From assembly GCA_001599915.1 (NCBI GenBank), contig BCIG01000009.1:726668-790667 (forward strand): a DNA stretch of 64,000 nucleotides, read 5' to 3'. Shown piece by piece: positions 1 through 64,000 of this stretch. A program made the position numbers and the translations under genes. Under the pieces are notes generated by a model. The model saw only the letters and a program-made list of their open reading frames with translations. It had not been told where the DNA came from and did not search any database. Numbering within the stretch: position 1 is the first letter of the stretch; every line of letters starts with the position of its first letter. Source of the stretch: Symbiotaphrina buchneri (Eukaryota > Ascomycota > Symbiotaphrinales > Symbiotaphrinaceae).

Positions 1-3000
1 TTTATATGGCGCGCCCTGCGCGCTCGAAGCGCAGAACTGCTGGCAATACTCGACCGTCATGCGATATGAGGTCGTCGACGGCCCGTTGAGAGAGCGCGTG
101 AAGGGCGGGATGTCGAGGAGGTAGTCTGACCGGCAGCCCTGTGAGCGGTACCGCGGCAGGTTGGGCGATGTGGCTTCGGCGGGGGTGGTGGGTGTTGCTG
201 AGGCGGAGGCGGAAGAAGAGGATAATGATGTTGTGCTGGTTTGGAGGGTCGTTGGTATAGAAGAGAATGTAGACTCAAAACCAGATGACGTAGGTACGCT
301 TGCTGCCCCAGTCTCCGATGTAGACGACGATGTGGATGAGGCAACAGCACTGCTCCCCGCGGAGCTTGGGGCTGTCGTAGCGCTTGAACTACCTTCTAGA
401 CCACCATTCGTCGCGGTAGCAGTGCTACTGAGCGTCGTAGATAGGAAGCTCGTAGACGTCGTCGTCAGCTGTAAGTTAACGTCTACCAGAACCCTAAGAA
501 AAGCAGCGTGGCCGCTGACAGTAGTTGTGGCTTGACTGACGACTGTAGTGCCGGAGCCGTTGGATAAGCCCGCGATGGAAGTAAGCGCTGGAGTTGTTGT
601 GGGGAAGTTGGAAGTGGAGATCGACGTTGGAGGTTGACTGCTGATAGAAACGAGGGAGGACGACGATGCTAGAGCAGATGATGGTGCTGTTGCGCTACCC
701 ACATCGGACGGTGCTGCCGAGGCGGTAGAGGATATTGCCTGCAATATGTAGCCTTGAGAGCTCGATAACAACGTACCAGACGACTCGTCCGTTGTCGTTG
801 AAGTGCTCGATACCACCGAACCGGCACTCCCACCGCTCATCGCCCCAACACTTCCTGTCACCGTCCCCGCAGTTCCACTTGACACAATGCTCGTTGTAGT
901 CGTAGTAGTGGATCCGGCTGGCGAAGCTTTGACAAGGATTCTAATCACTGCCGCTTTCCCTGCAACAGAGCTTGTCATCTGTGTGACGGTGGACGTGGAT
1001 ACGGGGGAGGTCGCCGATGACTCCGTAGCTGAAGTGCTTGATATTGCCGAATTTGTACTCTCGCTGCTTGTCGTCCCGGTAGAGGCTAAGGAGCCGGATG
1101 TGCTTGACTCCACCTGCCCCGCGCTAATACTTGGTGATACGGCAGAAGTCAGACTATTGGAAGCAACCGCCGACAAGGAAGTCGACGGGTCGGTCGCTGG
1201 AGATGAGGTGGTCGATAGCGCCGAAGTCGCGGTCGCTGCGCTCGTACTACCCGCAATTCCACTCGTGCTCACGCCGGTTGCAGTCGCTACAATGCTGGTT
1301 GCAGTGGTAGTCGTCGATCCAGCGGGCGAAGCTTTAACAAGGACTCTAACCACCGCTGCTTTCCCTGCAACGGAGGTCGTCATTTGCGTAACGGTCGACG
1401 TGGATACCGGGGCGGTTGCTAACGAGCCGGTTGCTGAAGTGCTTGTTACTGCCGAACTTGTACTCTCGTTGCTGGTCATCCCGGTACCTGTCGTTCCAGA
1501 AGAGGGCGAGGAGCTCATTGTGCTCGACTCCAGTGGACTTGAGCTGAGACTTGACGGCGATGAGCTAGACGTCAGGCCATTGGAAGTACCCGTTGACAAC
1601 GCAGCTGATAACCCCGTCGTTGAAGCGCTTGATACAGCCGAACTTGTACTCTGGCCACTTCTCGTCCCGACACTTGAAGTTCCAGAAGAGGGCGAGGAGC
1701 TTAATGTGCTTGACTCCGCGGGGCCCGAGCTAAGACTTGATGATACGGCAGTAGTCATGCCATTAGAAGCAGCCGTTGACGACGTAGCGGCCGACCCCGT
1801 CATTGAAGTGCTCGATGCTGTCAAAGCCCCACTCGCGCACTTTCCCCGCTTGCAGTACCTGCACTCCCTGTTGCACTCCCTGTTGCACTCCCTGTTGCAC
1901 TTCCTGTTGCACTTCCTGTTGCACTCCCTGTCGTACTCCCTGTCACACTTCCAGTCGCAGACGCCGCCGTGCCACTTGACACAATGCTCGTTGAAGTCGT
2001 AGTAGTCGATCCCGCCGGCGAAGCCTTGACAAGGATCTTCACCACAGCTTGTCTCCCTGCAACAGACGTTGTCATCTGCGTAACTGTCGATGTCGAGACC
2101 GGGGAGGTTGCCGCCGATGTAGGACTTGTTACGCCACTGGCGGTGGGAGATGCGGTGTCGGTGGATGAGGTTCCGATGGATGAAATTCCGCTGAATGTGG
2201 TATTTGCAAAGCTCGCAGTTGGTATTGTGCTGGACGACGGAAGAGGACTGCTTGATGAGCTGGTGGAGGCGCTGACAGATGACGCGGGGGATAGACTAGC
2301 AGAAAAATCTTCTGAACCTGCCGGGGACGTTGAAGCCAAGCTGGAGGCTCCCGGTTCAAACAAGGAGGAGCTGTACAAGCTGCTTGATGCTGGAGTAGGC
2401 TGCGTGTTAGACAAGCTGCCTGATATTGACAGTGATGAACCAGCAGTACCTGTTCCTGAGGTAGTAACGCCACTAGCACCGGTGATGCTTCCACTTGCAG
2501 TATCTCCTGAGCTGCTTGCTGCAGAAGTCGGGATAGCTGTAATCGCTGAGCCGGTATTCGTGAAATTACCATTGGTAGCAGTCCCCGTCGTTTCGGAAGA
2601 CACTGTCGATGAAAGGGATGAGCTTGACGCCCCAGTCGTCCCACGCGAACCGCCAGCCTGACTTGAAACAGAACCCGATATCATAGATGCTCCAAAAGCA
2701 GTGGTGCTCCCACTGTTCATACCCGGCGCCGAGGACGGTGCGGCAACAGGCGACGAAGCCGACTCCGTGGCGTTCACACTCGCAGTATTGACAGCAGACC
2801 CCACCGCAGAGGAAGCCGCCGTCAACCCAGCCGAGCTTGACCCTACAACCCCACTCTCAGAGGTAGAGGTAGTTCCCGCTGCAGTGCTCCTCACAGACGA
2901 AGACAGGAAACTAGTCGACGTCGTCGTGCGCGTGGCCGCTGCAATGACCCGGAGCACAGCCTGGCGACCGGAAATGGTCGTGGTCATGGATGTGAGCACG

Positions 3001-5743
3001 GAGGAGCTGGCGGCTGTGGATGACGGAGTGGTTGATACAGCTGTGGCCGTTGAGGTGGGAGGGGTTGAGGTGCTGTTTAGTAGGGAGATTGTTGATGATT
3101 GTGCAGAGGAAGGAGTGGAGCTGGTGGGATTTTCTGGTGCTGTTGTTGACGGGGTGCTACTGGGTATGTTGCTGGAACTGGTAGCTGCTGTTATCGTACT
3201 TGAAGAGGAGGGGCTAGTGGAAGACCCCGCTACAGTCGTCGCCGAACTTAAGCTGATTCCAGAAGTAGGATTGCCAGTAGACGCAGACGCGATAGCACCT
3301 AATCCGGTCATCTGTGATGAAGCAGTCCCGCTGGACGAGGACTCCGATGTCATGGATGCCGGTGTCGTTGTGTTATTAGCTGAGTTGGTATCGCTGGCTG
3401 TGGCGGAAGCAGCAAGAGAAGATAAAGTACCACTCGTAAAGAGCGCGGCCGTGCTGGATGCGGATACGGTGCTGTTGGAAGATGATGCAGCATTGTCAGT
3501 TGATGTTCCTGAGGGGGTTGATGAGCCAGAAGTATCATTCGCAATGGCAGATGTTGGCAGAGCTGTAGCTGCAGACTCCGCGGCAGATGTTGCAGTCGTA
3601 TTGGATCCAGATGAACTGGTTGATCCGCTAGCACTAGTATCTGCGGACAAACTGATGTACGAAGCAGCAGGAACAGTGACATCGCCCGGGGATGCAGAAG
3701 TGGTGTTACCACTTGCGGAGGGCTGTGAGGATATGGCTGTCGAGCCGCCTGTTGCGGAACCCGTTGTATTAGCTACAGCACCCGATGAAGGTACTGAAGT
3801 CATATCTGCAGCTTCGGAAGATGTGGTAATATACGCTGCAGCAGGCGCTGTGGCGTTGTTTGAGACTGGGTTCATTGACGTTGTGTTTCCAGGTGCGCCC
3901 AGCAATGTCGGAGAAGACGAGTCGCTAGCAGAGAGTGCTGCTGTGGCATTTGGCGCAAGAGTAGCCTGCGCAGTGCTATCCGCTGTCGAAGTGCTGTTGG
4001 CAAGGCCGCCGAGTCCGCTCGCTGTCGTCGTCCCTGCCGCTGTGTCTGCACTACTCCCTGGGGCTGTGGTCGACTCCGAAAACGCTGTCGATGATGGCAT
4101 CGATGAGCTCGCCGTCGAAGTAGAATTCAGATCCGGACATGTCTCGGCGGGCACCAAGCTCAAGACCGCCGCCGTACAGCCATCGGGCAGATCCCCCGAA
4201 AACACAGCAATAAGCGTGCGATTCGCATACCTACAGAAGCTCGCCTGCCCATCGTCGAACGTCTCATTATACCAATTAAGCTGGTCATCGCTAACCCCAA
4301 ACGTGGTGTCGATGGATCCCACAGTGGTGCTGGGGAGGAATAACTGGTTGGCCACGCCGGGGTCGGTGGAGTAGACGGCGTCGCCTTCGCTGAGGACCCC
4401 GTCGGAGAGACTTACGAGGGTGGCGGCGGTGCAGTTGGTTGTTGTGCTGCTGTTGGACGCGACGTAGCGGACTGTGCTGTCCGAGGAGGTATCGGCGGTA
4501 CTGGAGGTGTCTTGACGCCGCCGCAGCCCGCTGAGGATAATGGCTGTGACGAGGTATTGCGATGGCAGCGCAGTGTCGGCGATGATGGTGGACGAGGGTG
4601 ACACGACGATGTCCGTCGCGCTGCTGGATGCGAATGCTGCAGCAGAACTGATGATGGATGCTGCTTCGGCCGCAGCTTCGGAGGCCACGGCTGAAGCAAG
4701 CGCTTGGTTTGCTCCGGAGGCTTCAGCAGCTGACGTTGCCGTTGTGGCTGATGGCACTGCAGTGCTTGAAACTGCATTATTCACTTGCGAGGCCACGCTT
4801 GAGGCCAGAGCGGGCGCGATGTTCGCCAGGCTAGGTATGCCCCCAAGCGCTGTTGCAAATGCGGAGTTGAAAGCTGCTGGAAGGATATCTACGACCGTCC
4901 CTTGAACGGAGCTTACAGTATTCGCGGTATTGCCGGATTGCGTGCTGCCGCCTGACCCCGTTGTACCGGAGGAGAACTCATTGGCAAATGCAGAAGATAT
5001 TGCCGCTCCCATCGCTGATGCAATACTTGCTGCGTCATCTTCAGATATAGCTGGGTCTCCGCCCGCAGTGGTCGAATAAGCCCGTGATATCACGGCTGCA
5101 ATGGAGGCCGCGGCTGCCGCTGCAGCGTTTGCGATACCAGCTAGTATATCATCAGTGACAGTGGAAGCACCTGCATTCGACGTGGCTGTCGCAGTAGGGA
5201 AAAGGACCGCAATTTCAGCAAATACCTGGGCTATCTCTGCAGAGATGGCAGCCTCAAGACCAGCCGGAATATTTGCAGACGTTGTTGTGGTTGGGTTCGC
5301 TGTAGTCGAGGGTTGATCTGCGGATATGCCGTATGGAAGGGAGACAGTGGTAGCAGGTTGAACACTTCATCATATCAACACTGATACATCCCTCGGCTGG
5401 GGTTATAATCTTACCTCGTTGCAAAAGCCTCGGTGGTGGTAACAGTCGAGGTCTGTCTCTGGGTTGCAGTTCCCAAGGTTGTTACACTGACATAGACAGG
5501 AGCATTGGTGATAGACAGAGTAACCCCGGCGTCAACAAAGGTGCCATTCTGCTCAAACACCTGGTCGATAACAAGCGGGAAATTGACAGTGGTCTCCGTC
5601 ACATAGACTTGTATCAAACTCGAAGGACCACTGCATGATCCTAGCTCAGCTCGTGAGTCAAGCTCTGAAGCACAACAGTCTATAGCAAACAAGCACAGGG
5701 CGAAGGCAGCCCACAGGGCAAGCATGGTGGCTTGATGGCGCAA
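1..5743 (-). CDS. Giant Ser/Thr-rich cell-wall protein, 3' end beyond window (partial)
   Basis: Starts at ATG 5743 with a secretion signal (hydrophobic core LALWAAFALCLFAI); a 50-nt GTAAG...AAG intron at 5414-5365 keeps frame. About 1,880 residues lie in the window, mostly Ser/Thr/Ala. An Ala-rich stretch (about 5310-4600) precedes a compact Cys-containing segment (about 4510-4130, including ASFCRYANRTL and DLPDGCTAAV) that resembles a domain common in fungal wall proteins, DUF7908 as I recall. A module of about 30 residues (TQMTTSVAGRQAVVKILVKA type) recurs near 2970, 2060, 1380, 980 and 520. The frame changes near 1857-1817; a 41-nt GTACTG...GACAG intron would restore it exactly, otherwise it is an indel. 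From about 160 to 1 the protein turns Cys-rich (SQGCRSDY, MTVEYCQQFCA), as at the start of a WSC carbohydrate-binding domain. Likely a wall-anchored adhesin or stress sensor; function unproven. Confidence 0.8.
1857..1966 (-). repeat. In-frame 12-bp tandem repeat encoding Gly-Ser-Ala-Thr units
   Basis: About eight imperfect copies of a 12-bp unit (ttgcactccctg on the plus strand) lie inside the wall-protein gene and translate as GSAT/GSVT/GSTT units. Such coding minisatellites change length by slippage. The downstream change of frame lies right at the edge of this array. Confidence 0.9.
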
Positions 5744-6873
5744 TGCTTCGTGGAGTCATGGAGCATGGAGGCGTTCTGTGGCTTGCACTCAGACGGGGTG
5801 CACATTCCGGCATTGCAGTATGCTTCTATCAAATAGAGCACAACACACGCGCGATCCACCTCGTCATGGACATTGCATCACCAGCGTCCATCAAGCTTTC
5901 AACGACAAGCCAGCCAAGCAAAGTCAAACAGAGCCTATGCATCCAATCTTGGGACGGATTCAGAGTAAACGCGCCGTCTCAGGGTCCCGTCACATCACGT
6001 CATTTCCCCATAAACTCTCCCCATCACCCATAATACCCATGCACCCAAGAAGGGTGAAATTCTGCGACGGGAGATAGTCTCATGGAATAAACTCCGAACC
6101 GATCTCGAAGCGTGTCAACGCCTAACCATGCGCGGCCGATCGGCAGCCATCAATTCCCCGAACCGGGCACCGCAGACCCGGTTACACACCCCTGCAACGG
6201 CCGCCGTGGCTAAACTTAGAGTTCGGGAGCTCTTGTGGCGTCTTATGCTTACCCACGAGAGGAAGAGTTGTTTTCTTGGGATGGGGTTGATCGTTGCTTG
6301 ATTTGGAAGAGGAGGGGACTGCAGGTTGGTGCGTGCGGACGCTGTGGGGGAGGTTTTGGTGGGTGACATTCCTGACGTTACCGCATCCGGGGAACTTTGA
6401 ATTAAGCTTGTTTAAATTCCGCGGCGGGCGCTGGTTTTAGTGGCCATGTGATCAGATCAGGAGAAGATGGGATTTCAATTGGGTGCAGCGTGCCGATGAG
6501 AATTAGATGTGGTGAGAATATGCGAGGAGATGCTATTTGTAGGAAATGGGTTTTGTTGTGCCTCCTCGCAACTCCGTATCTAACCCCGAGCCAGCGCCGA
6601 AGAAATATCATAAGTATGGCTTTTATTTAAAGACTCATTAAAATCATTAAAACCATATTTTAATTTAGTACATCGTGTCAAATCCACAACCCTAGGCAAC
6701 GGTGCAACCAGTCAGTGCCTACGCTTTCCACCCTACGCATGACTATACGGAATATGCATTTAACTGTGTAAATTGATTGCTCGTATCAACTGCCAATACT
6801 TTTCAAGTGCAAGATAAAGAACCCCGCCGTCGTTGCGTACTAGACATAGAACATCTTTTACCAAAGAAGAATT
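5744..6873. other. Intergenic: upstream of the wall protein, downstream of the transporter
   Basis: No convincing gene is seen; open frames here are short and of mixed composition. The part next to 5743 should hold the promoter of the minus-strand wall-protein gene. An AT-rich stretch at about 6600-6670 has no recognised structure. Confidence 0.5.
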
Positions 6874-8872
6874 TCAGACTAGTATGGTTGCGTTCTCAAT
6901 ATGCGTACCCTTTCCCTCATCCGGATCCTTGACATCTGTATTGGTAGTCTCAATGATGCCCTGCTCGATCTCATGCAGCCTCGCACCAATCCCTCTGGTC
7001 TTCGCGTGCCGGAACTGCCACGCATGCAGCTTCTGCCCAAACAACTCGTCCACTTCTTCCAGACTCCGCCCCTTAAGTTCCGGCATGGCAAAGAACGAGA
7101 AGAAGATGGCGATGATCGAGCAGCCCATCCAGATGTACGCAGTTCTTGCACCGAGCTGGATCTGGGGACCACTCTGGATGTAGGGCGTGAAAAACGTGAC
7201 CAGAAACGCGGACAGAACATCGCATGCGGTCCCGACGGCCATCACTACTTTCGTTAGCTTGAGGATATCTATGCATAGGCATGGAGCAGATATACTCTTC
7301 TTTCGCATCACTGTGCCTCCGAGCTCGGCACCGATGGTATAACACTGCCTTGCATCAGCACTGCTCAACCAATAACCCTCATTTTGGACAAGACACCTAC
7401 CTGACTCGAGATACCAAGTTTCGCTGAGAAGTTGATCATGATGATGGAAGCAATGACTGTATTTTTCTGTATCACGGTCGGAGCCTTGAGGGGCCCCAGG
7501 GTCGCGACGAGGCAGTTAAAGATGGTGGTGAGGCACATGCTCATCACGCAGAGGGGGACACGGCCGATTCTGTCGTTGGTGAAGATTGCAATAACACATG
7601 CGACAAAGCCGGCAAGTGTGACGATGATGGTGTACGTAAAGGTCATGGCACCAATGCCGATTGACTTGTAGAATCTGCCGGGGTCAATTAGTGTTGGGTC
7701 ATAACTTTCCTATGCGTTATAGAGACTCACGTGGGACCATACGAGTTAACGAATTGTTGGCCTGTGATCCTCATCGTCAGTCGTTGTGGATGGATGAGCT
7801 GGAGAAGGTAAGATTGTCGACCCACCAGTAACTTCATTAAAGAAAAAGCAAAACCCAGTGATCTTCAATACCAGTAAGTAACAATTCATACACTCCTGGC
7901 AATGGAGCAGAGAGTCGAGGAGACTTACGATGGCACGTTGGAAGTATGTCCACTTAAGGAGTCCTTTCCAGGATGACGTGTTTGCATGAGCCTCCTTATT
8001 AGCCTGATCGATGGCTTTGATCTCCATCACAGTGATGCCGGCATCCACGTCTCCACTAGGTCGAATCTTGTTAAGGTTCTTCAGGGCCTCATCTTCACGT
8101 CCATGTAGCAGGAGCCAGCGGGGAGACTCGACACAGAACGGGACAAGGACCAGGAGCATGCCAGCGGGAATGAGTTGCATCGCCGTGGGCACGAGCCAAC
8201 CCACTGCAGCGGTCTCGGTCGCGTATCGCCGAGTAACGGCCGAGGCCCAGATGGCACCGATATGCACGAAGACCTGAATGGACCCGGAGAAGAAACCTCG
8301 GATCTCCGCCGGTGCCAGCTCCGCCTGGTACGCAGGCACAATGTTCTCGACGATGCCGACTGCAAGATAGGCAAATACCCGACCGACAGAGAATTGCTGC
8401 CAAGACTTCGCCGTCATCTCGACTGGTTTCGCGTCAGTGTGAGCGCGCGTTAGGGTAAGGATCTATCCTTGAGAGTTTTGACTTACTGATCAGAGCGATG
8501 ATCTGAATGAAAACGACGAGTAATGCCGTTTTCTTGTACCCCAGTCGCTCCAGGATTGGCTCAAAGATCAGTGTGCCGGTGAGTTTCCCTGGCCAGACGA
8601 CCGAGTTCATGATGGATTTGCGCTGCGTGCTCAGCGCATACGTGCCATCCTTCTGACGCTGGCCAAACTGGGATAGCCAGGATGGCAGGGCCTGCAACGA
8701 CCCAAACGAGGACACGTCTCTGGGAAACAGTGGGATGAGCCGCGAACAAGAGGAGGGTGTGTGATGGGGGAACCTACAAGCCATAGAGCAAGTTCCCGCA
8801 ACTAAAGACGGCGCAGCAAAACGTCATGTAAACGGTAGCACTGCGCCATTTCGATTTGTACCCGGCGAACAT
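6874..8872 (-). CDS. MFS sugar transporter, alpha-glucoside permease type
   Basis: Plasma-membrane sugar:H+ symporter of the MFS sugar porter family. Exon 1 (8872-8778) reads MFAGYKSKWRSATVYM. Exon 2 (8719-8487) gives SLQALPSWLSQFG and ends ..QIIALI; exon 3 starts at 8422 and the join reads IIEMTAKSWQQFSVGRV. The sugar-porter motif appears as VESPRWLLL, and the C-terminal signature PELKGRSLEEVDELF is intact before the stop at 6874. At least six short introns are needed (for example around 7935-7870, 7735-7680, 7400-7367 and 7275-7225); the inner boundaries are approximate. MAL-type transporters carry maltose-like alpha-glucosides, but sequence alone does not fix the substrate. It has no clear enzyme partner next to it. 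Confidence 0.88.
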
Positions 8873-8940
8873 GGCTTCTTGACGATCCAGGGGGTTGTGA
8901 ACGAGAAGGAAGAGATGAATGATTCCGGGTGCGGTGCTGC

Positions 8941-8960
8941 GGGGGGGGGGGGGGGGGGGG
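8941..8960. repeat. G20 homopolymer
   Basis: Twenty consecutive G on the plus strand (C20 on the coding strand of the transporter), 69 bp upstream of its start codon. It probably lies in the 5' UTR or core promoter. Runs like this are unstable and often mis-sized in assemblies. Confidence 0.95.
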
Positions 8961-10531
8961 TGGATCCTTATGTTCTTGAGCCCGCGTTCCGTGGCCAGAG
9001 GCTCTCGGTGATGGGCAAGGGTTTTCGGTCTGCTTTCCGGTCTACGCGCGTGTAATTATACCATGTTGCGGGGTTCTCCACGGGGTAAAGGGTTGGCGGG
9101 GGACAATCGCTGCATAAGCGCGAATCCTAAATCCATCCGTTATTTGCAGGACGGGGCTTGAATCCTGGATTTAGGAAGCGGTCGGGTCGTCGGGAAACGG
9201 TCGGCTTTGCGGAGTTGGCTTGCTCAGCTGACGAGAAATAGTCGAGGCGCGAGGCGCTCGGACGGTTAGGGTTCGAAACATGCGCCGACGACTACATCCT
9301 ATTGGAGGCGTGTTCAACCTATCGAGGGATGGGCGCTCTACATCGAGCCATAATTGTCATCAGCATGGCTGGGATAGGTTATGCGGTGCTTCCGTATCAA
9401 CCGGCCCGGAAAGCACAGAAGAAGGATGCCGTCTTCCGGATAGCTCCTCCTTTCTCCACTTTGGTCGTGAAACATTGTGTTGACATCTCGGAGGGCGATG
9501 ATGGCAGCGAAGGAGAAGTGCAAGGACCAAACACAAGGGCGAGTAGCTGAGCCCCCCACATTGTGATCAGCCTTGCTGAACAGTCGAGATCGATATTGTG
9601 AATGACATAAGATGGTCTATGGAGCATAGCAAAGAATAACGCTATGGATCATATGGAGATGGAAGGTACTCTCATATATTTCAGACTTTGCTATAGTATT
9701 AATCAATCTACGCCAATATTATGACTCAAACCCTGCCAGTGGATGACCAGACACAGCAGATGCTTGTGGTCCAACTAAAGGTAAGGTATCGTTGCTGCAT
9801 CCGGCCCGCTTCCGAGTACACTGACAGGATAGCGATATTCCGACGGATGTGCGATCGGTCCGAAATGATCCAGCATTTGGAAAGAACCCTGCATCCGGTG
9901 CACAGGCTAGGACTTCACCGCTCTAACTCGTAGCTTTCCCCTTGAAGTATCAGAATTGATGACCTAGTTCCAATTCCATTAGGTGCTTGCTCGGGGTACG
10001 ATAGTTCACAGGCCACCGGCCTGCCGAAGTGGGAAAGCCGGCGCACCTTCAACTAGAGCAATGGTTCATCATCGGCGGCTGCATCGGTAGTCACTTGTCG
10101 ACAAAGACAAGCAAGATCAAAGGTACACTGCAAAGTATCTATGGTTGTTTTATGTGGCTTGATGTTCGGCATCCCGTAATTGTGTCCCCGAGTCGTCAAA
10201 CTAGGCTGGTGCGACCAATTCCGATGGTCTCCCAGTCGAATCCAACTCCCTGCGTACAATCCTGTATCATTCCGTCGCCTCAGTGAGGAAGTTGAATTAT
10301 CGTTCCTGAGTCCGCTCGACTTGAAACAAAGTCGGGCGGCGAAACCTTGAGAGCTATCATATGAACTGTCATTTGGGTTTGGTAAACGTATTATCCAGCC
10401 ATCATGAGTTGATTGGGACTGCACGGATTGATTGTAATGATTGCCTAAACTATTGGATAGAACACAGCTGGCACAATTAAACACCGGAACGAATGAATGG
10501 TCACTCATCAACAGCTTGCCAATTCCAGATA
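8961..10531. other. Intergenic, 1.6 kb with no recognised gene
   Basis: Only short open frames with no familiar motifs occur on either strand. It holds the upstream region of the sugar transporter and the 3' flank of the dioxygenase. Confidence 0.5.
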
Positions 10532-11954
10532 TCACTCTGCATCCAATGGTGCTGATGGTGGAGTGTTGTTGACCTGGATTCCCCCACGCTTCTTCTCGTT
10601 GCTGGTATCATATGGAAGTTTCCAGCCTCCCTCATTCTCAGGTACAGCCAGCCAAAGTCTCATCAGATGCCTTCTCGGAATCTCCCTGCCGCTTTCATCC
10701 ACCGATCCAGGCGGGTAGTCGGTATAAGCCGTTCTGGCATGGAAGACCTGCGGGTTGCTCAATAGCTGAATATCTCCCGGTTCGAGGATCATATGCAACG
10801 CCAGCCGTGTGCACGTCTCGTCCAGAACCTTCATGGCGTAGAGCTGCTTGTCTGACAGCGGGGGAATGACCGCATTCGGGCCCATATTGAAGCGGCCCAG
10901 TGACGTCACGTTCATGGGGTCGAACTTGGCATATGGCCGTGGGTTGCCGTCCGGGTCGTTCTCCAGGTAGAAGACGCAGCTCCGGATCCATTCCTCTTGG
11001 CCCTCGCTGGTCTCACCCTTCCGATCGAAGTACCAGTTGGGCTCTGTCAACGTCTTGACGACGTCCGGGTGCTCGCGTTGTAAGGTATTGTACACGTGAT
11101 GCATGGACACAATATCGGATTCGCCTCCTGAGAAAGCCTTTGCGATGCAAAGAAGACCCACCAGATCCGCCCCGTCGGTATGGAAAAACTGCCTGTGAAT
11201 GACGCGGTCAGCCCTAATGTTCCCGCTCTGCTGCGATATGAGATGTGCAAGATTTCTCGCAAGATTTCTCCTCTGCGGCAGAGAGCCTCATGAAAACAAG
11301 AATGGAATTACTCACTTGGCATTGGTTCGATAGATTCGGACTTTATCGGTTTTGGTAGAATCTTCTCCTAGATCTTTGACGTGACCCAGGACGTGGCCAC
11401 GGCTGTTTTGACTGACGAAATACCCCAAGTGGGTTCCAAGGCCCATGTACGCAACCGCACACTTATGCAGACTCCATTCCCGCACAGGCATGCCTTTAAG
11501 AAGGATAAATCCCTTCCCGTTGAGGAGGTCTTCGCGGACATCTTTCAGGAAAGCCTCCAGCTTTGGCAAAGGGAAGAGGGCCTGGTGTAAAGGAGCATTG
11601 TAAGCAGCTGCCTCAAGTGAAGTAAGGGAAGGCCTTTATCAATCCGCTAACCTTGCTGATGCCAGTCAATGGTGTGCCCGATGCAATGAAGGCGTCCGCC
11701 ATGTTGCTCAATTCTTCAATCTCCTCATCTGTAAAGCGATGGGTCCAGCGTTCTGGATGATCACGGTAATCCTCCGCTTTCCACACAGTAGGGCCGGTAA
11801 CCTGCTTGGGGTACTCTTCATAAGGTCGGAGAAGGCTGTAGACCGGAGGGTGCTGGCCGCTTGTTTTCAGACCATCTGGAAATACGCTCGTTTTGGGGGA
11901 CTTGGGGGCTGTCCAAGCATTGGACACTGTCTCAGTCGTGAGTCCTGGGGCCAT
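10532..11954 (-). CDS. TauD/clavaminate-synthase-like Fe(II)/2-oxoglutarate dioxygenase
   Basis: Three exons (11954-11652, 11581-11316, 11192-10532) give 409 residues. The splice into exon 3 rebuilds KQFFHTDGADLVGLLC, which holds the HxD iron-binding pair (His-Thr-Asp). The distal His is expected around QVFHARTAYTD, and the 2-oxoglutarate-binding Arg in RRHLMRLWL. The fold is TauD (PF02668) of the clavaminate-synthase-like type, probably cytosolic. Its substrate is unknown; family members hydroxylate sulfonates, carnitine precursors or secondary-metabolite intermediates. It lies divergent, 549 bp away, from an SSU1-type sulfite exporter. Taurine-type dioxygenases release sulfite, so a sulfonate substrate is an attractive but unproven idea. 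Confidence 0.88.
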
Positions 11955-12503
11955 GATTTTTGTATATATTTTATCGTCTTTGATCCGTCAAAGAAGAGTG
12001 AAGCTCGATGATGTGGAAAGACCAGAAAGCTTCGTAGTCGATATATAAATCAGTTGAGGCAGCGAAGTAGGAAGAGTACCAAGAATTGGAGGTAAGTAAA
12101 AGTTAGATAAGTATACACCGATTCAGCGATCAACTTTCCTCTATTAGTGCACTTTATCAGCTCCATTTCCCCGCGATCCCTGTGTTGTGCGGGGCTCTCC
12201 TCGGAATTGTTTTCGGCTCGTCGGATACGCCCTTCACCATCGGTCGCGATCAGATCTGGTCGTCGGATTCTGTTCGGAACATACATTATCCTCTCGGACA
12301 GACAAAGGCTTGGTATGTGACAATGTTTGCTAGACAATATTCGGAAATTGACCTTTCGAGCGAGAACGAATATAGAGGTGATCAATATGGCTATAGGAGA
12401 AGTTCTTACTCAGTTACACTTTTCCATCCTGTATAATCTCCAAAGACCACATAATTATCCAAGAACGAGATCAACTATTTGCTTTTGAACGCCAGCAGCA
12501 GTT
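11955..12503. promoter_or_regulatory. Divergent promoter between dioxygenase and sulfite exporter
   Basis: A 549-bp shared upstream region. It contains CGG-type half sites that could suit a Zn2Cys6 regulator: TCGGAATTGTTTTCGG at about 12199-12214 and TTCGGAAATTG at about 12340-12350. A regulator with two zinc clusters is encoded just beyond the exporter. Control by it is inference. Confidence 0.5.
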
Positions 12504-14263
12504 ATGGTTCAAACAAAACAGACGTCCGAGAGCAGTTTCGATGCTGCCATTGAGCTTGAACATGGTCCGGAGAATGGCATTGATGCCGAGCAACCTCCTC
12601 CTCTCGGACGGAACAAAACTTACGAATGGAATAACATTATACTTAATTTTTCTCCAGCGTAAGATAATCCATCCCGGTGAATCTTGTATATTTTGTCTTT
12701 GAACAATGGCTGACCTGTCATCAAATCTTTCAGGTGGTTCGCCGTCAACATGGGAACAGGCATCACTGCTATTCTCCTCGAGAGACTGCCTTATCAATTT
12801 AGAGGCCTGCATTACATTGCGATCATCATATTTGTTCTCAATGTTCTCTTGTTCATCGTATTTTCGACCATTACCATCGGGCGATACCTCTTTTGGCCTT
12901 CCAAGTTTAAAGCTATGCTCCTTCACCCGGCTCAGTCACTATTCACGGGAACGTTTCCGATGGGTTTCGCAACAATCGTCAATCTCGTTGTATATATCTG
13001 CGTTCCCGCCTGGGGCTCTTGGGCCGTGTCGCTAGCGTGGGCCATGTGGTGGATTGACGTGGTCTTGAGTGTGGCTACTTGTTTTATTGTTCCCTTCCTA
13101 CTGTACGTTGCAAGAGCCTTCCTTGACATGTCCGAACCGGCTCTACTGATCACCCAATACTGCCTCCAGGACCTATAAGCATGACCATACTGTCTCACGA
13201 CGTATTTAACCCAGCTCGTGTAGCTCTTTAATCGACGAACAGTCNAACCCTTCATAATTTCTGCATTCATGTGGATGAGCTAAGCCGACATCGAGGTGCC
13301 AAACTGCGCACTCAATTTGTACTCTCTGGCGCAATTAGCCTGTTCAAGTATTGTTATCATAAAGACTCTTTATTCTTTATTTCCATCTTTCACAAAATGG
13401 TGACGCCCAGCTGGAACGCATGACGGCGGCATGGCTCTTGCCCATCGTTGCGACCGTTGTCGCGGCTGCTTCCGGGGGTGTCGTGGCCAGCGTCTTGGAA
13501 AACGAACAACATGTTGCGTTGACGGTGGTGGTGTCCTACATTCAGTGGGGAACGGGCGTTCCATTTGCTTTGCTGGTGATGGCGATATACTTGCAACGTT
13601 TGGCCTTTCATAAGCTCCCGCCGAAGGAAGTTGCCGTCAACGTGTTTCTCCCACTCGGCCCGCTTGGCCAGGGTAGCTTTGGGTACGAAATTCTTTAAGA
13701 AGCAGCAGAAGGATTGCTAATCAAGAGCACAGGATTATGCAACTTGGAAAGGTGTCCAGGGATGTACTGTCGAAGGTTTCCCGCTCCCTGCAACAGAATC
13801 AACCTTCGATCTCCATACTGACAGAGTGATCCAGTCACAATTCCTCTCCCCACTTGCTGGTGAAGTGTTCTACGACGTCGGAACCCTAGTCGCGTTTGTG
13901 ATGTGGGGGTTTGGACTCATATGGCTATTTTTTGCGGTAGCAGCCGTCTCACGAGGTCGGTTTCCATTTAACCTAGGTTGGTGGGCTTTCACCTTCCCAC
14001 TCGGTAAGCCCCTTTCCCATTCGAAGGTCGACAAGCCTCTGAATGCAAACAAGGCGTTTTCACCACCGCGACGACCATGTTCGGGACCGAGCTTTCCTCA
14101 ACAGCTTTCAAAGTCATCGGAACGGTAAGATTCTTCGGGTCAGATCCGAGTCTCCAATGCTGATGGTTTATAGTTCCTATCTATCTGTGTGACTTGTCTT
14201 TGGTTGCTAGTTCTCGGCAAAACGATCCAGAAATCTGTTACCGGCGAGCTGTTCAAGGGCTAG
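12504..14263 (+). CDS. SSU1-type sulfite efflux pump / TDT-family transporter
   Basis: Plasma-membrane exporter of the tellurite-resistance/dicarboxylate transporter family, to which yeast Ssu1 belongs. Proposed exons: 12504-12658, 12734-13102, 13365-13682, 13733-13763, 13835-14003, 14054-14124 and 14174-14263, giving exactly 400 residues. Family landmarks are WFAVNMGTGIT after intron 1, LERMTAAWLLPIVAT, GPLGQGSFGIMQLGK, SPLAGEVFYDVG and LGWWAFTFPLG. The fourth intron (13764-13834) has an ACTGAC branch site. The second intron is 262 nt, far longer than its neighbours, and contains the only ambiguous base (13245); its acceptor is the least certain boundary. The divergent neighbour is a TauD-like dioxygenase. 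Confidence 0.85.
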
Positions 14264-14466
14264 AATTAGAACATTTCAGTATGCACTTGATTCGTGCGAG
14301 ATCATTGCAGAGATCCTCGAAAGGTTCCAGGAGAGGTAAATTGGCATCACTTATTTCTAGATATAGAGGGACGAAATAGTACGATCTAGACTGGCAGAAC
14401 GAACCCTATATCATATGATGTTTGGTACATTTGCCAGAATACTCTTTAGACACGAAGTTCATATTG

Positions 14467-17391
14467 CTATTCGACTGGAAACATGGTTGGCCAATAGTCC
14501 AATCCAAGATCGCCTCCATTTCCAAGGTCGGACATCCAAGGCGGCGCAGTCACGCCCCCTACTGCTGTCTCTGGGGGCTGCCATGTCCACCCCAAGTCCG
14601 ACGCGAACATGTCTTGCAGGTCATAGTACCTGTTCTGATCAGCCACAGAGGTTGAGCTCCCCATATGAAAGCCCGGGCCATTGGCAGGAGTATAATTTTG
14701 CGCAAGACCTCCGTCTGAACTGTATCGAGATCGCGTTGAGATGCTCGAACGCGCAAGGTGCGCTGGAGACATGGTCTGTTCGGGTGCGTGCTTTTCTGGG
14801 ATCCCCTTCCGAGCCATACGGTAGATGGAAAAAGGGTGGAGGACGTAGTCTGGGGCACTTTGGACAGGCGTGCCGGGAATGCTGGGTCTATATTACCTCT
14901 GTTGGTTAGTAATTCGATTCAACTGCGTGATAGTAGATGGGGAACCAGAGCATCACCTTTCGTCACCGATATTAGATGGGCACAAGTCGTGCGGCAGAAG
15001 ATTCCGCCTGATAGTTTCAACTCCTATTCCTGCCTTTTCGAGCATCATTTCGGCGGCCGCACACTAGCGTCAAAACAAAGTCAGTCTCTTCCCTAGCGAA
15101 GCTTTATCTTCAGGTAATGGATAAAGATACCAGGGGGTCAGCCATAGCAAAGAGAGATCGCATGAGTTTTAGTGCCTCGATGTTGCGTTGGAGATAAGGG
15201 ATTGTATCCATTATGATAGTCTTTCCACTGTCTGTATCCCGATCGATGACGTGCGTGATGTGATATATCATGATCCGACTGCTATCATAGATTATGGACG
15301 GTTGCCACGAGTCGGCCAGGGTCTTCACACCATGTCTCATCGCCTCACTGGTAACTGCAGCAAGACTTTTCGCATTTTCATAGAGCGTATCTCTCAAATG
15401 TCCGAGAAAGTGGGATTGCTCGGGCGGAAATTCAAATCCGACCCGGAGTTTGAAAAGCATCGGTGCTCCAATGCGGTATAGATCACACATTGTCTGATGA
15501 TACGCGTGATGAAGGAGACACAGTGGACCCAGCTGTGACGATTCCTTTCTGGTATATATCGTAGTCGCGTTGAACTGTACATCTCTGGGGAGTCCATTGT
15601 ACCATCCCCGACACTCAGCGTCTAGAGAGGCAAATTCCGAATCCGGAAGCCACGGCACTTTTGCGGTGTCGAGGTGTTTTATGTAGCTATGAGACATATT
15701 AGCACAATTAATACAAATATGGAAGTTGACCATTCACCGAAGCACACGTTTCCTAATCTTGATCAGTTGCACAAAGTAGGCCATGATGCCTATATTGTCC
15801 CGTGGATCCGGCGGTATTAGCTCCGGTGCAAGGAAGCTCATCACCTGGCCCTGATCCAATGTCGGAGTGATACAGGGTTTCTGCAAGTTGAAATTCCGAT
15901 CATTGCAAGGAAGCTGAATCTTGATATCCTTTTCGTCGAATAGTGTCAACTGATCAACTCCGCTCCCAATAAACACATCTTGAATATAACAGCTCCACAT
16001 CAGTCGGCGCCGTGACTCTCTGACTCCGGTCGACGGAGCAGGCCCGGCCTCTTCGCAAAGGATATCTGTCGAATACTCTAAATTGATCTGCAGGGCTTGT
16101 GCCATTCGCGATGAGATTGCACTGAGCATGAAAGCATTTGCATAGTTTCCTCTTCGAAGCTGGTAGTCCAGAAGCAGCACGGTAGCCTATGTAGAATTCT
16201 TAGCCTTCCAGCTCTACCCAAAGAGGCCGGCAACTACGAAAATAGAGGTCACAACAGCAGAAAAGATTACGCACCATGAGGTTCTCAACAGAGATCTTAT
16301 CTAGCTCGTTCAGGATCAGGCGTTGGCAGATCTTTGCCCACTCGTTCCCTGCCAGCAAGACAGAGCGAGGTGATAGTCTTTCTATCGTGTCGCTGTATTC
16401 AAGGGCGTAAAACCTTTCAACTGAATCAGCACCGACGAATGATGGCTTACAGTTGACGAAGACTTACTGTGCACCAAGCGCACAGATGATATGGAGAAGA
16501 GCATGCTGACCGTTATCCTCCGCAAGTTCCTCATCAAGCTTTTGGAGAAACGAGGGCTTGTGAATGAAGGCAAACCGCAAAGGATGAACGTTTGCAAAAT
16601 ACTGGGTGACTAAACCCTGGATCTGCTCAGCACGAGGGAGTTTGGTTGACCATAACCTAGAGCTAATCAGTATTTTTTACATAGTAATGTGACAATCAAT
16701 TACCAAGACAAGGATGTTTGGTCGGTCGTTTGTTGTAGCTGAGATGTGTCGTAACTTGGAAGGCCTGGATCCACAGTGCTATCGTCCGTCTGATTCGGCG
16801 ATCGGAGTCCAATGAGGGTACTTGTACTGTCATAGCGAGGAGTTTTCGGAAGCTCTTCCATTCGCTGTGTCCATGCAGGTTCCGACAAAGCCTCATAGAT
16901 GCATTCTGACCCTCTCTGTTGGCACTTTAAACATGGCGGCTTGCCTCCTGAGCATTTTATTTTAGACGTCCGGCATGCGACGCACGATCTGTATGCTCGC
17001 GGTTCTTTACTCCCGCGTTCGGAAGGGCTGTTTGCGCAATCGAACACCGGCGGACGTCGAGATGGGGAGCTCTTGCCTATACATTCAAGACGAAGCCGTT
17101 CGCAGTTCCCACACCTCCCTGGTCTTTCATCGCATTTGACCTACGCCAAAGGGACTCAGCATAACGGATTTGTAACAAGTCAATACGAGGCTGCTCACCT
17201 TACGCGCACGACAAGTATTACATGCTGGGTGATTCAGCAGCTGCATGTTGCTTTCCAATCTGGGGCACAGTGAAGACCATGTTGGACTTACCTCGGTGTG
17301 AACGGGGACCTCGTCGTGATCTCGAGGTCCGTACGGTGACAAGCCTCGTAGCTTCACCACGAGCTTCTTCTTGCTGAAGCGTGTAATCCAT
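14467..17391 (-). CDS. Fungal transcription factor with two tandem Zn2Cys6 clusters
   Basis: Nuclear DNA-binding regulator. Exons 17391-17292, 17224-17199 and 17140 onward read RRGPRSHRACNTCRARK then VKCDERPGRCGNCERLRLEC, a complete Zn2Cys6 cluster. About 30 residues later comes a second: CVACRTSKIKCSGG followed by PPCLKCQQRGSEC. A Fungal_trans-type middle domain follows, with FANVHPLRFAFIHKPSFL, YANAFMLSAISSRMAQAL, RRRLMWSCYIQDVFIGSG and a long helical part to about 15110. The C-terminus is low-complexity and acidic, ending YWPTMFPVE. Further introns lie near 16690-16645, 16470-16420, 16270-16190, 15735-15690 and 15110-14880. It sits tail-to-tail with the sulfite exporter and may control the dioxygenase/exporter pair; this is inferred from position. 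Confidence 0.88.
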
Positions 17392-17817
17392 CGTCAGGGA
17401 ATCATCGCTGTTGTGCAGGAATGATGCATTCGGACGGTCGGTAAAGATGTGCGGGTGGTCGGAAGGCGAGAAGTGCGGGGTAAAAGTTGGGTTTCCCCGT
17501 GTCTTGGCACTTACTGCATGCTGTATCGTACTCTATGGGGGATTTGGGTCAGAGGCCTGTCATCGATGATTTTGTTCATTTCGTATAGCAACAGGTCCTG
17601 AGAAAGTCAACCTTTGATCAATAGCTGGGCTCTGCAATATAGATTGTACTTGCAATCATCTGTTGTACCACCGTCGTTTGGAAACATTGTCTCTTCTTGG
17701 GATTCAACCATAAGCTCTACGTCGGCCCGGAGGCACAGTCTTCCAACCTGAAAGAAGCCCGATAAGAAGCCGTGTTGACACGCTGACACAGGTGGCATCC
17801 CCTGGACTTGGCAAGAA
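17392..17817. other. Intergenic: upstream region of the double-zinc-cluster regulator
   Basis: No gene is seen. It contains the promoter of the regulator starting at 17391 and the 3' flank of the hydrolase remnant. Confidence 0.5.
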
Positions 17818-18409
17818 TTAAAGGCCACTCCCGGAATCAGCAGAATCACCGGAACGGAAAGTGCTGCCCATGCGTAATTTCCCCAAATAGCAAAGTAAGA
17901 CTGGACCAACGATGTCCGGCCGCTCGAACATCGGTGCGTGTCCGGCACCATGCACTGTAATCATTTCCGTTCTGCTGAAGTTCGATGCAACCCATTGCGC
18001 CTCCGCCAGGGGGTCTTTCCAGTCCGGATCCGCATCACCAATAACAACAAGGACCGGAGCGCGGACGCGCTCAATCCACGGCGCAACGACGCTATGATCA
18101 GCCGCGGACGAGGCATGGAACGCCTTCCAACGCCCAGGGCGTCTCAGCATCGCGGTCGACTTCGCTGTCGGCCAGGAAATCGTCGGCGGTCGCTTCGTCA
18201 CCGTAGCGGTTGAACTGTGCCGTGCTGTCACCGTGTCCACGGAGATCGACGCGCGCCACGCGGTAGCCAGAGGAGATGAGTTGTGCAGCGATCGGCGCAT
18301 ATGCATCGCGTGTGTCCCCCAAACCTGGCGAGCAGATGATGAGAGGTCCGTCACCCTCAACCTCCACTGCAAGCTTTCCTCCATCAGTGTCGATAAAGGT
18401 AATCGACAT
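17818..18409 (-). pseudogene. Alpha/beta-hydrolase remnant lacking the nucleophile region
   Basis: From ATG 18409 the first 80 or so residues are a normal N-terminal half (PLIICSPGLGDTRDAYAP, VDLRGHGDST, EATADDFLA). Around 18180-18150 the frame changes. The other frame then gives the normal C-terminal half (PGRWKAFHAS, RVRAPVLVVIGDADPDW with the acid residue, VHGAGHAPMFERP with the catalytic His). Roughly 100 residues expected between the halves, including the G-x-S-x-G serine elbow, are absent from the DNA, so an intron cannot explain it. An internal deletion is the simplest reading. The parent gene is intronless and resembles bacterial hydrolases. It can hardly be an active enzyme. Confidence 0.75.
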
Positions 18410-18994
18410 ATCGAGATAGCGCCTGATGTGAGCCTCCGAGGGTGGGCTTGTGAGAAGAGAAGAGATCTTGTCTCATAAAACTGACTCTACATCTCCTGCC
18501 CTGAAGTCCAACAACACTTCAACGACATGAACAAGGCCTTTCAATGCGTCATATGTACAACGTTTTCCAAGAATAACATCAGCAGAGTTCTTATGGGATT
18601 TAAGCAAGTTTTTGAATGCTGGAGCTAATTGATGTATGCTTTGATCCGTCGTGTGGAGATGTGTTTCGTTCCCGTTGCACCCGAGCGTAACATCCTTATT
18701 CGGGAGCTACACTCGCTCCGCGGCCGGTCTAAGACCTTCAGATTGATACAACAGAATAGCTACTCTTCGTTAGGGGTGAAATTGTAGAGCTTTACTGGGC
18801 AAATTGCAACACTGATTCCTAGGCGATCGATCTCTGTGAGATCTCATGTTTCGAGATTAGTACTATCATGTTATATTTAATGTCTAACAAATTGTTGCAC
18901 AGTACATGAGCGACCCCTTCGCAAGAATCGATAGACCAAGTTCCATGGAATCTGGCACTGCCCCACCATACCATGACCGGCCACCTGTAGCACA
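18410..18994. other. Intergenic between hydrolase remnant and SDR
   Basis: No gene or clear signal is recognised; AT-rich toward 18850-18900. Confidence 0.45.
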
Positions 18995-19738
18995 TCAGAT
19001 TTGGGCCAGGCCACCATCTACGGCAACCTCGCTGGCAGTCATGAAGCTGCTATCCCGCGACGCGAGGAACGCAGCCGCGGCCCCAATCTCCGCCGGATTC
19101 GCCATACGCTGGAGCGGATTGAGCGCCGCAAAGACCTTCATACCCTCCTCCCCCAGCGCTTCCTTCGCGAGTTCCGTCGCAGTCGGCCCAGGCGACAGCA
19201 CGTTTACGCGAATACCCGTTCCCTTCAAGTCCTCTGCCCAAGTGCGCGCGAGGTTGCGTATCGCCGCCTTGCTCGCAGCATAAAGGCTAAACGCCGGGGC
19301 ACCTGTCGTGCCAGCGCTGGATCCCGTCAGGATAATCGACCCGCCCTCGCGCATCAGCGGCAGCGCCTTCTGGACCGTGAAGATCGACCCCTTCACATTG
19401 GTATCGAGGATCTCGTCGCAGTGCTCGACGGTGATCTCGCCGAGGGGAAGCTGGCTTCCGGCCCCGGCGTTGGCGAAGACGATGTCGAGCGTTCCGCGCT
19501 CGGCCTTGACTGCCGCGTACAGTCGGTCCAGGTCGGCCAGGTTAGAGACTGAGCCCTGCACCCCGCGGGCATGGGGGCCAAGGTCGGCCACAGCTGCGTC
19601 GAGCGCTTCCTGGCGCCGCCCGAAGATGAACACGAAGGCGCCCTCCTCGATGAAGCGCTTTGCTGCTGCACGGCCGATGCCGGTGGCGCCGCCGGTGATC
19701 ACGGCTGTCTTTCCTTCCAGTCTAGTCATGTTGTGCAT
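18995..19738 (-). CDS. Short-chain dehydrogenase/reductase, bacterial-like, intronless
   Basis: A complete classical SDR of 247 residues from ATG 19738 (MHNMTRLEGK; a second ATG at 19729 is equally good). It shows the cofactor motif TGGATGIG, the structural NAGAG, the catalytic Ser in TGSSAGTTG, the YAASK catalytic pair and the PGPTAT loop. GRRQ after beta-strand 2 suggests NADP(H). Unlike nearly all neighbours it has no intron and is GC-rich, with a sequence closer to bacterial glucose-1-dehydrogenase-like SDRs. Possible past horizontal transfer is inferred. It could oxidise a sugar or lactol in the nearby sugar locus, but no substrate can be read from the sequence. Confidence 0.9.
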   Translation of the reverse strand: MHNMTRLEGKTAVITGGATGIGRAAAKRFIEEGAFVFIFGRRQEALDAAVADLGPHARGVQGSVSNLADLDRLYAAVKAERGTLDIVFANAGAGSQLPLGEITVEHCDEILDTNVKGSIFTVQKALPLMREGGSIILTGSSAGTTGAPAFSLYAASKAAIRNLARTWAEDLKGTGIRVNVLSPGPTATELAKEALGEEGMKVFAALNPLQRMANPAEIGAAAAFLASRDSSFMTASEVAVDGGLAQI

Positions 19739-20396
19739 CGTTTCTTGGAGCGCCACGGAAGCTAGGAAAATGATCAACTGGGAACAAGTATGCACTTCGA
19801 AACATCGTGGAGATCGATGGCTTTAAGAGCTGTCCGAGTGCTACGGGAAATGCTTGCGGACGATTCTTCTGCCATGACAAATCAAGGCCTGCAATCGGGG
19901 TCCGCGGCATGATGTCGCTGGCACATGTGGTTGGCCATTTTGCGGCGCGGCTTCGTGGTGCACGTTATACTGAATAGATGCTATTATAAATCATCCAGGT
20001 GTAGAAAGGGGGGAAAGCGAAGTGGTTCTACCCACAACTCCGCGGCTTTGTCGCTTAATAATATCACGGATGGGATTGTCATCCGCGGCTTTGATCGTTT
20101 GACTAATGCCACAATAACATGGAATCCATGATATTGTTTTGAAACTCTCATAAAGATTGGTTTTCTAAATTAGGATATGATATGAGGTAGCTGTAATGTT
20201 GTAGAGGAATGTTATCGCTAGAAAGTTGATGTACAATCAGACAGACAGTCATTCAATAGGACCAGTAGCAATTCACAAGTATCATTGTTTGTTTGAACGG
20301 CATCCATACAACTAGCTACCTAGGTAGTCTTATTCTAAAATCTGGCCTTAAGACGTCGTGTTTGCTAAGTTGGCCTGTAGAACCTGTGAAACTAAA
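19739..20396. other. Intergenic, AT-rich, no gene seen
   Basis: Upstream flank of the bacterial-like SDR and 3' flank of the second SDR. No motif, repeat or RNA gene is recognised. Confidence 0.45.
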
Positions 20397-21202
20397 CTAA
20401 AGTCGATATGGGCCAAAGTCCTTATATCCCGTGCCCTTGACGAAGGTCTGCAACCACGGGCCCTGCACCTTCGCCTCTGCGAGCTCCCAGAAGAGTGTCC
20501 CATGCGCCTCTCCGTCGACCTTGAAGATAGCCGTGCCGTCCGCCTTCCGTTCGTCGACATAGTAGAATCTATAAACAGTTAGTCCCTCCATCAACGTAAC
20601 CAAGTACGGCGTGGATGGCATACTTGAATCCTCGGTCTTTATATGCAGCCGCAGCAGCCATCATCATGTGTGCGGACGCCGACTTCCCGGCGCCTGCATC
20701 CATAAACGACGGGAGGACTGCAACGTTCAGGATATTTCCCGTGAAGAGAAATGTCTTTGTGGCAGAGGCAGGGAGCTCCGCGAAGCCGAGCACGGCTTGT
20801 TGTGCAGCGACAAAAGCACTGGTGGTGTTGATGGTCATGTCCCGGTCAAAACCAGTCAACGGAATGGCGAACGGGTCATTAGGGGGCGTTGGCGTATAGG
20901 CGGAGGCTGTATACTTTTAGTAGGCATTCGTCCAGAGTTTTCCGATACTGAGGCTTACCGTTGTAAACGACCACGCTTGGGATCCCCAGCGCCTGTCTCA
21001 CTCTTGTGAAAGCATTGATAACATCGTCGGGTTTGGAGAAGTCGCTCGTGATGTTCAATTGGTTGTCCGTGCTGTCTGCCTCCGTGAGTGATCGGGCTGC
21101 GAGCGCAACCTTGTAGCCTTTCGAGGCAAAGGTCCGAGCGACTGCCTGGCCGATATTGGACCCTGCGCCTAGGATGAGGATGACAAGAGACGTGGTGGCC
21201 AT
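20397..21202 (-). CDS. Short-chain dehydrogenase/reductase-like protein
   Basis: Exons 21202-20959, 20906-20624 and 20568-20397 give 232 residues. The N-terminus has a Rossmann motif variant (VILILGAGSNIGQAVA) and AARS after beta 2, consistent with NADP binding. Middle parts read NTTSAFVAAQQAV and KTFLFTGNILN. The catalytic Tyr-x-x-x-Lys is not evident: where it is expected the protein reads KSASAHMMMAAAAAYKDRG. This fits an atypical SDR of the kind often annotated simply as NAD(P)-binding. It is transcribed divergently from the NmrA-like gene. No substrate can be assigned. Confidence 0.82.
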
Positions 21203-21592
21203 GGTTCTGAGCGTAGGGAGAGACAGGTCTATGTGGTATCAAGCAAGAAGCACTTGCCAGCTCTATTTATATTCATCCGCAGAGGTTAGTCAAAAGGAGG
21301 CGGCTAATGCGGCATCCGTCCACGGATCCAGGGTGGTAGTGTCTCTGCCGATAGCGTTTCTAATCAACATTGTAGCTCCGCCGGAGCGGAGGCTTCCTAG
21401 ACACGACAATTTTGATCCCCGGTTTTCTCTAATTTCATGATTTATAATAGCTATGAATCTATGATAGCATGCATACAGCGTATATAAATTAGGGGCTGGC
21501 TGGTTAATGTATCAACGGCATCAGTGAGACCACCCTTCTCGACAACATATCTGAAACCACTGTAACTCACTTTACTCATTTAATTGCTCACA
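21203..21592. promoter_or_regulatory. Divergent promoter between SDR and NmrA-like gene
   Basis: A 390-bp shared upstream region. A TATATAAATTA sequence at about 21480-21490, roughly 105 bp before the plus-strand start, could be a TATA element. Confidence 0.45.
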
Positions 21593-22584
21593 ATGTCTCC
21601 TCGAATATTCGTTGTGGGCGCCACGGGGTACGCCGGAGGAGACTTCCCGACCGCCTTAGCCAACACCCACGCCGACTTCGAGATCCGAGTCCTTGTGCGT
21701 TCACTCGAGAAATCGCGCGTCCTAGCAACAAAGCTTCCATCCGTCCACTGCGTTGTTTCCGCATCTCACGATGTCCTCCTTGCTGAAAGCCAAGCCGCTG
21801 ACGTCGTGGTGCAAATCGCCAATGCAGACGACGAGGCCCTCTCCTTCACACTTCTGGAAGGTGTAACCAAGAACCCCGGCGGCATTTATATCCACATATC
21901 CGGAAGTGGAAACCTGTTCGATCTTTCTCTTCCACTGAGTGAGTTGGATCCTAGAGTCTATGGAGACATCAACCAGTCCGTCGAGGTCCTCAGCTTGCCT
22001 CGTGATCGTATCCACGCCGCTATTGAACAGGATTTGGTCGCCAAAGCCGAGACTACCAAGACTAAACTCGTGATATTGAGCTACCCGATGCTGTATGGAA
22101 GAGGTAGGGGTTTCTTCTCCACTCATGCCCAGCATTTTCAGCTGTATGTGAGAGCGGTGCTGGCGTACGGGACAGCCTTCGTCCTAGGAGCTGGGAAGAA
22201 TGTGATAAGCAGCGGTCACGTATACGATGCGACGGCTGCATTACTATTCGTCATCGATGAAGCATTGAAAGGTGAGACCGGCAGGATTACATGGGGTACA
22301 GACGGCTACTATATCGTCGAGACCTCAGAGTCTCCGTTCATGACGACGCAAGAGACGTTGCTGAAGTTCTGTACCAGCGAGGTCTGATTCTAACCAGAGA
22401 AGTTGAACATCTAGACGCAGATACAGTCTCTCAGTTCTGGGGATTCGGACCCATTGTCTGGGGTTCAAGTGCACGAGCTCGGGCAGAGAAGCTGCGGAGT
22501 CTGGGTTGGCAGCCCTCCGCCGCCTCGCGGCGTGACTCACTCAACGATATGGTTGACTCGGTCCTTGGTCCAATGGCTCATTGA
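21593..22584 (+). pseudogene. NmrA/epimerase-like NAD(P)-binding gene with a frameshift
   Basis: From ATG 21593 (MSPRIFVVGATGYAGGDFPT) the Rossmann motif GATGYAG opens a protein of the NAD-dependent epimerase/NmrA type, intact to about 22325 (TWGTDGYYIVE). The original frame then ends at 22387. Another frame supplies the expected C-terminus: ARDVAEVLYQRGLILT, FWGFGPIVWGSSARARAEKL, RDSLNDMVDSVLG, stop 22584. No intron of workable length separates the frames, so one or two bases were gained or lost between about 22310 and 22360. Either a recent pseudogene or a sequencing error. With the frame restored the protein would be about 330 residues, normal for the family. Confidence 0.7.
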
Positions 22585-22739
22585 GAGGGATGGGTGTCAA
22601 CGCACGAGGGGAAAAGGCTCGGCACAAAAAGGCTGGAGATACTATAGTCTGTCTTTTATAGCAACTTAGCTTCTTATTGTTGGATCCCGTTTGATCCCCT
22701 TGTCATATTGTAACTTGCTACAGAGCCGGGGCTGAATCA

Positions 22740-24685
22740 TCATGCGGTAACCTCTTTGTCCTCCACATGGCTAGCCTTCGATCCTTTCCCTCCCAAATCT
22801 TCCAGATTGTGCTGGAACTCGGCCGTAGCAATGCTTGCATTACCTAGACGACCCGTATCGAAGATGACAGAGACCTCCTCGATGGTGAGACGCCGGGTCT
22901 CTGGGAAGAAGAAGATGATCAAGACCAGATAGATACAGATAAGCACGATGTAGATGATGTAGCTGCAGCTGTCAGCACTTTGCTCAAATTCATAGAAAAT
23001 CGAGAGGACGTACTATTTCCACGCCAGATGCGCGAGCGCAACCGGATTGACCCACTGATTGAACGCCTGCGCTACGCTTTGCACACTCAGTAGAATACTC
23101 AATCCCTTCAGCCGCATGTGGTACGGTAGGATCTCTGCTCCGTAAGAGAACGGCAAAGGTGTCCATCCAATATCGTAGAAACCGTAACAGATGAACATCC
23201 ACGGCACCGTGGCGATCCCCACCGCATGGTTCTTAGTTTGGGCAAAAGAACCCGAAAGTCCCGTCATGACGATGTACGAGATCAGCATGCCAAGAGTCGA
23301 CACAAGCCAGAGCTTCCTTCGACCAGCACGCTCAGCGTTGACGCTGCCGGCGTACGCCAGAAATAGGTTCCACACAGCCAAACCGCCATTGATGCCAGAG
23401 ATCTCCGTCGGGTCCGTGATGCCCACTAGCTTGAGCACCGGTGACAGGTAGTAGCTGATGATGCCGTTGCCGATCCAGTTGGTGCCGGTGGCCATGGTGA
23501 TGAGCACAAGCAGCCGGCGACGGTTGCCGGGTGTTTTGAAGAAGTCGGCGAATTTGGTCTTCTTGTTCTCTTCTTCGAGCTCAATCACGTAGCAGATCTC
23601 TTCGTATTCGTACTCGACCAGTTCATCTTCGAGATCTCCATTGGCGTGGTACTTCGCGAGAATGGACATGGCCCGCTCTTTCTTATTGTGATGTATAAGC
23701 CACTAAGGGACGGTTGGTTAACTGACTGGTGCAAAGGCTAATGACGACTAAACTTACTCGAGGGCTTTCGGGGATAAAGAAAAGGAAGACAAGCACGACG
23801 CTTGGAGCCATGATCTGGAAGAGACATGGGGCGCGCCACGACCAGTCCGTCGTACCCCATTTGAGGGACCCGACTACAGCGGTAAGCATATGATCAACAG
23901 AAGGAACAGGGGATGGAGCACGTACAGCAGAACCATGCTGCTACTGTAGATCCCACATAGTAGTTGCAGTAGAAGGAGCTAGCCAAGATCGGTCGAAGTC
24001 TCGGATGCGCAATTTCATGGAGCAATGCAACAGCAGTGATCTTGCCGAACGGACCCGCTCCACTACGGAAGACTCTTAGCTGACAGTTTCTATAGAAATG
24101 TATAGCGGACATACCCAATTAAGACACGACCAGCAATGAACATTCCCACGTTCTGCGCGAAGGCATTGATGAAAGCGCCTATGATCAAAATGACGGAGCC
24201 CACGGCAAGAGAAGCTTTTCGACCCCATTTGTCATTGATCATGGAGCTAAGATATGGTGTCCTGCAAGACATTAGCCAGAAGCAATCTGGGGTTTTTGGG
24301 GAATGGTTTACTGACACGATAGCTGGCAAGAATAGACTGGCTGATATCAGGCCAAGGAAACTGCTCTACAAGGGGAAACAGTCAACATCACCATTCCGCT
24401 CCTCGAGTCTTCGCAAAGACTTACACTTGGATTGTTGAAATAGTCTTTCCACTGTGGCATCGCTTGAAGACCATTCAGGAGCGAGGCATCGTAGCCCAGA
24501 TAGAAGACACAGAAGTACAGGCCGACGCAATGCAGGACGTTGACCCGTAGACAGGAGTCCTTCCACCAACTTTCATTCGTATTGTCTGGTTGCAGGGTCA
24601 GTGGCTGTCAGACTGAGACCTGGATGCCTTGTGTCTTACTCCGCAGACGAGCAAAGCTCATCTTGTTACTTGTTTCGCCCCCCAT
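22740..24685 (-). CDS. MFS sugar transporter, hexose/lactose permease type
   Basis: Starts at ATG 24685 (MGGETSNKMSFARLR), then after an intron NESWWKDSCLRVNVLHC and the first helix YFCVFYLGYDASLLNGLQ. Landmarks are NDKWGRKASL (loop 2-3), GRVLIG, PESPR before a charged central loop (VEYEYEEICYVIELEEENKK), ERAGRRKLWL and PETRRLTIEEV near the C-terminus. Seven or so introns, for example near 22965-23010, 23690-23760, 23890-23935, 24075-24115 and 24260-24310. This is the fungal sugar-porter branch often called lactose permease; substrates include disaccharides and monosaccharides. It is divergent from the TfdA-like gene, and their shared promoter carries an element also found before the aldolase and dehydratase. 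That suggests it imports the sugar those enzymes degrade. Confidence 0.88.
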
Positions 24686-25437
24686 GGTGAGCGGTAGATC
24701 CTGACTGACGGGGATGTCGATCAAAGGCGGACAAGGACTTGGCAGCGATGCGTGTGGTTACCCCGGATCCGATCCCCGCGATCATACGACCGGAGGAGGT
24801 GTATTTATCGATGCATGGGGGATGGCAGTTGTCGAGAGCTCGGAATCACTCGGCCGTCTTCGGAATGGCGGTTCTAGTAAAAGTACAAGGAAAACCTCCA
24901 CAACGCAACCCCACATGCCAAGAACCCCGGATCGCTTGGGGATTAGGGCCCCTTGGCTGCTAGGGCTTGCATGGGGCTGTTTAAAGGAATGATTGAAATG
25001 GAACAATGGTCATTGGCTGATTGCTCTCCCCGGGATCCGGCTAAGGTCTCCTACATTCGGGTCCGTTACCAAGCTGTTGGGTTTGGAGAAGAATCTCGGA
25101 ATAAGTGCGGAAATTCGGAATTTCCTTCGGAACCATCCAGGAAGTCTTGTCAGGGTGGCTTAATTCGCTGCTAGTCGCAATCCTCGATATAATTCCGAAT
25201 TGTAAGCTCTTCGGGCGTTCAGGCGCAAGCAGCGTCCTCGGAAGGCCAAAATTCCGACCCGGATCTTCCTGGTTAGCATGGGCATCTTTTGATGAAGGGT
25301 TATTGGGGAACCACCGCGGGGATCCGTCGAGGCCGTCATCCCGAGGGCTGTCTTATTTATTAAGGCAAACGTTGCATAGCCAAACAATCAAGTCATTGGG
25401 ACCTACGATTTACAACTTGAATATCGATCAAGCCATA
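24686..25437. promoter_or_regulatory. Divergent promoter of sugar transporter and TfdA-like gene, rich in CGGAA sites
   Basis: A 752-bp shared upstream region. Between about 25095 and 25250 it holds at least five CGGAA/TTCCG half sites, mostly followed by AT-rich bases (CGGAATAAG, CGGAAATTC, CGGAATTTC, AATTCCGAATT, AAATTCCGACC). Zn2Cys6 factors bind CGG half sites. Confidence 0.6.
25096..25114 (-). promoter_or_regulatory. 19-bp element shared with the aldolase/dehydratase promoter
   Basis: Read on the minus strand: ATTTCCGCACTTATTCCGA. The plus strand at 30767-30785 reads ATTTCCGCACAAATTCCGA. Seventeen of 19 positions match and the CCG spacing is the same. It lies 324 bp before the TfdA-like start and 411 bp before the transporter start. 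Confidence 0.6.
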
Positions 25438-26493
25438 ATGTCCACGACTACGACTTCCACTGCCACTGCTCCACAGCGGCTGATCGCTGTGAAGCCCACA
25501 CCAACATGGAAGCCGCTGAAGATCGAAGGCACCATCCCGGCACCCTTCAAAACGCCGCGGTTCAATCTCGAAGTAATTCCTCTGCACCCAACGTTCGCTT
25601 GTGAGCTGCGCGGGGTCGACTGGAGCAAGCCCATCTCTCCCGAACTCTACGCGGAGATACGTACCATCGTCGACAAATACGGCGTGGTGGTATGCCGCAA
25701 GACGGGCCTCACGGACGAAGCACACATTGAATTCTCCCGCTACTTCGGCGAGCTGGACGATGTGCGCCCGTACCAGCAAGCCGGCCGCAAACACCGCCTT
25801 GCGTACCCGGAGCTGTTTGATGCGGGCAACATCGATCCCGATACCGGAGACGTCGCGCCCTTGACCGCGGCTCAGGTTATTGGGAATAAGGCCAATGAGC
25901 AATTCCATGTCGATTCTTCCTTTAATGCAAGACGCGCCGGCCACTCGCTGCTTCTCGCCCATGTCCTACCTCCAAAGGAACTGGGTGGGGCGACCGAGTT
26001 TGCGGATAGTCGCACCGCCTATGAAGATCTCCCCGAGGAGACGAAGAAGAGGATTGACGGCTTGGTTGCCAACCACTCGCTGTTCCATTCGCGGAAGACG
26101 GCCGTGCCGGAGTACTTCAAAGACATGGACCCCAGCAAGAAAGAGCTATCGAAGCACAAGCTGGTGCAGAAACACGAGCCCAGTGGGAGAATGAACCTGT
26201 ATATTGCCAGCTATGTGCATCATCTGGATGGTATCAGTAAAGAGGAGAGCGATGAGTTGATTACACAGCTCATGGCACATGTACAAAAGCCAAAGTATAG
26301 GTACACGGTCGAGTGGGAAGACGCGGGCGATATGATCATCTGGGATAATACGTCCGTCATGCATAGAGCGACGGGTGGTGCATATGAGGGCAAGTACAGG
26401 AGGGACATGAGGAGGACAACCGTAAAGGATATGAGTAGTACAAAGTTTGGATTGAACGGAGAGGGTGCTGACTGGAGGGTTGGGCTGCCTTGA
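25438..26493 (+). CDS. TfdA-like Fe(II)/2-oxoglutarate dioxygenase
   Basis: Intronless, 351 residues from ATG 25438; the open frame extends upstream but that part is promoter-like. The protein is of the TfdA (2,4-D dioxygenase)/XanA branch of the TauD superfamily. It shows LRGVDWSKPIS near the N-terminus, HVDSSFNARRAGHSLL with the HxD metal pair, GGATEFADSRTAYEDLP, IIWDNTSVMHRATGG with the distal His, and RRDMRRTTV with the 2-oxoglutarate-binding Arg. All catalytic residues appear intact. Known relatives act on aryloxyacetates, xanthine or sulfonates; the substrate here is unknown. Its promoter is shared with the sugar transporter and has the element described at 25096-25114, so it is probably co-regulated with the sugar-acid enzymes. 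Confidence 0.9.
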   Translation: MSTTTTSTATAPQRLIAVKPTPTWKPLKIEGTIPAPFKTPRFNLEVIPLHPTFACELRGVDWSKPISPELYAEIRTIVDKYGVVVCRKTGLTDEAHIEFSRYFGELDDVRPYQQAGRKHRLAYPELFDAGNIDPDTGDVAPLTAAQVIGNKANEQFHVDSSFNARRAGHSLLLAHVLPPKELGGATEFADSRTAYEDLPEETKKRIDGLVANHSLFHSRKTAVPEYFKDMDPSKKELSKHKLVQKHEPSGRMNLYIASYVHHLDGISKEESDELITQLMAHVQKPKYRYTVEWEDAGDMIIWDNTSVMHRATGGAYEGKYRRDMRRTTVKDMSSTKFGLNGEGADWRVGLP

Positions 26494-26573
26494 GTATGGT
26501 AGAGACTTAAGACATCTTTGGAACATAACTGGATCGCTGCAAATATATTCTTGATCTAACATCAAGATGCCCT

Positions 26574-29014
26574 TTATATCCATGGTACACCGTGCCCCGA
26601 GCTTCCCATAGCCGCTTGACCATCCCCATCCCACCACTCCAGCGCTGTTGCTGCGTCGTAAGAAAAGATACCCTGTTCTGTCGTACCCACGCCATCGTCA
26701 CTAATATGTTCATCTGGGAGTCCAAACCCGGCTCCCATCCACTCCATATCGCCATAGCCAAAGAGGTTATCAATATTCGCCGGCACAGCGTTCATGATTT
26801 CTTCCAACCCTGGGCCTCCTGTCTCGCCTTCGACACCATTCTCTTGCTGCTGCAACACGGTTGTCACAACTTGCACGATTTCACGCAACTCGCCGACCGT
26901 CTGTCGTGCTGCAGGCAAGTACAAGGCGAGGTCTTGCAGCATCCCGACGCCGAGGTGGAACGTCTCCGCATAACCACTATGCAGGTGTTGTAGCCCGATT
27001 GGACCGAGAGGCCGGCACAACAAGGTCGCCAGTATGAGAATGGCGCCTCCAAGAGAGGTTACCATGTGAAAGCGGAAGGAGCTCGGGGCGGTGATCTCGT
27101 AAGAGTGCTCTTTGATTTGGTGGATTATTTCAGTGGCGAGCGAGCCGCATAACGCACCGGTACTCTGATCATACGTCAGGGACACCATCATGCGTCGCGG
27201 AAGCAGTAGGCGAAGGTGGGATATGCGCTATCAGTTGCTATCAGTCTTTGAAAGCTGTTCGATGGAAAACTGAAAGTGCCTACCGTTCGAACCAGGAGCT
27301 GCTGACGTGCATGTCTTCGTGATGGCGGCTCATTTGTAGGTAGAAGAGGCATGGTTGGAAGGACTGTATCTGCCCAGTGTTTGATGCGCGCATCAAGAAC
27401 AACAATCTTTTCGTCAATGTTGGTTCCGTTCTTTGAAGCACCCGCGGAGAACACTTCATCCCAGACCTCGCCTGCATGTTTCGCGAATGTCACCATGCAG
27501 GAGAGGAAGATGTTGTTAGAGTGGTCGAGGTCGATAGGAGGAAGGGGCTTGTCTGGACTGAGAGCCTAAATGAAGAATTGTAAGCTGACCATACCACCTT
27601 TGAACTGACCCAGACGTCTTACCTTGTCATTTATCCAAGCAGGTTCATCAACATCAATGTCCAAATTACGCATCCCATAAGGTCTTCCACAGCTCAAGGA
27701 TATGCGTCTATCGACAAAGTACACAGTCCATAACAGCCGCTGACGCATGTGAGCCGAGTATTCGCTGCAACCTGGTCCCCATCTGGATTGCTGATGCAAA
27801 CCAAACTGGAAGCACAGGCGGCAGGCGAGCCCAACAACGTTGTATGCTGCATTTGGCTTGTTGGCATGCATCAGATAGAAGGACTAATCATTAGTATCTG
27901 GATAGGGTCGCATAATTGTATAAGCCATACCTCGAAGACCAGAAATTGAATCAGGCTAAGATCTCCTCGTCCGCTCACTTTCCTCTTCCCAACCAGATCG
28001 TTTGCAGCCAGGAACCATTGCCACCCCGGAAGCTTTGACTTTTCGCCTGCAGGAGTAACATCCACCAGCATATCCGCACAAGCAAAGATGATATAATTCA
28101 AGGCCAAAAAGTACGTCTCGGCTCGATCCACAGTCCGACCGGCAATTAGTCGTTCCGCCTTGGCCCGGAAATCCACCTCATTGATGCAAGGGTGACACGG
28201 GTTGATGTCATCAAAGAAGAAATCCAAATACTTTGCATACTGAGAAGCGGTTGGAAATGGCAGCGTGCGCAAGCCAATACGAATGGTAGCGGCCTGTTCG
28301 CTCACTGATGATGACGGGCTGGCCAAGGGCATGACGTGCGTATCGGCATTAGATGGAGGCGAAGAATTTTGCACACTCGACTCGACGGGTAATCCCAACT
28401 GCAGCTTAACCGGCGCTAGATTTGCATTGAATGCCTCGAGCGGCGCTTGAAATGCTGTATCGCCTTGAAAGTCCTGAGGGTCTTCCTCTGTAGCTTCTGG
28501 CTCGACGCTTGCTCGTGGACTCCAGCCCGGGCGTAGAAACTCGACGAGTGAATGCATGGTGGACTCGAGCCGTTCCATTCGGACTTCCATCCGCTCTTCC
28601 AGGGATGAAGCATTCGATATTGATGGTCGATTGACTGTCGTGCCGTTGTCGTGCAAGGAACCATTTGCGGAGCGGTAGGGGCTACGAAGTACTCGCGGCG
28701 CAGCCCGCTCGTTGATGAAGAAGCATTCTTGATCGTTAAGAACACATCGCTGACATGGTTCTTCTCCAGAGCACTACTATGGTGTGAGCTTACTGAAGCA
28801 CTTGTGATAGATGGAAGGTAGTTGTCACCTTTAACTTGCGTCTGCGGCAGGGGAGGCTACATGTCTCCGTTAGCCACGGCTCTAGAGTCTACAGGGGCTG
28901 CAGGCAGCAGAACACATACCATGCTTTGGTGGTGTACTTCCCTCGCACTTTTCTCCGTGCATGTAGCGCGGGAGTGGAGTCTTGGACTTGTCCATCCTCG
29001 GGGGTAGACATCAT
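26574..29014 (-). CDS. Zn2Cys6 transcription factor, candidate regulator of the sugar locus
   Basis: ATG 29014 (a second ATG at 29011) opens a basic leader, ALHARRKVRGKYTTKA. The zinc cluster is split by two introns: exon 1 ends in TG, exon 2 supplies CLPCRRRKLK, and exon 3 starts CSGEEPCQRCVLNDQEC. A probable coiled-coil linker follows (LEERMEVRMERLESTMHSLV), then the Fungal_trans domain (DFFFDDINPCHPCINEVDF, AYNVVGLACRLCFQFGLHQ, RQRLLWTVYFVDRRISLSCG) and an acidic C-terminus ending SGHGVPWI. Introns also near 27930-27875, 27620-27570 and 27285-27200. It lies between the TfdA-like gene and the aldolase. It is the natural candidate to bind the repeated CGG-type sites in their promoters; this is inferred from position only. 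Confidence 0.88.
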
Positions 29015-29295
29015 CGTTCGTTGTGTTGTATTTCGATTGCGACGATGGTGCGAAGAAGATGCGGGGATGTGCAGGGGAGGGGGGTGCGGGCGCAGGCTAG
29101 ACCCCCCATCGCGCTAGGGTCCATGCCCAGGCAAGACCGGATGACCAATCATATCAATCATTTCTGCACACCCAATTTACCCCAGAACATTATTGAAAAT
29201 CTGATATATTCCTAGGCGGAAATCATCCTGCAAGATATCATACTTTATATTTCACTTAGAGATCGGATGGAGCACCATAACTAATTTGATCGGTT

Positions 29296-30629
29296 CTACA
29301 GACTATTTTCATACTTGTAGATCTTCTCCAGCCCAGTTGTCAATTCCTTGACGACATCTTCGTCTACCTCGGGTAATGGTTTCCTAAACGCTCCTCCTAA
29401 CCTGACACCGTTCATACTCGGGCTGACATGAATATCCATGGCTGTCTTGATGCCCAAGAAACCCTACACAGGTAAGATACTAGGCTTTGCTACGGCGGGA
29501 AAAAGCGTACCACTCTGTTGATGACAGAATCAGCTTCTGTCACGAGATCTTGAAGCTCCTGAGCTTCTTTTAACCTGTGTAGATGATTGTGTCAGCAAAT
29601 TATTACACGAGGGGCGAGTGACGCTTACAAGTTTGCATCGCCAGTAGCAAGTGCCTCTTGTCCGGTCTTGAAGAGTTTGACGCACGTTTTCGGGTAAAGA
29701 TTTGCGCTGACCGTCTGCTCAGTCGATTGGACACATGGATGTGAGGCATACTTACGGGCCACCAATGCATCCGTGTTGCCTCGCCACAAGTACCGGGAGC
29801 ATATAATCCGTGGAGCCAGGCAGGACCAGGAATGGCAAGGGGTGTCTAGCCCTGTACTCCTTTGAATTGACATGTAATGCGACCCGATGTCCTTTCTGGA
29901 TATTGTAGCAGGTCAACTTTACTCCAGCGATGTTCTGGTGCTCCCTTTATCAAGCATCAGCTATGATCAACTCGGAAAAATGTTGGGCGCTGTACGATAT
30001 ATCCATTAAGAAGTCTGCATCGAGATCAATGCCACCTGCGGCGAAGGGTATCTAATGGAATGTTAGCCCCATACCACCCCTAGGTCGTTAAGGACTTGCA
30101 TTGTACAGCAGAACTGGGATCGGGCTTGCATCTGCTACAGAGACGAAGAAGTCCTTCAGCGCAGCCTTGTTCTTTCCAATTACAAACGCATAATACCCCG
30201 GTGCAACCAATATACTGGCTCCAGTCAGCACATATTCCCCTCCTTGGTATAAGTAGGTAGGGAGAGATTGGGACAGCTTGAGACCTACGCAGCATCTGCT
30301 CCACCTTGCGCCGCAACCTTCGCCAATTGAATACTCTCCCTCACGCTTCCGCCCCCGATACCAGAGATAACAGGCACTTTTCCATCAAGACCCTCTGCCT
30401 CGAGCACTTCTTTTGCGGTTTGAACCAGTAGTTTCCGCTCCTCGCGAGAGAGGAGTCCTGCCTCGCCGAGGGTGCCGCTGAGGACGAGTCCAACGCCTGC
30501 ATGTGCGAGACGAGTAACGTTTACACGGAAAGCCGCGAGGTCGATGGACTCGTCGGCAGCGGTGAACGGAGTTAGGACCGGGGCGTAGACGCCCGGACGG
30601 AGGATCGAGGTGTTCGAGAGGGAGCCCAT
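29296..30629 (-). CDS. DHDPS-family 2-keto-3-deoxy-sugar-acid aldolase
   Basis: Class I (Schiff-base) lyase of the DapA/NAL family, the family of the fungal 2-keto-3-deoxy-L-galactonate aldolase of D-galacturonate breakdown. From ATG 30629 it shows GVYAPVLTPFT, the pyruvate-binding loop SGTLGEAGLLSREER, the catalytic Tyr in VLLYNIPFAAGG and the Schiff-base Lys in IAGVKLTCYNIQK, then GCIGGPANLYPKTCVKLF. It ends LEKIYKYENSL. Six introns keep the frame. One, after VLLYN, appears to use a GC donor (GCAAGT at about 30102). It would split a 2-keto-3-deoxy acid into pyruvate and an aldehyde (lactaldehyde if the acid is L-fuconate-derived, glyceraldehyde if L-galactonate-derived). The divergent dehydratase would make its substrate. 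Confidence 0.87.
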
Positions 30630-30974
30630 TGTTAGTACCACCGATGCAAGGCAGCACCTTCCAGAGCCACAGACGTTGTCAATCTTTACAGATGTTCTCC
30701 AACCTTTTGCATATGCGCGCTTTCCCTTTTCGGCTGGATCTGGGCCGGAAAGCGAAGCGGGCCTGCATTTCCGCACAAATTCCGAAATTCCGAGCAGAGC
30801 ACCGACCAATCAAAGCACGACTCTAGTGGCAGCAACTCTTTGGGAAGCTCAGCTCCAGTTACTTCAGTTGCTTCACATGCTCAGGGTCTTTATTGCGAAA
30901 ACTCATTGAGAAAGCTAACTGCCAAAATTCTCAGCACCCGAATTGTCACCTTCAGCACACACAGCTACAACACC
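30630..30974. promoter_or_regulatory. Divergent promoter of aldolase and sugar-acid dehydratase
   Basis: A 345-bp bidirectional promoter. It holds a run of TTCCG half sites with AT-rich spacers at 30768-30791 and a CCAAT box at 30806-30810, the binding sequence of the fungal HAP complex. Sharing so short a promoter implies the two enzymes are expressed together. Confidence 0.65.
30767..30785 (+). promoter_or_regulatory. 19-bp element shared with the transporter/TfdA promoter
   Basis: ATTTCCGCACAAATTCCGA, followed at once by a further AATTCCG copy up to 30791. It differs at two adjacent spacer positions from the element at 25096-25114 on the other strand. It lies 138 bp from the aldolase start and 190 bp from the dehydratase start. 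Confidence 0.6.
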
Positions 30975-32588
30975 ATGGCACCAAAGGAAATAACAATTAC
31001 CGGCTTCACGGTTCCAGACCTGCGTTGGCCCACATCCCTCGACAACATTGGCACCGACCCGATGAACCTCGCTGGTGAGAATAGTTTCGGCTATCTCCAG
31101 TATCAAACGGATGCAGGGCTCGTCGGCACCGGGTGGTCATTTGCCAACGGCCAAGGAAACGAGTACTGCACCTAATACCGTGCCCCATTACCAAGTCCAC
31201 TGCTAACCCTTGCTCTGCCCCTGTCAGCGTCCTCTGTACGGCAATCCGATCACTGGCGCCTCGCTTCGTGGGCAAGACGCTGTCATCGTTAACGTCCAAC
31301 ATGGGCCTCACGCAGCGCAAGCTCGGCTCTGGCCAGATCCGGTTCATGTCGCCGGAGCGCGGGGTGCTGCAGCTGGCGACTTGCGCGGTGCTTAATGCGG
31401 TATGGGACTTGTGGGCCAAGGCTGAGCGGAAGCCGCTCTGGAGGCTGGTTGCCGATTTTTCGCCCGAGGAGTTTGTGCGGTGCATTGATTTTAGGTACAT
31501 CACTGATGTGGTGACGCCGGAGCAGGCGCTGGAGATGTTGAAGGAGACGGCGAAGAGCAAGGAAGAGCGCCTGCAGGAGGCATTGCGCAACGAAGCCGTG
31601 CCAGCGTATAATACGAGTGCGGGTTGGCTGGGGCATTCAGATGATAAGGTATGTGGCAGCCGGGAATCTTCTCCACCGTGCCGCACCATATTAATATTCT
31701 TGTGAACAGGTGAAACAGTTGCTGCAGGAAGCTACGAAGCAAGGATTCCGACATTTCAAGCTGAAGGCAGGGCTGGGACTGGAGAACGATCGAAAGCGAT
31801 TAGGGTTCGTACGCGAGGTTGTAGGCGAAAACGGGGTCCTCATGGTCGATGTCAACCAGCTTTGGGACGTCGACGAGGCAATCGAGTACATGAAACATCT
31901 CGCAGACCTCAAGCTTTGGTAAGTGTCTCAGTAATCCACGACCTAAACCTCCCTAACACGCCCTCTCAGGTTCATCGAAGAGCCAACCTCTCCAGATGAT
32001 ATTCTGGGCCATGCCAAAATCCGCGCGGCACTGAAACCCTACGGCATAGGGGTTGCTACGGGCGAGCACGTCAACAACAGAGTCATGTTCAAACAGCTTC
32101 TCCAAGCCCAGGCAATTGATGCCGTCCAGCTGGATGCGTGCCGTCTGGCGAGCGTCAATGAGATCCTCAGCGTGTTGCTCATGGCAGCAAAATTCGGCGT
32201 ACCAGTCGTTCCCCATTCTGGGTAAGGCCTCCCTCCGCCACTGTCAGACGTGTGGCGTATCTTGAGCGCGTAAGCTGACATTCCGAACAGAGGCGCAGGT
32301 ATGGTTGAGCTGTGCTCACATATCAGTACAATTGACTACGTTGTGGTGTCCGCCAAGCAGAGCATCCTTGAGTACACGGACCATTTGCACGATGCGTTCG
32401 AGGCGCCAGCGAAGATTACGGCCAAGGGCTTTCATGTCACCCCAGCTGTACCAGGCTATTCGTGCGATGTAAAGGAAGAGGAGTTTGAGAAATTCGAATG
32501 TCCTGATGGCACGTTCTGGAAGTCGGAGAAAGGGCGGCAGATGCTTGCGGATCCTTGGAGAGGTGTCCCAGGGGAGCAGACGTCATGA
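30975..32588 (+). CDS. L-fuconate / L-galactonate dehydratase (enolase superfamily)
   Basis: Exons 30975-31162, 31228-31648, 31710-31918, 31970-32221 and 32291-32588 give 455 residues, normal for the family. Of the mandelate-racemase group of the enolase superfamily, closest by eye to human ENOSF1 (L-fuconate dehydratase) and fungal L-galactonate dehydratase. Visible features are [44 protein letters not shown], the KxK base pair in HFKLKAGL, the metal ligands in [25 protein letters not shown] and GVATGEH, and the His in VVPHSGGAG. It eliminates water from a sugar acid to give a 2-keto-3-deoxy acid. L-fuconate is 6-deoxy-L-galactonate, so both substrates are plausible; the GH95-like neighbour favours fuconate. 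Confidence 0.9.
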
Positions 32589-32682
32589 TGATAGTCTATG
32601 ATTACCGCTATAGAGCACCGAATGCGATATGCAATTCCACCTTGTATATTGTTTTGCTGTACCACCTAGGGCGTGCCTCATC

Positions 32683-33913
32683 TTACAACATGACCATTGC
32701 CGAATTAAGAACGCTCATGACGCTCAGGGTGCCCCAGTCACTGCCATTACCAATCTCCCCGAACCAATTCGCTTCGTAAAGGTTCCCATGCCGCGCATGA
32801 CTCTGAATCTGGTCGAAATTGGCTTTGACAAAGGCTGCAATGGTTGCTTGCAATGTGGAGTTGCTGGAATCGCTGACATATAGGTATAGAAGGTTCCGAA
32901 ACAGAACGTCTGATTCAATAATACTGGTCAGCAACCGATCTCATTCGCGGTCATATATAGAACAGGAGTAGGAAGTGCAGAAAGGTTTTACCTCGAAATC
33001 CTGTCAGGTCACTGTTCGTCGTTATATCATCGGCCTCTTCTACTATGAGGTTTGACCCACTAAATGCAGTCGTGCTTGCACTCGTCGCACTCAGCGTCGT
33101 CTGATTGAGATACGTCGTGTTACCCGTGCTTCGCCAGAGGCTCGTCAAAGCTCCAATGTAGACTCCCGTATTATAGGTAAAATCCCCAGCGGCAGGCCCA
33201 CAATCACTGGGGTCCAGATTATCAACTACCATTATCCCCGTCGTTGTATTAAGCATATTTCTCTGGAGATAGCCAAGAGGTGGAAGCGCAGCAGACAAAT
33301 ACGTCGCGTCTCCAGTAATCTCATACAACAGCGCAGATGTCAGCGAAAAGAGCGATGTCGAGATGGCCGTTATCCCTGAGTCCGGGTTGCGATTCCAATA
33401 CACCGCACCGGCCACGTCACAGCCGGCCCGGATAGTCACGTTGCGCTGCACACCGCCTTTATCTGGAGCAGTGCCAGCGTCAGCGGCTGTCAAGACAGAC
33501 GTATTCGCTATCGTGGTCCACAAGCTGATTGCCGTGTTCAGATATGGCTGGCCTCCATAGTTCTTATATGCCCTTAAGAGCGCCAGTATCCACCACGAGT
33601 TATCGTCGTTATACAAGTCGTTCATCTGCAGGCCGGCCATGAGATCCGGGTTGCTTATGATTGTGGAGAAGTCGAAGTCGAAGATGTCGTTGTATAGGTT
33701 GGCCGCTTGCCAGCTCTGCACGTCTTCCCATTGATAGGTCGTGTTGGAGAAGTAAGGAGCGAGAGCGAAGATGGCGGAGCGCGCGATATCGACGTTGGTC
33801 GCGTTGGAGGCGCTGCTAGATGCGTTGGCCTGTCTTGGATGAAGGAACGGGTACCTAGGGAGGCCGAGCGTCGCGCCCGTGAGACAGAGCGCTATTAGAA
33901 TAGAGCTCAGCAT
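32683..33913 (-). CDS. Secreted GH76-like alpha-1,6-mannanase family protein
   Basis: Exons 33913-32992 and 32939-32683 give 392 residues. A signal peptide (LSSILIALCLTGATLG) leads into a GH76-type sequence: WQAANLYNDIFDFD, then NDLYNDDNSWWILALLRAY, which carries the paired acidic residues expected at the active site (Asp-Asp before Asn-Ser-Trp-Trp). VYWNRNPDSG and FTYNTGVYIGALTSLW also match the family. Many N-glycosylation sequons support secretion. GH76 enzymes cut alpha-1,6-mannan; fungal Dfg5/Dcw1 members act on GPI glycans, but this short secreted form without an evident anchor is more like a degradative enzyme. It is tail-to-tail (94 bp) with the dehydratase. Confidence 0.85.
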
Positions 33914-34605
33914 CTTGCGAGAGGGGACGCAGATTGAGTATCTGCCATTCTCGTCGACGAGGCGGAGAACTCAAATTATATCCATTTTTCAGAGTGCGGG
34001 TAATCGCAATTTCCCCAATTGAGGAAAGCAAGGATGTACTCCCCCTCGGGCCGCAGGGATCATCAGCTCCATTGTGGGCATCTGTCAGGGCGGCATGGAT
34101 TGCCATCTCCTAATCAAAATGCGATATCAAAAAGCATGCAACGTTACCTACTCCGTAGAGAGACTTTTGAACGTGCGGAGTGTAGATCTGCCGGCGCTAC
34201 AGGGATCCCGGAATAGCAAAGCCACAGTCCAGGAAGCTAGCAGGGGTTGCCTCTTGGCCTGACTGGAATCTGAAACACTAGTTCTTGCCCTGTTGTTTCT
34301 GATGTCTGCGTGGCCCATGGGGCAAAGTCTGCTGTTGGCTCCCAAAATAAGACTTGAGACGCTGGAAGTTCTCTATCCCATTCATGTGCTCATCAGTGGG
34401 TGCTCTGGATTGCCACGTAGCCCGGTCTCGTTGGTGTTACATGGTAAGGTTGGGCAACTGTGACCGGAACTAGGAATCATGAATTGCCGATAATAGCTCA
34501 GGCACGACTATGGCCATGCACAAAAGTAAAGCGGTCTAGCCCGCTAGCTTTTCGCTGTATGCAGTCTTCTTTCCCGGCAATTTTCTACTATGAAGCTCTG
34601 CTTCG
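33914..34605. other. Intergenic between GH76 and GH35
   Basis: Holds the GH76 upstream region and the GH35 3' flank. No gene is seen. AGTGCGGGTAAT at about 33977-33988 resembles part of the shared 19-bp element, but only weakly. Confidence 0.45.
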
Positions 34606-37600
34606 TCAGTAAGCCCCTGCCCTAGGCGTCCAAGCCGGCATCGGGCTCAGCTCCACAGGCCCATACGCCGTCTTGACCACTGCCGTTGTATTTAGCTGGA
34701 AGCCCGTAAGTCTCGCGCCTCCAGCATCCAGTGCCCACAGCGTGAGAGCGATGAAATTCGTGCCGCGATGGTTCAGAATGCCCTCTGGCACAGGGAATGC
34801 CGTTTGCGGGCCGATGTTGTTGACTGCGGATGGATTGTGGTCAGCGCAATGCGAACTTAGACTTGGAGCATAGAGAAAGGCGGTACACTGGGGAGACAGA
34901 GAGAGGCAGAAACGTACTATATTTTCCGTATTGGTAGCCATTTACGTAGAGCTGACAGCGGTAGTTCGCTCCGCTCGAGGAGTTGGTGAAGACAAACGAG
35001 AGCGGTACGTCCCAGCCCTGCGGAATGTCCAGATCGAAAGACGCACTGCCCGAATTATGGTCAGCTTGCTTATTGTTCTGCCAAACTTCTCGAGAGGCCG
35101 AGACGAACCTATAAAATGCAACACCGGCGCTTGAAATCCCGTCAAACGGGCTACTTGATTCCCAATCCGCGCTTGGCGGAGAGGGTTGGTGCCAGCCCTG
35201 TCGCTCGGCGAACATCGAGCCCTCGTTGAGAGGACCGCGGACACTGTCAGCGTACTCCTCACCGCCGAGGTTGCCGGTAATTTTCCAGGTGACGTCCGAG
35301 TCGGCATGCCCAGTGATGGAGTAGTCTAGGATGCCGCGGGGGTTTTTCATCTATTTCTTGGGGTCAGTAGCTGTCCCATCCTGGCTTTCCACCATCGTGA
35401 TAAAGGGGCACTACTGCTGGCCATATGGACTCACATTATCCAATAGTATAATCCCGTTCTCTTCATTTCCCATATGATCAATCAACACCGTAAGCACACA
35501 TTCCTTTCCGGCCTGCAATGCCGGCAGCGATAGCGTTTGGGTCATATTCGCCGTCACGCTATTCCCGGGCCAGCTCCCCACAAACAGTCCATCCAGCCAA
35601 ACGCTGTGTCCGTACGCGTACCCACCCTGTGTATGCAGCATGAGCGTGGTCTCTTTCCCATTAGCCGTAAAATGGCCACGATACAACAAGCTACCGGTAT
35701 GGAACCCATAGTCACCGCCATACAAGCTCGTTGGCGTGGTCAGGTTGCGCGAGGCTGTGTTGTTCGTGTAGGGCAACGCGGCGGTCGGCCAGGAGGAGTC
35801 GTCGTAGGTGGGCGAGAGCTCGGGCAGGCTGTTGGTGTATTTCCAGGGCAGGGAGGAGAGCACGGGGAGGGCCATGGGTGGGGGATTGAAGGGAAGGCAG
35901 CCGGATAATGCGCCAGTAGTGGACTCGGAGGTGCAGGGTATAGACTCGCCGTTGAAGGAGAGCGAGGTTATACCTGGAGGCGCCCCGATGAGTTCGATGT
36001 CTGTTGTGCAGTTGATGTCGCCCGTTAGAGCAAGAGTGGTCCCGTCAACTCGTGCGGTCCGCATCAGGTACCCGCCTTTGATGATGATGGAGCTGTTGGT
36101 GCTATAGGTGTTATTATGTTCGGGGAGGTGGAGCACCCAGTAGTCGTATGCCGAGTTGCGGTCTTTGAAGGGTCAGACTTGAGATCGCTGTCCCTGTTTC
36201 ACAAGTGACGTACCGAGAATATAAATGTATAGACTGTCGACCTGAACTACGCGCCTGGTAGTGCTGGTGGGAAAGTTCAGGACCGCTGTACCATTACCGC
36301 TACTGATGGACAAATTACATCCTTCGAGGATCCGTGGCTCTGAAACGGTCTTGATTGCAATCTCGTTCGTCTCGTTGGCACCGGTGTAGACGACCAGGAC
36401 GGTTTTCGAACTGTACACTTTCCTGTTGAACTTCAGTGACAAACACCAGAAGTGACAGTAGGAGCAGGTACCATGTAAAGATTTCTGCTGTAGAATACAA
36501 TATCTGGTATGACCCAGCCGGGTAATCAGTGACAATAATCTGGGATTTCGATCAGTGGTTGTCGAAGCAGTCTGTCAACCAGTACGACACCGCTTTACCT
36601 TGGAATCACGTCCATTGAGCATCAACTGACCTCCAGACTGGGGAACAGAAACCACTCCCAAACTCGTCGGCAAATCGATACTATACGGCGTCGCCAGGAC
36701 ACTACTGTAATTGGCATGCCTGACAACCCAAAACGCCGTCTCGCCCTCCCCGCCAACCATCGGCGTGACCGCCACAGCTGGCGTACTGACATAACTCGCA
36801 TTCGTCACATTCAGCACGTCTGCCGTCAAATACGCCGGGCTGACCATCAAGAAGTTTGCCTCCAATTTCAGCTCGCTGTACTTCTCTCGGCTCACGGTGC
36901 GGTCCTCGCGGATGGCCGCGCCATAGTCATAGGAAGTGTATCCGTAGTCGTGGCCCAGGTTGCCCCAATTGGTGCCGCCGTACAGCATGTACAGGTTGAC
37001 GATCTTGGTGCCGTAGCTGAAGACGTTCTTGTTGAAGACTCGCTCGAAGGGCGCGCCGAGCAGGGCGGCGCAGGCGGAGACGCCGTATCCGCCCCAGGGG
37101 TCGAAGGAACCGCCTTGAAACTGTGCATTGTTGTTGTTAGCCATGTGCGACGAGTCGTGTACGACGCTCATCAGCCCTACCTCATTGATGCTATAAGGAG
37201 TGCTGGGAGATTCCTCTTCGTGAACTTGGTGGAAGTTTGTGGGAAGCGCGTTGTCGGGCCAGTAGTCTGGCTGCGCACAATTGAAGCCCCTGTCTTGTAA
37301 GCTGAAGGACGGATTATTTCGGAGGTCTTGGCTGCATACAAGGGATAGCTATCATGGCCATATATATCGACTTCCCCGGTCCTAGACCCAGGCACAAAGT
37401 TGCCGTAGTTCAGCCCGTCGTTGCTAATAAGCGGCACCACGATGCCCGCTTGACGGTATAAGTCCTCAACCTGCTGCATATACTCGGGATCCAGTTTGGT
37501 GCCGTCTTCAGGGTGGCTGTACTCACTGCAGTATTGTCAGTCCATGCATCAAAGCCCAATACTGTGGATTTACTTCTCAGGCTGCACCAGGATGACCGGG

Positions 37601-38353
37601 CCACCATTTGTAATTTGGGCTTCAGCCACGATGGGGCCTATCTTTTCCAAATACCTATCCAACCATAAGTACCATTTATAAAGGGAGCAGGAAAAAGGAG
37701 TTGGTCGACCATACCCTGCACTTGCATTCATGAAATCGGCTGCTGTCGTCCGCAACTTCCCCTTATTCCTCTGCAACCACCCCGGGAATCCACCACCGGA
37801 AGACTCAGCATTGATATACGGCCCGGGGCGCTAACTCCCAGGTCAACGACACGCCCTGTCCCTCGCCCTCGCTGCGCTCCCCAGGATAAAAGGTTCTCAA
37901 CTCACAGCAATAAGATAAATCCCAGCCTCCAGCGCCGCCTGAAAGAACGCCGAGTGGTTTCTCACGCCCTGCGCATTGAAGTCACCTTGCTTGCCCTCCA
38001 GGATTGCCCAGTCTGTGTAGAAGGAGACGGTGTTGAAGCCGAGCGCTTTGATCTTCTGGAGGATGTCGAGCCAGAGGCCTGGGACGGGGAGGCGATAGGG
38101 GTGGAATTCGCCGCTGAAGACCATGACTCGCTCGCCCCGGATGAAGAGCGAGTTGGCGTCCCATGTTACCTTGCAGGGGCCTTGGTCAGTAGTTGGGCGT
38201 ATATGAGGGCTGCGGAAGGCGCACAATGTCCTGCAATAGGTGTTGCCGTTTCGCGTCTTTCAGGTGCAGAGCACTGCGGCCTGGAAAGCAGGCAACTGGG
38301 AAGACCAGCAAAGCCAGTGTCGGCAAGAGGAATACTTTGACTAGCCACATCAT
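34606..38353 (-). CDS. Secreted GH35 beta-galactosidase
   Basis: About 1,000 residues in a dozen or so exons from ATG 38353 (alternative 38350). The signal peptide is [19 protein letters not shown]. Splicing across 38220-38165 rebuilds [13 protein letters not shown], the typical GH35 opening, then [17 protein letters not shown] and [19 protein letters not shown]. The acid/base Glu lies in QPENEYSHPED, rebuilt across an intron at about 37575-37525. The nucleophile Glu is in [15 protein letters not shown], rebuilt across 37190-37135. [18 protein letters not shown] follows. Further beta-domains ([16 protein letters not shown] type, [10 protein letters not shown]) lead to the end AWTPRAGAY. It removes terminal beta-D-galactose from xyloglucan, arabinogalactan or pectin side chains. 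Inner splice sites are approximate. Confidence 0.9.
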
Positions 38354-38912
38354 GACCTTCTGGAATTATGACTTTCGTACGGAACGCAACAGAAGTTTCG
38401 CTCACAGGCATCGTCATTGACCTTCCGAAGCCAATCATATACACACATTCACCGCCATCTGATTTGCTCATCTACCCCGCAACACCCCAACTCTGGGTCA
38501 AGAGATTTACAACCCGATCCCTGTCAGCAGCAGCGCGCTCCGGGTGAGGCATTCGCTAGGGCCAACCTAATGCAGCATAAGGTTCACCGGCACAGTTGCG
38601 GGGTCGCCGGTGACGTCCCCTCTTCCTCCCCTACACTATGTCTAAGTACGCCGAACAAGTGACGGTCCTGCCTTTTGTGGAAGAGCCGAGCTTTGCCGAT
38701 GGCTGGTGTTGGATGGGTGGGATAGAGAAATTGGGGAAGGGACGCTGATTCGAGATGATATACTCGGATGCACGACCATTACGGTCCCAGGGATCACGGC
38801 GTAGATCCATCACCTTCAGGCGAGTTATGATGAGCAGAGCCGAAGTTGAGAGCCAATAACACATTAGTGGATCACTTGTGTGGAGTTGTAGCTGCCCGCT
38901 ATCAACTGCCTC
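38354..38912. other. Intergenic between GH35 and GH95-like genes
   Basis: Upstream region of the GH35 gene. No gene is recognised. TACGGAACGC at about 38388-38397 holds a CGGAA half site; nothing firmer is seen. Confidence 0.45.
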
Positions 38913-41501
38913 TCAAGCTTGACCATACACAACGTCACTCATCCTCGTACTCGGCGTGACCGTCAAACTAGTCATATTCCCGCCGCAAACCTGGCCCTCC
39001 ACAGTCGTATTCATTGGCGCATAGAGCTTAAAGCTAGCCGTCCAATTCGCAGGCCACGCGCCCAACAACCGGATCTGGGTGTTATTGCGCGCGAACGTCT
39101 GCAGCAGCATCTCCTGCAACGCGACCGACGCGACGCCAAAATGGTTGATATCCGGACTCCAATCGAAATTCGGGCCCTTGAAGACCGGGAAGCGGTACGC
39201 GGTCGAGTCGGCCCAGCGGTCGGTGGTCAGGTTTGTGGCGTTGGCTGTGAGGCCCATTCGGGCCAGCCAGATGACGTCTTGTTTCCAGCCTGAGGTATAT
39301 AATCAGCGACATGTTTCTTGCTTGGGAAATGTAGGAACGGGCTTGCAGGAAGTTGCACGTACCGACGTTGTCATGGAAGCTTTGCGTCTCCCAGTCGTAG
39401 AGGTAGGTGTTGATAGCTGTCGTCAGATTGGGCTCTCCGAGTCCATATTCGCCCCAGGGAAACACTGGGTATAGCTGTGGGATCTCGACGTTCTGGATCC
39501 GGGCGTAGGCCTGTGCGGGCGCGATGCATAGATGGCCCTGCGACATACGCAGCGGCGTCGCCGGTACTCTTGCCAGGTATTGCTCGTAGTAGCTCTGATT
39601 GCCAATCACGTACTGCGGAGCCACCTGTAGCAAGTCCCCGAGGACTTTGCGTAAGCCACTCACCGTCGAAGCAGGGTTATACGCAACCTTGTACGTCTCA
39701 CACCCGGAGCCGGGATAGATGATCAGCGGACCGGTCCCGTAGCTGGTGTCGTTGATGGGCTCCGCCATCCGGCTGACGGTGTCGATGCTGGAGTGGAATT
39801 GCTGGTAGAACAGATCGAACCATCGAAGCTGGCTCTCGATGAAGGGAAGGTAGGCCGTGATATCCAAGCCGCTGTACAAGCTCGCCTGAAGGATCATGTC
39901 CGCAAACTCATTGGCCGTATCTTGGATCCACTCCAACCAGCTATTGAATTCAATGCCCTGCGGGAACCCCGGGTTCCTTGTACGATTATACCGGAATTCA
40001 TCGCCCACGTATTCAGCCAGATTGGGCAGCCCGAAGTTGTCCATCTGCTCCGTGAAGACTGCGGCGTCGAGCCCAAAATACGTCAAGCCACGCAGCCGGG
40101 CGGTGTCGGTGATTCGCCGGTAGAACTCGAATGCTGGCCTCATTAGATCGAAGTCGCCGCTCTTTAGCAACGGCCAATACACCAAGCGCTGGTTTTGTGC
40201 CGTGAAGGTGCCGCCCGTCCACCGCCGGAAATCTGGCGTGTATGGAGTCGCGTTGTTGACAAAGTACGGATCGAAGGTAAAGAGACCGCCGTTGAAGCGC
40301 ATTGGCCATTCGCTCCGGGCGTTGCAGGCTTGCATGTATCGGAAGATCTGATAGTTGCGGCCTACGATGAACCCAGGGTCAGTCGGACCGGCAGCTTCGT
40401 TGATGATGATATATGATTTATCCCATAGCGCGTGCCACCAGTTCAATGTTGCCTCTTGAGTAGTGTTCCAGGTAGTGGTAATGACGTTCTGGAACTGATC
40501 CTGGAAGTCTGCGAATGCGGCCGTCTGATTTTGGTGCACAGCAATACTGAGAGAATATGAAGTTTGAGGTGTTGAAGAGACGAGGTTCCATGCCTGAAAG
40601 CTGGTGTTCACGTAATGTCCAGCAGTTATATTTCCTGGCAGGAGCTCCGGACTATGCATCCAAAGGCCATACTATTAACTGATTAGCCACATCGCCAAAA
40701 GATGATACAAAGTACGTACGGTGTTGTTTGCTATTGGGTTATACATTGCGGCAGCATGCTGACCAAGCCCTTGTTGATCGACCGTATAATCGAAAACCGT
40801 CTGTTCCAGGTTTCGATGCGTCATCATCACGCCGCCATTTTGGTAGGTGATATTGTCTCCACGGGTAGTCTCGTTGATGCCCGGAAGCACATTCCACGAA
40901 GACTGATCTGTGTCGCATAAGCAGGATGACTTCCTCTCAAACAAATGCTTTACCTTGCTCAGGCACAGTCCCGGAATTCCCCAGCGGCCGATCCTGAGCC
41001 CTCCAGCTCTCATACGCCGCTGTCAAAGACAGAGGTTGCGAACTACTGACATCGACATGGACCACTGGATTCTCCACATCGACCCATAATCTCACGGAGG
41101 CATTCCCCTCGCCTGTTATGAGCATGTACCCATCATTGAGCACCAGAGTTTGTGAAAAAGCCTTGGCGAAGGGATTAGGAGTGAGTACTAAACGTACGCG
41201 GCCTAACTTCACTAGGGAGTTGTTGTCGTCAAAGGCTCCGCTCTTTGCGACGTAGAATAAGATGGTATCTGTAACTATATCAGAAATTGTGCCAATGGCT
41301 CATCTGTATTCCGATTTTACCGTTTTCTGTCCAGACGTTTAAACCGAGATCGCCGCCTCCAAGTGGCATGGAGGCTGAGGAGTCGGCGCTTTGGGTGGTC
41401 CATACTACGTTGTATGAGTCGGGAAGAGTCACTGCAGTTACGAATCGTTGTAGCAAGCAGGATGCTGCCAGACCGAATATCATGCACGACTGCAACATCA
41501 T
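38913..41501 (-). CDS. Secreted GH95-like six-hairpin glycosidase, candidate alpha-L-fucosidase
   Basis: ATG 41501 (second ATG 41498) opens a signal peptide (CMIFGLAASCLLQRFVTA). The N-terminal beta-domain reads YNVVWTTQSADSSASMPLGG and, after an intron, ILFYVAKSGAFDDNNSLVKL; this is the type I know as DUF5703, found on GH95-related proteins. A large (alpha/alpha)6-type catalytic part follows: WWHALWDKSYIIIN, NGGLFTFDPYF, RRWTGGTFTAQNQRLVYWPL, QGIEFNSWLEWIQDTANEF, IYPGSGCETYK, then AGWKQDVIWLARMG and a C-terminal beta-domain ending DVVYGQA. Introns lie near 41315-41270, 40950-40880, 40705-40665 and 39360-39295. GH95 enzymes release alpha-1,2-linked L-fucose; other galactosides are possible for this subgroup, so activity is inferred. 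Confidence 0.75.
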
Positions 41502-42106
41502 AGTTGATACCTCGCGGACAATTATTCCGCCTGGTGGTGTATAATAGAACTGCCGACGCCTTCGATTTCAGAATATAGAAGAAAACAGTGGTCTAGGTAG
41601 TTGTCTGTATCCCTTCCCGATGCGGACCAGTATCCTGCACATACGGTGAAGTGCTATTTTCCGCCGGACATTGTTTCTCCGTCGCATCGGTTTCAACCTG
41701 GGAACCTTCCTAATACGAGTGAGGGCGTGCTAGAGTGGAGGTGGAGAAAGCGGGGGGATATAGCGGTGCAGATCCCTCCGCAGCGGGTAATCACGGCAAC
41801 GATGAAATCCTTACGAAGACAGTACATCAGGCGTCAACAATGCGGTAATAAGCGTCTCAAACGGACTCGAAGACGCCGGGCGTAGTCACGAGCTAATGAT
41901 TACTGGCTCTGTTGCCATGAACTCTCAACATTGGTACTATCACTCGATCTGAACAAAGACACCTCATCTCCTTGCCCAACAACGGAGAACAGCGGCGGAT
42001 ACTTGCCGAGCAATGATTGATCTAATGGCAAGATAAACAAAATTCGAACAGAATATTTTACTAATGATTTAATGTCTGAAAATGTAGCTATTTGCCATAT
42101 CACTGC
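41502..42106. other. Intergenic between GH95-like and P450 genes
   Basis: Upstream of the GH95-like gene. CGGACAATTATTCCG at 41516-41530 has inverted CGG half sites and shares TTATTCCG with the 19-bp element. It is only about 15 bp before the start codon, so it may be 5' UTR. No gene is seen. Confidence 0.45.
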
Positions 42107-43639
42107 CTAAGCCAGCAGCCTTTTAGAAATACGGATAGGCATGTCCCCGGGACTGCATGTAAAAGCTTCAAAATGCGGCAGCTCCCAGTCGGGCGATAGC
42201 AGCTCGAACTCATAGCGATGGACAATGGTCGCGATGACCACTGTCTGCTCCAGATACGTAATGTTGCGTCCGATGCAGCCTCTGGCTCCAGCACTGAACG
42301 TCAGGAAATATTGCTGTAGGTCTTTTGAGTCCTCCTGCAGCCAGCGCTCAGGCCTAAAGCTCTCAGGGTCCGGGAAGATGTCCTTATTGCGATGCATCGT
42401 GTATGGCGGACAGTGGACGGTGGTGTTCCCCGGAATCCACTCGCCCATGATATTGAGACCCTCCTCTGGAGTCTTTCGAGGCACGCTCATGGTGTTTGGG
42501 GGGAATATCCTCATGCTCTCGTCGAGACACGCTCTCAAGTAGGGTAAATGCTTGACCTTATCGTACGGTGCCACGATGTCTTGGCGATCGAGGACGGCAT
42601 CCAGCTCTTTGCGCAGGGTGTCCAAGCAGATTGGATTCTTGATGAGCAGGTATATGGCGTTGGTCAAGGCAATTCCAGTGGTATCACTGCCGGCGTTCAT
42701 CATGATCGAACATTCGGCTGCGATCTCCCCCATCGGAAGCATGTTAGCATTGCCATATTTGTCTTCCATGAGGAACGAGAAGAAGTCATTGAGTTTCTCT
42801 CCGGCTTGATATCGTCCTAACCTCCGACGAGCTTGATATATGACAATGTCATCAAACGCGAACTTATCGACCCAGAACGGATGCCATGAAGAGATCTTCT
42901 CCAGTAGAGAATACCATTTTGTCGAGAAGGAAAGAGGTGATTGGATTCGATGGCCGAGCCACAAAGATCTTCTGTAATGCGCTTTGTATTTTCTGCCGTC
43001 AAGTGTCTCAATCTCAACGAGATCATCACCATTTTCCAACAACCGGAGACCAGCACTTAACCCGATCTCGTTAATTGCGTCGATGGAAAATAAGTTCATC
43101 CAGAATCGGTGATCCAACCACTGGTCCGCTTCTGGCTTCTTGGACAGCGACGGCACACATAACCGGTCATACTGTGCGACCAGCGCGGCTGTCCTGTCAG
43201 CCACGATGTACTCCCAATGCACGATAGACGACTGCGCGAATGCTCCGGCCAAGACGCGTCGCTTCCGGGAGTGCTCGGCCCGGTCCTGGACGTCTGCCAA
43301 ATGTCGGTGGGTCCCGGAAATGGCACCATAAAAGTCGTCTTTGAGCGCCGGTGTTCCGTGGCCGTATATGGCTCTCACGGCTGCAATATCATTGAAGGAG
43401 ACGGCATTTGGGCCAGTCCGGACGATCTTATGCTTCTTGTGGGCCTCATACACGACTTTGTATCTGATCCCGCGAGCCGTTGCGAGCATGAACGGGATGT
43501 TGGTGATGCCTGCTAGAGGGCTCATGGCGTGGAAACGCCGAAGCCGCTTGGGATCTCGCACATAGTCATACAGGGGCTTGACGACGAAGTACAGAAGCAA
43601 TGCAAGAGTGCATGCTGCCGCAAATAGAGGTCCTAACAT
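42107..43639 (-). CDS. Cytochrome P450, CYP53-like (benzoate para-hydroxylase relatives)
   Basis: Intronless, 510 residues from ATG 43639. Anchored in the ER by an N-terminal helix (LFAAACTLALLLYFVV). All P450 landmarks are intact: I-helix oxygen-activation motif NAGSDTTG, K-helix ESMR, FRPERW, and heme-binding FSAGARGCIG with the Cys ligand. The segment AIYGHGTPALKDDFYGAISG with DRAEHSRKRR matches the CYP53 benzoate 4-hydroxylase group by eye. It is likely to hydroxylate a small aromatic acid or similar phenolic; the exact substrate is not visible. It is divergent, 469 bp away, from its probable redox partner, an NADPH-P450 reductase paralog. Confidence 0.9.
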   Translation of the reverse strand: MLGPLFAAACTLALLLYFVVKPLYDYVRDPKRLRRFHAMSPLAGITNIPFMLATARGIRYKVVYEAHKKHKIVRTGPNAVSFNDIAAVRAIYGHGTPALKDDFYGAISGTHRHLADVQDRAEHSRKRRVLAGAFAQSSIVHWEYIVADRTAALVAQYDRLCVPSLSKKPEADQWLDHRFWMNLFSIDAINEIGLSAGLRLLENGDDLVEIETLDGRKYKAHYRRSLWLGHRIQSPLSFSTKWYSLLEKISSWHPFWVDKFAFDDIVIYQARRRLGRYQAGEKLNDFFSFLMEDKYGNANMLPMGEIAAECSIMMNAGSDTTGIALTNAIYLLIKNPICLDTLRKELDAVLDRQDIVAPYDKVKHLPYLRACLDESMRIFPPNTMSVPRKTPEEGLNIMGEWIPGNTTVHCPPYTMHRNKDIFPDPESFRPERWLQEDSKDLQQYFLTFSAGARGCIGRNITYLEQTVVIATIVHRYEFELLSPDWELPHFEAFTCSPGDMPIRISKRLLA

Positions 43640-44108
43640 TGTCGATGTGATCACTGTCGCTCCCTGTTAATATTTCTCTAGAGAAGTGTAAGTCTTCTCG
43701 GCTTGCAATATAATTGCCCGTTGTATAAGCCCAAGTCATTCTCGCATGACCAAAGCCCTGTCGCACTATTATTGGACTAACACTGTAACAGGGTGTGAAT
43801 AATCAAAATATGCCAGAAACCCCTCAACCTGCATTCGGACGTCATTCGATATGCAGTGGAACGAATGGGGTCATCACGGTGGGGGGATATTGCTCAGATA
43901 GGTAACTTCGCTCCATGTGGTAATTTCGGTCATTTGACGTTGTTCGGAGGCGGCGCATATTCTCTCAACCGTGCGCACGTTCCCCAGTGGGCCAAACAAT
44001 CAAGACCGTCCCAGCCGGCGCAAGGTATGTCGATATCGGAGGTCTATAATGAAAGTCCTCGGAGACTCAGCGTGACGAACTGAGTATCGACCATTTCACA
44101 ACACCGCG
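43640..44108. promoter_or_regulatory. Divergent promoter of P450 and P450 reductase
   Basis: A 469-bp shared upstream region suggesting coupled expression of the monooxygenase and its electron donor. No specific site is recognised with confidence. Confidence 0.5.
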
Positions 44109-46324
44109 ATGGACTTCGTTACAGAAAACAGGATACTCCGTGAACACTTGACGCGGGTTAAACAAACGTCAAAGGCCGCAGAACTTGATGATTTTCTTGT
44201 CGTGGTCATCGTAACATTTGGCCTCCTAGCATGGAGACTTCATGGCGTCGCCTGGGGCGTGGCTGATGCGGAGAAATTGAAGTTTTTCTTTGATGTCCCT
44301 CAAGCCAATGCGACAGGGACAACCCAGAGGGCGAGAACGAGGAACATCATATCAGCCTTGGAGGAAGCAGTATGACCTTCCCAACTCCTTGGTGTGTATT
44401 CAGCTGAACCATCCAGGGAAAGGACGTCGTGGTATTCTGGGGCTCCCAAAGCGGTACAGCGGAAGGCTTTGCCCATAGGCTGTCACAGGAGCTCCGGAGC
44501 AGATTTGGCTTAGGAGTCCTCGCGGCAGATTTGGACGACTATGATCTGTCAAACCTGGCAAGCTTTCCGGCAGACAAGACCGTCATCTTCATACTCGCAA
44601 CATACGGTGAAGGTGATCCACCTGACAATACGAACGCGTTCTGGTCTACGCTTCAGACCCTCAAGGGAGATCGGGCGAGTCTAGATAGGCTTCGATATCT
44701 GATGTTCGGTCTGGGGAACAGCAAGTATCGTCATTATAATCGTGTTGCAATCACCGTCGACGAGGCTCTTCGGAAGCTGGGTGCGACCCGCATTGGACCT
44801 CTAGGCAAAGCAGACGACGCCGAGGGAGGTACTGAAGAAGACTTCTTAGCCTGGAGAGATGAGATATGCCAGAGTCTCCAAAAAGCTCTAACACTCATCG
44901 AACGGCAACAGTCGTTCCAACCTTCACTAGAAGTGCAGGAGCTCACAGAACCCGGTGCGAGTGCATGTTATCTCGGAGAGCCTCATGCAGCGCTACTGAA
45001 GCCGGACAGTATCTCAAAAAGAAGAGACCCCAAGATTCCCATCGTGGCTCCGGTTCTTGAAGCGAGAGAGCTCTGCACCTCGGGTGGGAGAAACTGCATA
45101 CATCTAGAACTGGACATTCGACATGCTCCGTGGATCAAATATCGGACTGGTGACCATGTTTCCATCTGGCCGGTTAACCCGGAAGAGGAAGTCAACCTCC
45201 TCCTGAGACTGCTGAATCTCCACGACAAGCGCACAGCCATCATCAAGATAGTGCCACTAAATCAATCTAGCTCATCCAGGGCAGTGGCGTATTCTCCCAC
45301 TACCATCGAGGCACTGTTCCGCTACTATCTCGAGATATGCGGGCCCGTATCGAGAGACGCCTTGGCCAGGCTTCAGCAGTTCACGGCAGATGACCAGGCG
45401 AAGTCTCAGCTGCGACACCTCGCTTCAAACAGAGAAGATTTCAGAGCGGAAATTACAGACAAGTATCTGACGTTCGGAAGGATTCTGCAATTGATCGGCG
45501 GAGACAACACCTGGGATATTCCTCTGAGTTTTGTGGTTGAGACACTCAAGTGGATGCAGCCGAGATACTACTCCATCTCCTCGTCCGCCATCGTCCATCC
45601 GCGACGCCCGTCTTTAACGGTAGTAGCATCCCCGCACCATCTATGCTCGACCGAGAACCATGACGCACGGGTCGTCTGTGGTTTAGCTTCCAATTATTTG
45701 CTGGCATTGAAGCAACAGCTGTCCGACAGCCAAACAACTCCCCGGCCGCATGGCTTTTCATACAATCTCGGTGGTCCGAGACAGAACCTAGCAGGTGGTA
45801 AAGTGTACGCGCAGTTCCACACCAGCAAGTTCAAACTACCCGTCAAACCGTCAACAAGCATTATTATGATCGGAGCGGGCACCGGGGTTGCGCCTTTCCG
45901 TGGCTTCGTCCAGGAGAGAGCCCGTCTCAAGGAAATCGGCGTGGAGGTCGGAAAGACGTTGCTGTTTCTGGGCTTCCGGAACAGCGACCAGGATTATCTG
46001 TACGCTGATGAGTGGAAGCAGTATGCACAAGTCCTGGGGAGTGATAGTTTCCAGTTGTGGACAGCTTTCTCCAGAGACGATCCTGTAAGGAAGGTCTATG
46101 TGCAGCAGCGACTGGACGAGCAGGCAGCTGAGGTATTGGGTATCCTGGAACATGATGATCGGTCTGTGGTCTACATCTGTGGCTCAGCCTCAATGGCGCA
46201 CGATGTCAATGACAAGCTGATAGAAATCTACGGTAGGGCCAAAGCGGCATCTGAGGAGGAGGCTGCGAATTGGCTCCGTAACCTAAAGCGCGATGGTCGG
46301 TTGCAGGAGGACATATGGGGCTAG
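44109..46324 (+). CDS. NADPH-cytochrome P450 reductase paralog
   Basis: Two exons (44109-44369, 44417-46324), 722 residues, close to the usual 690-720. N-terminal membrane helix FLVVVIVTFGLLAWRL. FMN domain: WGSQSGTAEGFA, ATYGEGDPPDNTNAFW, FGLGNSKYRHYN. FAD domain: KYRTGDHVSIWP, PRYYSISSSA, VCGLASNYL. NADPH domain: GAGTGVAPFRGFVQER, FLGFRNSDQDYLY, YICGSASMAHDV and the C-terminal DGRLQEDIWG with the terminal Trp one residue from the end. It passes electrons from NADPH via FAD and FMN to ER P450s. The linker after the helix is unusually long and low in similarity. Most fungi have one housekeeping reductase plus occasional paralogs; the divergent P450 suggests a dedicated pair. Confidence 0.93.
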
Positions 46325-46366
46325 CATTTAATATCGAGAGCCAAATGAGACTTGGTCTGTTAGGAT

Positions 46367-47800
46367 TTACATGCTAAGGTTCTCCAATGGTTCCATTCCC
46401 CATTGTTGTCGTAAGGCCTGAATGGTGCCAGCACCTGGCCATGCATCTTCCTCCTCGGTCAGCCGAAGCACCCTCAGTAGTTCTTCCCGTTCGTCGAGGC
46501 GATCTGCGAAGTACGAGCCACCTAGAAAAGAAAGTAAGACCATGAGCACAGTCAAAACGAGGGGAAGAAGCCCACATTCAGATATTGCCAAGCATGCAAC
46601 TACTCGCGCAGGTGGGACGGGGTTGGAGCACGCTATGCCACACAGCATGCGGACATAGTCTACGACTTCATCCTGTGGTGCCGAGACTTTAGCATATGCC
46701 CACCAAAGCCCTGACGCGGAACCAAATACGTACCCGAAGGTGTTTCTGCGCCTCTAATGACCGAGGTCCGATGCGCGGAATGCATGGATTATAAATCGTG
46801 AGTAGAAGCATGGCCAAGTTCCAGTACGCCAGCCCCATCACTATCACAGCGTGAGCAAGCCACCCAATAATTGAAAGGGCCAACAACTGACCACAAGCAT
46901 CCAAGCCCAGCCATATATCCGGAAAGAACCTGCTCGCGGATGGATTCGGAGGTCTATAATACAGCGGCGTGAACGAAAGCGGCTTACACACATCCCATTG
47001 CTCCAGCTGCTGTTTCAGCTCCAAATACCTCGTCCTAGACGCCGCTTCAGCGCCGAACGCGAACGTGACAACATCCGCCGTGAGACACGTCGCGCGCTTG
47101 GCCCAGGTGCATTCGTCGGCTTCGGCCATGGAGCGGTCGATGCCGCACATGCTCAGGTCGGTCTTGGTGGGCCTCTGGTTGAAGATGGCGTTGTGCACGT
47201 CTTGCCGTTGGTGGACCCACAATGCGGCGTTACGGAGCCCGTTCCATTGGTGTCGTTCTTCTTGCGCGGCGGCGACGAAGGCGACGCCCCCAATTAGGTG
47301 CCGGGCGTCATCGCTTCCCCGGATCGGTGCTGCCGATCGAATGAGACAAGTTTCACATCAGCTGTATACCGTTATAGACTGACCGCTGATCTCTTCATAG
47401 AACCGTAGGAGGACGGAAGAAGCTAAGACCGCTCCATCGATGATGACCCTTTTGTCGTTAAGCATGGGTAGGAGCAGCCTGACGCAATGCTCATGGTAAT
47501 CCTCGGCTTCATTGGCATTGTAATCTGACAGACGGCTTAGGTGGATAGCTGATACTGCCAACAAAGAGCAAAGAATTACTGGGCAAGATGGTGCAAGGCG
47601 GATCACTTCAGTAGTGAAGTCCGGGTCCATCACATCAAACTTCCACAAAAGAGTCAGTAGCAATTTCGACATCGACTACACACAAATCCTTCGATAATTT
47701 GAGCACGTACCCATAGTCTTCCCACAGTGAGCTTGAAGTGACGCAGAAGGACGGCATATTTTCTATTCTGGAACGGGGCCCAAGGAGGCGCAAACAACAT
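46367..47800 (-). CDS. Fungal_trans_2-like protein without a visible zinc cluster
   Basis: Provisional start at ATG 47800. Splicing at about 47710-47650 joins KYAVLLRHFKLTVGRLW to FDVMDPDFTTEVIRLAP, then LLAVSAIHLSRLSDYNAN and SSVLLRFYEEIS. After a further intron comes DDARHLIGGVAFVAAAQEE, and HQWNGLRNAALWVHQRQDVH leads into FFPDIWLGLDAC and MGLAYWNLAMLLLTIYNP. The end is RQQWGMEPLENLSM at 46369. This is the layout of the Fungal_trans_2 (PF11951) domain of fungal regulators. No Cys6 cluster precedes it; the next gene starts 40 bp upstream in the opposite direction. It may be a regulator lacking DNA binding, or an N-terminal exon is missed. Confidence 0.7.
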
Positions 47801-47839
47801 GCTGCTTGCCTTCTTCCACCACCTCCATCAAAGGACGAG

Positions 47840-48241
47840 ATGCGTGATTGGGGTTACGGCCCCCTCATTGATTCGGACTCTGGCCTGGTCAAGGTTTTAG
47901 GCAGCCAAGTTCGCACTCCAGGCGCGTACAACGAGCCTGGATCTACCCATGAATACATCCATCCTTGCGTCCGCATACGAAAACAGGTACGCCGGGACTA
48001 TGGAAAACCCAAATGGCCGGCGCTGGCGGACTATGTCTGCGTAGCAAGAGACAGGTCGGGGCTGGCGAAGGGGCAGATAGGCACGAAGGGATTTGTGTGG
48101 TTTTCGGAGAAGAATGGGAAGGTCACAGAAGTGCCGGAGTATGTGATTCCAGAGAGCGTTCCGGGACAGACAAGCCTAGACCGGCAATTGGCTGGGGAAT
48201 TGATAATGAAGAGGTTGGATGCTGAGAATGGACTTGAATGA
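47840..48241 (+). CDS. Conserved-looking hypothetical protein
   Basis: 133 residues from ATG 47840 (MRDWGYGPLIDSDSGLVKVL). The composition looks protein-like (THEYIHPCVRIRKQVRRDYG, GTKGFVWFSEKNGKVTEVPE), with no known motif, helix or signal peptide. The open frame extends upstream without an ATG, so an upstream exon is possible. I do not recognise the family and give no function. Confidence 0.5.
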   Translation: MRDWGYGPLIDSDSGLVKVLGSQVRTPGAYNEPGSTHEYIHPCVRIRKQVRRDYGKPKWPALADYVCVARDRSGLAKGQIGTKGFVWFSEKNGKVTEVPEYVIPESVPGQTSLDRQLAGELIMKRLDAENGLE

Positions 48242-49431
48242 GCGAATCCAAGTGGTTGTTGCTCTCTGAACTTCAGGATGGGCCTGGATGGTGTGGCGTG
48301 GTGTTGATTGTGGTAGTTGCAAGCATTGAGCGTTGACTTGTGCCCCTTTATTAGCGTGTATACTTAGTTTGGCAGACACCTGGAAATTAGAACTGATTGT
48401 TAAATGCTTTGGTTGTCCCTTGACTTCTCTTGAGTGTAACAGTGTCCTATTGACTTGAAAACCCGTGGATATCGGGACATCTAGTCTGCAGACAATGCCT
48501 AGAAGGGCTCGTTGCACGTTATCCTCTTAGGGACAGTCTTGCAATATTAGCATTAGTGATGTTGCTCATTATATCCGTAACGGGCTGGAGAGATTCTCTG
48601 CACTCTTTCAACTGACCACCTGGTCATCGAATGGTTCGGGAGTCTCTCGCCCCTTACACGAATCTGGCAATCGGTCTGCACGTCAGGACGGCTGCAGCCT
48701 CCATCGGCGTTTTGCTTTGGCTTTGCTATATTAGGCACAGTCAATGATGTTCGATAGCTCTAAGTAGCCACAAATTCAACAGTGCAGGAAGGTGGGTTAT
48801 CGGCGGGTTCTTTTAAAGTTTCCTGGAGCTTCTGCAATGACCGATAAGAATAGGGGTGTCCCCCTTATCTTCATCTGCTCCACCGGGTCAGCAAGCCATC
48901 GGATCGGCCCTTAGGTTATCTCTTGAAGTCTTCTGTTTATCTTCGTCACTTCACTTTGTTCTCGCGGTCTATGACCAATCGAAATACTTTCTGGCCATAC
49001 TAATGCATCTCCCGGAGCTTATTGCCCCACATAGTAGGGCCAGCCGACGTGTGTGGAGATAGGCGTTCGAGCTAAGATCCCGCGCGCGCCAATGACGTTA
49101 ATGAGGCTTATCTTCGCATCTTGCAAAGATGATGGCATGATGGCATGTGTCAGGGGTTTGGTGGTAGACGCAGGGATGTCGCAGGAATCGGAGGAGGGGG
49201 GAAGTTGATGGCTTTATCTCTATGCTGGGATCCTGTTGGGGAGAGGAGCTGATAGCTGACATCTCCTCCTCGCGCGCACTGTTTCGTTCCCTGGTTATTG
49301 TTCAAGGGTGGACTACTTCGCGATTGTGCTACTGACTCGAGTTTCGCGATATATATATCTTCGGTGCGGGCTGGGGTTATACATACATCCACCGTCTGCA
49401 GTGTCAATTTGGATCCGTCTGGAGCGCCACC
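48242..49431. other. Intergenic, 1.2 kb, no gene seen
   Basis: Downstream of the hypothetical protein and upstream of the permease. No open frame with recognisable features and no repeat is seen. A TATATATAT tract at about 49351-49359 may belong to the permease promoter. Confidence 0.45.
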
Positions 49432-50714
49432 ATGGCGACGCAAGAAGCGCTCGAAACGCAAGGTCGGGACGAAGACCTGCTCGCAGAGCTGGGGTACAAG
49501 CAAGAGCTCAAGCGGGACTGGAGCGTGATGCACAACTTCGGCGTCTCCTTCAGCATCATCTCCGTCATCACCGGCATCACCACCCTCTTCTCCTACGGGC
49601 TCAACACAGGCGGCCCCGGCGTCATGAGCATCGGCTGGATCGTTGTCTCGGCCTTCACCTTCATCCTGGGCCTCAGCATGGCCGAGATCGTATCCGCGGT
49701 GCCGACCAGCGGCGGGCCGTATTTCTGGGCCGCGATGCTGGCCCCGCCCCGCTGGAGCGCTTTCGCGTCCTGGATGACTGGCTGGTTTAACTTGCTGGGT
49801 CAGGTTGCGGTTACCACGGGTATTACGTTCGGTCTGGCGGGATTGATCTCGACGACGGCGACGGTTAAGATGGATTATGAGGCCACGGCGGGTCGTACGC
49901 TGGGTATCTATGCGGCGCTGCTCTTCTCCCATGGCATGGTCAATACGTTTGGCGTGCATATCTTGCGCTACTTAAACAACTCATCAATATTTCTCCATAG
50001 TGTCGGGGTCAATGTCATTGCATTGCGGTGCTGGCGAAGGCGCCCACGCATCAGAGTGCTAAGTTTGTTTTTGCGACGTTCTATGATGGGACTGGAGACC
50101 CGGGGTGGTCGGTTAGGGCGTCGCCGGAGTATGTCGCGATCTGTGGTTTGTTGATGGCGCAGTATACGATCACAGGTGCGAGAACTCTCTGCTGCGAGCT
50201 GTAATGAACAAGCTGGCTGACCAAATTCCTCAGGTTTCGACGCATCCGCTCATCTCTCTGAAGAGACGCGCAAGGCAGCCTGGAGCGCACCGATCGGCGT
50301 GATCACATCCATCGGTGTCAGTGCCATCTTCGGGCTCTTCGTCATCCTAGCCTTCCTGTTCTCGATCCAGGACTTCGACAACACGGTCGGGAGCTCGTAC
50401 TCGCAACCCGTGCTGCAGATCCTGATCGACGTGTTCGGCGAGGACGGCGCGATCGTGCTGATGACGCTCATCATGGTCTGCGTGTGGCACTGCGGTCTGC
50501 CCTTCAGGACGCACTTTCCGACGTCAACTCTGATATCGGCAACGCTCAAGATGCAACGACCCAGTCGGAGCTCACTACGGCACTGAACAACCTCTCCACA
50601 GACTGGTCAACTGTGCAACAGACTGCCGAGCAAGAAGGCCTCTGGACTCCGGTCTCCCGCCGCAACACATCTCGCCAGCGTCGTCGCTCACCCAAGGTCA
50701 AGCGCTCGGCATAG
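49432..50714 (+). pseudogene. Truncated APC-family amino-acid/GABA permease with a foreign 3' tail
   Basis: From ATG 49432 this is a typical fungal amino-acid/choline transporter (GABA-permease type): LGYKQELKRDWSVMHNFGVS, GWIVVSAFTFILGLSMAEIV, PTSGGPYFWAAMLAPPRW. At about 50021 one base is missing (expected Val-Ile-Ala-Ile-Ala). The correct sequence continues in another frame (AVLAKAPTHQSAKFVF, GFDASAHLSEETRKAAW across an intron at 50172-50233) up to ICVWHCG-like VCVWHCG at about 50490. The remaining third of the protein, expected to start with LFSLTSNSRMMF, is absent. Instead a third frame encodes an unrelated tail, SDVNSDIGNAQDATTQSELT, ending KVKRSA at 50714. A deletion seems to have joined the permease to the end of another gene. 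Confidence 0.75.
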
Positions 50715-52398
50715 GCTTCTCCATCTAGCTTAGTTGCGGATGTTGAAGGTTGGCATTTAGGGAATGTTCACAAGGGCGTCGCTTTTCGGTTTGTCACAGC
50801 ACGATGAACCATGGTTCCCATTTAGCTTTGCATTGCTGTCGGAGATTGACATGCACTTTTCTTTCTCCTTGCTGGTTAGGATGTCATAGCCTGGGCATGT
50901 ACCTCGAGATACAATAGCAAATTCAGACTCTTCTCAGCTTGTGCCGATTCCCCTTGTGATGTACTCTATCCAAACACACACCGACCGACGTAGATCCTCG
51001 TTCCTGCCGATGATAGCGATCATAATCCCACAACGTTTCTAGTGACTAACTAATTGAGTCGTAAAAGTAATAAAGCTCTAGCCATGATTCCCTCGCAGAC
51101 TACCACTGCACCAGGGTTGCAGGTCCTCAGCGACCGTTAGTCAGGTTCCTTAGCAACTATCGCGATAGTAAAAGGAGCTTCTTTCCGCCTTGAGCTTAGA
51201 GCGGCGATCGACTACCAACTTGCTCTACGGTGCCTTGTTACTGCAGGTCTGCTTCTTCGCGATATTCTGCCTATCTGCTGTGCCGCTACGACGAGCCTCC
51301 TATGGCCTGAGCTTTGCGTGTCTTCTCATTTGCCTTTCCCCTGTGTATGCCTTAGGGGATCCAGATCCAGCCCTTCTACAGCACCTATTTTTTATCAAAA
51401 GAAAAAGACATGGGCAGCAGTTGTATTTACATGGTGGTGCGGGATGAGATAGCGCCATGAGGCGTGACTGGCTGGTTGGCTTGCTGGCGCAGGCACCGGC
51501 GCCAAAAAGGACGCAGCCCAACGGGTACCTGCAGCAGATAAGGGCCTGACTGACTGGATGATCGACCCGATCTTGCTTAATTAAAGTACCTGGAAACCGT
51601 AGAGCGGGACTCAGATTCTGCCACTGAAGGTCTAAATTACGGTTGAATTAGGTGAGAGTGTGGAATCTCTAGGATGATGTTGTGATCATTATTCTTTTTC
51701 ATCGGGGGCCAAGAGGTTCGTGGTATGGCAATCTGAACTTTGGGATGGGGATGGGATGGGATTCGCCACCGAAGCACCGTCACTCACGCGGACAGTTTTT
51801 CCCCACAACAGCCATCGATAGCGTACGAGTAGTACAACGCAAACATTGTGTCGCACAGAGGAAATTTATTTCAATTGCCCGATCTGCTTCTGAAATATAG
51901 TGATAATAAACCTGATTACTCCCCTGGGATTTCCCCTGCATGCATATCCCTGATTTCTCGTTCAGCTTTACCCCTGAGGCCCCCTATGCAGCTCGGTTAA
52001 GTTACGTCACCCGTCGTCAGCGGAGGTTTTCCTGTGTAGCTCCAGGCTGCAAGTCGTGACCGCATTCCGTCGGCGGGACGACATCATCGTGGCCTCATGA
52101 AGCGCAACGACCAAACGGGGCACGCCTGGTCGACGGGTAATCATTACCGTATGGCGCCGTCCCCTGGCTAATGCCGAGCATGCTGTTTCCCATACTCTAA
52201 TTCCCATCTTTTCTCGCTCTCTTGCTTCCTTCCTTTCTTACTTTCTTCCCCACACTCTTCCTCCTTCCTTTCTTCCCACACCTCCACGTCCTACCTTCCT
52301 TCCTTCAGATCCCACACTCTAAACCATCCCATCTTCATCACACCACTTCTCAACGCTTCATCGCATCTACCTTTACTCTGTAACGCGTCTCCATCACG
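50715..52398. other. Intergenic, 1.7 kb; palindrome and pyrimidine-rich leader
   Basis: No gene is recognised. A perfect 14-bp palindrome ACTATCGCGATAGT lies at 51156-51169. The last 200 bp before the NmrA-like gene (about 52200-52345) are strongly CT-rich, a usual core-promoter feature of well-expressed filamentous-fungal genes. Confidence 0.5.
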
Positions 52399-53614
52399 AT
52401 GAAGCGCAACCTCTGCATCACCGCCGTCGACGGGCAAACGGGCTTCCTCATCGCCGAGCTGCTGCTGACGGACCTCAACTTCAAGAAAGAGATCTCGTCC
52501 ATCATCGGGCTATCCCTTCACCCCAGCAGTCCCAAGTGCAAGGAGCTCGCGGACATGGGCGCCAAGATCGTCCCGCACAAGCCCGGCCGCGTCAAGGACA
52601 TGGTCGCCACGCTCAAGGAGCTCGGCACCGACACCGTCTGCCTGATCCCGCCCGCCCACAAGGATAAAGTCGATATCACGACGGAGCTCATCGAGGCCAC
52701 GAAGCAGGCTAATGTTCCTAATGTCTGCTTCATTAGCTCGGCTGGTGCGGATATGGCGGACCCTCAGAAGCAGCCCCGCTTGAGGGAGTTCATTGAGATG
52801 GAGGCGTTGGTTATGGCTTCGAAGGGTGACTCGAGCACTGAGACGGGCCATTCTCCTGTTGTCATTCGGTATGCTTGTTGTGAATGGCGTGGGCGAATGT
52901 CGGTGAAGTTGGAGCTGACTTGAGACAGTGCCGGTTTCTACGCTGAGAACCTCTTGCTTTACGCACCTCAGGCGCAGAAGGATGGAGCGATCCCATTGCC
53001 CATTGGAGAGAGTCACAAGTTCGCGCCCGTTGCTCTTGGTGTAAGCTTTTCGAGTCCGCTTCCATACGTAGCATTGCTCACCGTTTCAGGATATCGCCCA
53101 GGTCGCCGCCCATGTCTTGGCTTCGAAAGGCAAGCATGGATTTAGCGACAAGGTTCGCGGACAACTCATCGTCATGACTGGTAACTATTCCCTGATCGAG
53201 ACCTCCGCCAAAGCTAACATAGCACAGGCCCTATGCTCGCCGCTGGCCATGAGCTTGCGACAGCCGCTAGCAGCGCCCTTGGTGTGGATATGAAGTTCGA
53301 GAACATCTCCGAGTACGTCCGCATCCTCCCCTCCCCTCTCCTCCATGCAACCGCTAACCACCTTCTCCCGCGGAAACAGGCGCGAAGCCAAGCGTGTCCT
53401 CAAAGCGCAATCCGAGAGCGACGCGTCCGAGATCGAGTACCTGCTCGAATACTACTCGCTCGTGCGCGAGGGCAAGACCAACTACATTTCGACCATGGCG
53501 TTCCACGACATCACGGGCAGGCATCCCACCGAGCCCAATGACTTCTTCAAGACGTACAAGGACGAGTTCATGCCCCATCACCCGACGAAGAAGAGGAAGA
53601 CTGATGGGCAGTGA
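52399..53614 (+). CDS. NmrA-like family NAD(P)-binding protein
   Basis: Exons 52399-52868, 52929-53040, 53090-53180, 53228-53312 and 53380-53614 give 330 residues. The N-terminus reads LCITAVDGQTGFLIAELLL, a Rossmann-fold start with a degenerate dinucleotide motif. TVCLIPPAHKDKVDITTELI and NVCFISSAGADMADP follow, as in the NmrA/atypical-SDR family. The active-site Tyr-Lys of true SDRs is not evident, which fits a redox-sensing or regulatory role as in NmrA. The C-terminal part, FHDITGRHPTEPNDFFKTYK, is the usual NmrA-like ending and is followed by a basic KKRKTD tail. Probably cytosolic or nuclear; partner unknown. Confidence 0.88.
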
Positions 53615-54624
53615 GTCTTGCGAGGAGAGTATGGGAGCAGGGTGCGAATAACATGGAAGGCATGAGAACAGCGAGAATGGGTAGTTGTGAAAGGGCTTTG
53701 CCAGCGCGGAGAAAGTTCTGGCGGCGTGGGTTGGTCATGAAAACGTAGGTTAAAGCACCTAGCGTAAAAGCAATGAATTGAATAGGATGTTCACTTCATT
53801 CTGTCCATCCACAGCGATTCTCCCCAATGTGTACCTCTGCCCTCGGTCGTTCGATACTGTAGAAAATGTAGAAAATCGGTGTACCTCCCTCCAACTTGTT
53901 GACAGCAACGACTCTGATCTTTGTAAAGGCCGTATATTTGAAATTGCAAAGGAGGAGCCAAGCCGCTGGAGGCCAGACCTTCTTATGATCTTCTTTTCAC
54001 TAATCAACTCTCGTTGTTTAGGACTGACATGTGCATTCTTCACGTTTACTGGTCTCGAGTTTTGCCGTGCCAGCGCGTACCGGGCCCAGACCATTCCACC
54101 CCAACAAGTCTACGTCTTAACAGTAGTCAATCGGTCCTTTTTTTCTGCTTCTAGAAGCTGCAGCCACGCATTCCAAATCGCGAGCAGGAATTTGCGACTG
54201 CAGAAATCGGTCCTGCTTTTGTGGTTGGCCAGAAGGGAGCTCGGAGATTTTTGCTTGAGTGTGAGCTCGCCTTGGCGCCGGAATAGGCATCGCCCGGCGA
54301 ACTTAGCGGGGCAGCTCTAAATCGGGGACAGCGGTTGGAAAACGTCATCAACGGGGCTTTTGGAAAAGAAGTGTCCACAGGGCTGGGCAAGGGAGATATG
54401 TGTGGGGGAGGTAGGAGGGTAAGGTGATCAACTCTTTCATCTTGGGGGGTTTTGCTTCTGTTGACAGACACGACTTCTAGGGTCGGATGCTGCGAGCCTC
54501 GAGATTGATTGACGACTTCCGCATTCCTGAAGGCTGCGCAGTGCAATTGATTTCCCCAGAAAGGACCACGGTCTACTTGCGGACCTAGTAACTGCTGGGT
54601 ATCGGTCGTTCCATCTGATGGAGG
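53615..54624. other. Intergenic, 1.0 kb
   Basis: 3' flank of the NmrA-like gene and promoter of the RGS-LOV gene. No coding or RNA feature is recognised. Confidence 0.45.
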
Positions 54625-56830
54625 ATGGCGCCGATCGCAGCGGGGGTGTCTGAGGGCTTCTCCAACCTGCACATCACGAATAATAACGGCGGAGACATTA
54701 CGCACGAGCAAAGCCTACTGCCCAACGGGCGAAAAAACAGCAAAATAAAATCGGGCAGCACCAGCTCCTCCTCGTCAGCGGGCTCGACGGTCTCTAGGTC
54801 GACGCCGTCCAGCAAGGCTTCCAGCACAAACGGACAAAGTACGGAGCCGATGATGCCCGAGTTGTGGCAGGACAACGGGCAGTTGCGGCATAATACTACG
54901 CCGCGCACACATCGCATCACGGACTTCTTCAATGCGGATATCTTCCAGGCGGCGCTGTATGACCCCGCCATTAGCAAGCAGCTCTTCCGTTTCTGTGAGA
55001 GCCAGTATGCCGGGGAGAATATGGAGTTTCTTACCAAGGTACGTCTACAATCGAGCAGGTTAAAGCTGTCGTTTCAGGGGGAGCGGAGGATCAGGTTCAT
55101 AATTCGGATGCTGACGTGAGAATGCGATCAAATCAGGTCGATCGCTACAGCAGCATGCTGGAAGAAATCGACCGACAGATGGCGCGTATCTACCACGACC
55201 ACATCCGCCCCGGCGCGCCCAAGCAGGTCAACATCTCCGACACCATACAGGAAAGCATCGCCGAGAACCTACGACAGGCCTGGGAGGGGACCCGCCCGCA
55301 GATGGTGCACATGTTCGAGCCGGCGCAGAAGCATATCGAGCACCTGCTGCAGATGGACATATACCCGCGGTTCGTCAAGCATCAGCTGAACATCAGCGCG
55401 TCGCGGGCCCTGGCGCAGGAGTGCCGGAACTATCAGGGCTTGGGTGACTGCTTCTGCCTGACGGACCCGAATAAGCCGGATAATCCGATCTTGTTTGCAT
55501 CAGATGGGTTCCTGGCTGTTACGGGCTATGAGCGCCAGGAGGTTATTCCGAGGAATTGTCGCTTTTTGCAGGGGGAGGGCACGGATCGGGATGCGGTTAG
55601 GAGGTTGAGGAGCGATATTGAGAATCAGATGGATACGGTCAAGCTGTTGCTGAACTATAGGAAAGATGGAACGGAGTTTTGGAACTTGTTGTTCGTCGGT
55701 ACGTACGGCCCTGCTTCGTCGCTCTTTCTCGATTGCTTCATCAATATTTCCAGACCAGGAAGGAACGTACTGACGCTTCCCTTGCCCTTCAGCGCCCCTC
55801 TTCGACGCCGAAGGGAAATGCATCTTCCAAATCGGCGCGCAGATCAACTGTTCCTCCACAATCCACAGCTCCAAGGACATCCTGCGCATCCTATCTCTTT
55901 CAGACGAAGAGTCAGAGCAAGCGAGCAGCACGCCCCGCAAACTCGACCCTGCCCCAGTCGCCACGCCATCTCTGCGTGAGCGGCTGGGGATCCATAAGCG
56001 GACGAACAGCCCTGGCGGCACAAGTCCACCGGGTTCGGATTTCGGGCGCGGCAAGAACTCTGGCGCTGGAAATCCGGGGACTGGGACTTTTCGTACGGCG
56101 CCAGTGGGGTTGGAGAAGGAATTGACCAGTGCGTGGAGCGATATGACGCCGGGAGAGCAGGCGAGGATGTTCTATACTGTGTACTCCAAGGTGCGACTTT
56201 GCTTCCCTTTGTCTATACGGATCACATGCCTTCCCTCATCCTCCTTCCATCCCGGCCATTCCCTCGTCCCAACACCATCTGTGATTTAATAAGTAAATAA
56301 GCTAACCCATCTCGCGTCGTCAGTACCTCATCCTCTCGTACCACCCCGCCTCGAGCAGCACCTTCTCCTCCTCCAGCAGCACCGAAACTCTCACGATTCG
56401 GTTCCACTCGACCTCCGTTCTCTCCCTGATCCCACCCCCTACATCGGGGTCCACGCCCACCAGCACGCCCGCCCCTTCAAAACTCCACCACCTCGCACCA
56501 CACCACCCCAACGGGCACGCGCACCGCCCCACCTCGACCGCAAACCCGCTCGTCACCAGCCAGCACGCGACGCTGATCGGTGAGGATGTCTGGCGCGTGC
56601 TGGAGCGCATTGCGCCTGTCGCGCCGGCGGTCAAGGCCAGTGTGCGCCGAGCGCTGAAGGCCGGGTGTGCGGTTAGTGAGGTGTTGCTTCCCCCGCCGGC
56701 CGCGGAGGATGGGAAGGAGGGGAAGGAGGGGAGGGGAGCGGGGCTGGGGACGCATTGGACGCCATTGAAGGATGGCCAGGGTGTCGTGAGGTGGGTTGTT
56801 TGTTTGCTGAGTAGTAAGGCGGGGCCGTGA
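54625..56830 (+). CDS. RGS-LOV blue-light photoreceptor protein
   Basis: Exons 54625-55038, 55137-55698, 55793-56190 and 56324-56830 give 626 residues. After a Ser-rich leader, an RGS domain starts at ITDFFNADIFQAALYDPAIS and QLFRFCESQYAGENMEFLTK, and runs through YHDHIRPGAPKQVNIS and IYPRFVKHQL. Such domains accelerate G-alpha GTPase. A LOV (PAS) domain follows: CFCLTDPNKPDNPILFASDG, then RNCRFLQGEGTDRDAV with the flavin-adduct Cys in the canonical NCRFLQ motif, then NYRKDGTEFWNLLFVAPLFD (Asn residues that hold flavin) and FQIGAQINCSS. A Pro/Ser-rich C-terminal region follows. Fungal RGS-LOV proteins are known to bind flavin and move to membranes on blue light. It should link light to G-protein signalling. 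Confidence 0.9.
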
Positions 56831-57632
56831 TGGGGCCTTGGTGTTGAGATGGGTTTCGAGGCGCTTGGTGGGACCTGTGACGGGGAATTGGGAAAGGAGA
56901 GAGATGGAGTAAATCGGAGAGAATTTCACTGGTGGTGGCATTTTCAGGGTTTATTTCTTTCAGCTTGCAATGCATCGAAGTTCGAAGGCCCTATATTGTG
57001 GCCCTGTGTGGGCACAGAAAAGCTAACCTAACGAGGATTCAAGAGAAGATTCTCCCCTGTGACTGCTGTGCCGGTCTATGAGGTGAGAAGAAGATGAAAA
57101 GCCGACCGGTTGAAACATGTGCGGGTGGCGAAATTCATTTACCGTTTGTCGCTGCCCGCTTGACAACATTTCATTCATGTTTGCAGCGACTCCCTTGATT
57201 AATTATCTGGGAAAGCACAGAGTGTGGTCGTAGTTATCTGCGGGTCGATGCCTGCACATCTGTGAATAGCCTATAATCATGGAGATGGTACTCGAGTCTA
57301 CCTTAAAATACTGGCTCCGCAATCGTATTTATAGATATGGAGTAATTGCTGTGATGTTGTATGCTGCTCCTGGGCCTCTAATAATGCACAGCTTGGCACT
57401 GCTTTATGCACGGGTTATGCAGACCTTGGCGGCCGGGAGCGGCTTTAGGCGGGTCCGCTTCTGACGCAAAGTGCGCAATGTTGCAAAACAACACAGCTGG
57501 AGACCAAGCCGCGCAAGCCAGCCCAACACGACATCACAGCCATTGCTCTGTAGCCATCGGCCTTGCTTCACCACACGGGACATGGACCCCCGATAATCGC
57601 TGAACCCCATAATCCTCGCGGTCGGATCGAAG
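56831..57632. other. Intergenic, 0.8 kb
   Basis: Between the RGS-LOV gene and the ArAE-type gene. No gene is seen. Confidence 0.45.
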
Positions 57633-60600
57633 ATGCAGGCCTCCGACGCTTCGGATGGCCAGCCCGCAATGGAGCGGCCCAAGACAGAAGAGCAGCAGTC
57701 CTCACGCCTCAAGCGGACCAGCACATCGGCCACGGCCTCGGCACGGGCGCCAGCGTGGAAGAAACGGCTACCGGGATGGATCAGCGCGCACCTCAACGCG
57801 CGAGATCTGAAGGTGCTTTTCCGATGCGTGTTCGCCGTGTGGATCACCTTTGTCTTCATCTTCATCAGCCCCGTCCTGCAGGGCATCGGGCAGGCGACGT
57901 TCTTTGCGACGTATGTGCTCTCTCCCTCGCTCATTAGTTCCTCGTGATTTAATGTCGACATGGGCTGATGCTTTGCTGGCCTATAGGATATCGATGCTAT
58001 TCCTGCCGCCGTCGGGCGCCGTCTTTGTTACTATCCTCGGTGGTGCGACGATGATTATGGGTATGGCTCTGGCTTGGGCGTGGGGTACCATCACGATGAA
58101 AGCGGCGCTGGCTGCTCGCCCCGCTGCACAAACACAGGCGCAGTATAATGCGTTGCTGGGTGCTGCGTCGCAAAGGGCGAATCAGACTGGTCTGCCTGTT
58201 GCGACGGTTGCGCAGGAGGCTATATTTAATGGTGGGATGCTGGATACCAGAGTGACGATTGTCTATTTTGCCATGGTTATGTTGTTCATATACTTCATGG
58301 TAATGCCGAAGGTCCTGGGAGGAGGTTGTGGAGCCGACTTTTGCTTCTAGGCGCGCCTTCGAATTGCAAATGCGAAGCTCACGTTGACCTCCATCTTCGC
58401 CATCATTGTCTCGGACATCTACCTCACGACCGCCCCTCTTCTTCCTAGCTTCAACGCCACCGTCCCCTTAACCTTGATCAAACCAGCGGCTATCTCCGTC
58501 GGCATCAGCGTCTTTTGCTCTATTGTCATATTCCCGGAGTCGACCGCATATCAAGCACTCATAGTGATGACGGATCTCCTGCAACCCATGAGCGAAGTCC
58601 TGCAAAACACGGACACGGCCTTTCGGGAACACCGCATCCCCGAGCCAGAAGAACCTCGCGCGACTAAGGAGGCCATCACGGGCCAAGCCACCGCCCTAGC
58701 TCCACTTTTGAAGTTCCTACCGCTGGATGTCAGCTTCGGAAGGTGGAATACGGACGATCTTGTCGCTGTCCATCCCTTGTTGAACGATGTTGTAACGAGG
58801 ACCCTGATGCTCTTGGATACAAATATACTTTTTCTGGTGGCTAGGAAGAAGCACTCTTTCTACGTGAAAGGGTTAGGCGCGGCCGGCTCAGGCGAGTCCC
58901 CAGATGAGAAAGACAAAATCGAAGAGAAGGAAAAGGACGATAAGAATGCAAAAGACGGGAAGAAAAAGGACAAGCATGGGAAAGATCGTCCTGAACATGC
59001 AGGGCAGGTGAAGTTGGGAAGGCATCAGATTTCTGCCACGCTCGATCTCATGCAAGCCGATAACCAAGCGACAGTCGACTTTCTAAGGAAGGAAACAGCG
59101 GATACATTGCTTGAGTCCAGCGATGAGCTTCTCCAATGCAGTATCGACGCACTGGACTCGGTCAGCGAGATATTTGCAACTGTCAACCGCCGGCGATGGT
59201 GGGGCCGTCCAAAAGCTCCCGAGAGAGCAGAGCTGCATTCCAAACACAGCCAGGTGCTGGAGCAGCTCCACAAAGCACGCACCAACTACGACAGTACGGC
59301 TCGACAGAGCGCCGTGGGACCATACATGCACCTCTTCGACGCCGAAGGCAACCTGCATCTACACGACGAGATCGACAGCACGGCCGTGCGCGGTCTGCTG
59401 CTGTCCATGAACTACGAAGAGAACCTGTCGGGCGTGAGCCGCGCGATCGAGAACTTGCTGCAGTACGTCGTGCTCCTAGAGCAGGAGCGCACGATTAGTC
59501 GGCTGTGGCCGCCCGCGGGGATCAGACATGCGGCTGCGTGGGCGTTTGGCAGGGATCCGACGCCGACGATTGCGGTGCCGGATAATGGCCTTGGAGGGAC
59601 GGCGGAGGACCAGGCGAGTAAGGTGGAGAAAGGGGAGAAAGGAAAAGCAGGCGTGGGGCTACCGAGCAGAAGACCGAGGAAGGGCCTTGCTGGCTTGATT
59701 CTTGCGTGGTATGAATGGTTTAATAATGACGAGGGTGTTTATGCTCTGCGGGTCGTTGCTGCCTCTTTTATTGCGGTACCGGCGGTTTGCGTACCGAGCG
59801 CTGGGTTCTTTTATCGAGAAAAAGGTATGTGATTCTGGGAACGTGCATCATAGGAGAGCATTAACTGACGAGATACAGGGCTATGGTAAGTCTGCTTGAT
59901 AAGACTTCTTACATGTCTTCTGATAATATCTGATAATCTCCAGGGCCGTCATCATGGCTCAGTTAGGACTCGCTCCCTACGTAGGTCTTCTTGATTCCCC
60001 CCTCCTCTGTTCTACTCCTAACTTCTCCTCTCCCAGCTGGCCGATTTCATCTACTCTCTCGTGTGCCGCAGCGCAGGTACGGTCATAGGTGGAGTGGTCG
60101 GCATGGTTGCATGGTACATAGGGTCCGGCAGCGGACCGGGAAACCCGTATGGATTGGCGGCCATTGTCGCCTTCGTGCTGATCTTCCTTGTATTCGGACG
60201 CCTGTACGCACCTCCAGCACTGTTGCAAGCGGTCATCATGAGCGGGGCAACGTTCAGCTTGGTTGTGGGATATAGTTACATCGACAGGTGCGTCCACCCC
60301 CTTATCGTCCTTGGCTCGTTCATCCTCGGCTCGCATCAACTGCTTCCAACTCATTCCGCTTACTGACCAATTCGCAACAGCCACCTTGATGTCTATGGCA
60401 ACCCCGGTGTCGGCTACACCGTCTTCTGGCGCCGTCTGGTCCTCGTGCTCATCGGCTTCGGCGCCGCCTTCCTCATCCAGCTCTTCCCCCGTCCCTCCAG
60501 CGCCACCATCCACGCCAGCAAAGCCCTCTCCAGCATCGTCGCCGCCGCCGGAACAGCATACTACTCCATCGTCTCCACCGGTCTCAGCACGCCAGACCCC

Positions 60601-61308
60601 AGCACCTCCTCCACAAACCTCGCCGACGAAGCCGACGGCGCCGAAAGCGCCTCCCTCCTCTCCGCCAACGGTCTGCCCCCGCCCAGCGCGCAGATCGACC
60701 TCCTGGCCCTCCAGCAATCCCTCACGCCGCTTCTCGCGAGCATCAAGCTCTCACGGCTCGAGCTCTCCGCCTCGGCCTTCACCTCGAGCTCTCTAGAGCG
60801 GATCTTCCTCCTAACCGACCTCGCAGTCGGGCATCTGACACAGCTGGCCCGGTGTGTCTCGGAGCTGCCGCCGGAGCTCAAAGCGCGCTTCACGAGCCTC
60901 TTCCCGGCCGCATCCGCGGATTTCGTCGGCGACGTCAACGCCGTGGTCGCAATTCTCGCGAGTGCGCTTAGGACGGGGGCACCCCTGCCTAAGGTCCTCC
61001 CCGTGCCGCTCGTGGGCCGCTTGGTGGGCGGAGGGAGGGGCAGAGAGGAGCGTTGGGGAAGTCTGGAGAGGGAGACGGTCCTGAGTAGGGAGTTTCCGGC
61101 GTATTGTGTCTTGTTGACGAGTTATGTCTCGTTCTTGTCGGTGAGTCTGCTGCCTCCTGCCTGGTGCTTTTGCGTGATGTGATGTGATGTCACGCGGCAT
61201 GATGCTGTGTGGTGGAGAATAATCGTGGGACATAGGCTGACTCTGTGCTTATTGTAGAGGGTTGATGATTTGGTTTTGGTTGTGAAGCAGGCGGTTGGAG
61301 AGGTCTGA
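57633..61308 (+). CDS. Large ArAE-type membrane protein (DUF2421 / FUSC-like)
   Basis: About 1,100 residues in several exons (57633-57910, 57987 to about 58290, 58351 to about 59825, and further exons to 61308). The N-terminal membrane block reads LFRCVFAVWITFVFIFISPV, LFLPPSGAVFVTILGG and VGISVFCSIVIFPEST. A long cytosolic part contains an almost all-charged stretch (about 58900-59000, KDKIEEKEKDDKNAKDGKKK). A second membrane block follows (LWAVIMAQLGLAPYLADFIY, GTVIGGVVGMVAWYIG), then a C-terminal cytosolic domain ending VVKQAVGEV. This two-block layout is that of fungal aromatic-acid-exporter-like proteins (ArAE_2_N, FUSC_2 and DUF2421 in Pfam), related to bacterial fusaric-acid and aromatic-acid exporters. 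The substrate is unknown. Confidence 0.85.
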
Positions 61309-61549
61309 TTGCATTAATCTACCATGCTGAGAGAATTTGGAAAGTGCAGAGGTTGTTTATGTTAATGGCACGTATTGGCAATACCCGGACATGTCAAGGG
61401 GAAACAATACTGGATCATGATCCTCACAGAGAGAGGCACAGATGAACTTATCTATTGGACAAGGAACACCATATCTTCCGTCAAACCTCATTGCATCTTC
61501 ACATGGACCCTCAGATCTCCCGCAACCCTCCAAGTTAGTCTGACACCGC

Positions 61550-63161
61550 TCAAAGAAAATCCTCAGCATACTCCTCATACTCCCTCATAAACTCCTCTAC
61601 ATCAAACACCCCCCTTAACCCCTTCTGCTCCACAATCCTCGTCCCACGCTGGACATAGGCCTCGCGAAACTCGCGCCACAAGCCCGGCGAGGAGATGCAG
61701 CTGGGAATGAAATCCCGGTTATCGCCCGTGACCATCGCGCCCTTGAAGGCCTGATACACGGCCTCTCTGTGTGTGGTAGTGGTAGTGGTGTCAAAGTCCA
61801 GGTCCAGGTCGATGGCCTCGCATTGTCCGAAGTCGAGGAGCCAGAGCTGGATGATGCGGTTCTGCTCTGCTGCTGCTGTGTCTTGCCCTTCCACTTCCCT
61901 CTCATGCTGCTGCTGAACCTCCTCCCCTTCCACTATCTTCTCATGCCGCTGCTCCTCCTCCTCCCCGTCCTCACCACCCGTCGTCGCCGTCGCCGTCGCC
62001 GTCGCCGTCGTCGCAGCGATCGAAGTCTCCAGCACAAACTCAACATCATCCCCATCCACGCCCGCGCCCCAGTGCATGGTGGCGTACGCTTCGCCCATCG
62101 CGCGCGAAGCCTGCAACGTCCAGCGCCAGCTCCTCCATTGCGCGCAGGTGCAGTGGGAAATTACGCAGCGAGAACGCCGCCGTTTCACTGCTGATGCTGC
62201 CGCTGCCGTTCAAAGCGCGTGGGGGCAGGGGCCTAGTGTGCCGGCCGAGGTAGACACGCACCAGGCAGTGTTTATTCCCCGGCGCGGCGAGGATCTGCCG
62301 TATCTGCTCTATCTGCTCCATCTCCATTCTTTCAGACTTTGTACATGGCATCCCTTGACGCTCCTGTGGCTGGCCCGGTAGCTGGCCCTGTTGTGCCTGG
62401 CCCAGCGACGTCGCAGTCTGCGGCTCTGGATGCAGCTGCGGATAAAACGCCTCGACCAGCGCCCGCCGCACGACGCCTGGCAGCGGCATGATGCGCTGCA
62501 TGAGCAGGATATCCCCGCGCGCGCGGTCGGCGGGTGGGAACTGCGCTATCCGCTCGGTCGTCCAGAAGGAGGAGGAGATGGAGGGGATGAAGTCGTGGAG
62601 GGAGGGGACGTGGATGCGGATATTGGGGGAGGAGGAAGAGGAGGAAGAGAAGGAAGAAGAGGCCGTGGTTGCACCGCCGTAAGTCTCAAACGCCGCGCAG
62701 ACGAGGCCGTGCATAGCGTGTTCTTGGCGGAGATTACTCGCCTTTGCGGCGCACAGGGGGTGTGCCTTTTTGAGGACTGCGGGGACGGCGCCGGCGCGAG
62801 GGGAAGGGTGCTGCTGCTGGTTGCCTAGGGAAGGCTCGGAAGGGAGCGGCAGCGGAGCCAGAGAAGGAGCTTGTTCGAAGATAGCGCCTTGGAGACCGCG
62901 CCCGATTTCGACGAATGCATGTTCAGAAGGATCGGTCGGAGGCGCAGACACCTGCTCGTGTTGTTGTTGTCGATGCTGTTGCCCGTGTGGTTGATGCTGG
63001 GCATGCAGGTGCTTGGCTCTCGCTGCGTACGAGGAGGGAGTCTGGATTATGACACCTAGCCGCAGGGTCTGTGAAAGGACTTCGGAGGCGGATTGGGTTG
63101 CCAGGGTCTCGGCTGAGAGGGGCTTGAGGGGACGTGGTGGAGGGGGTGGAGGGGAGGACAT
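61550..63161 (-). pseudogene. DUF3669-like gene with a frameshift in a CG run
   Basis: From ATG 63161 the frame is Pro/Gln/Ser-rich but contains family-like parts: EIGRGLQGAIFEQ, LRQEHAMHGLVCAAFETYGG, LMQRIMPLPGVVRRALVEAF, NKHCLVRVYLGR, SLRNFPLHLRAMEELALDVA. It would end at 62046 with a meaningless tail. A second frame continues the family sequence exactly: MGEAYATMHWGAGVDGDDVE, IIQLWLLDFGQCEAIDLD, TGDNRDFIPSC, ending EYEEYAEDFL at 61550. The switch is at an 8-bp CG repeat (62099-62106); two more bases there would restore reading. The family is fungal DUF3669, of unknown function. Either a sequencing error in a GC-rich repeat or a pseudogene. Confidence 0.68.
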
Positions 63162-64000
63162 CTTCCACGGTAAGCTTCATGAAACGCGATGGTTTGGGTT
63201 GAGTGAATGAGTGGGAAGAAACAAGAAAGAAAGGGAATAATAGAGCTGAGATGGTGAATTTAAGAGGAGAGCTAGAAGATGTGGGTGTAGAGGCCGGAAG
63301 GGTTGGGGCATCATGGTACTGGATCGAGGAGCAACCTTGGTGGCTGCCTGGTGTGCCATCAGGCTTGATTGCGCGTCCTGGGCTTTGACCTCGAACGGTG
63401 AGGGGGAGCGATCCTTGGAAACAGCAGCGCCGATGCATGAATGCATCCAGGTCATTAAAAGTTTAGTGCTATTCATGAACCAGTCGAGAAGACATAAAGG
63501 TACTGTAGCAGCCAATGCACCAGAAACAGTAGGGAGACCGGAGGAGATGTAACTAACCAATATAAACAGTGTGCGCTCCCTCAACTAGCCTGGGACTCTG
63601 TGTGGTCCATATAAGGCCCCTGTGTCCCAAAGGTTCGACGGTGAATCACAGTTATGTACAACGTAGGTCGTATTGATTCAGGGGCAGATTCAGGGGCAGA
63701 GAAACATATTTCATCCTGGCTGGCGACCTAAGAAAGGCCCTAAGCTTCTCAAAGTGCGCTCATACTTTCGACAGTCGCCGACACCTGATACTGTTTCAAC
63801 GTAACAGGTAGATAGATAGCTAAGACTGATGATCAGTTGCCAGTTTCCAATAGAGCTTCAGGAACCACTAGCACGGCAGTATCATGTCTGTCATACATTG
63901 AAAACTAGAAGGAGCATGACGGGGTCCGGGTTTGGCGGCAGAATCGACGGCCTCGCCGGCGGGGAGCCAATGGGCGGGCCGGACGCGAAGGCGGTGGCCG
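63162..64000. other. Intergenic to window edge; possible gene start at 63917
   Basis: Mostly without recognisable genes. From ATG 63917 an open plus-strand frame runs to the edge (MTGSGFGGRIDGLAGGEP..). It is much more GC-rich than the DNA just before it. Too little is present to identify it; it could equally be the end of a minus-strand gene. Confidence 0.3.

Follow-up and report, generated by a model that had tools for sequence, protein, structure and literature searches.

The window analyzed here, a 64,000-nucleotide stretch of DNA from the ascomycete Symbiotaphrina buchneri, contains a group of eight genes between positions 22740 and 41501. A sequence-only reading had placed all eight here, and each was recovered with a Pfam match and as a spliced model, computed rather than transcript-based, that is free of in-frame stop codons. 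The leftmost gene, on the minus strand, encodes an MFS sugar porter (22740..24685, eight exons in the model, start uncertain; PF00083, E 2.1e-73), which matches TIGR00879 at E 9e-66 but, at 222.5 bits, falls short of the cut-off of 237.8. It diverges from the single-exon gene of an AAD/TfdA-like Fe(II)/2-oxoglutarate dioxygenase on the plus strand (25438..26493; TauD, PF02668), and the gene models place a common promoter region at 24686..25437. A Zn2Cys6 regulator follows on the minus strand (26574..29014; six exons, 720 aa; PF00172 (Zn_clus) and PF04082 (Fungal_trans)). The second divergent pair consists of a DHDPS-family aldolase on the minus strand (29296..30629; seven exons, one GC-AG intron, 336 aa; PF00701, E 9.2e-35), with 3QFE as its top PDB match (E 2.8e-35), and a FucD-like enolase-superfamily dehydratase on the plus strand (30975..32588; five exons, 455 aa; MR_MLE, PF13378/PF02746), with a common promoter region, again taken from the gene models, at 30630..30974.

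Three glycosidase genes lie in tandem on the minus strand, and their proteins have signal-peptide-like N-termini. These are a GH76 protein of the alpha-1,6-mannanase family (32683..33913, two exons; PF03663, E 4.7e-25), which matches the alpha-1,6-mannanase 4BOJ at E 2.6e-15 with its NDD stretch aligned only weakly, within a second stretch; a GH35 beta-galactosidase (34606..38458, 13 exons, start uncertain; PF01301, E 1.6e-85), which matches beta-galactosidase A, 5IFP, at E 0; and a GH139 (DUF5703) protein (38913..41501, five exons, 783 aa; PF18961, E 5e-99). A P450 gene (42107-43654) and a P450-reductase-like gene (44429-46324), with p450 and flavodoxin/FAD/NAD domains, adjoin GH139; the P450 has a mixed set of weak matches in the PDB, the strongest at E 3.2e-26. 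No promoter motif rose above shuffles: the best spacing, CGGN17CGG, occurs in four of six promoters, the maximum over all patterns was reached by 56 of 200 shuffle sets, and the counts of k-mers of 7-10 in the promoters were also attained by shuffles. To the left, both SDR genes at 18995-21202, put forward earlier as a source of the first oxidation, are present, but nothing ties either to fucose, and a role as fucose dehydrogenase finds no support; in the PDB, the left SDR comes closest to 4FGS, annotated as a 'probable dehydrogenase', and to alcohol dehydrogenases, and the right one was classified by Pfam scan alone. The alpha/beta hydrolase at 17818-18409, described earlier as broken, reads accordingly as a short open piece that likely continues in another frame.

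The rightmost glycosidase had been labeled GH95-like and linked to fucosylated xyloglucan. By its sequence, this eighth gene is a member of GH139, the 2-O-methyl-alpha-L-fucosidase family. We rejected both GH95 and the xyloglucan assignment from the domain evidence: the gene carries the DUF5703_N match at E 5e-99, and a search at E 0.001 detected the N-terminal GH95 domain PF14498 neither in the protein nor in the six-frame translation of the genome. The broader expectation of a fucosidase-type glycosidase beside a beta-galactosidase stands, with GH139 adjoining GH35. The protein aligns over residues 29-779 with PDB 9HYQ (E 1.8e-179), an entry equated with BT0984 via residue numbering, and is 46% identical to BT0984 over the aligned length. 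Twelve named active-site residues, covering the catalytic acid, the base, the -1 subsite, and the O-methyl pocket, were checked in BT0984 numbering (F378, W403, Q411, N412, W490, E561, N639, E641, W683, D723, N729, and W162); 11 are identical, and W162, conserved in 45% of the family, is unaligned in the window protein. PMC12282258 describes the characterized GH139 member as active on the 2-O-methyl form and inactive on 4NP-fucoside. A literature search on the name DUF5703 found no paper. GH29 matches were found elsewhere in the genome, and this fungus may therefore still release plain fucose.

The dehydratase matches ENOSF1 (4A35) at E 1.5e-133 and, aligned to it, retains the enolase-superfamily catalytic motifs KxK, D, E, E, D, and H of FucD and of LGD1/GaaB-type dehydratases. 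This enzyme, earlier designated an L-fuconate/L-galactonate dehydratase, is FucD-like but not of the LGD1/GaaB type: in the tree, the window enzyme lies outside the canonical LGD1/GaaB fungal clade, in a clade of its own with support of 100/100. Fifty-one diagnostic positions part this clade from the canonical set in an alignment of 28 listed proteins plus the window enzyme against 88 canonical members, with P0148, P0149, and P0155 left out of both sets; in the tree, the Tremella protein P0148, although labeled canonical beforehand, falls inside the clade on a long branch. The clade trees were computed on subsets, comprising 22 listed dehydratase members or 21 listed dioxygenase members, each plus the window protein. 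At residues that ENOSF1 and 4IP4 have in common with the canonical fungal set, the cluster dehydratase is altered; across the 42 of the 51 positions compared (nine C-terminal ones were left out), the clade residue is also present in ENOSF1 or 4IP4 at 13. A GaaB-type paralog on another contig, C13, could serve a plain L-fuconate/L-galactonate route.

The TfdA-like dioxygenase, given no role in the sequence-only reading, is the conserved neighbor of the dehydratase. Its PF02668 domain, its fold, and its metal/2-oxoglutarate ligands place it in the AAD group of TauD/TfdA enzymes, the structure model being the best of five (mean pLDDT of the other four, 63-69). The ligand residues H157, D159, H309, R322, and R326 are invariant in 23 dioxygenase sequences, the window's included, and align to 5BKE. 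The dehydratase clade is paired with a matching clade of AAD/TfdA-like dioxygenases, the two genes lying on contigs of equal size in 11 of the 13 species listed for both; in the five of these 11 with numbers shown, Tremella included, they are 1-3 gene numbers apart. Synteny was judged from contig sizes and from gene numbers in protein names, the contig being the longest per protein cluster, and the homolog lists hold the best 120 of 5080, 8000, and 1143 matches. Meredithblackwellia and Elasticomyces are the two species without a common contig, and the gene numbers of the pair in Elasticomyces LTR17 are far apart (019328 and 000271). Both clades have members in basidiomycete yeasts. Because this dioxygenase-dehydratase neighborhood recurs in other fungi, the locus is more than chance; a literature search found no function for the recurrent pair.

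The predicted conservation of gene order holds for this pair but not for GH139, whose linkage to the core was seen in no other fungus among the matches listed (best 120 per list). GH139 of Rhizodiscina lignyota lies on a different contig from the pair, the listed GH139 and pair of Recurvomyces mirabilis carry tags of different assemblies, and Tremella has the pair with GH139 absent among the 120 best matches. In bacteria, 80 dioxygenase loci (kept of 163 confirmed, several ending early at contig ends) were compared at E 1e-5 with the dehydratase and the aldolase, and none carried a homolog of either. GH139 is present in two of 397 genomes of one bacterial family and is absent from all six further bacterial genomes; at E 1e-3, neither of the two loci includes the dioxygenase, the dehydratase, or the aldolase.

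These results support the proposed cluster for sugar uptake and breakdown and its dehydratase and aldolase of the non-phosphorylating kind. The explanation we favor, at a rough probability of 0.38, couples a catabolic core that handles an ether-blocked sugar acid with a release module made up of GH139 and GH35; we infer that the likeliest substrate is 2-O-methyl-L-fucose and that the dioxygenase acts as the demethylase. 2-O-Methyl-fucose is a rare sugar in plant pectin, and rhamnogalacturonan II is part of plant primary cell walls. The core module, comprising carrier, dioxygenase, regulator, aldolase, and dehydratase, would import and degrade a fuco- or galacto-configured sugar acid by a route that requires oxidative unblocking. 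From chains of the rhamnogalacturonan II type, GH139 and GH35 would release first 2-O-methyl-L-fucose and next galactose. In the order of steps that we infer, a dehydrogenase would oxidize the imported sugar to 2-O-methyl-L-fuconate, the dioxygenase would hydroxylate the O-methyl group, which would leave as formaldehyde, and the aldolase would convert 2-keto-3-deoxy-L-fuconate to pyruvate and lactaldehyde; demethylation could precede or follow removal of the 3-hydroxyl by the enolase-superfamily enzyme. Several observations count against this explanation: GH139 was not seen in the recurrent core of the other fungi listed, the pair lacks a common contig in two of the 13 species, GH76 is a misfit, no apiosidase of rhamnogalacturonan II (PF13204) was found in the genome, none of the bacterial loci examined has the combination, no promoter motif was found, and at 13 of the 42 compared positions the clade residue is not exclusive to the clade. 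Were plain L-fuconate the substrate of the dehydratase, its active site would not have to differ. To our knowledge, GH76 has no known place in rhamnogalacturonan II breakdown.

A real possibility, though an uncertain one, is that the recurrent core serves to break down a different natural sugar acid, one that carries an ether or comparable block and has no tie to fucose, GH139, GH35, and GH76 being mere neighbors in this species. The changed loops of the dehydratase, the GH139-pair linkage not seen elsewhere, the basidiomycete yeast members of both clades, and the poor fit of GH76 with rhamnogalacturonan II would all agree with it; the presence of GH139 some 6 kb from a FucD-family dehydratase would then be a coincidence of theme, and no alternative substrate is indicated. 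The route of the sequence-only reading, a pathway for plain L-fucose (or D-galacturonate) with the dehydratase acting on L-fuconate and the dioxygenase in a side role, is unlikely. It would account for a FucD-family dehydratase together with a DHDPS-family aldolase, and PMC12370193 proposes LGD1 and LGA1 under FUR1 for L-fucose in Trichoderma reesei. The window dehydratase, however, falls in a separate clade with a GaaB-type copy elsewhere, GH139 stands in place of GH95, and the regulator differs from the XYR1-like FUR1 in length and domain position (720 aa with Fungal_trans at 224-473 versus 876 aa with the domain at 474-594). More improbable still is that everything beyond the dioxygenase-dehydratase pair reflects chance in a gene-dense genome, as promoters without a common motif and a GH139 linkage not seen elsewhere might suggest; the divergent gene pairs, the common sugar theme, and the recurrent core argue otherwise. 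Demethylation by the adjoining P450 and P450-reductase-like protein, with the dioxygenase otherwise engaged, is very improbable: the genes are adjacent with p450 and flavodoxin/FAD/NAD domains, and P450 demethylation in 6-O-methyl-galactose use is known in marine bacteria (PMC10033563), but the PDB matches are diverse and weak and the dehydratase's recurrent neighbor is the dioxygenase.

Beyond the favored 2-O-methyl-L-fucose route at this locus, we tentatively propose an undescribed fungal pathway for O-methylated deoxy-sugars, spanning ascomycetes and basidiomycetes, in which an AAD/TfdA-group dioxygenase may demethylate a 2-O-methyl aldonate or its enol ether alongside a re-purposed FucD-like dehydratase, here wired to GH139 for the 2-O-methyl-L-fucose of rhamnogalacturonan II. 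A literature search found no described fate for 2-O-methyl-fucose after its release from this polymer. Should the pair prove to demethylate sugar acids, the TfdA/AAD group would gain a function new to it, and its herbicide-cleaving members could be given a natural context; the open question is thereby reduced to a two-enzyme assay.

Known systems share individual elements with the window cluster. The L-fucose system of T. reesei (FUR1, FDH1, LGD1, LGA1, and GH95) has in common with it the logic of dehydratase plus aldolase, a fucosidase, and a regulator; the window cluster differs in having GH139 for GH95, another dehydratase clade, an added dioxygenase, and a different regulator architecture. 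LGD1/GaaB, ENOSF1, and bacterial FucD share family and catalytic motifs with the window dehydratase, which is at most 60% identical to the 88 aligned canonical fungal LGD1/GaaB members and is set apart by the 51 diagnostic positions and the dioxygenase linkage. Unlike BT0984, the window GH139 is fungal and apparently secreted, with W162 unaligned and a predicted activity. The P450-based demethylation of 6-O-methyl-D-galactose in marine bacteria offers an analogy, in that the route proposed here would likewise remove a sugar methyl ether oxidatively, whereas enzyme class, sugar, and organism all differ. Finally, the window dioxygenase is 34% identical in structural alignment to the AAD-2/TfdA aryloxyalkanoate dioxygenases, which cleave herbicides at an ether adjacent to a carboxylate, whereas its own natural substrate is likely a sugar acid.

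The region between 22740 and 41501 of the window, which lies on contig C9 of the 23.4 Mb, 82-contig genome, encodes eight genes free of in-frame stops, as judged by stop-to-stop reading and splice-site modelling, and each has Pfam domain support. These are an MFS carrier (24685-22740, minus strand), a TfdA-like dioxygenase (25438-26493, plus), a Zn2Cys6 regulator (29014-26574, minus), an aldolase (30629-29296, minus), a FucD-like dehydratase (30975-32588, plus), a GH76 protein (33913-32683, minus), a GH35 protein (38458-34606, minus) and a DUF5703 protein (41501-38913, minus). All eight models are computed rather than transcript-based, with uncertain start codons for the carrier and GH35; their introns are GT-AG, plus a single GC-AG intron in the aldolase. 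The cluster that the sequence-only reading proposed for uptake and breakdown of a fucosylated, galactosylated glycan is real, though only partly as described, with two corrections: its 'GH95-like' glycosidase was mislabeled, and its dehydratase falls outside the LGD1/GaaB-type set.

The strongest new result is the linkage of dioxygenase and dehydratase, which suggests that the two clades travel together across fungi. Judged from gene numbers and contig sizes in the protein names of the best 120 listed homologs of each, linkage is indicated in 11 of the 13 species common to both lists. Neighboring gene numbers occur in Exophiala spinifera (PV08_09533 and 09536), Cladophialophora chaetospira (H2200_002018 and 002021), Saxophila tyrrhenica (LTR77_006165 and 006163), Recurvomyces mirabilis (LTR78_003214 and 003212) and Tremella mesenterica (M231_02381 and 02382), the last being the only linked basidiomycete among the species listed. 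Both proteins carry an identical contig size in Elsinoe australis, Xylogone, Aspergillus lucknowensis, Penicillium herquei, Nemania abortiva and Rhizodiscina lignyota. The exceptions are Meredithblackwellia and Elasticomyces, the latter with gene numbers far apart. Two numbers separate the pair in Exophiala and Cladophialophora, which by numbering alone fits the window order dioxygenase-regulator-aldolase-dehydratase. The dioxygenase is not a bystander.

The dehydratase carries the enolase-superfamily motifs, and its best solved relative is human ENOSF1 (4A35). Its best 120 listed homologs break into a sparse set at 68-87% identity, whose sampled members form one clade (support 100/100), and the LGD1/GaaB-type set, which in the alignment reaches no more than 60%. 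Comparison of 29 clade members with 88 canonical proteins gives 51 differing positions, with fixation of 85% or more in each of the two groups. Forty-two of these were compared with ENOSF1 and 4IP4, the latter bacterial. Both retain the canonical residue at 16, which places the change in the clade at those positions (Y36N, T55S, W102F, I103M and G104S among them); for 13 of the 42, one or the other of these two proteins shares the residue of the clade. Position 60 is Gln in the window dehydratase and basic in the others compared. Residues 16-36 and 55-60 correspond to the specificity-setting loops of the superfamily and would line its pocket. The same genome encodes additional aldolase paralogs and, on contig C13, a GaaB-type gene whose TFTIGRGN and LRWIGPEKG motifs are canonical. 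Tremella mesenterica has a second, long-branched clade member (M231_07904) away from its linked pair.

In the 41501-38913 protein Pfam finds DUF5703_N, the GH139 domain, and no GH95 domain. Its only PDB matches (E up to 1) are 9HYQ (E 1.8e-179) and 9HMB, given as GH139 structures in PMC12282258. According to that paper, BT0984 cleaves alpha-1,2-linked 2-O-methyl-L-fucose and is inactive on 4NP-fucoside, and GH139 is mechanistically related to GH95, which explains the earlier label. The window protein is 46% identical to BT0984 (335/724 aligned) and matches 11 of the 12 residues named for it, W162 being the exception. Not all GH139 members are active: a soil homolog lacking the catalytic acid showed no activity in that work, whereas the window protein retains that acid. 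More than 90% of the GH139 sequences considered in that source are Bacteroidota and about 7% Ascomycota (PMC12282258). We found no other GH139 copy in the genome and no GH95 domain (PF14498) anywhere in it. GH29 fucosidase matches lie outside the window on contigs C1 and C24, one with stops if read without introns and one at a contig end. By PDB comparison, the window GH35 closely resembles common beta-galactosidases of fungi. In RG-II, galactose is capped by 2-O-methyl-fucose, making GH139 then GH35 a sensible order; GH76 has no role in this release.

We hypothesize that the cluster encodes a pathway for O-methyl sugars whose core, the dioxygenase-dehydratase pair, recurs among fungi; this is a better reading than the fucose pathway first proposed. 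Each step is inferred. The dioxygenase fold suggests a small carboxylate as substrate, oxidized at a carbon that adjoins an ether oxygen. An aldonate with C2-H and C3-OH would be required by the dehydratase family, and GH139 would supply 2-O-methyl-L-fucose; 2-O-methyl-L-fuconate would be the one molecule meeting all three demands. Its dehydration would yield a 2-methoxy enol ether, blocked from the keto acid form until the methyl is lost, so the pathway would need a demethylase. With its smaller residues, the dehydratase would be well suited to acting on the acid while it is still methylated.

GH139 may instead be a local addition or coincidence. Two other listed species have both GH139 and the pair: in Rhizodiscina they lie on different contigs, and in Recurvomyces they carry tags of different assemblies, so that linkage there is not judgeable. 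Such a combination occurs at none of 80 loci of bacterial dioxygenase relatives and neither of two bacterial GH139 loci. No shared promoter motif was found for the cluster. Demethylation could in principle fall instead to a P450 (42107-43654, minus) and a P450-reductase-like gene with flavodoxin, FAD and NAD domains (44429-46324, plus), which stand side by side adjoining GH139.

Beyond them, the open frame at 46692-47357 matches nothing in Pfam. To the left of the cluster lie a second Zn2Cys6 regulator (15110-17140, minus; Zn_clus E 1.5e-14) and a second TauD/TfdA-family piece (10535-11287, minus; PF02668 E 2.9e-23), near sugar-carrier-like open frames seen by eye at about 6877-8462. The alpha/beta hydrolase at 17818-18409 (minus), considered earlier as a lactonase candidate and called broken, does have its parts in different frames and is probably broken. 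In 1-5366, both strands carry long open frames of low complexity, rich in Ser, Thr and Ala, which perhaps represent a repetitive surface protein.

We found no description of the dioxygenase-dehydratase pair, or of 2-O-methyl-fucose demethylation, in searches limited to open-licence papers. PMC10481521 reports fuconate dehydratases in fungi, with no dehydrogenase or lactonase homologs. According to PMC12370193, L-fucose use in T. reesei involves FUR1, FDH1 and a GH95 enzyme, and is proposed to include LGD1 and LGA1. The window cluster differs from that system in dehydratase clade, glycosidase family and, judged by size and domain position, regulator, yet shares its logic.
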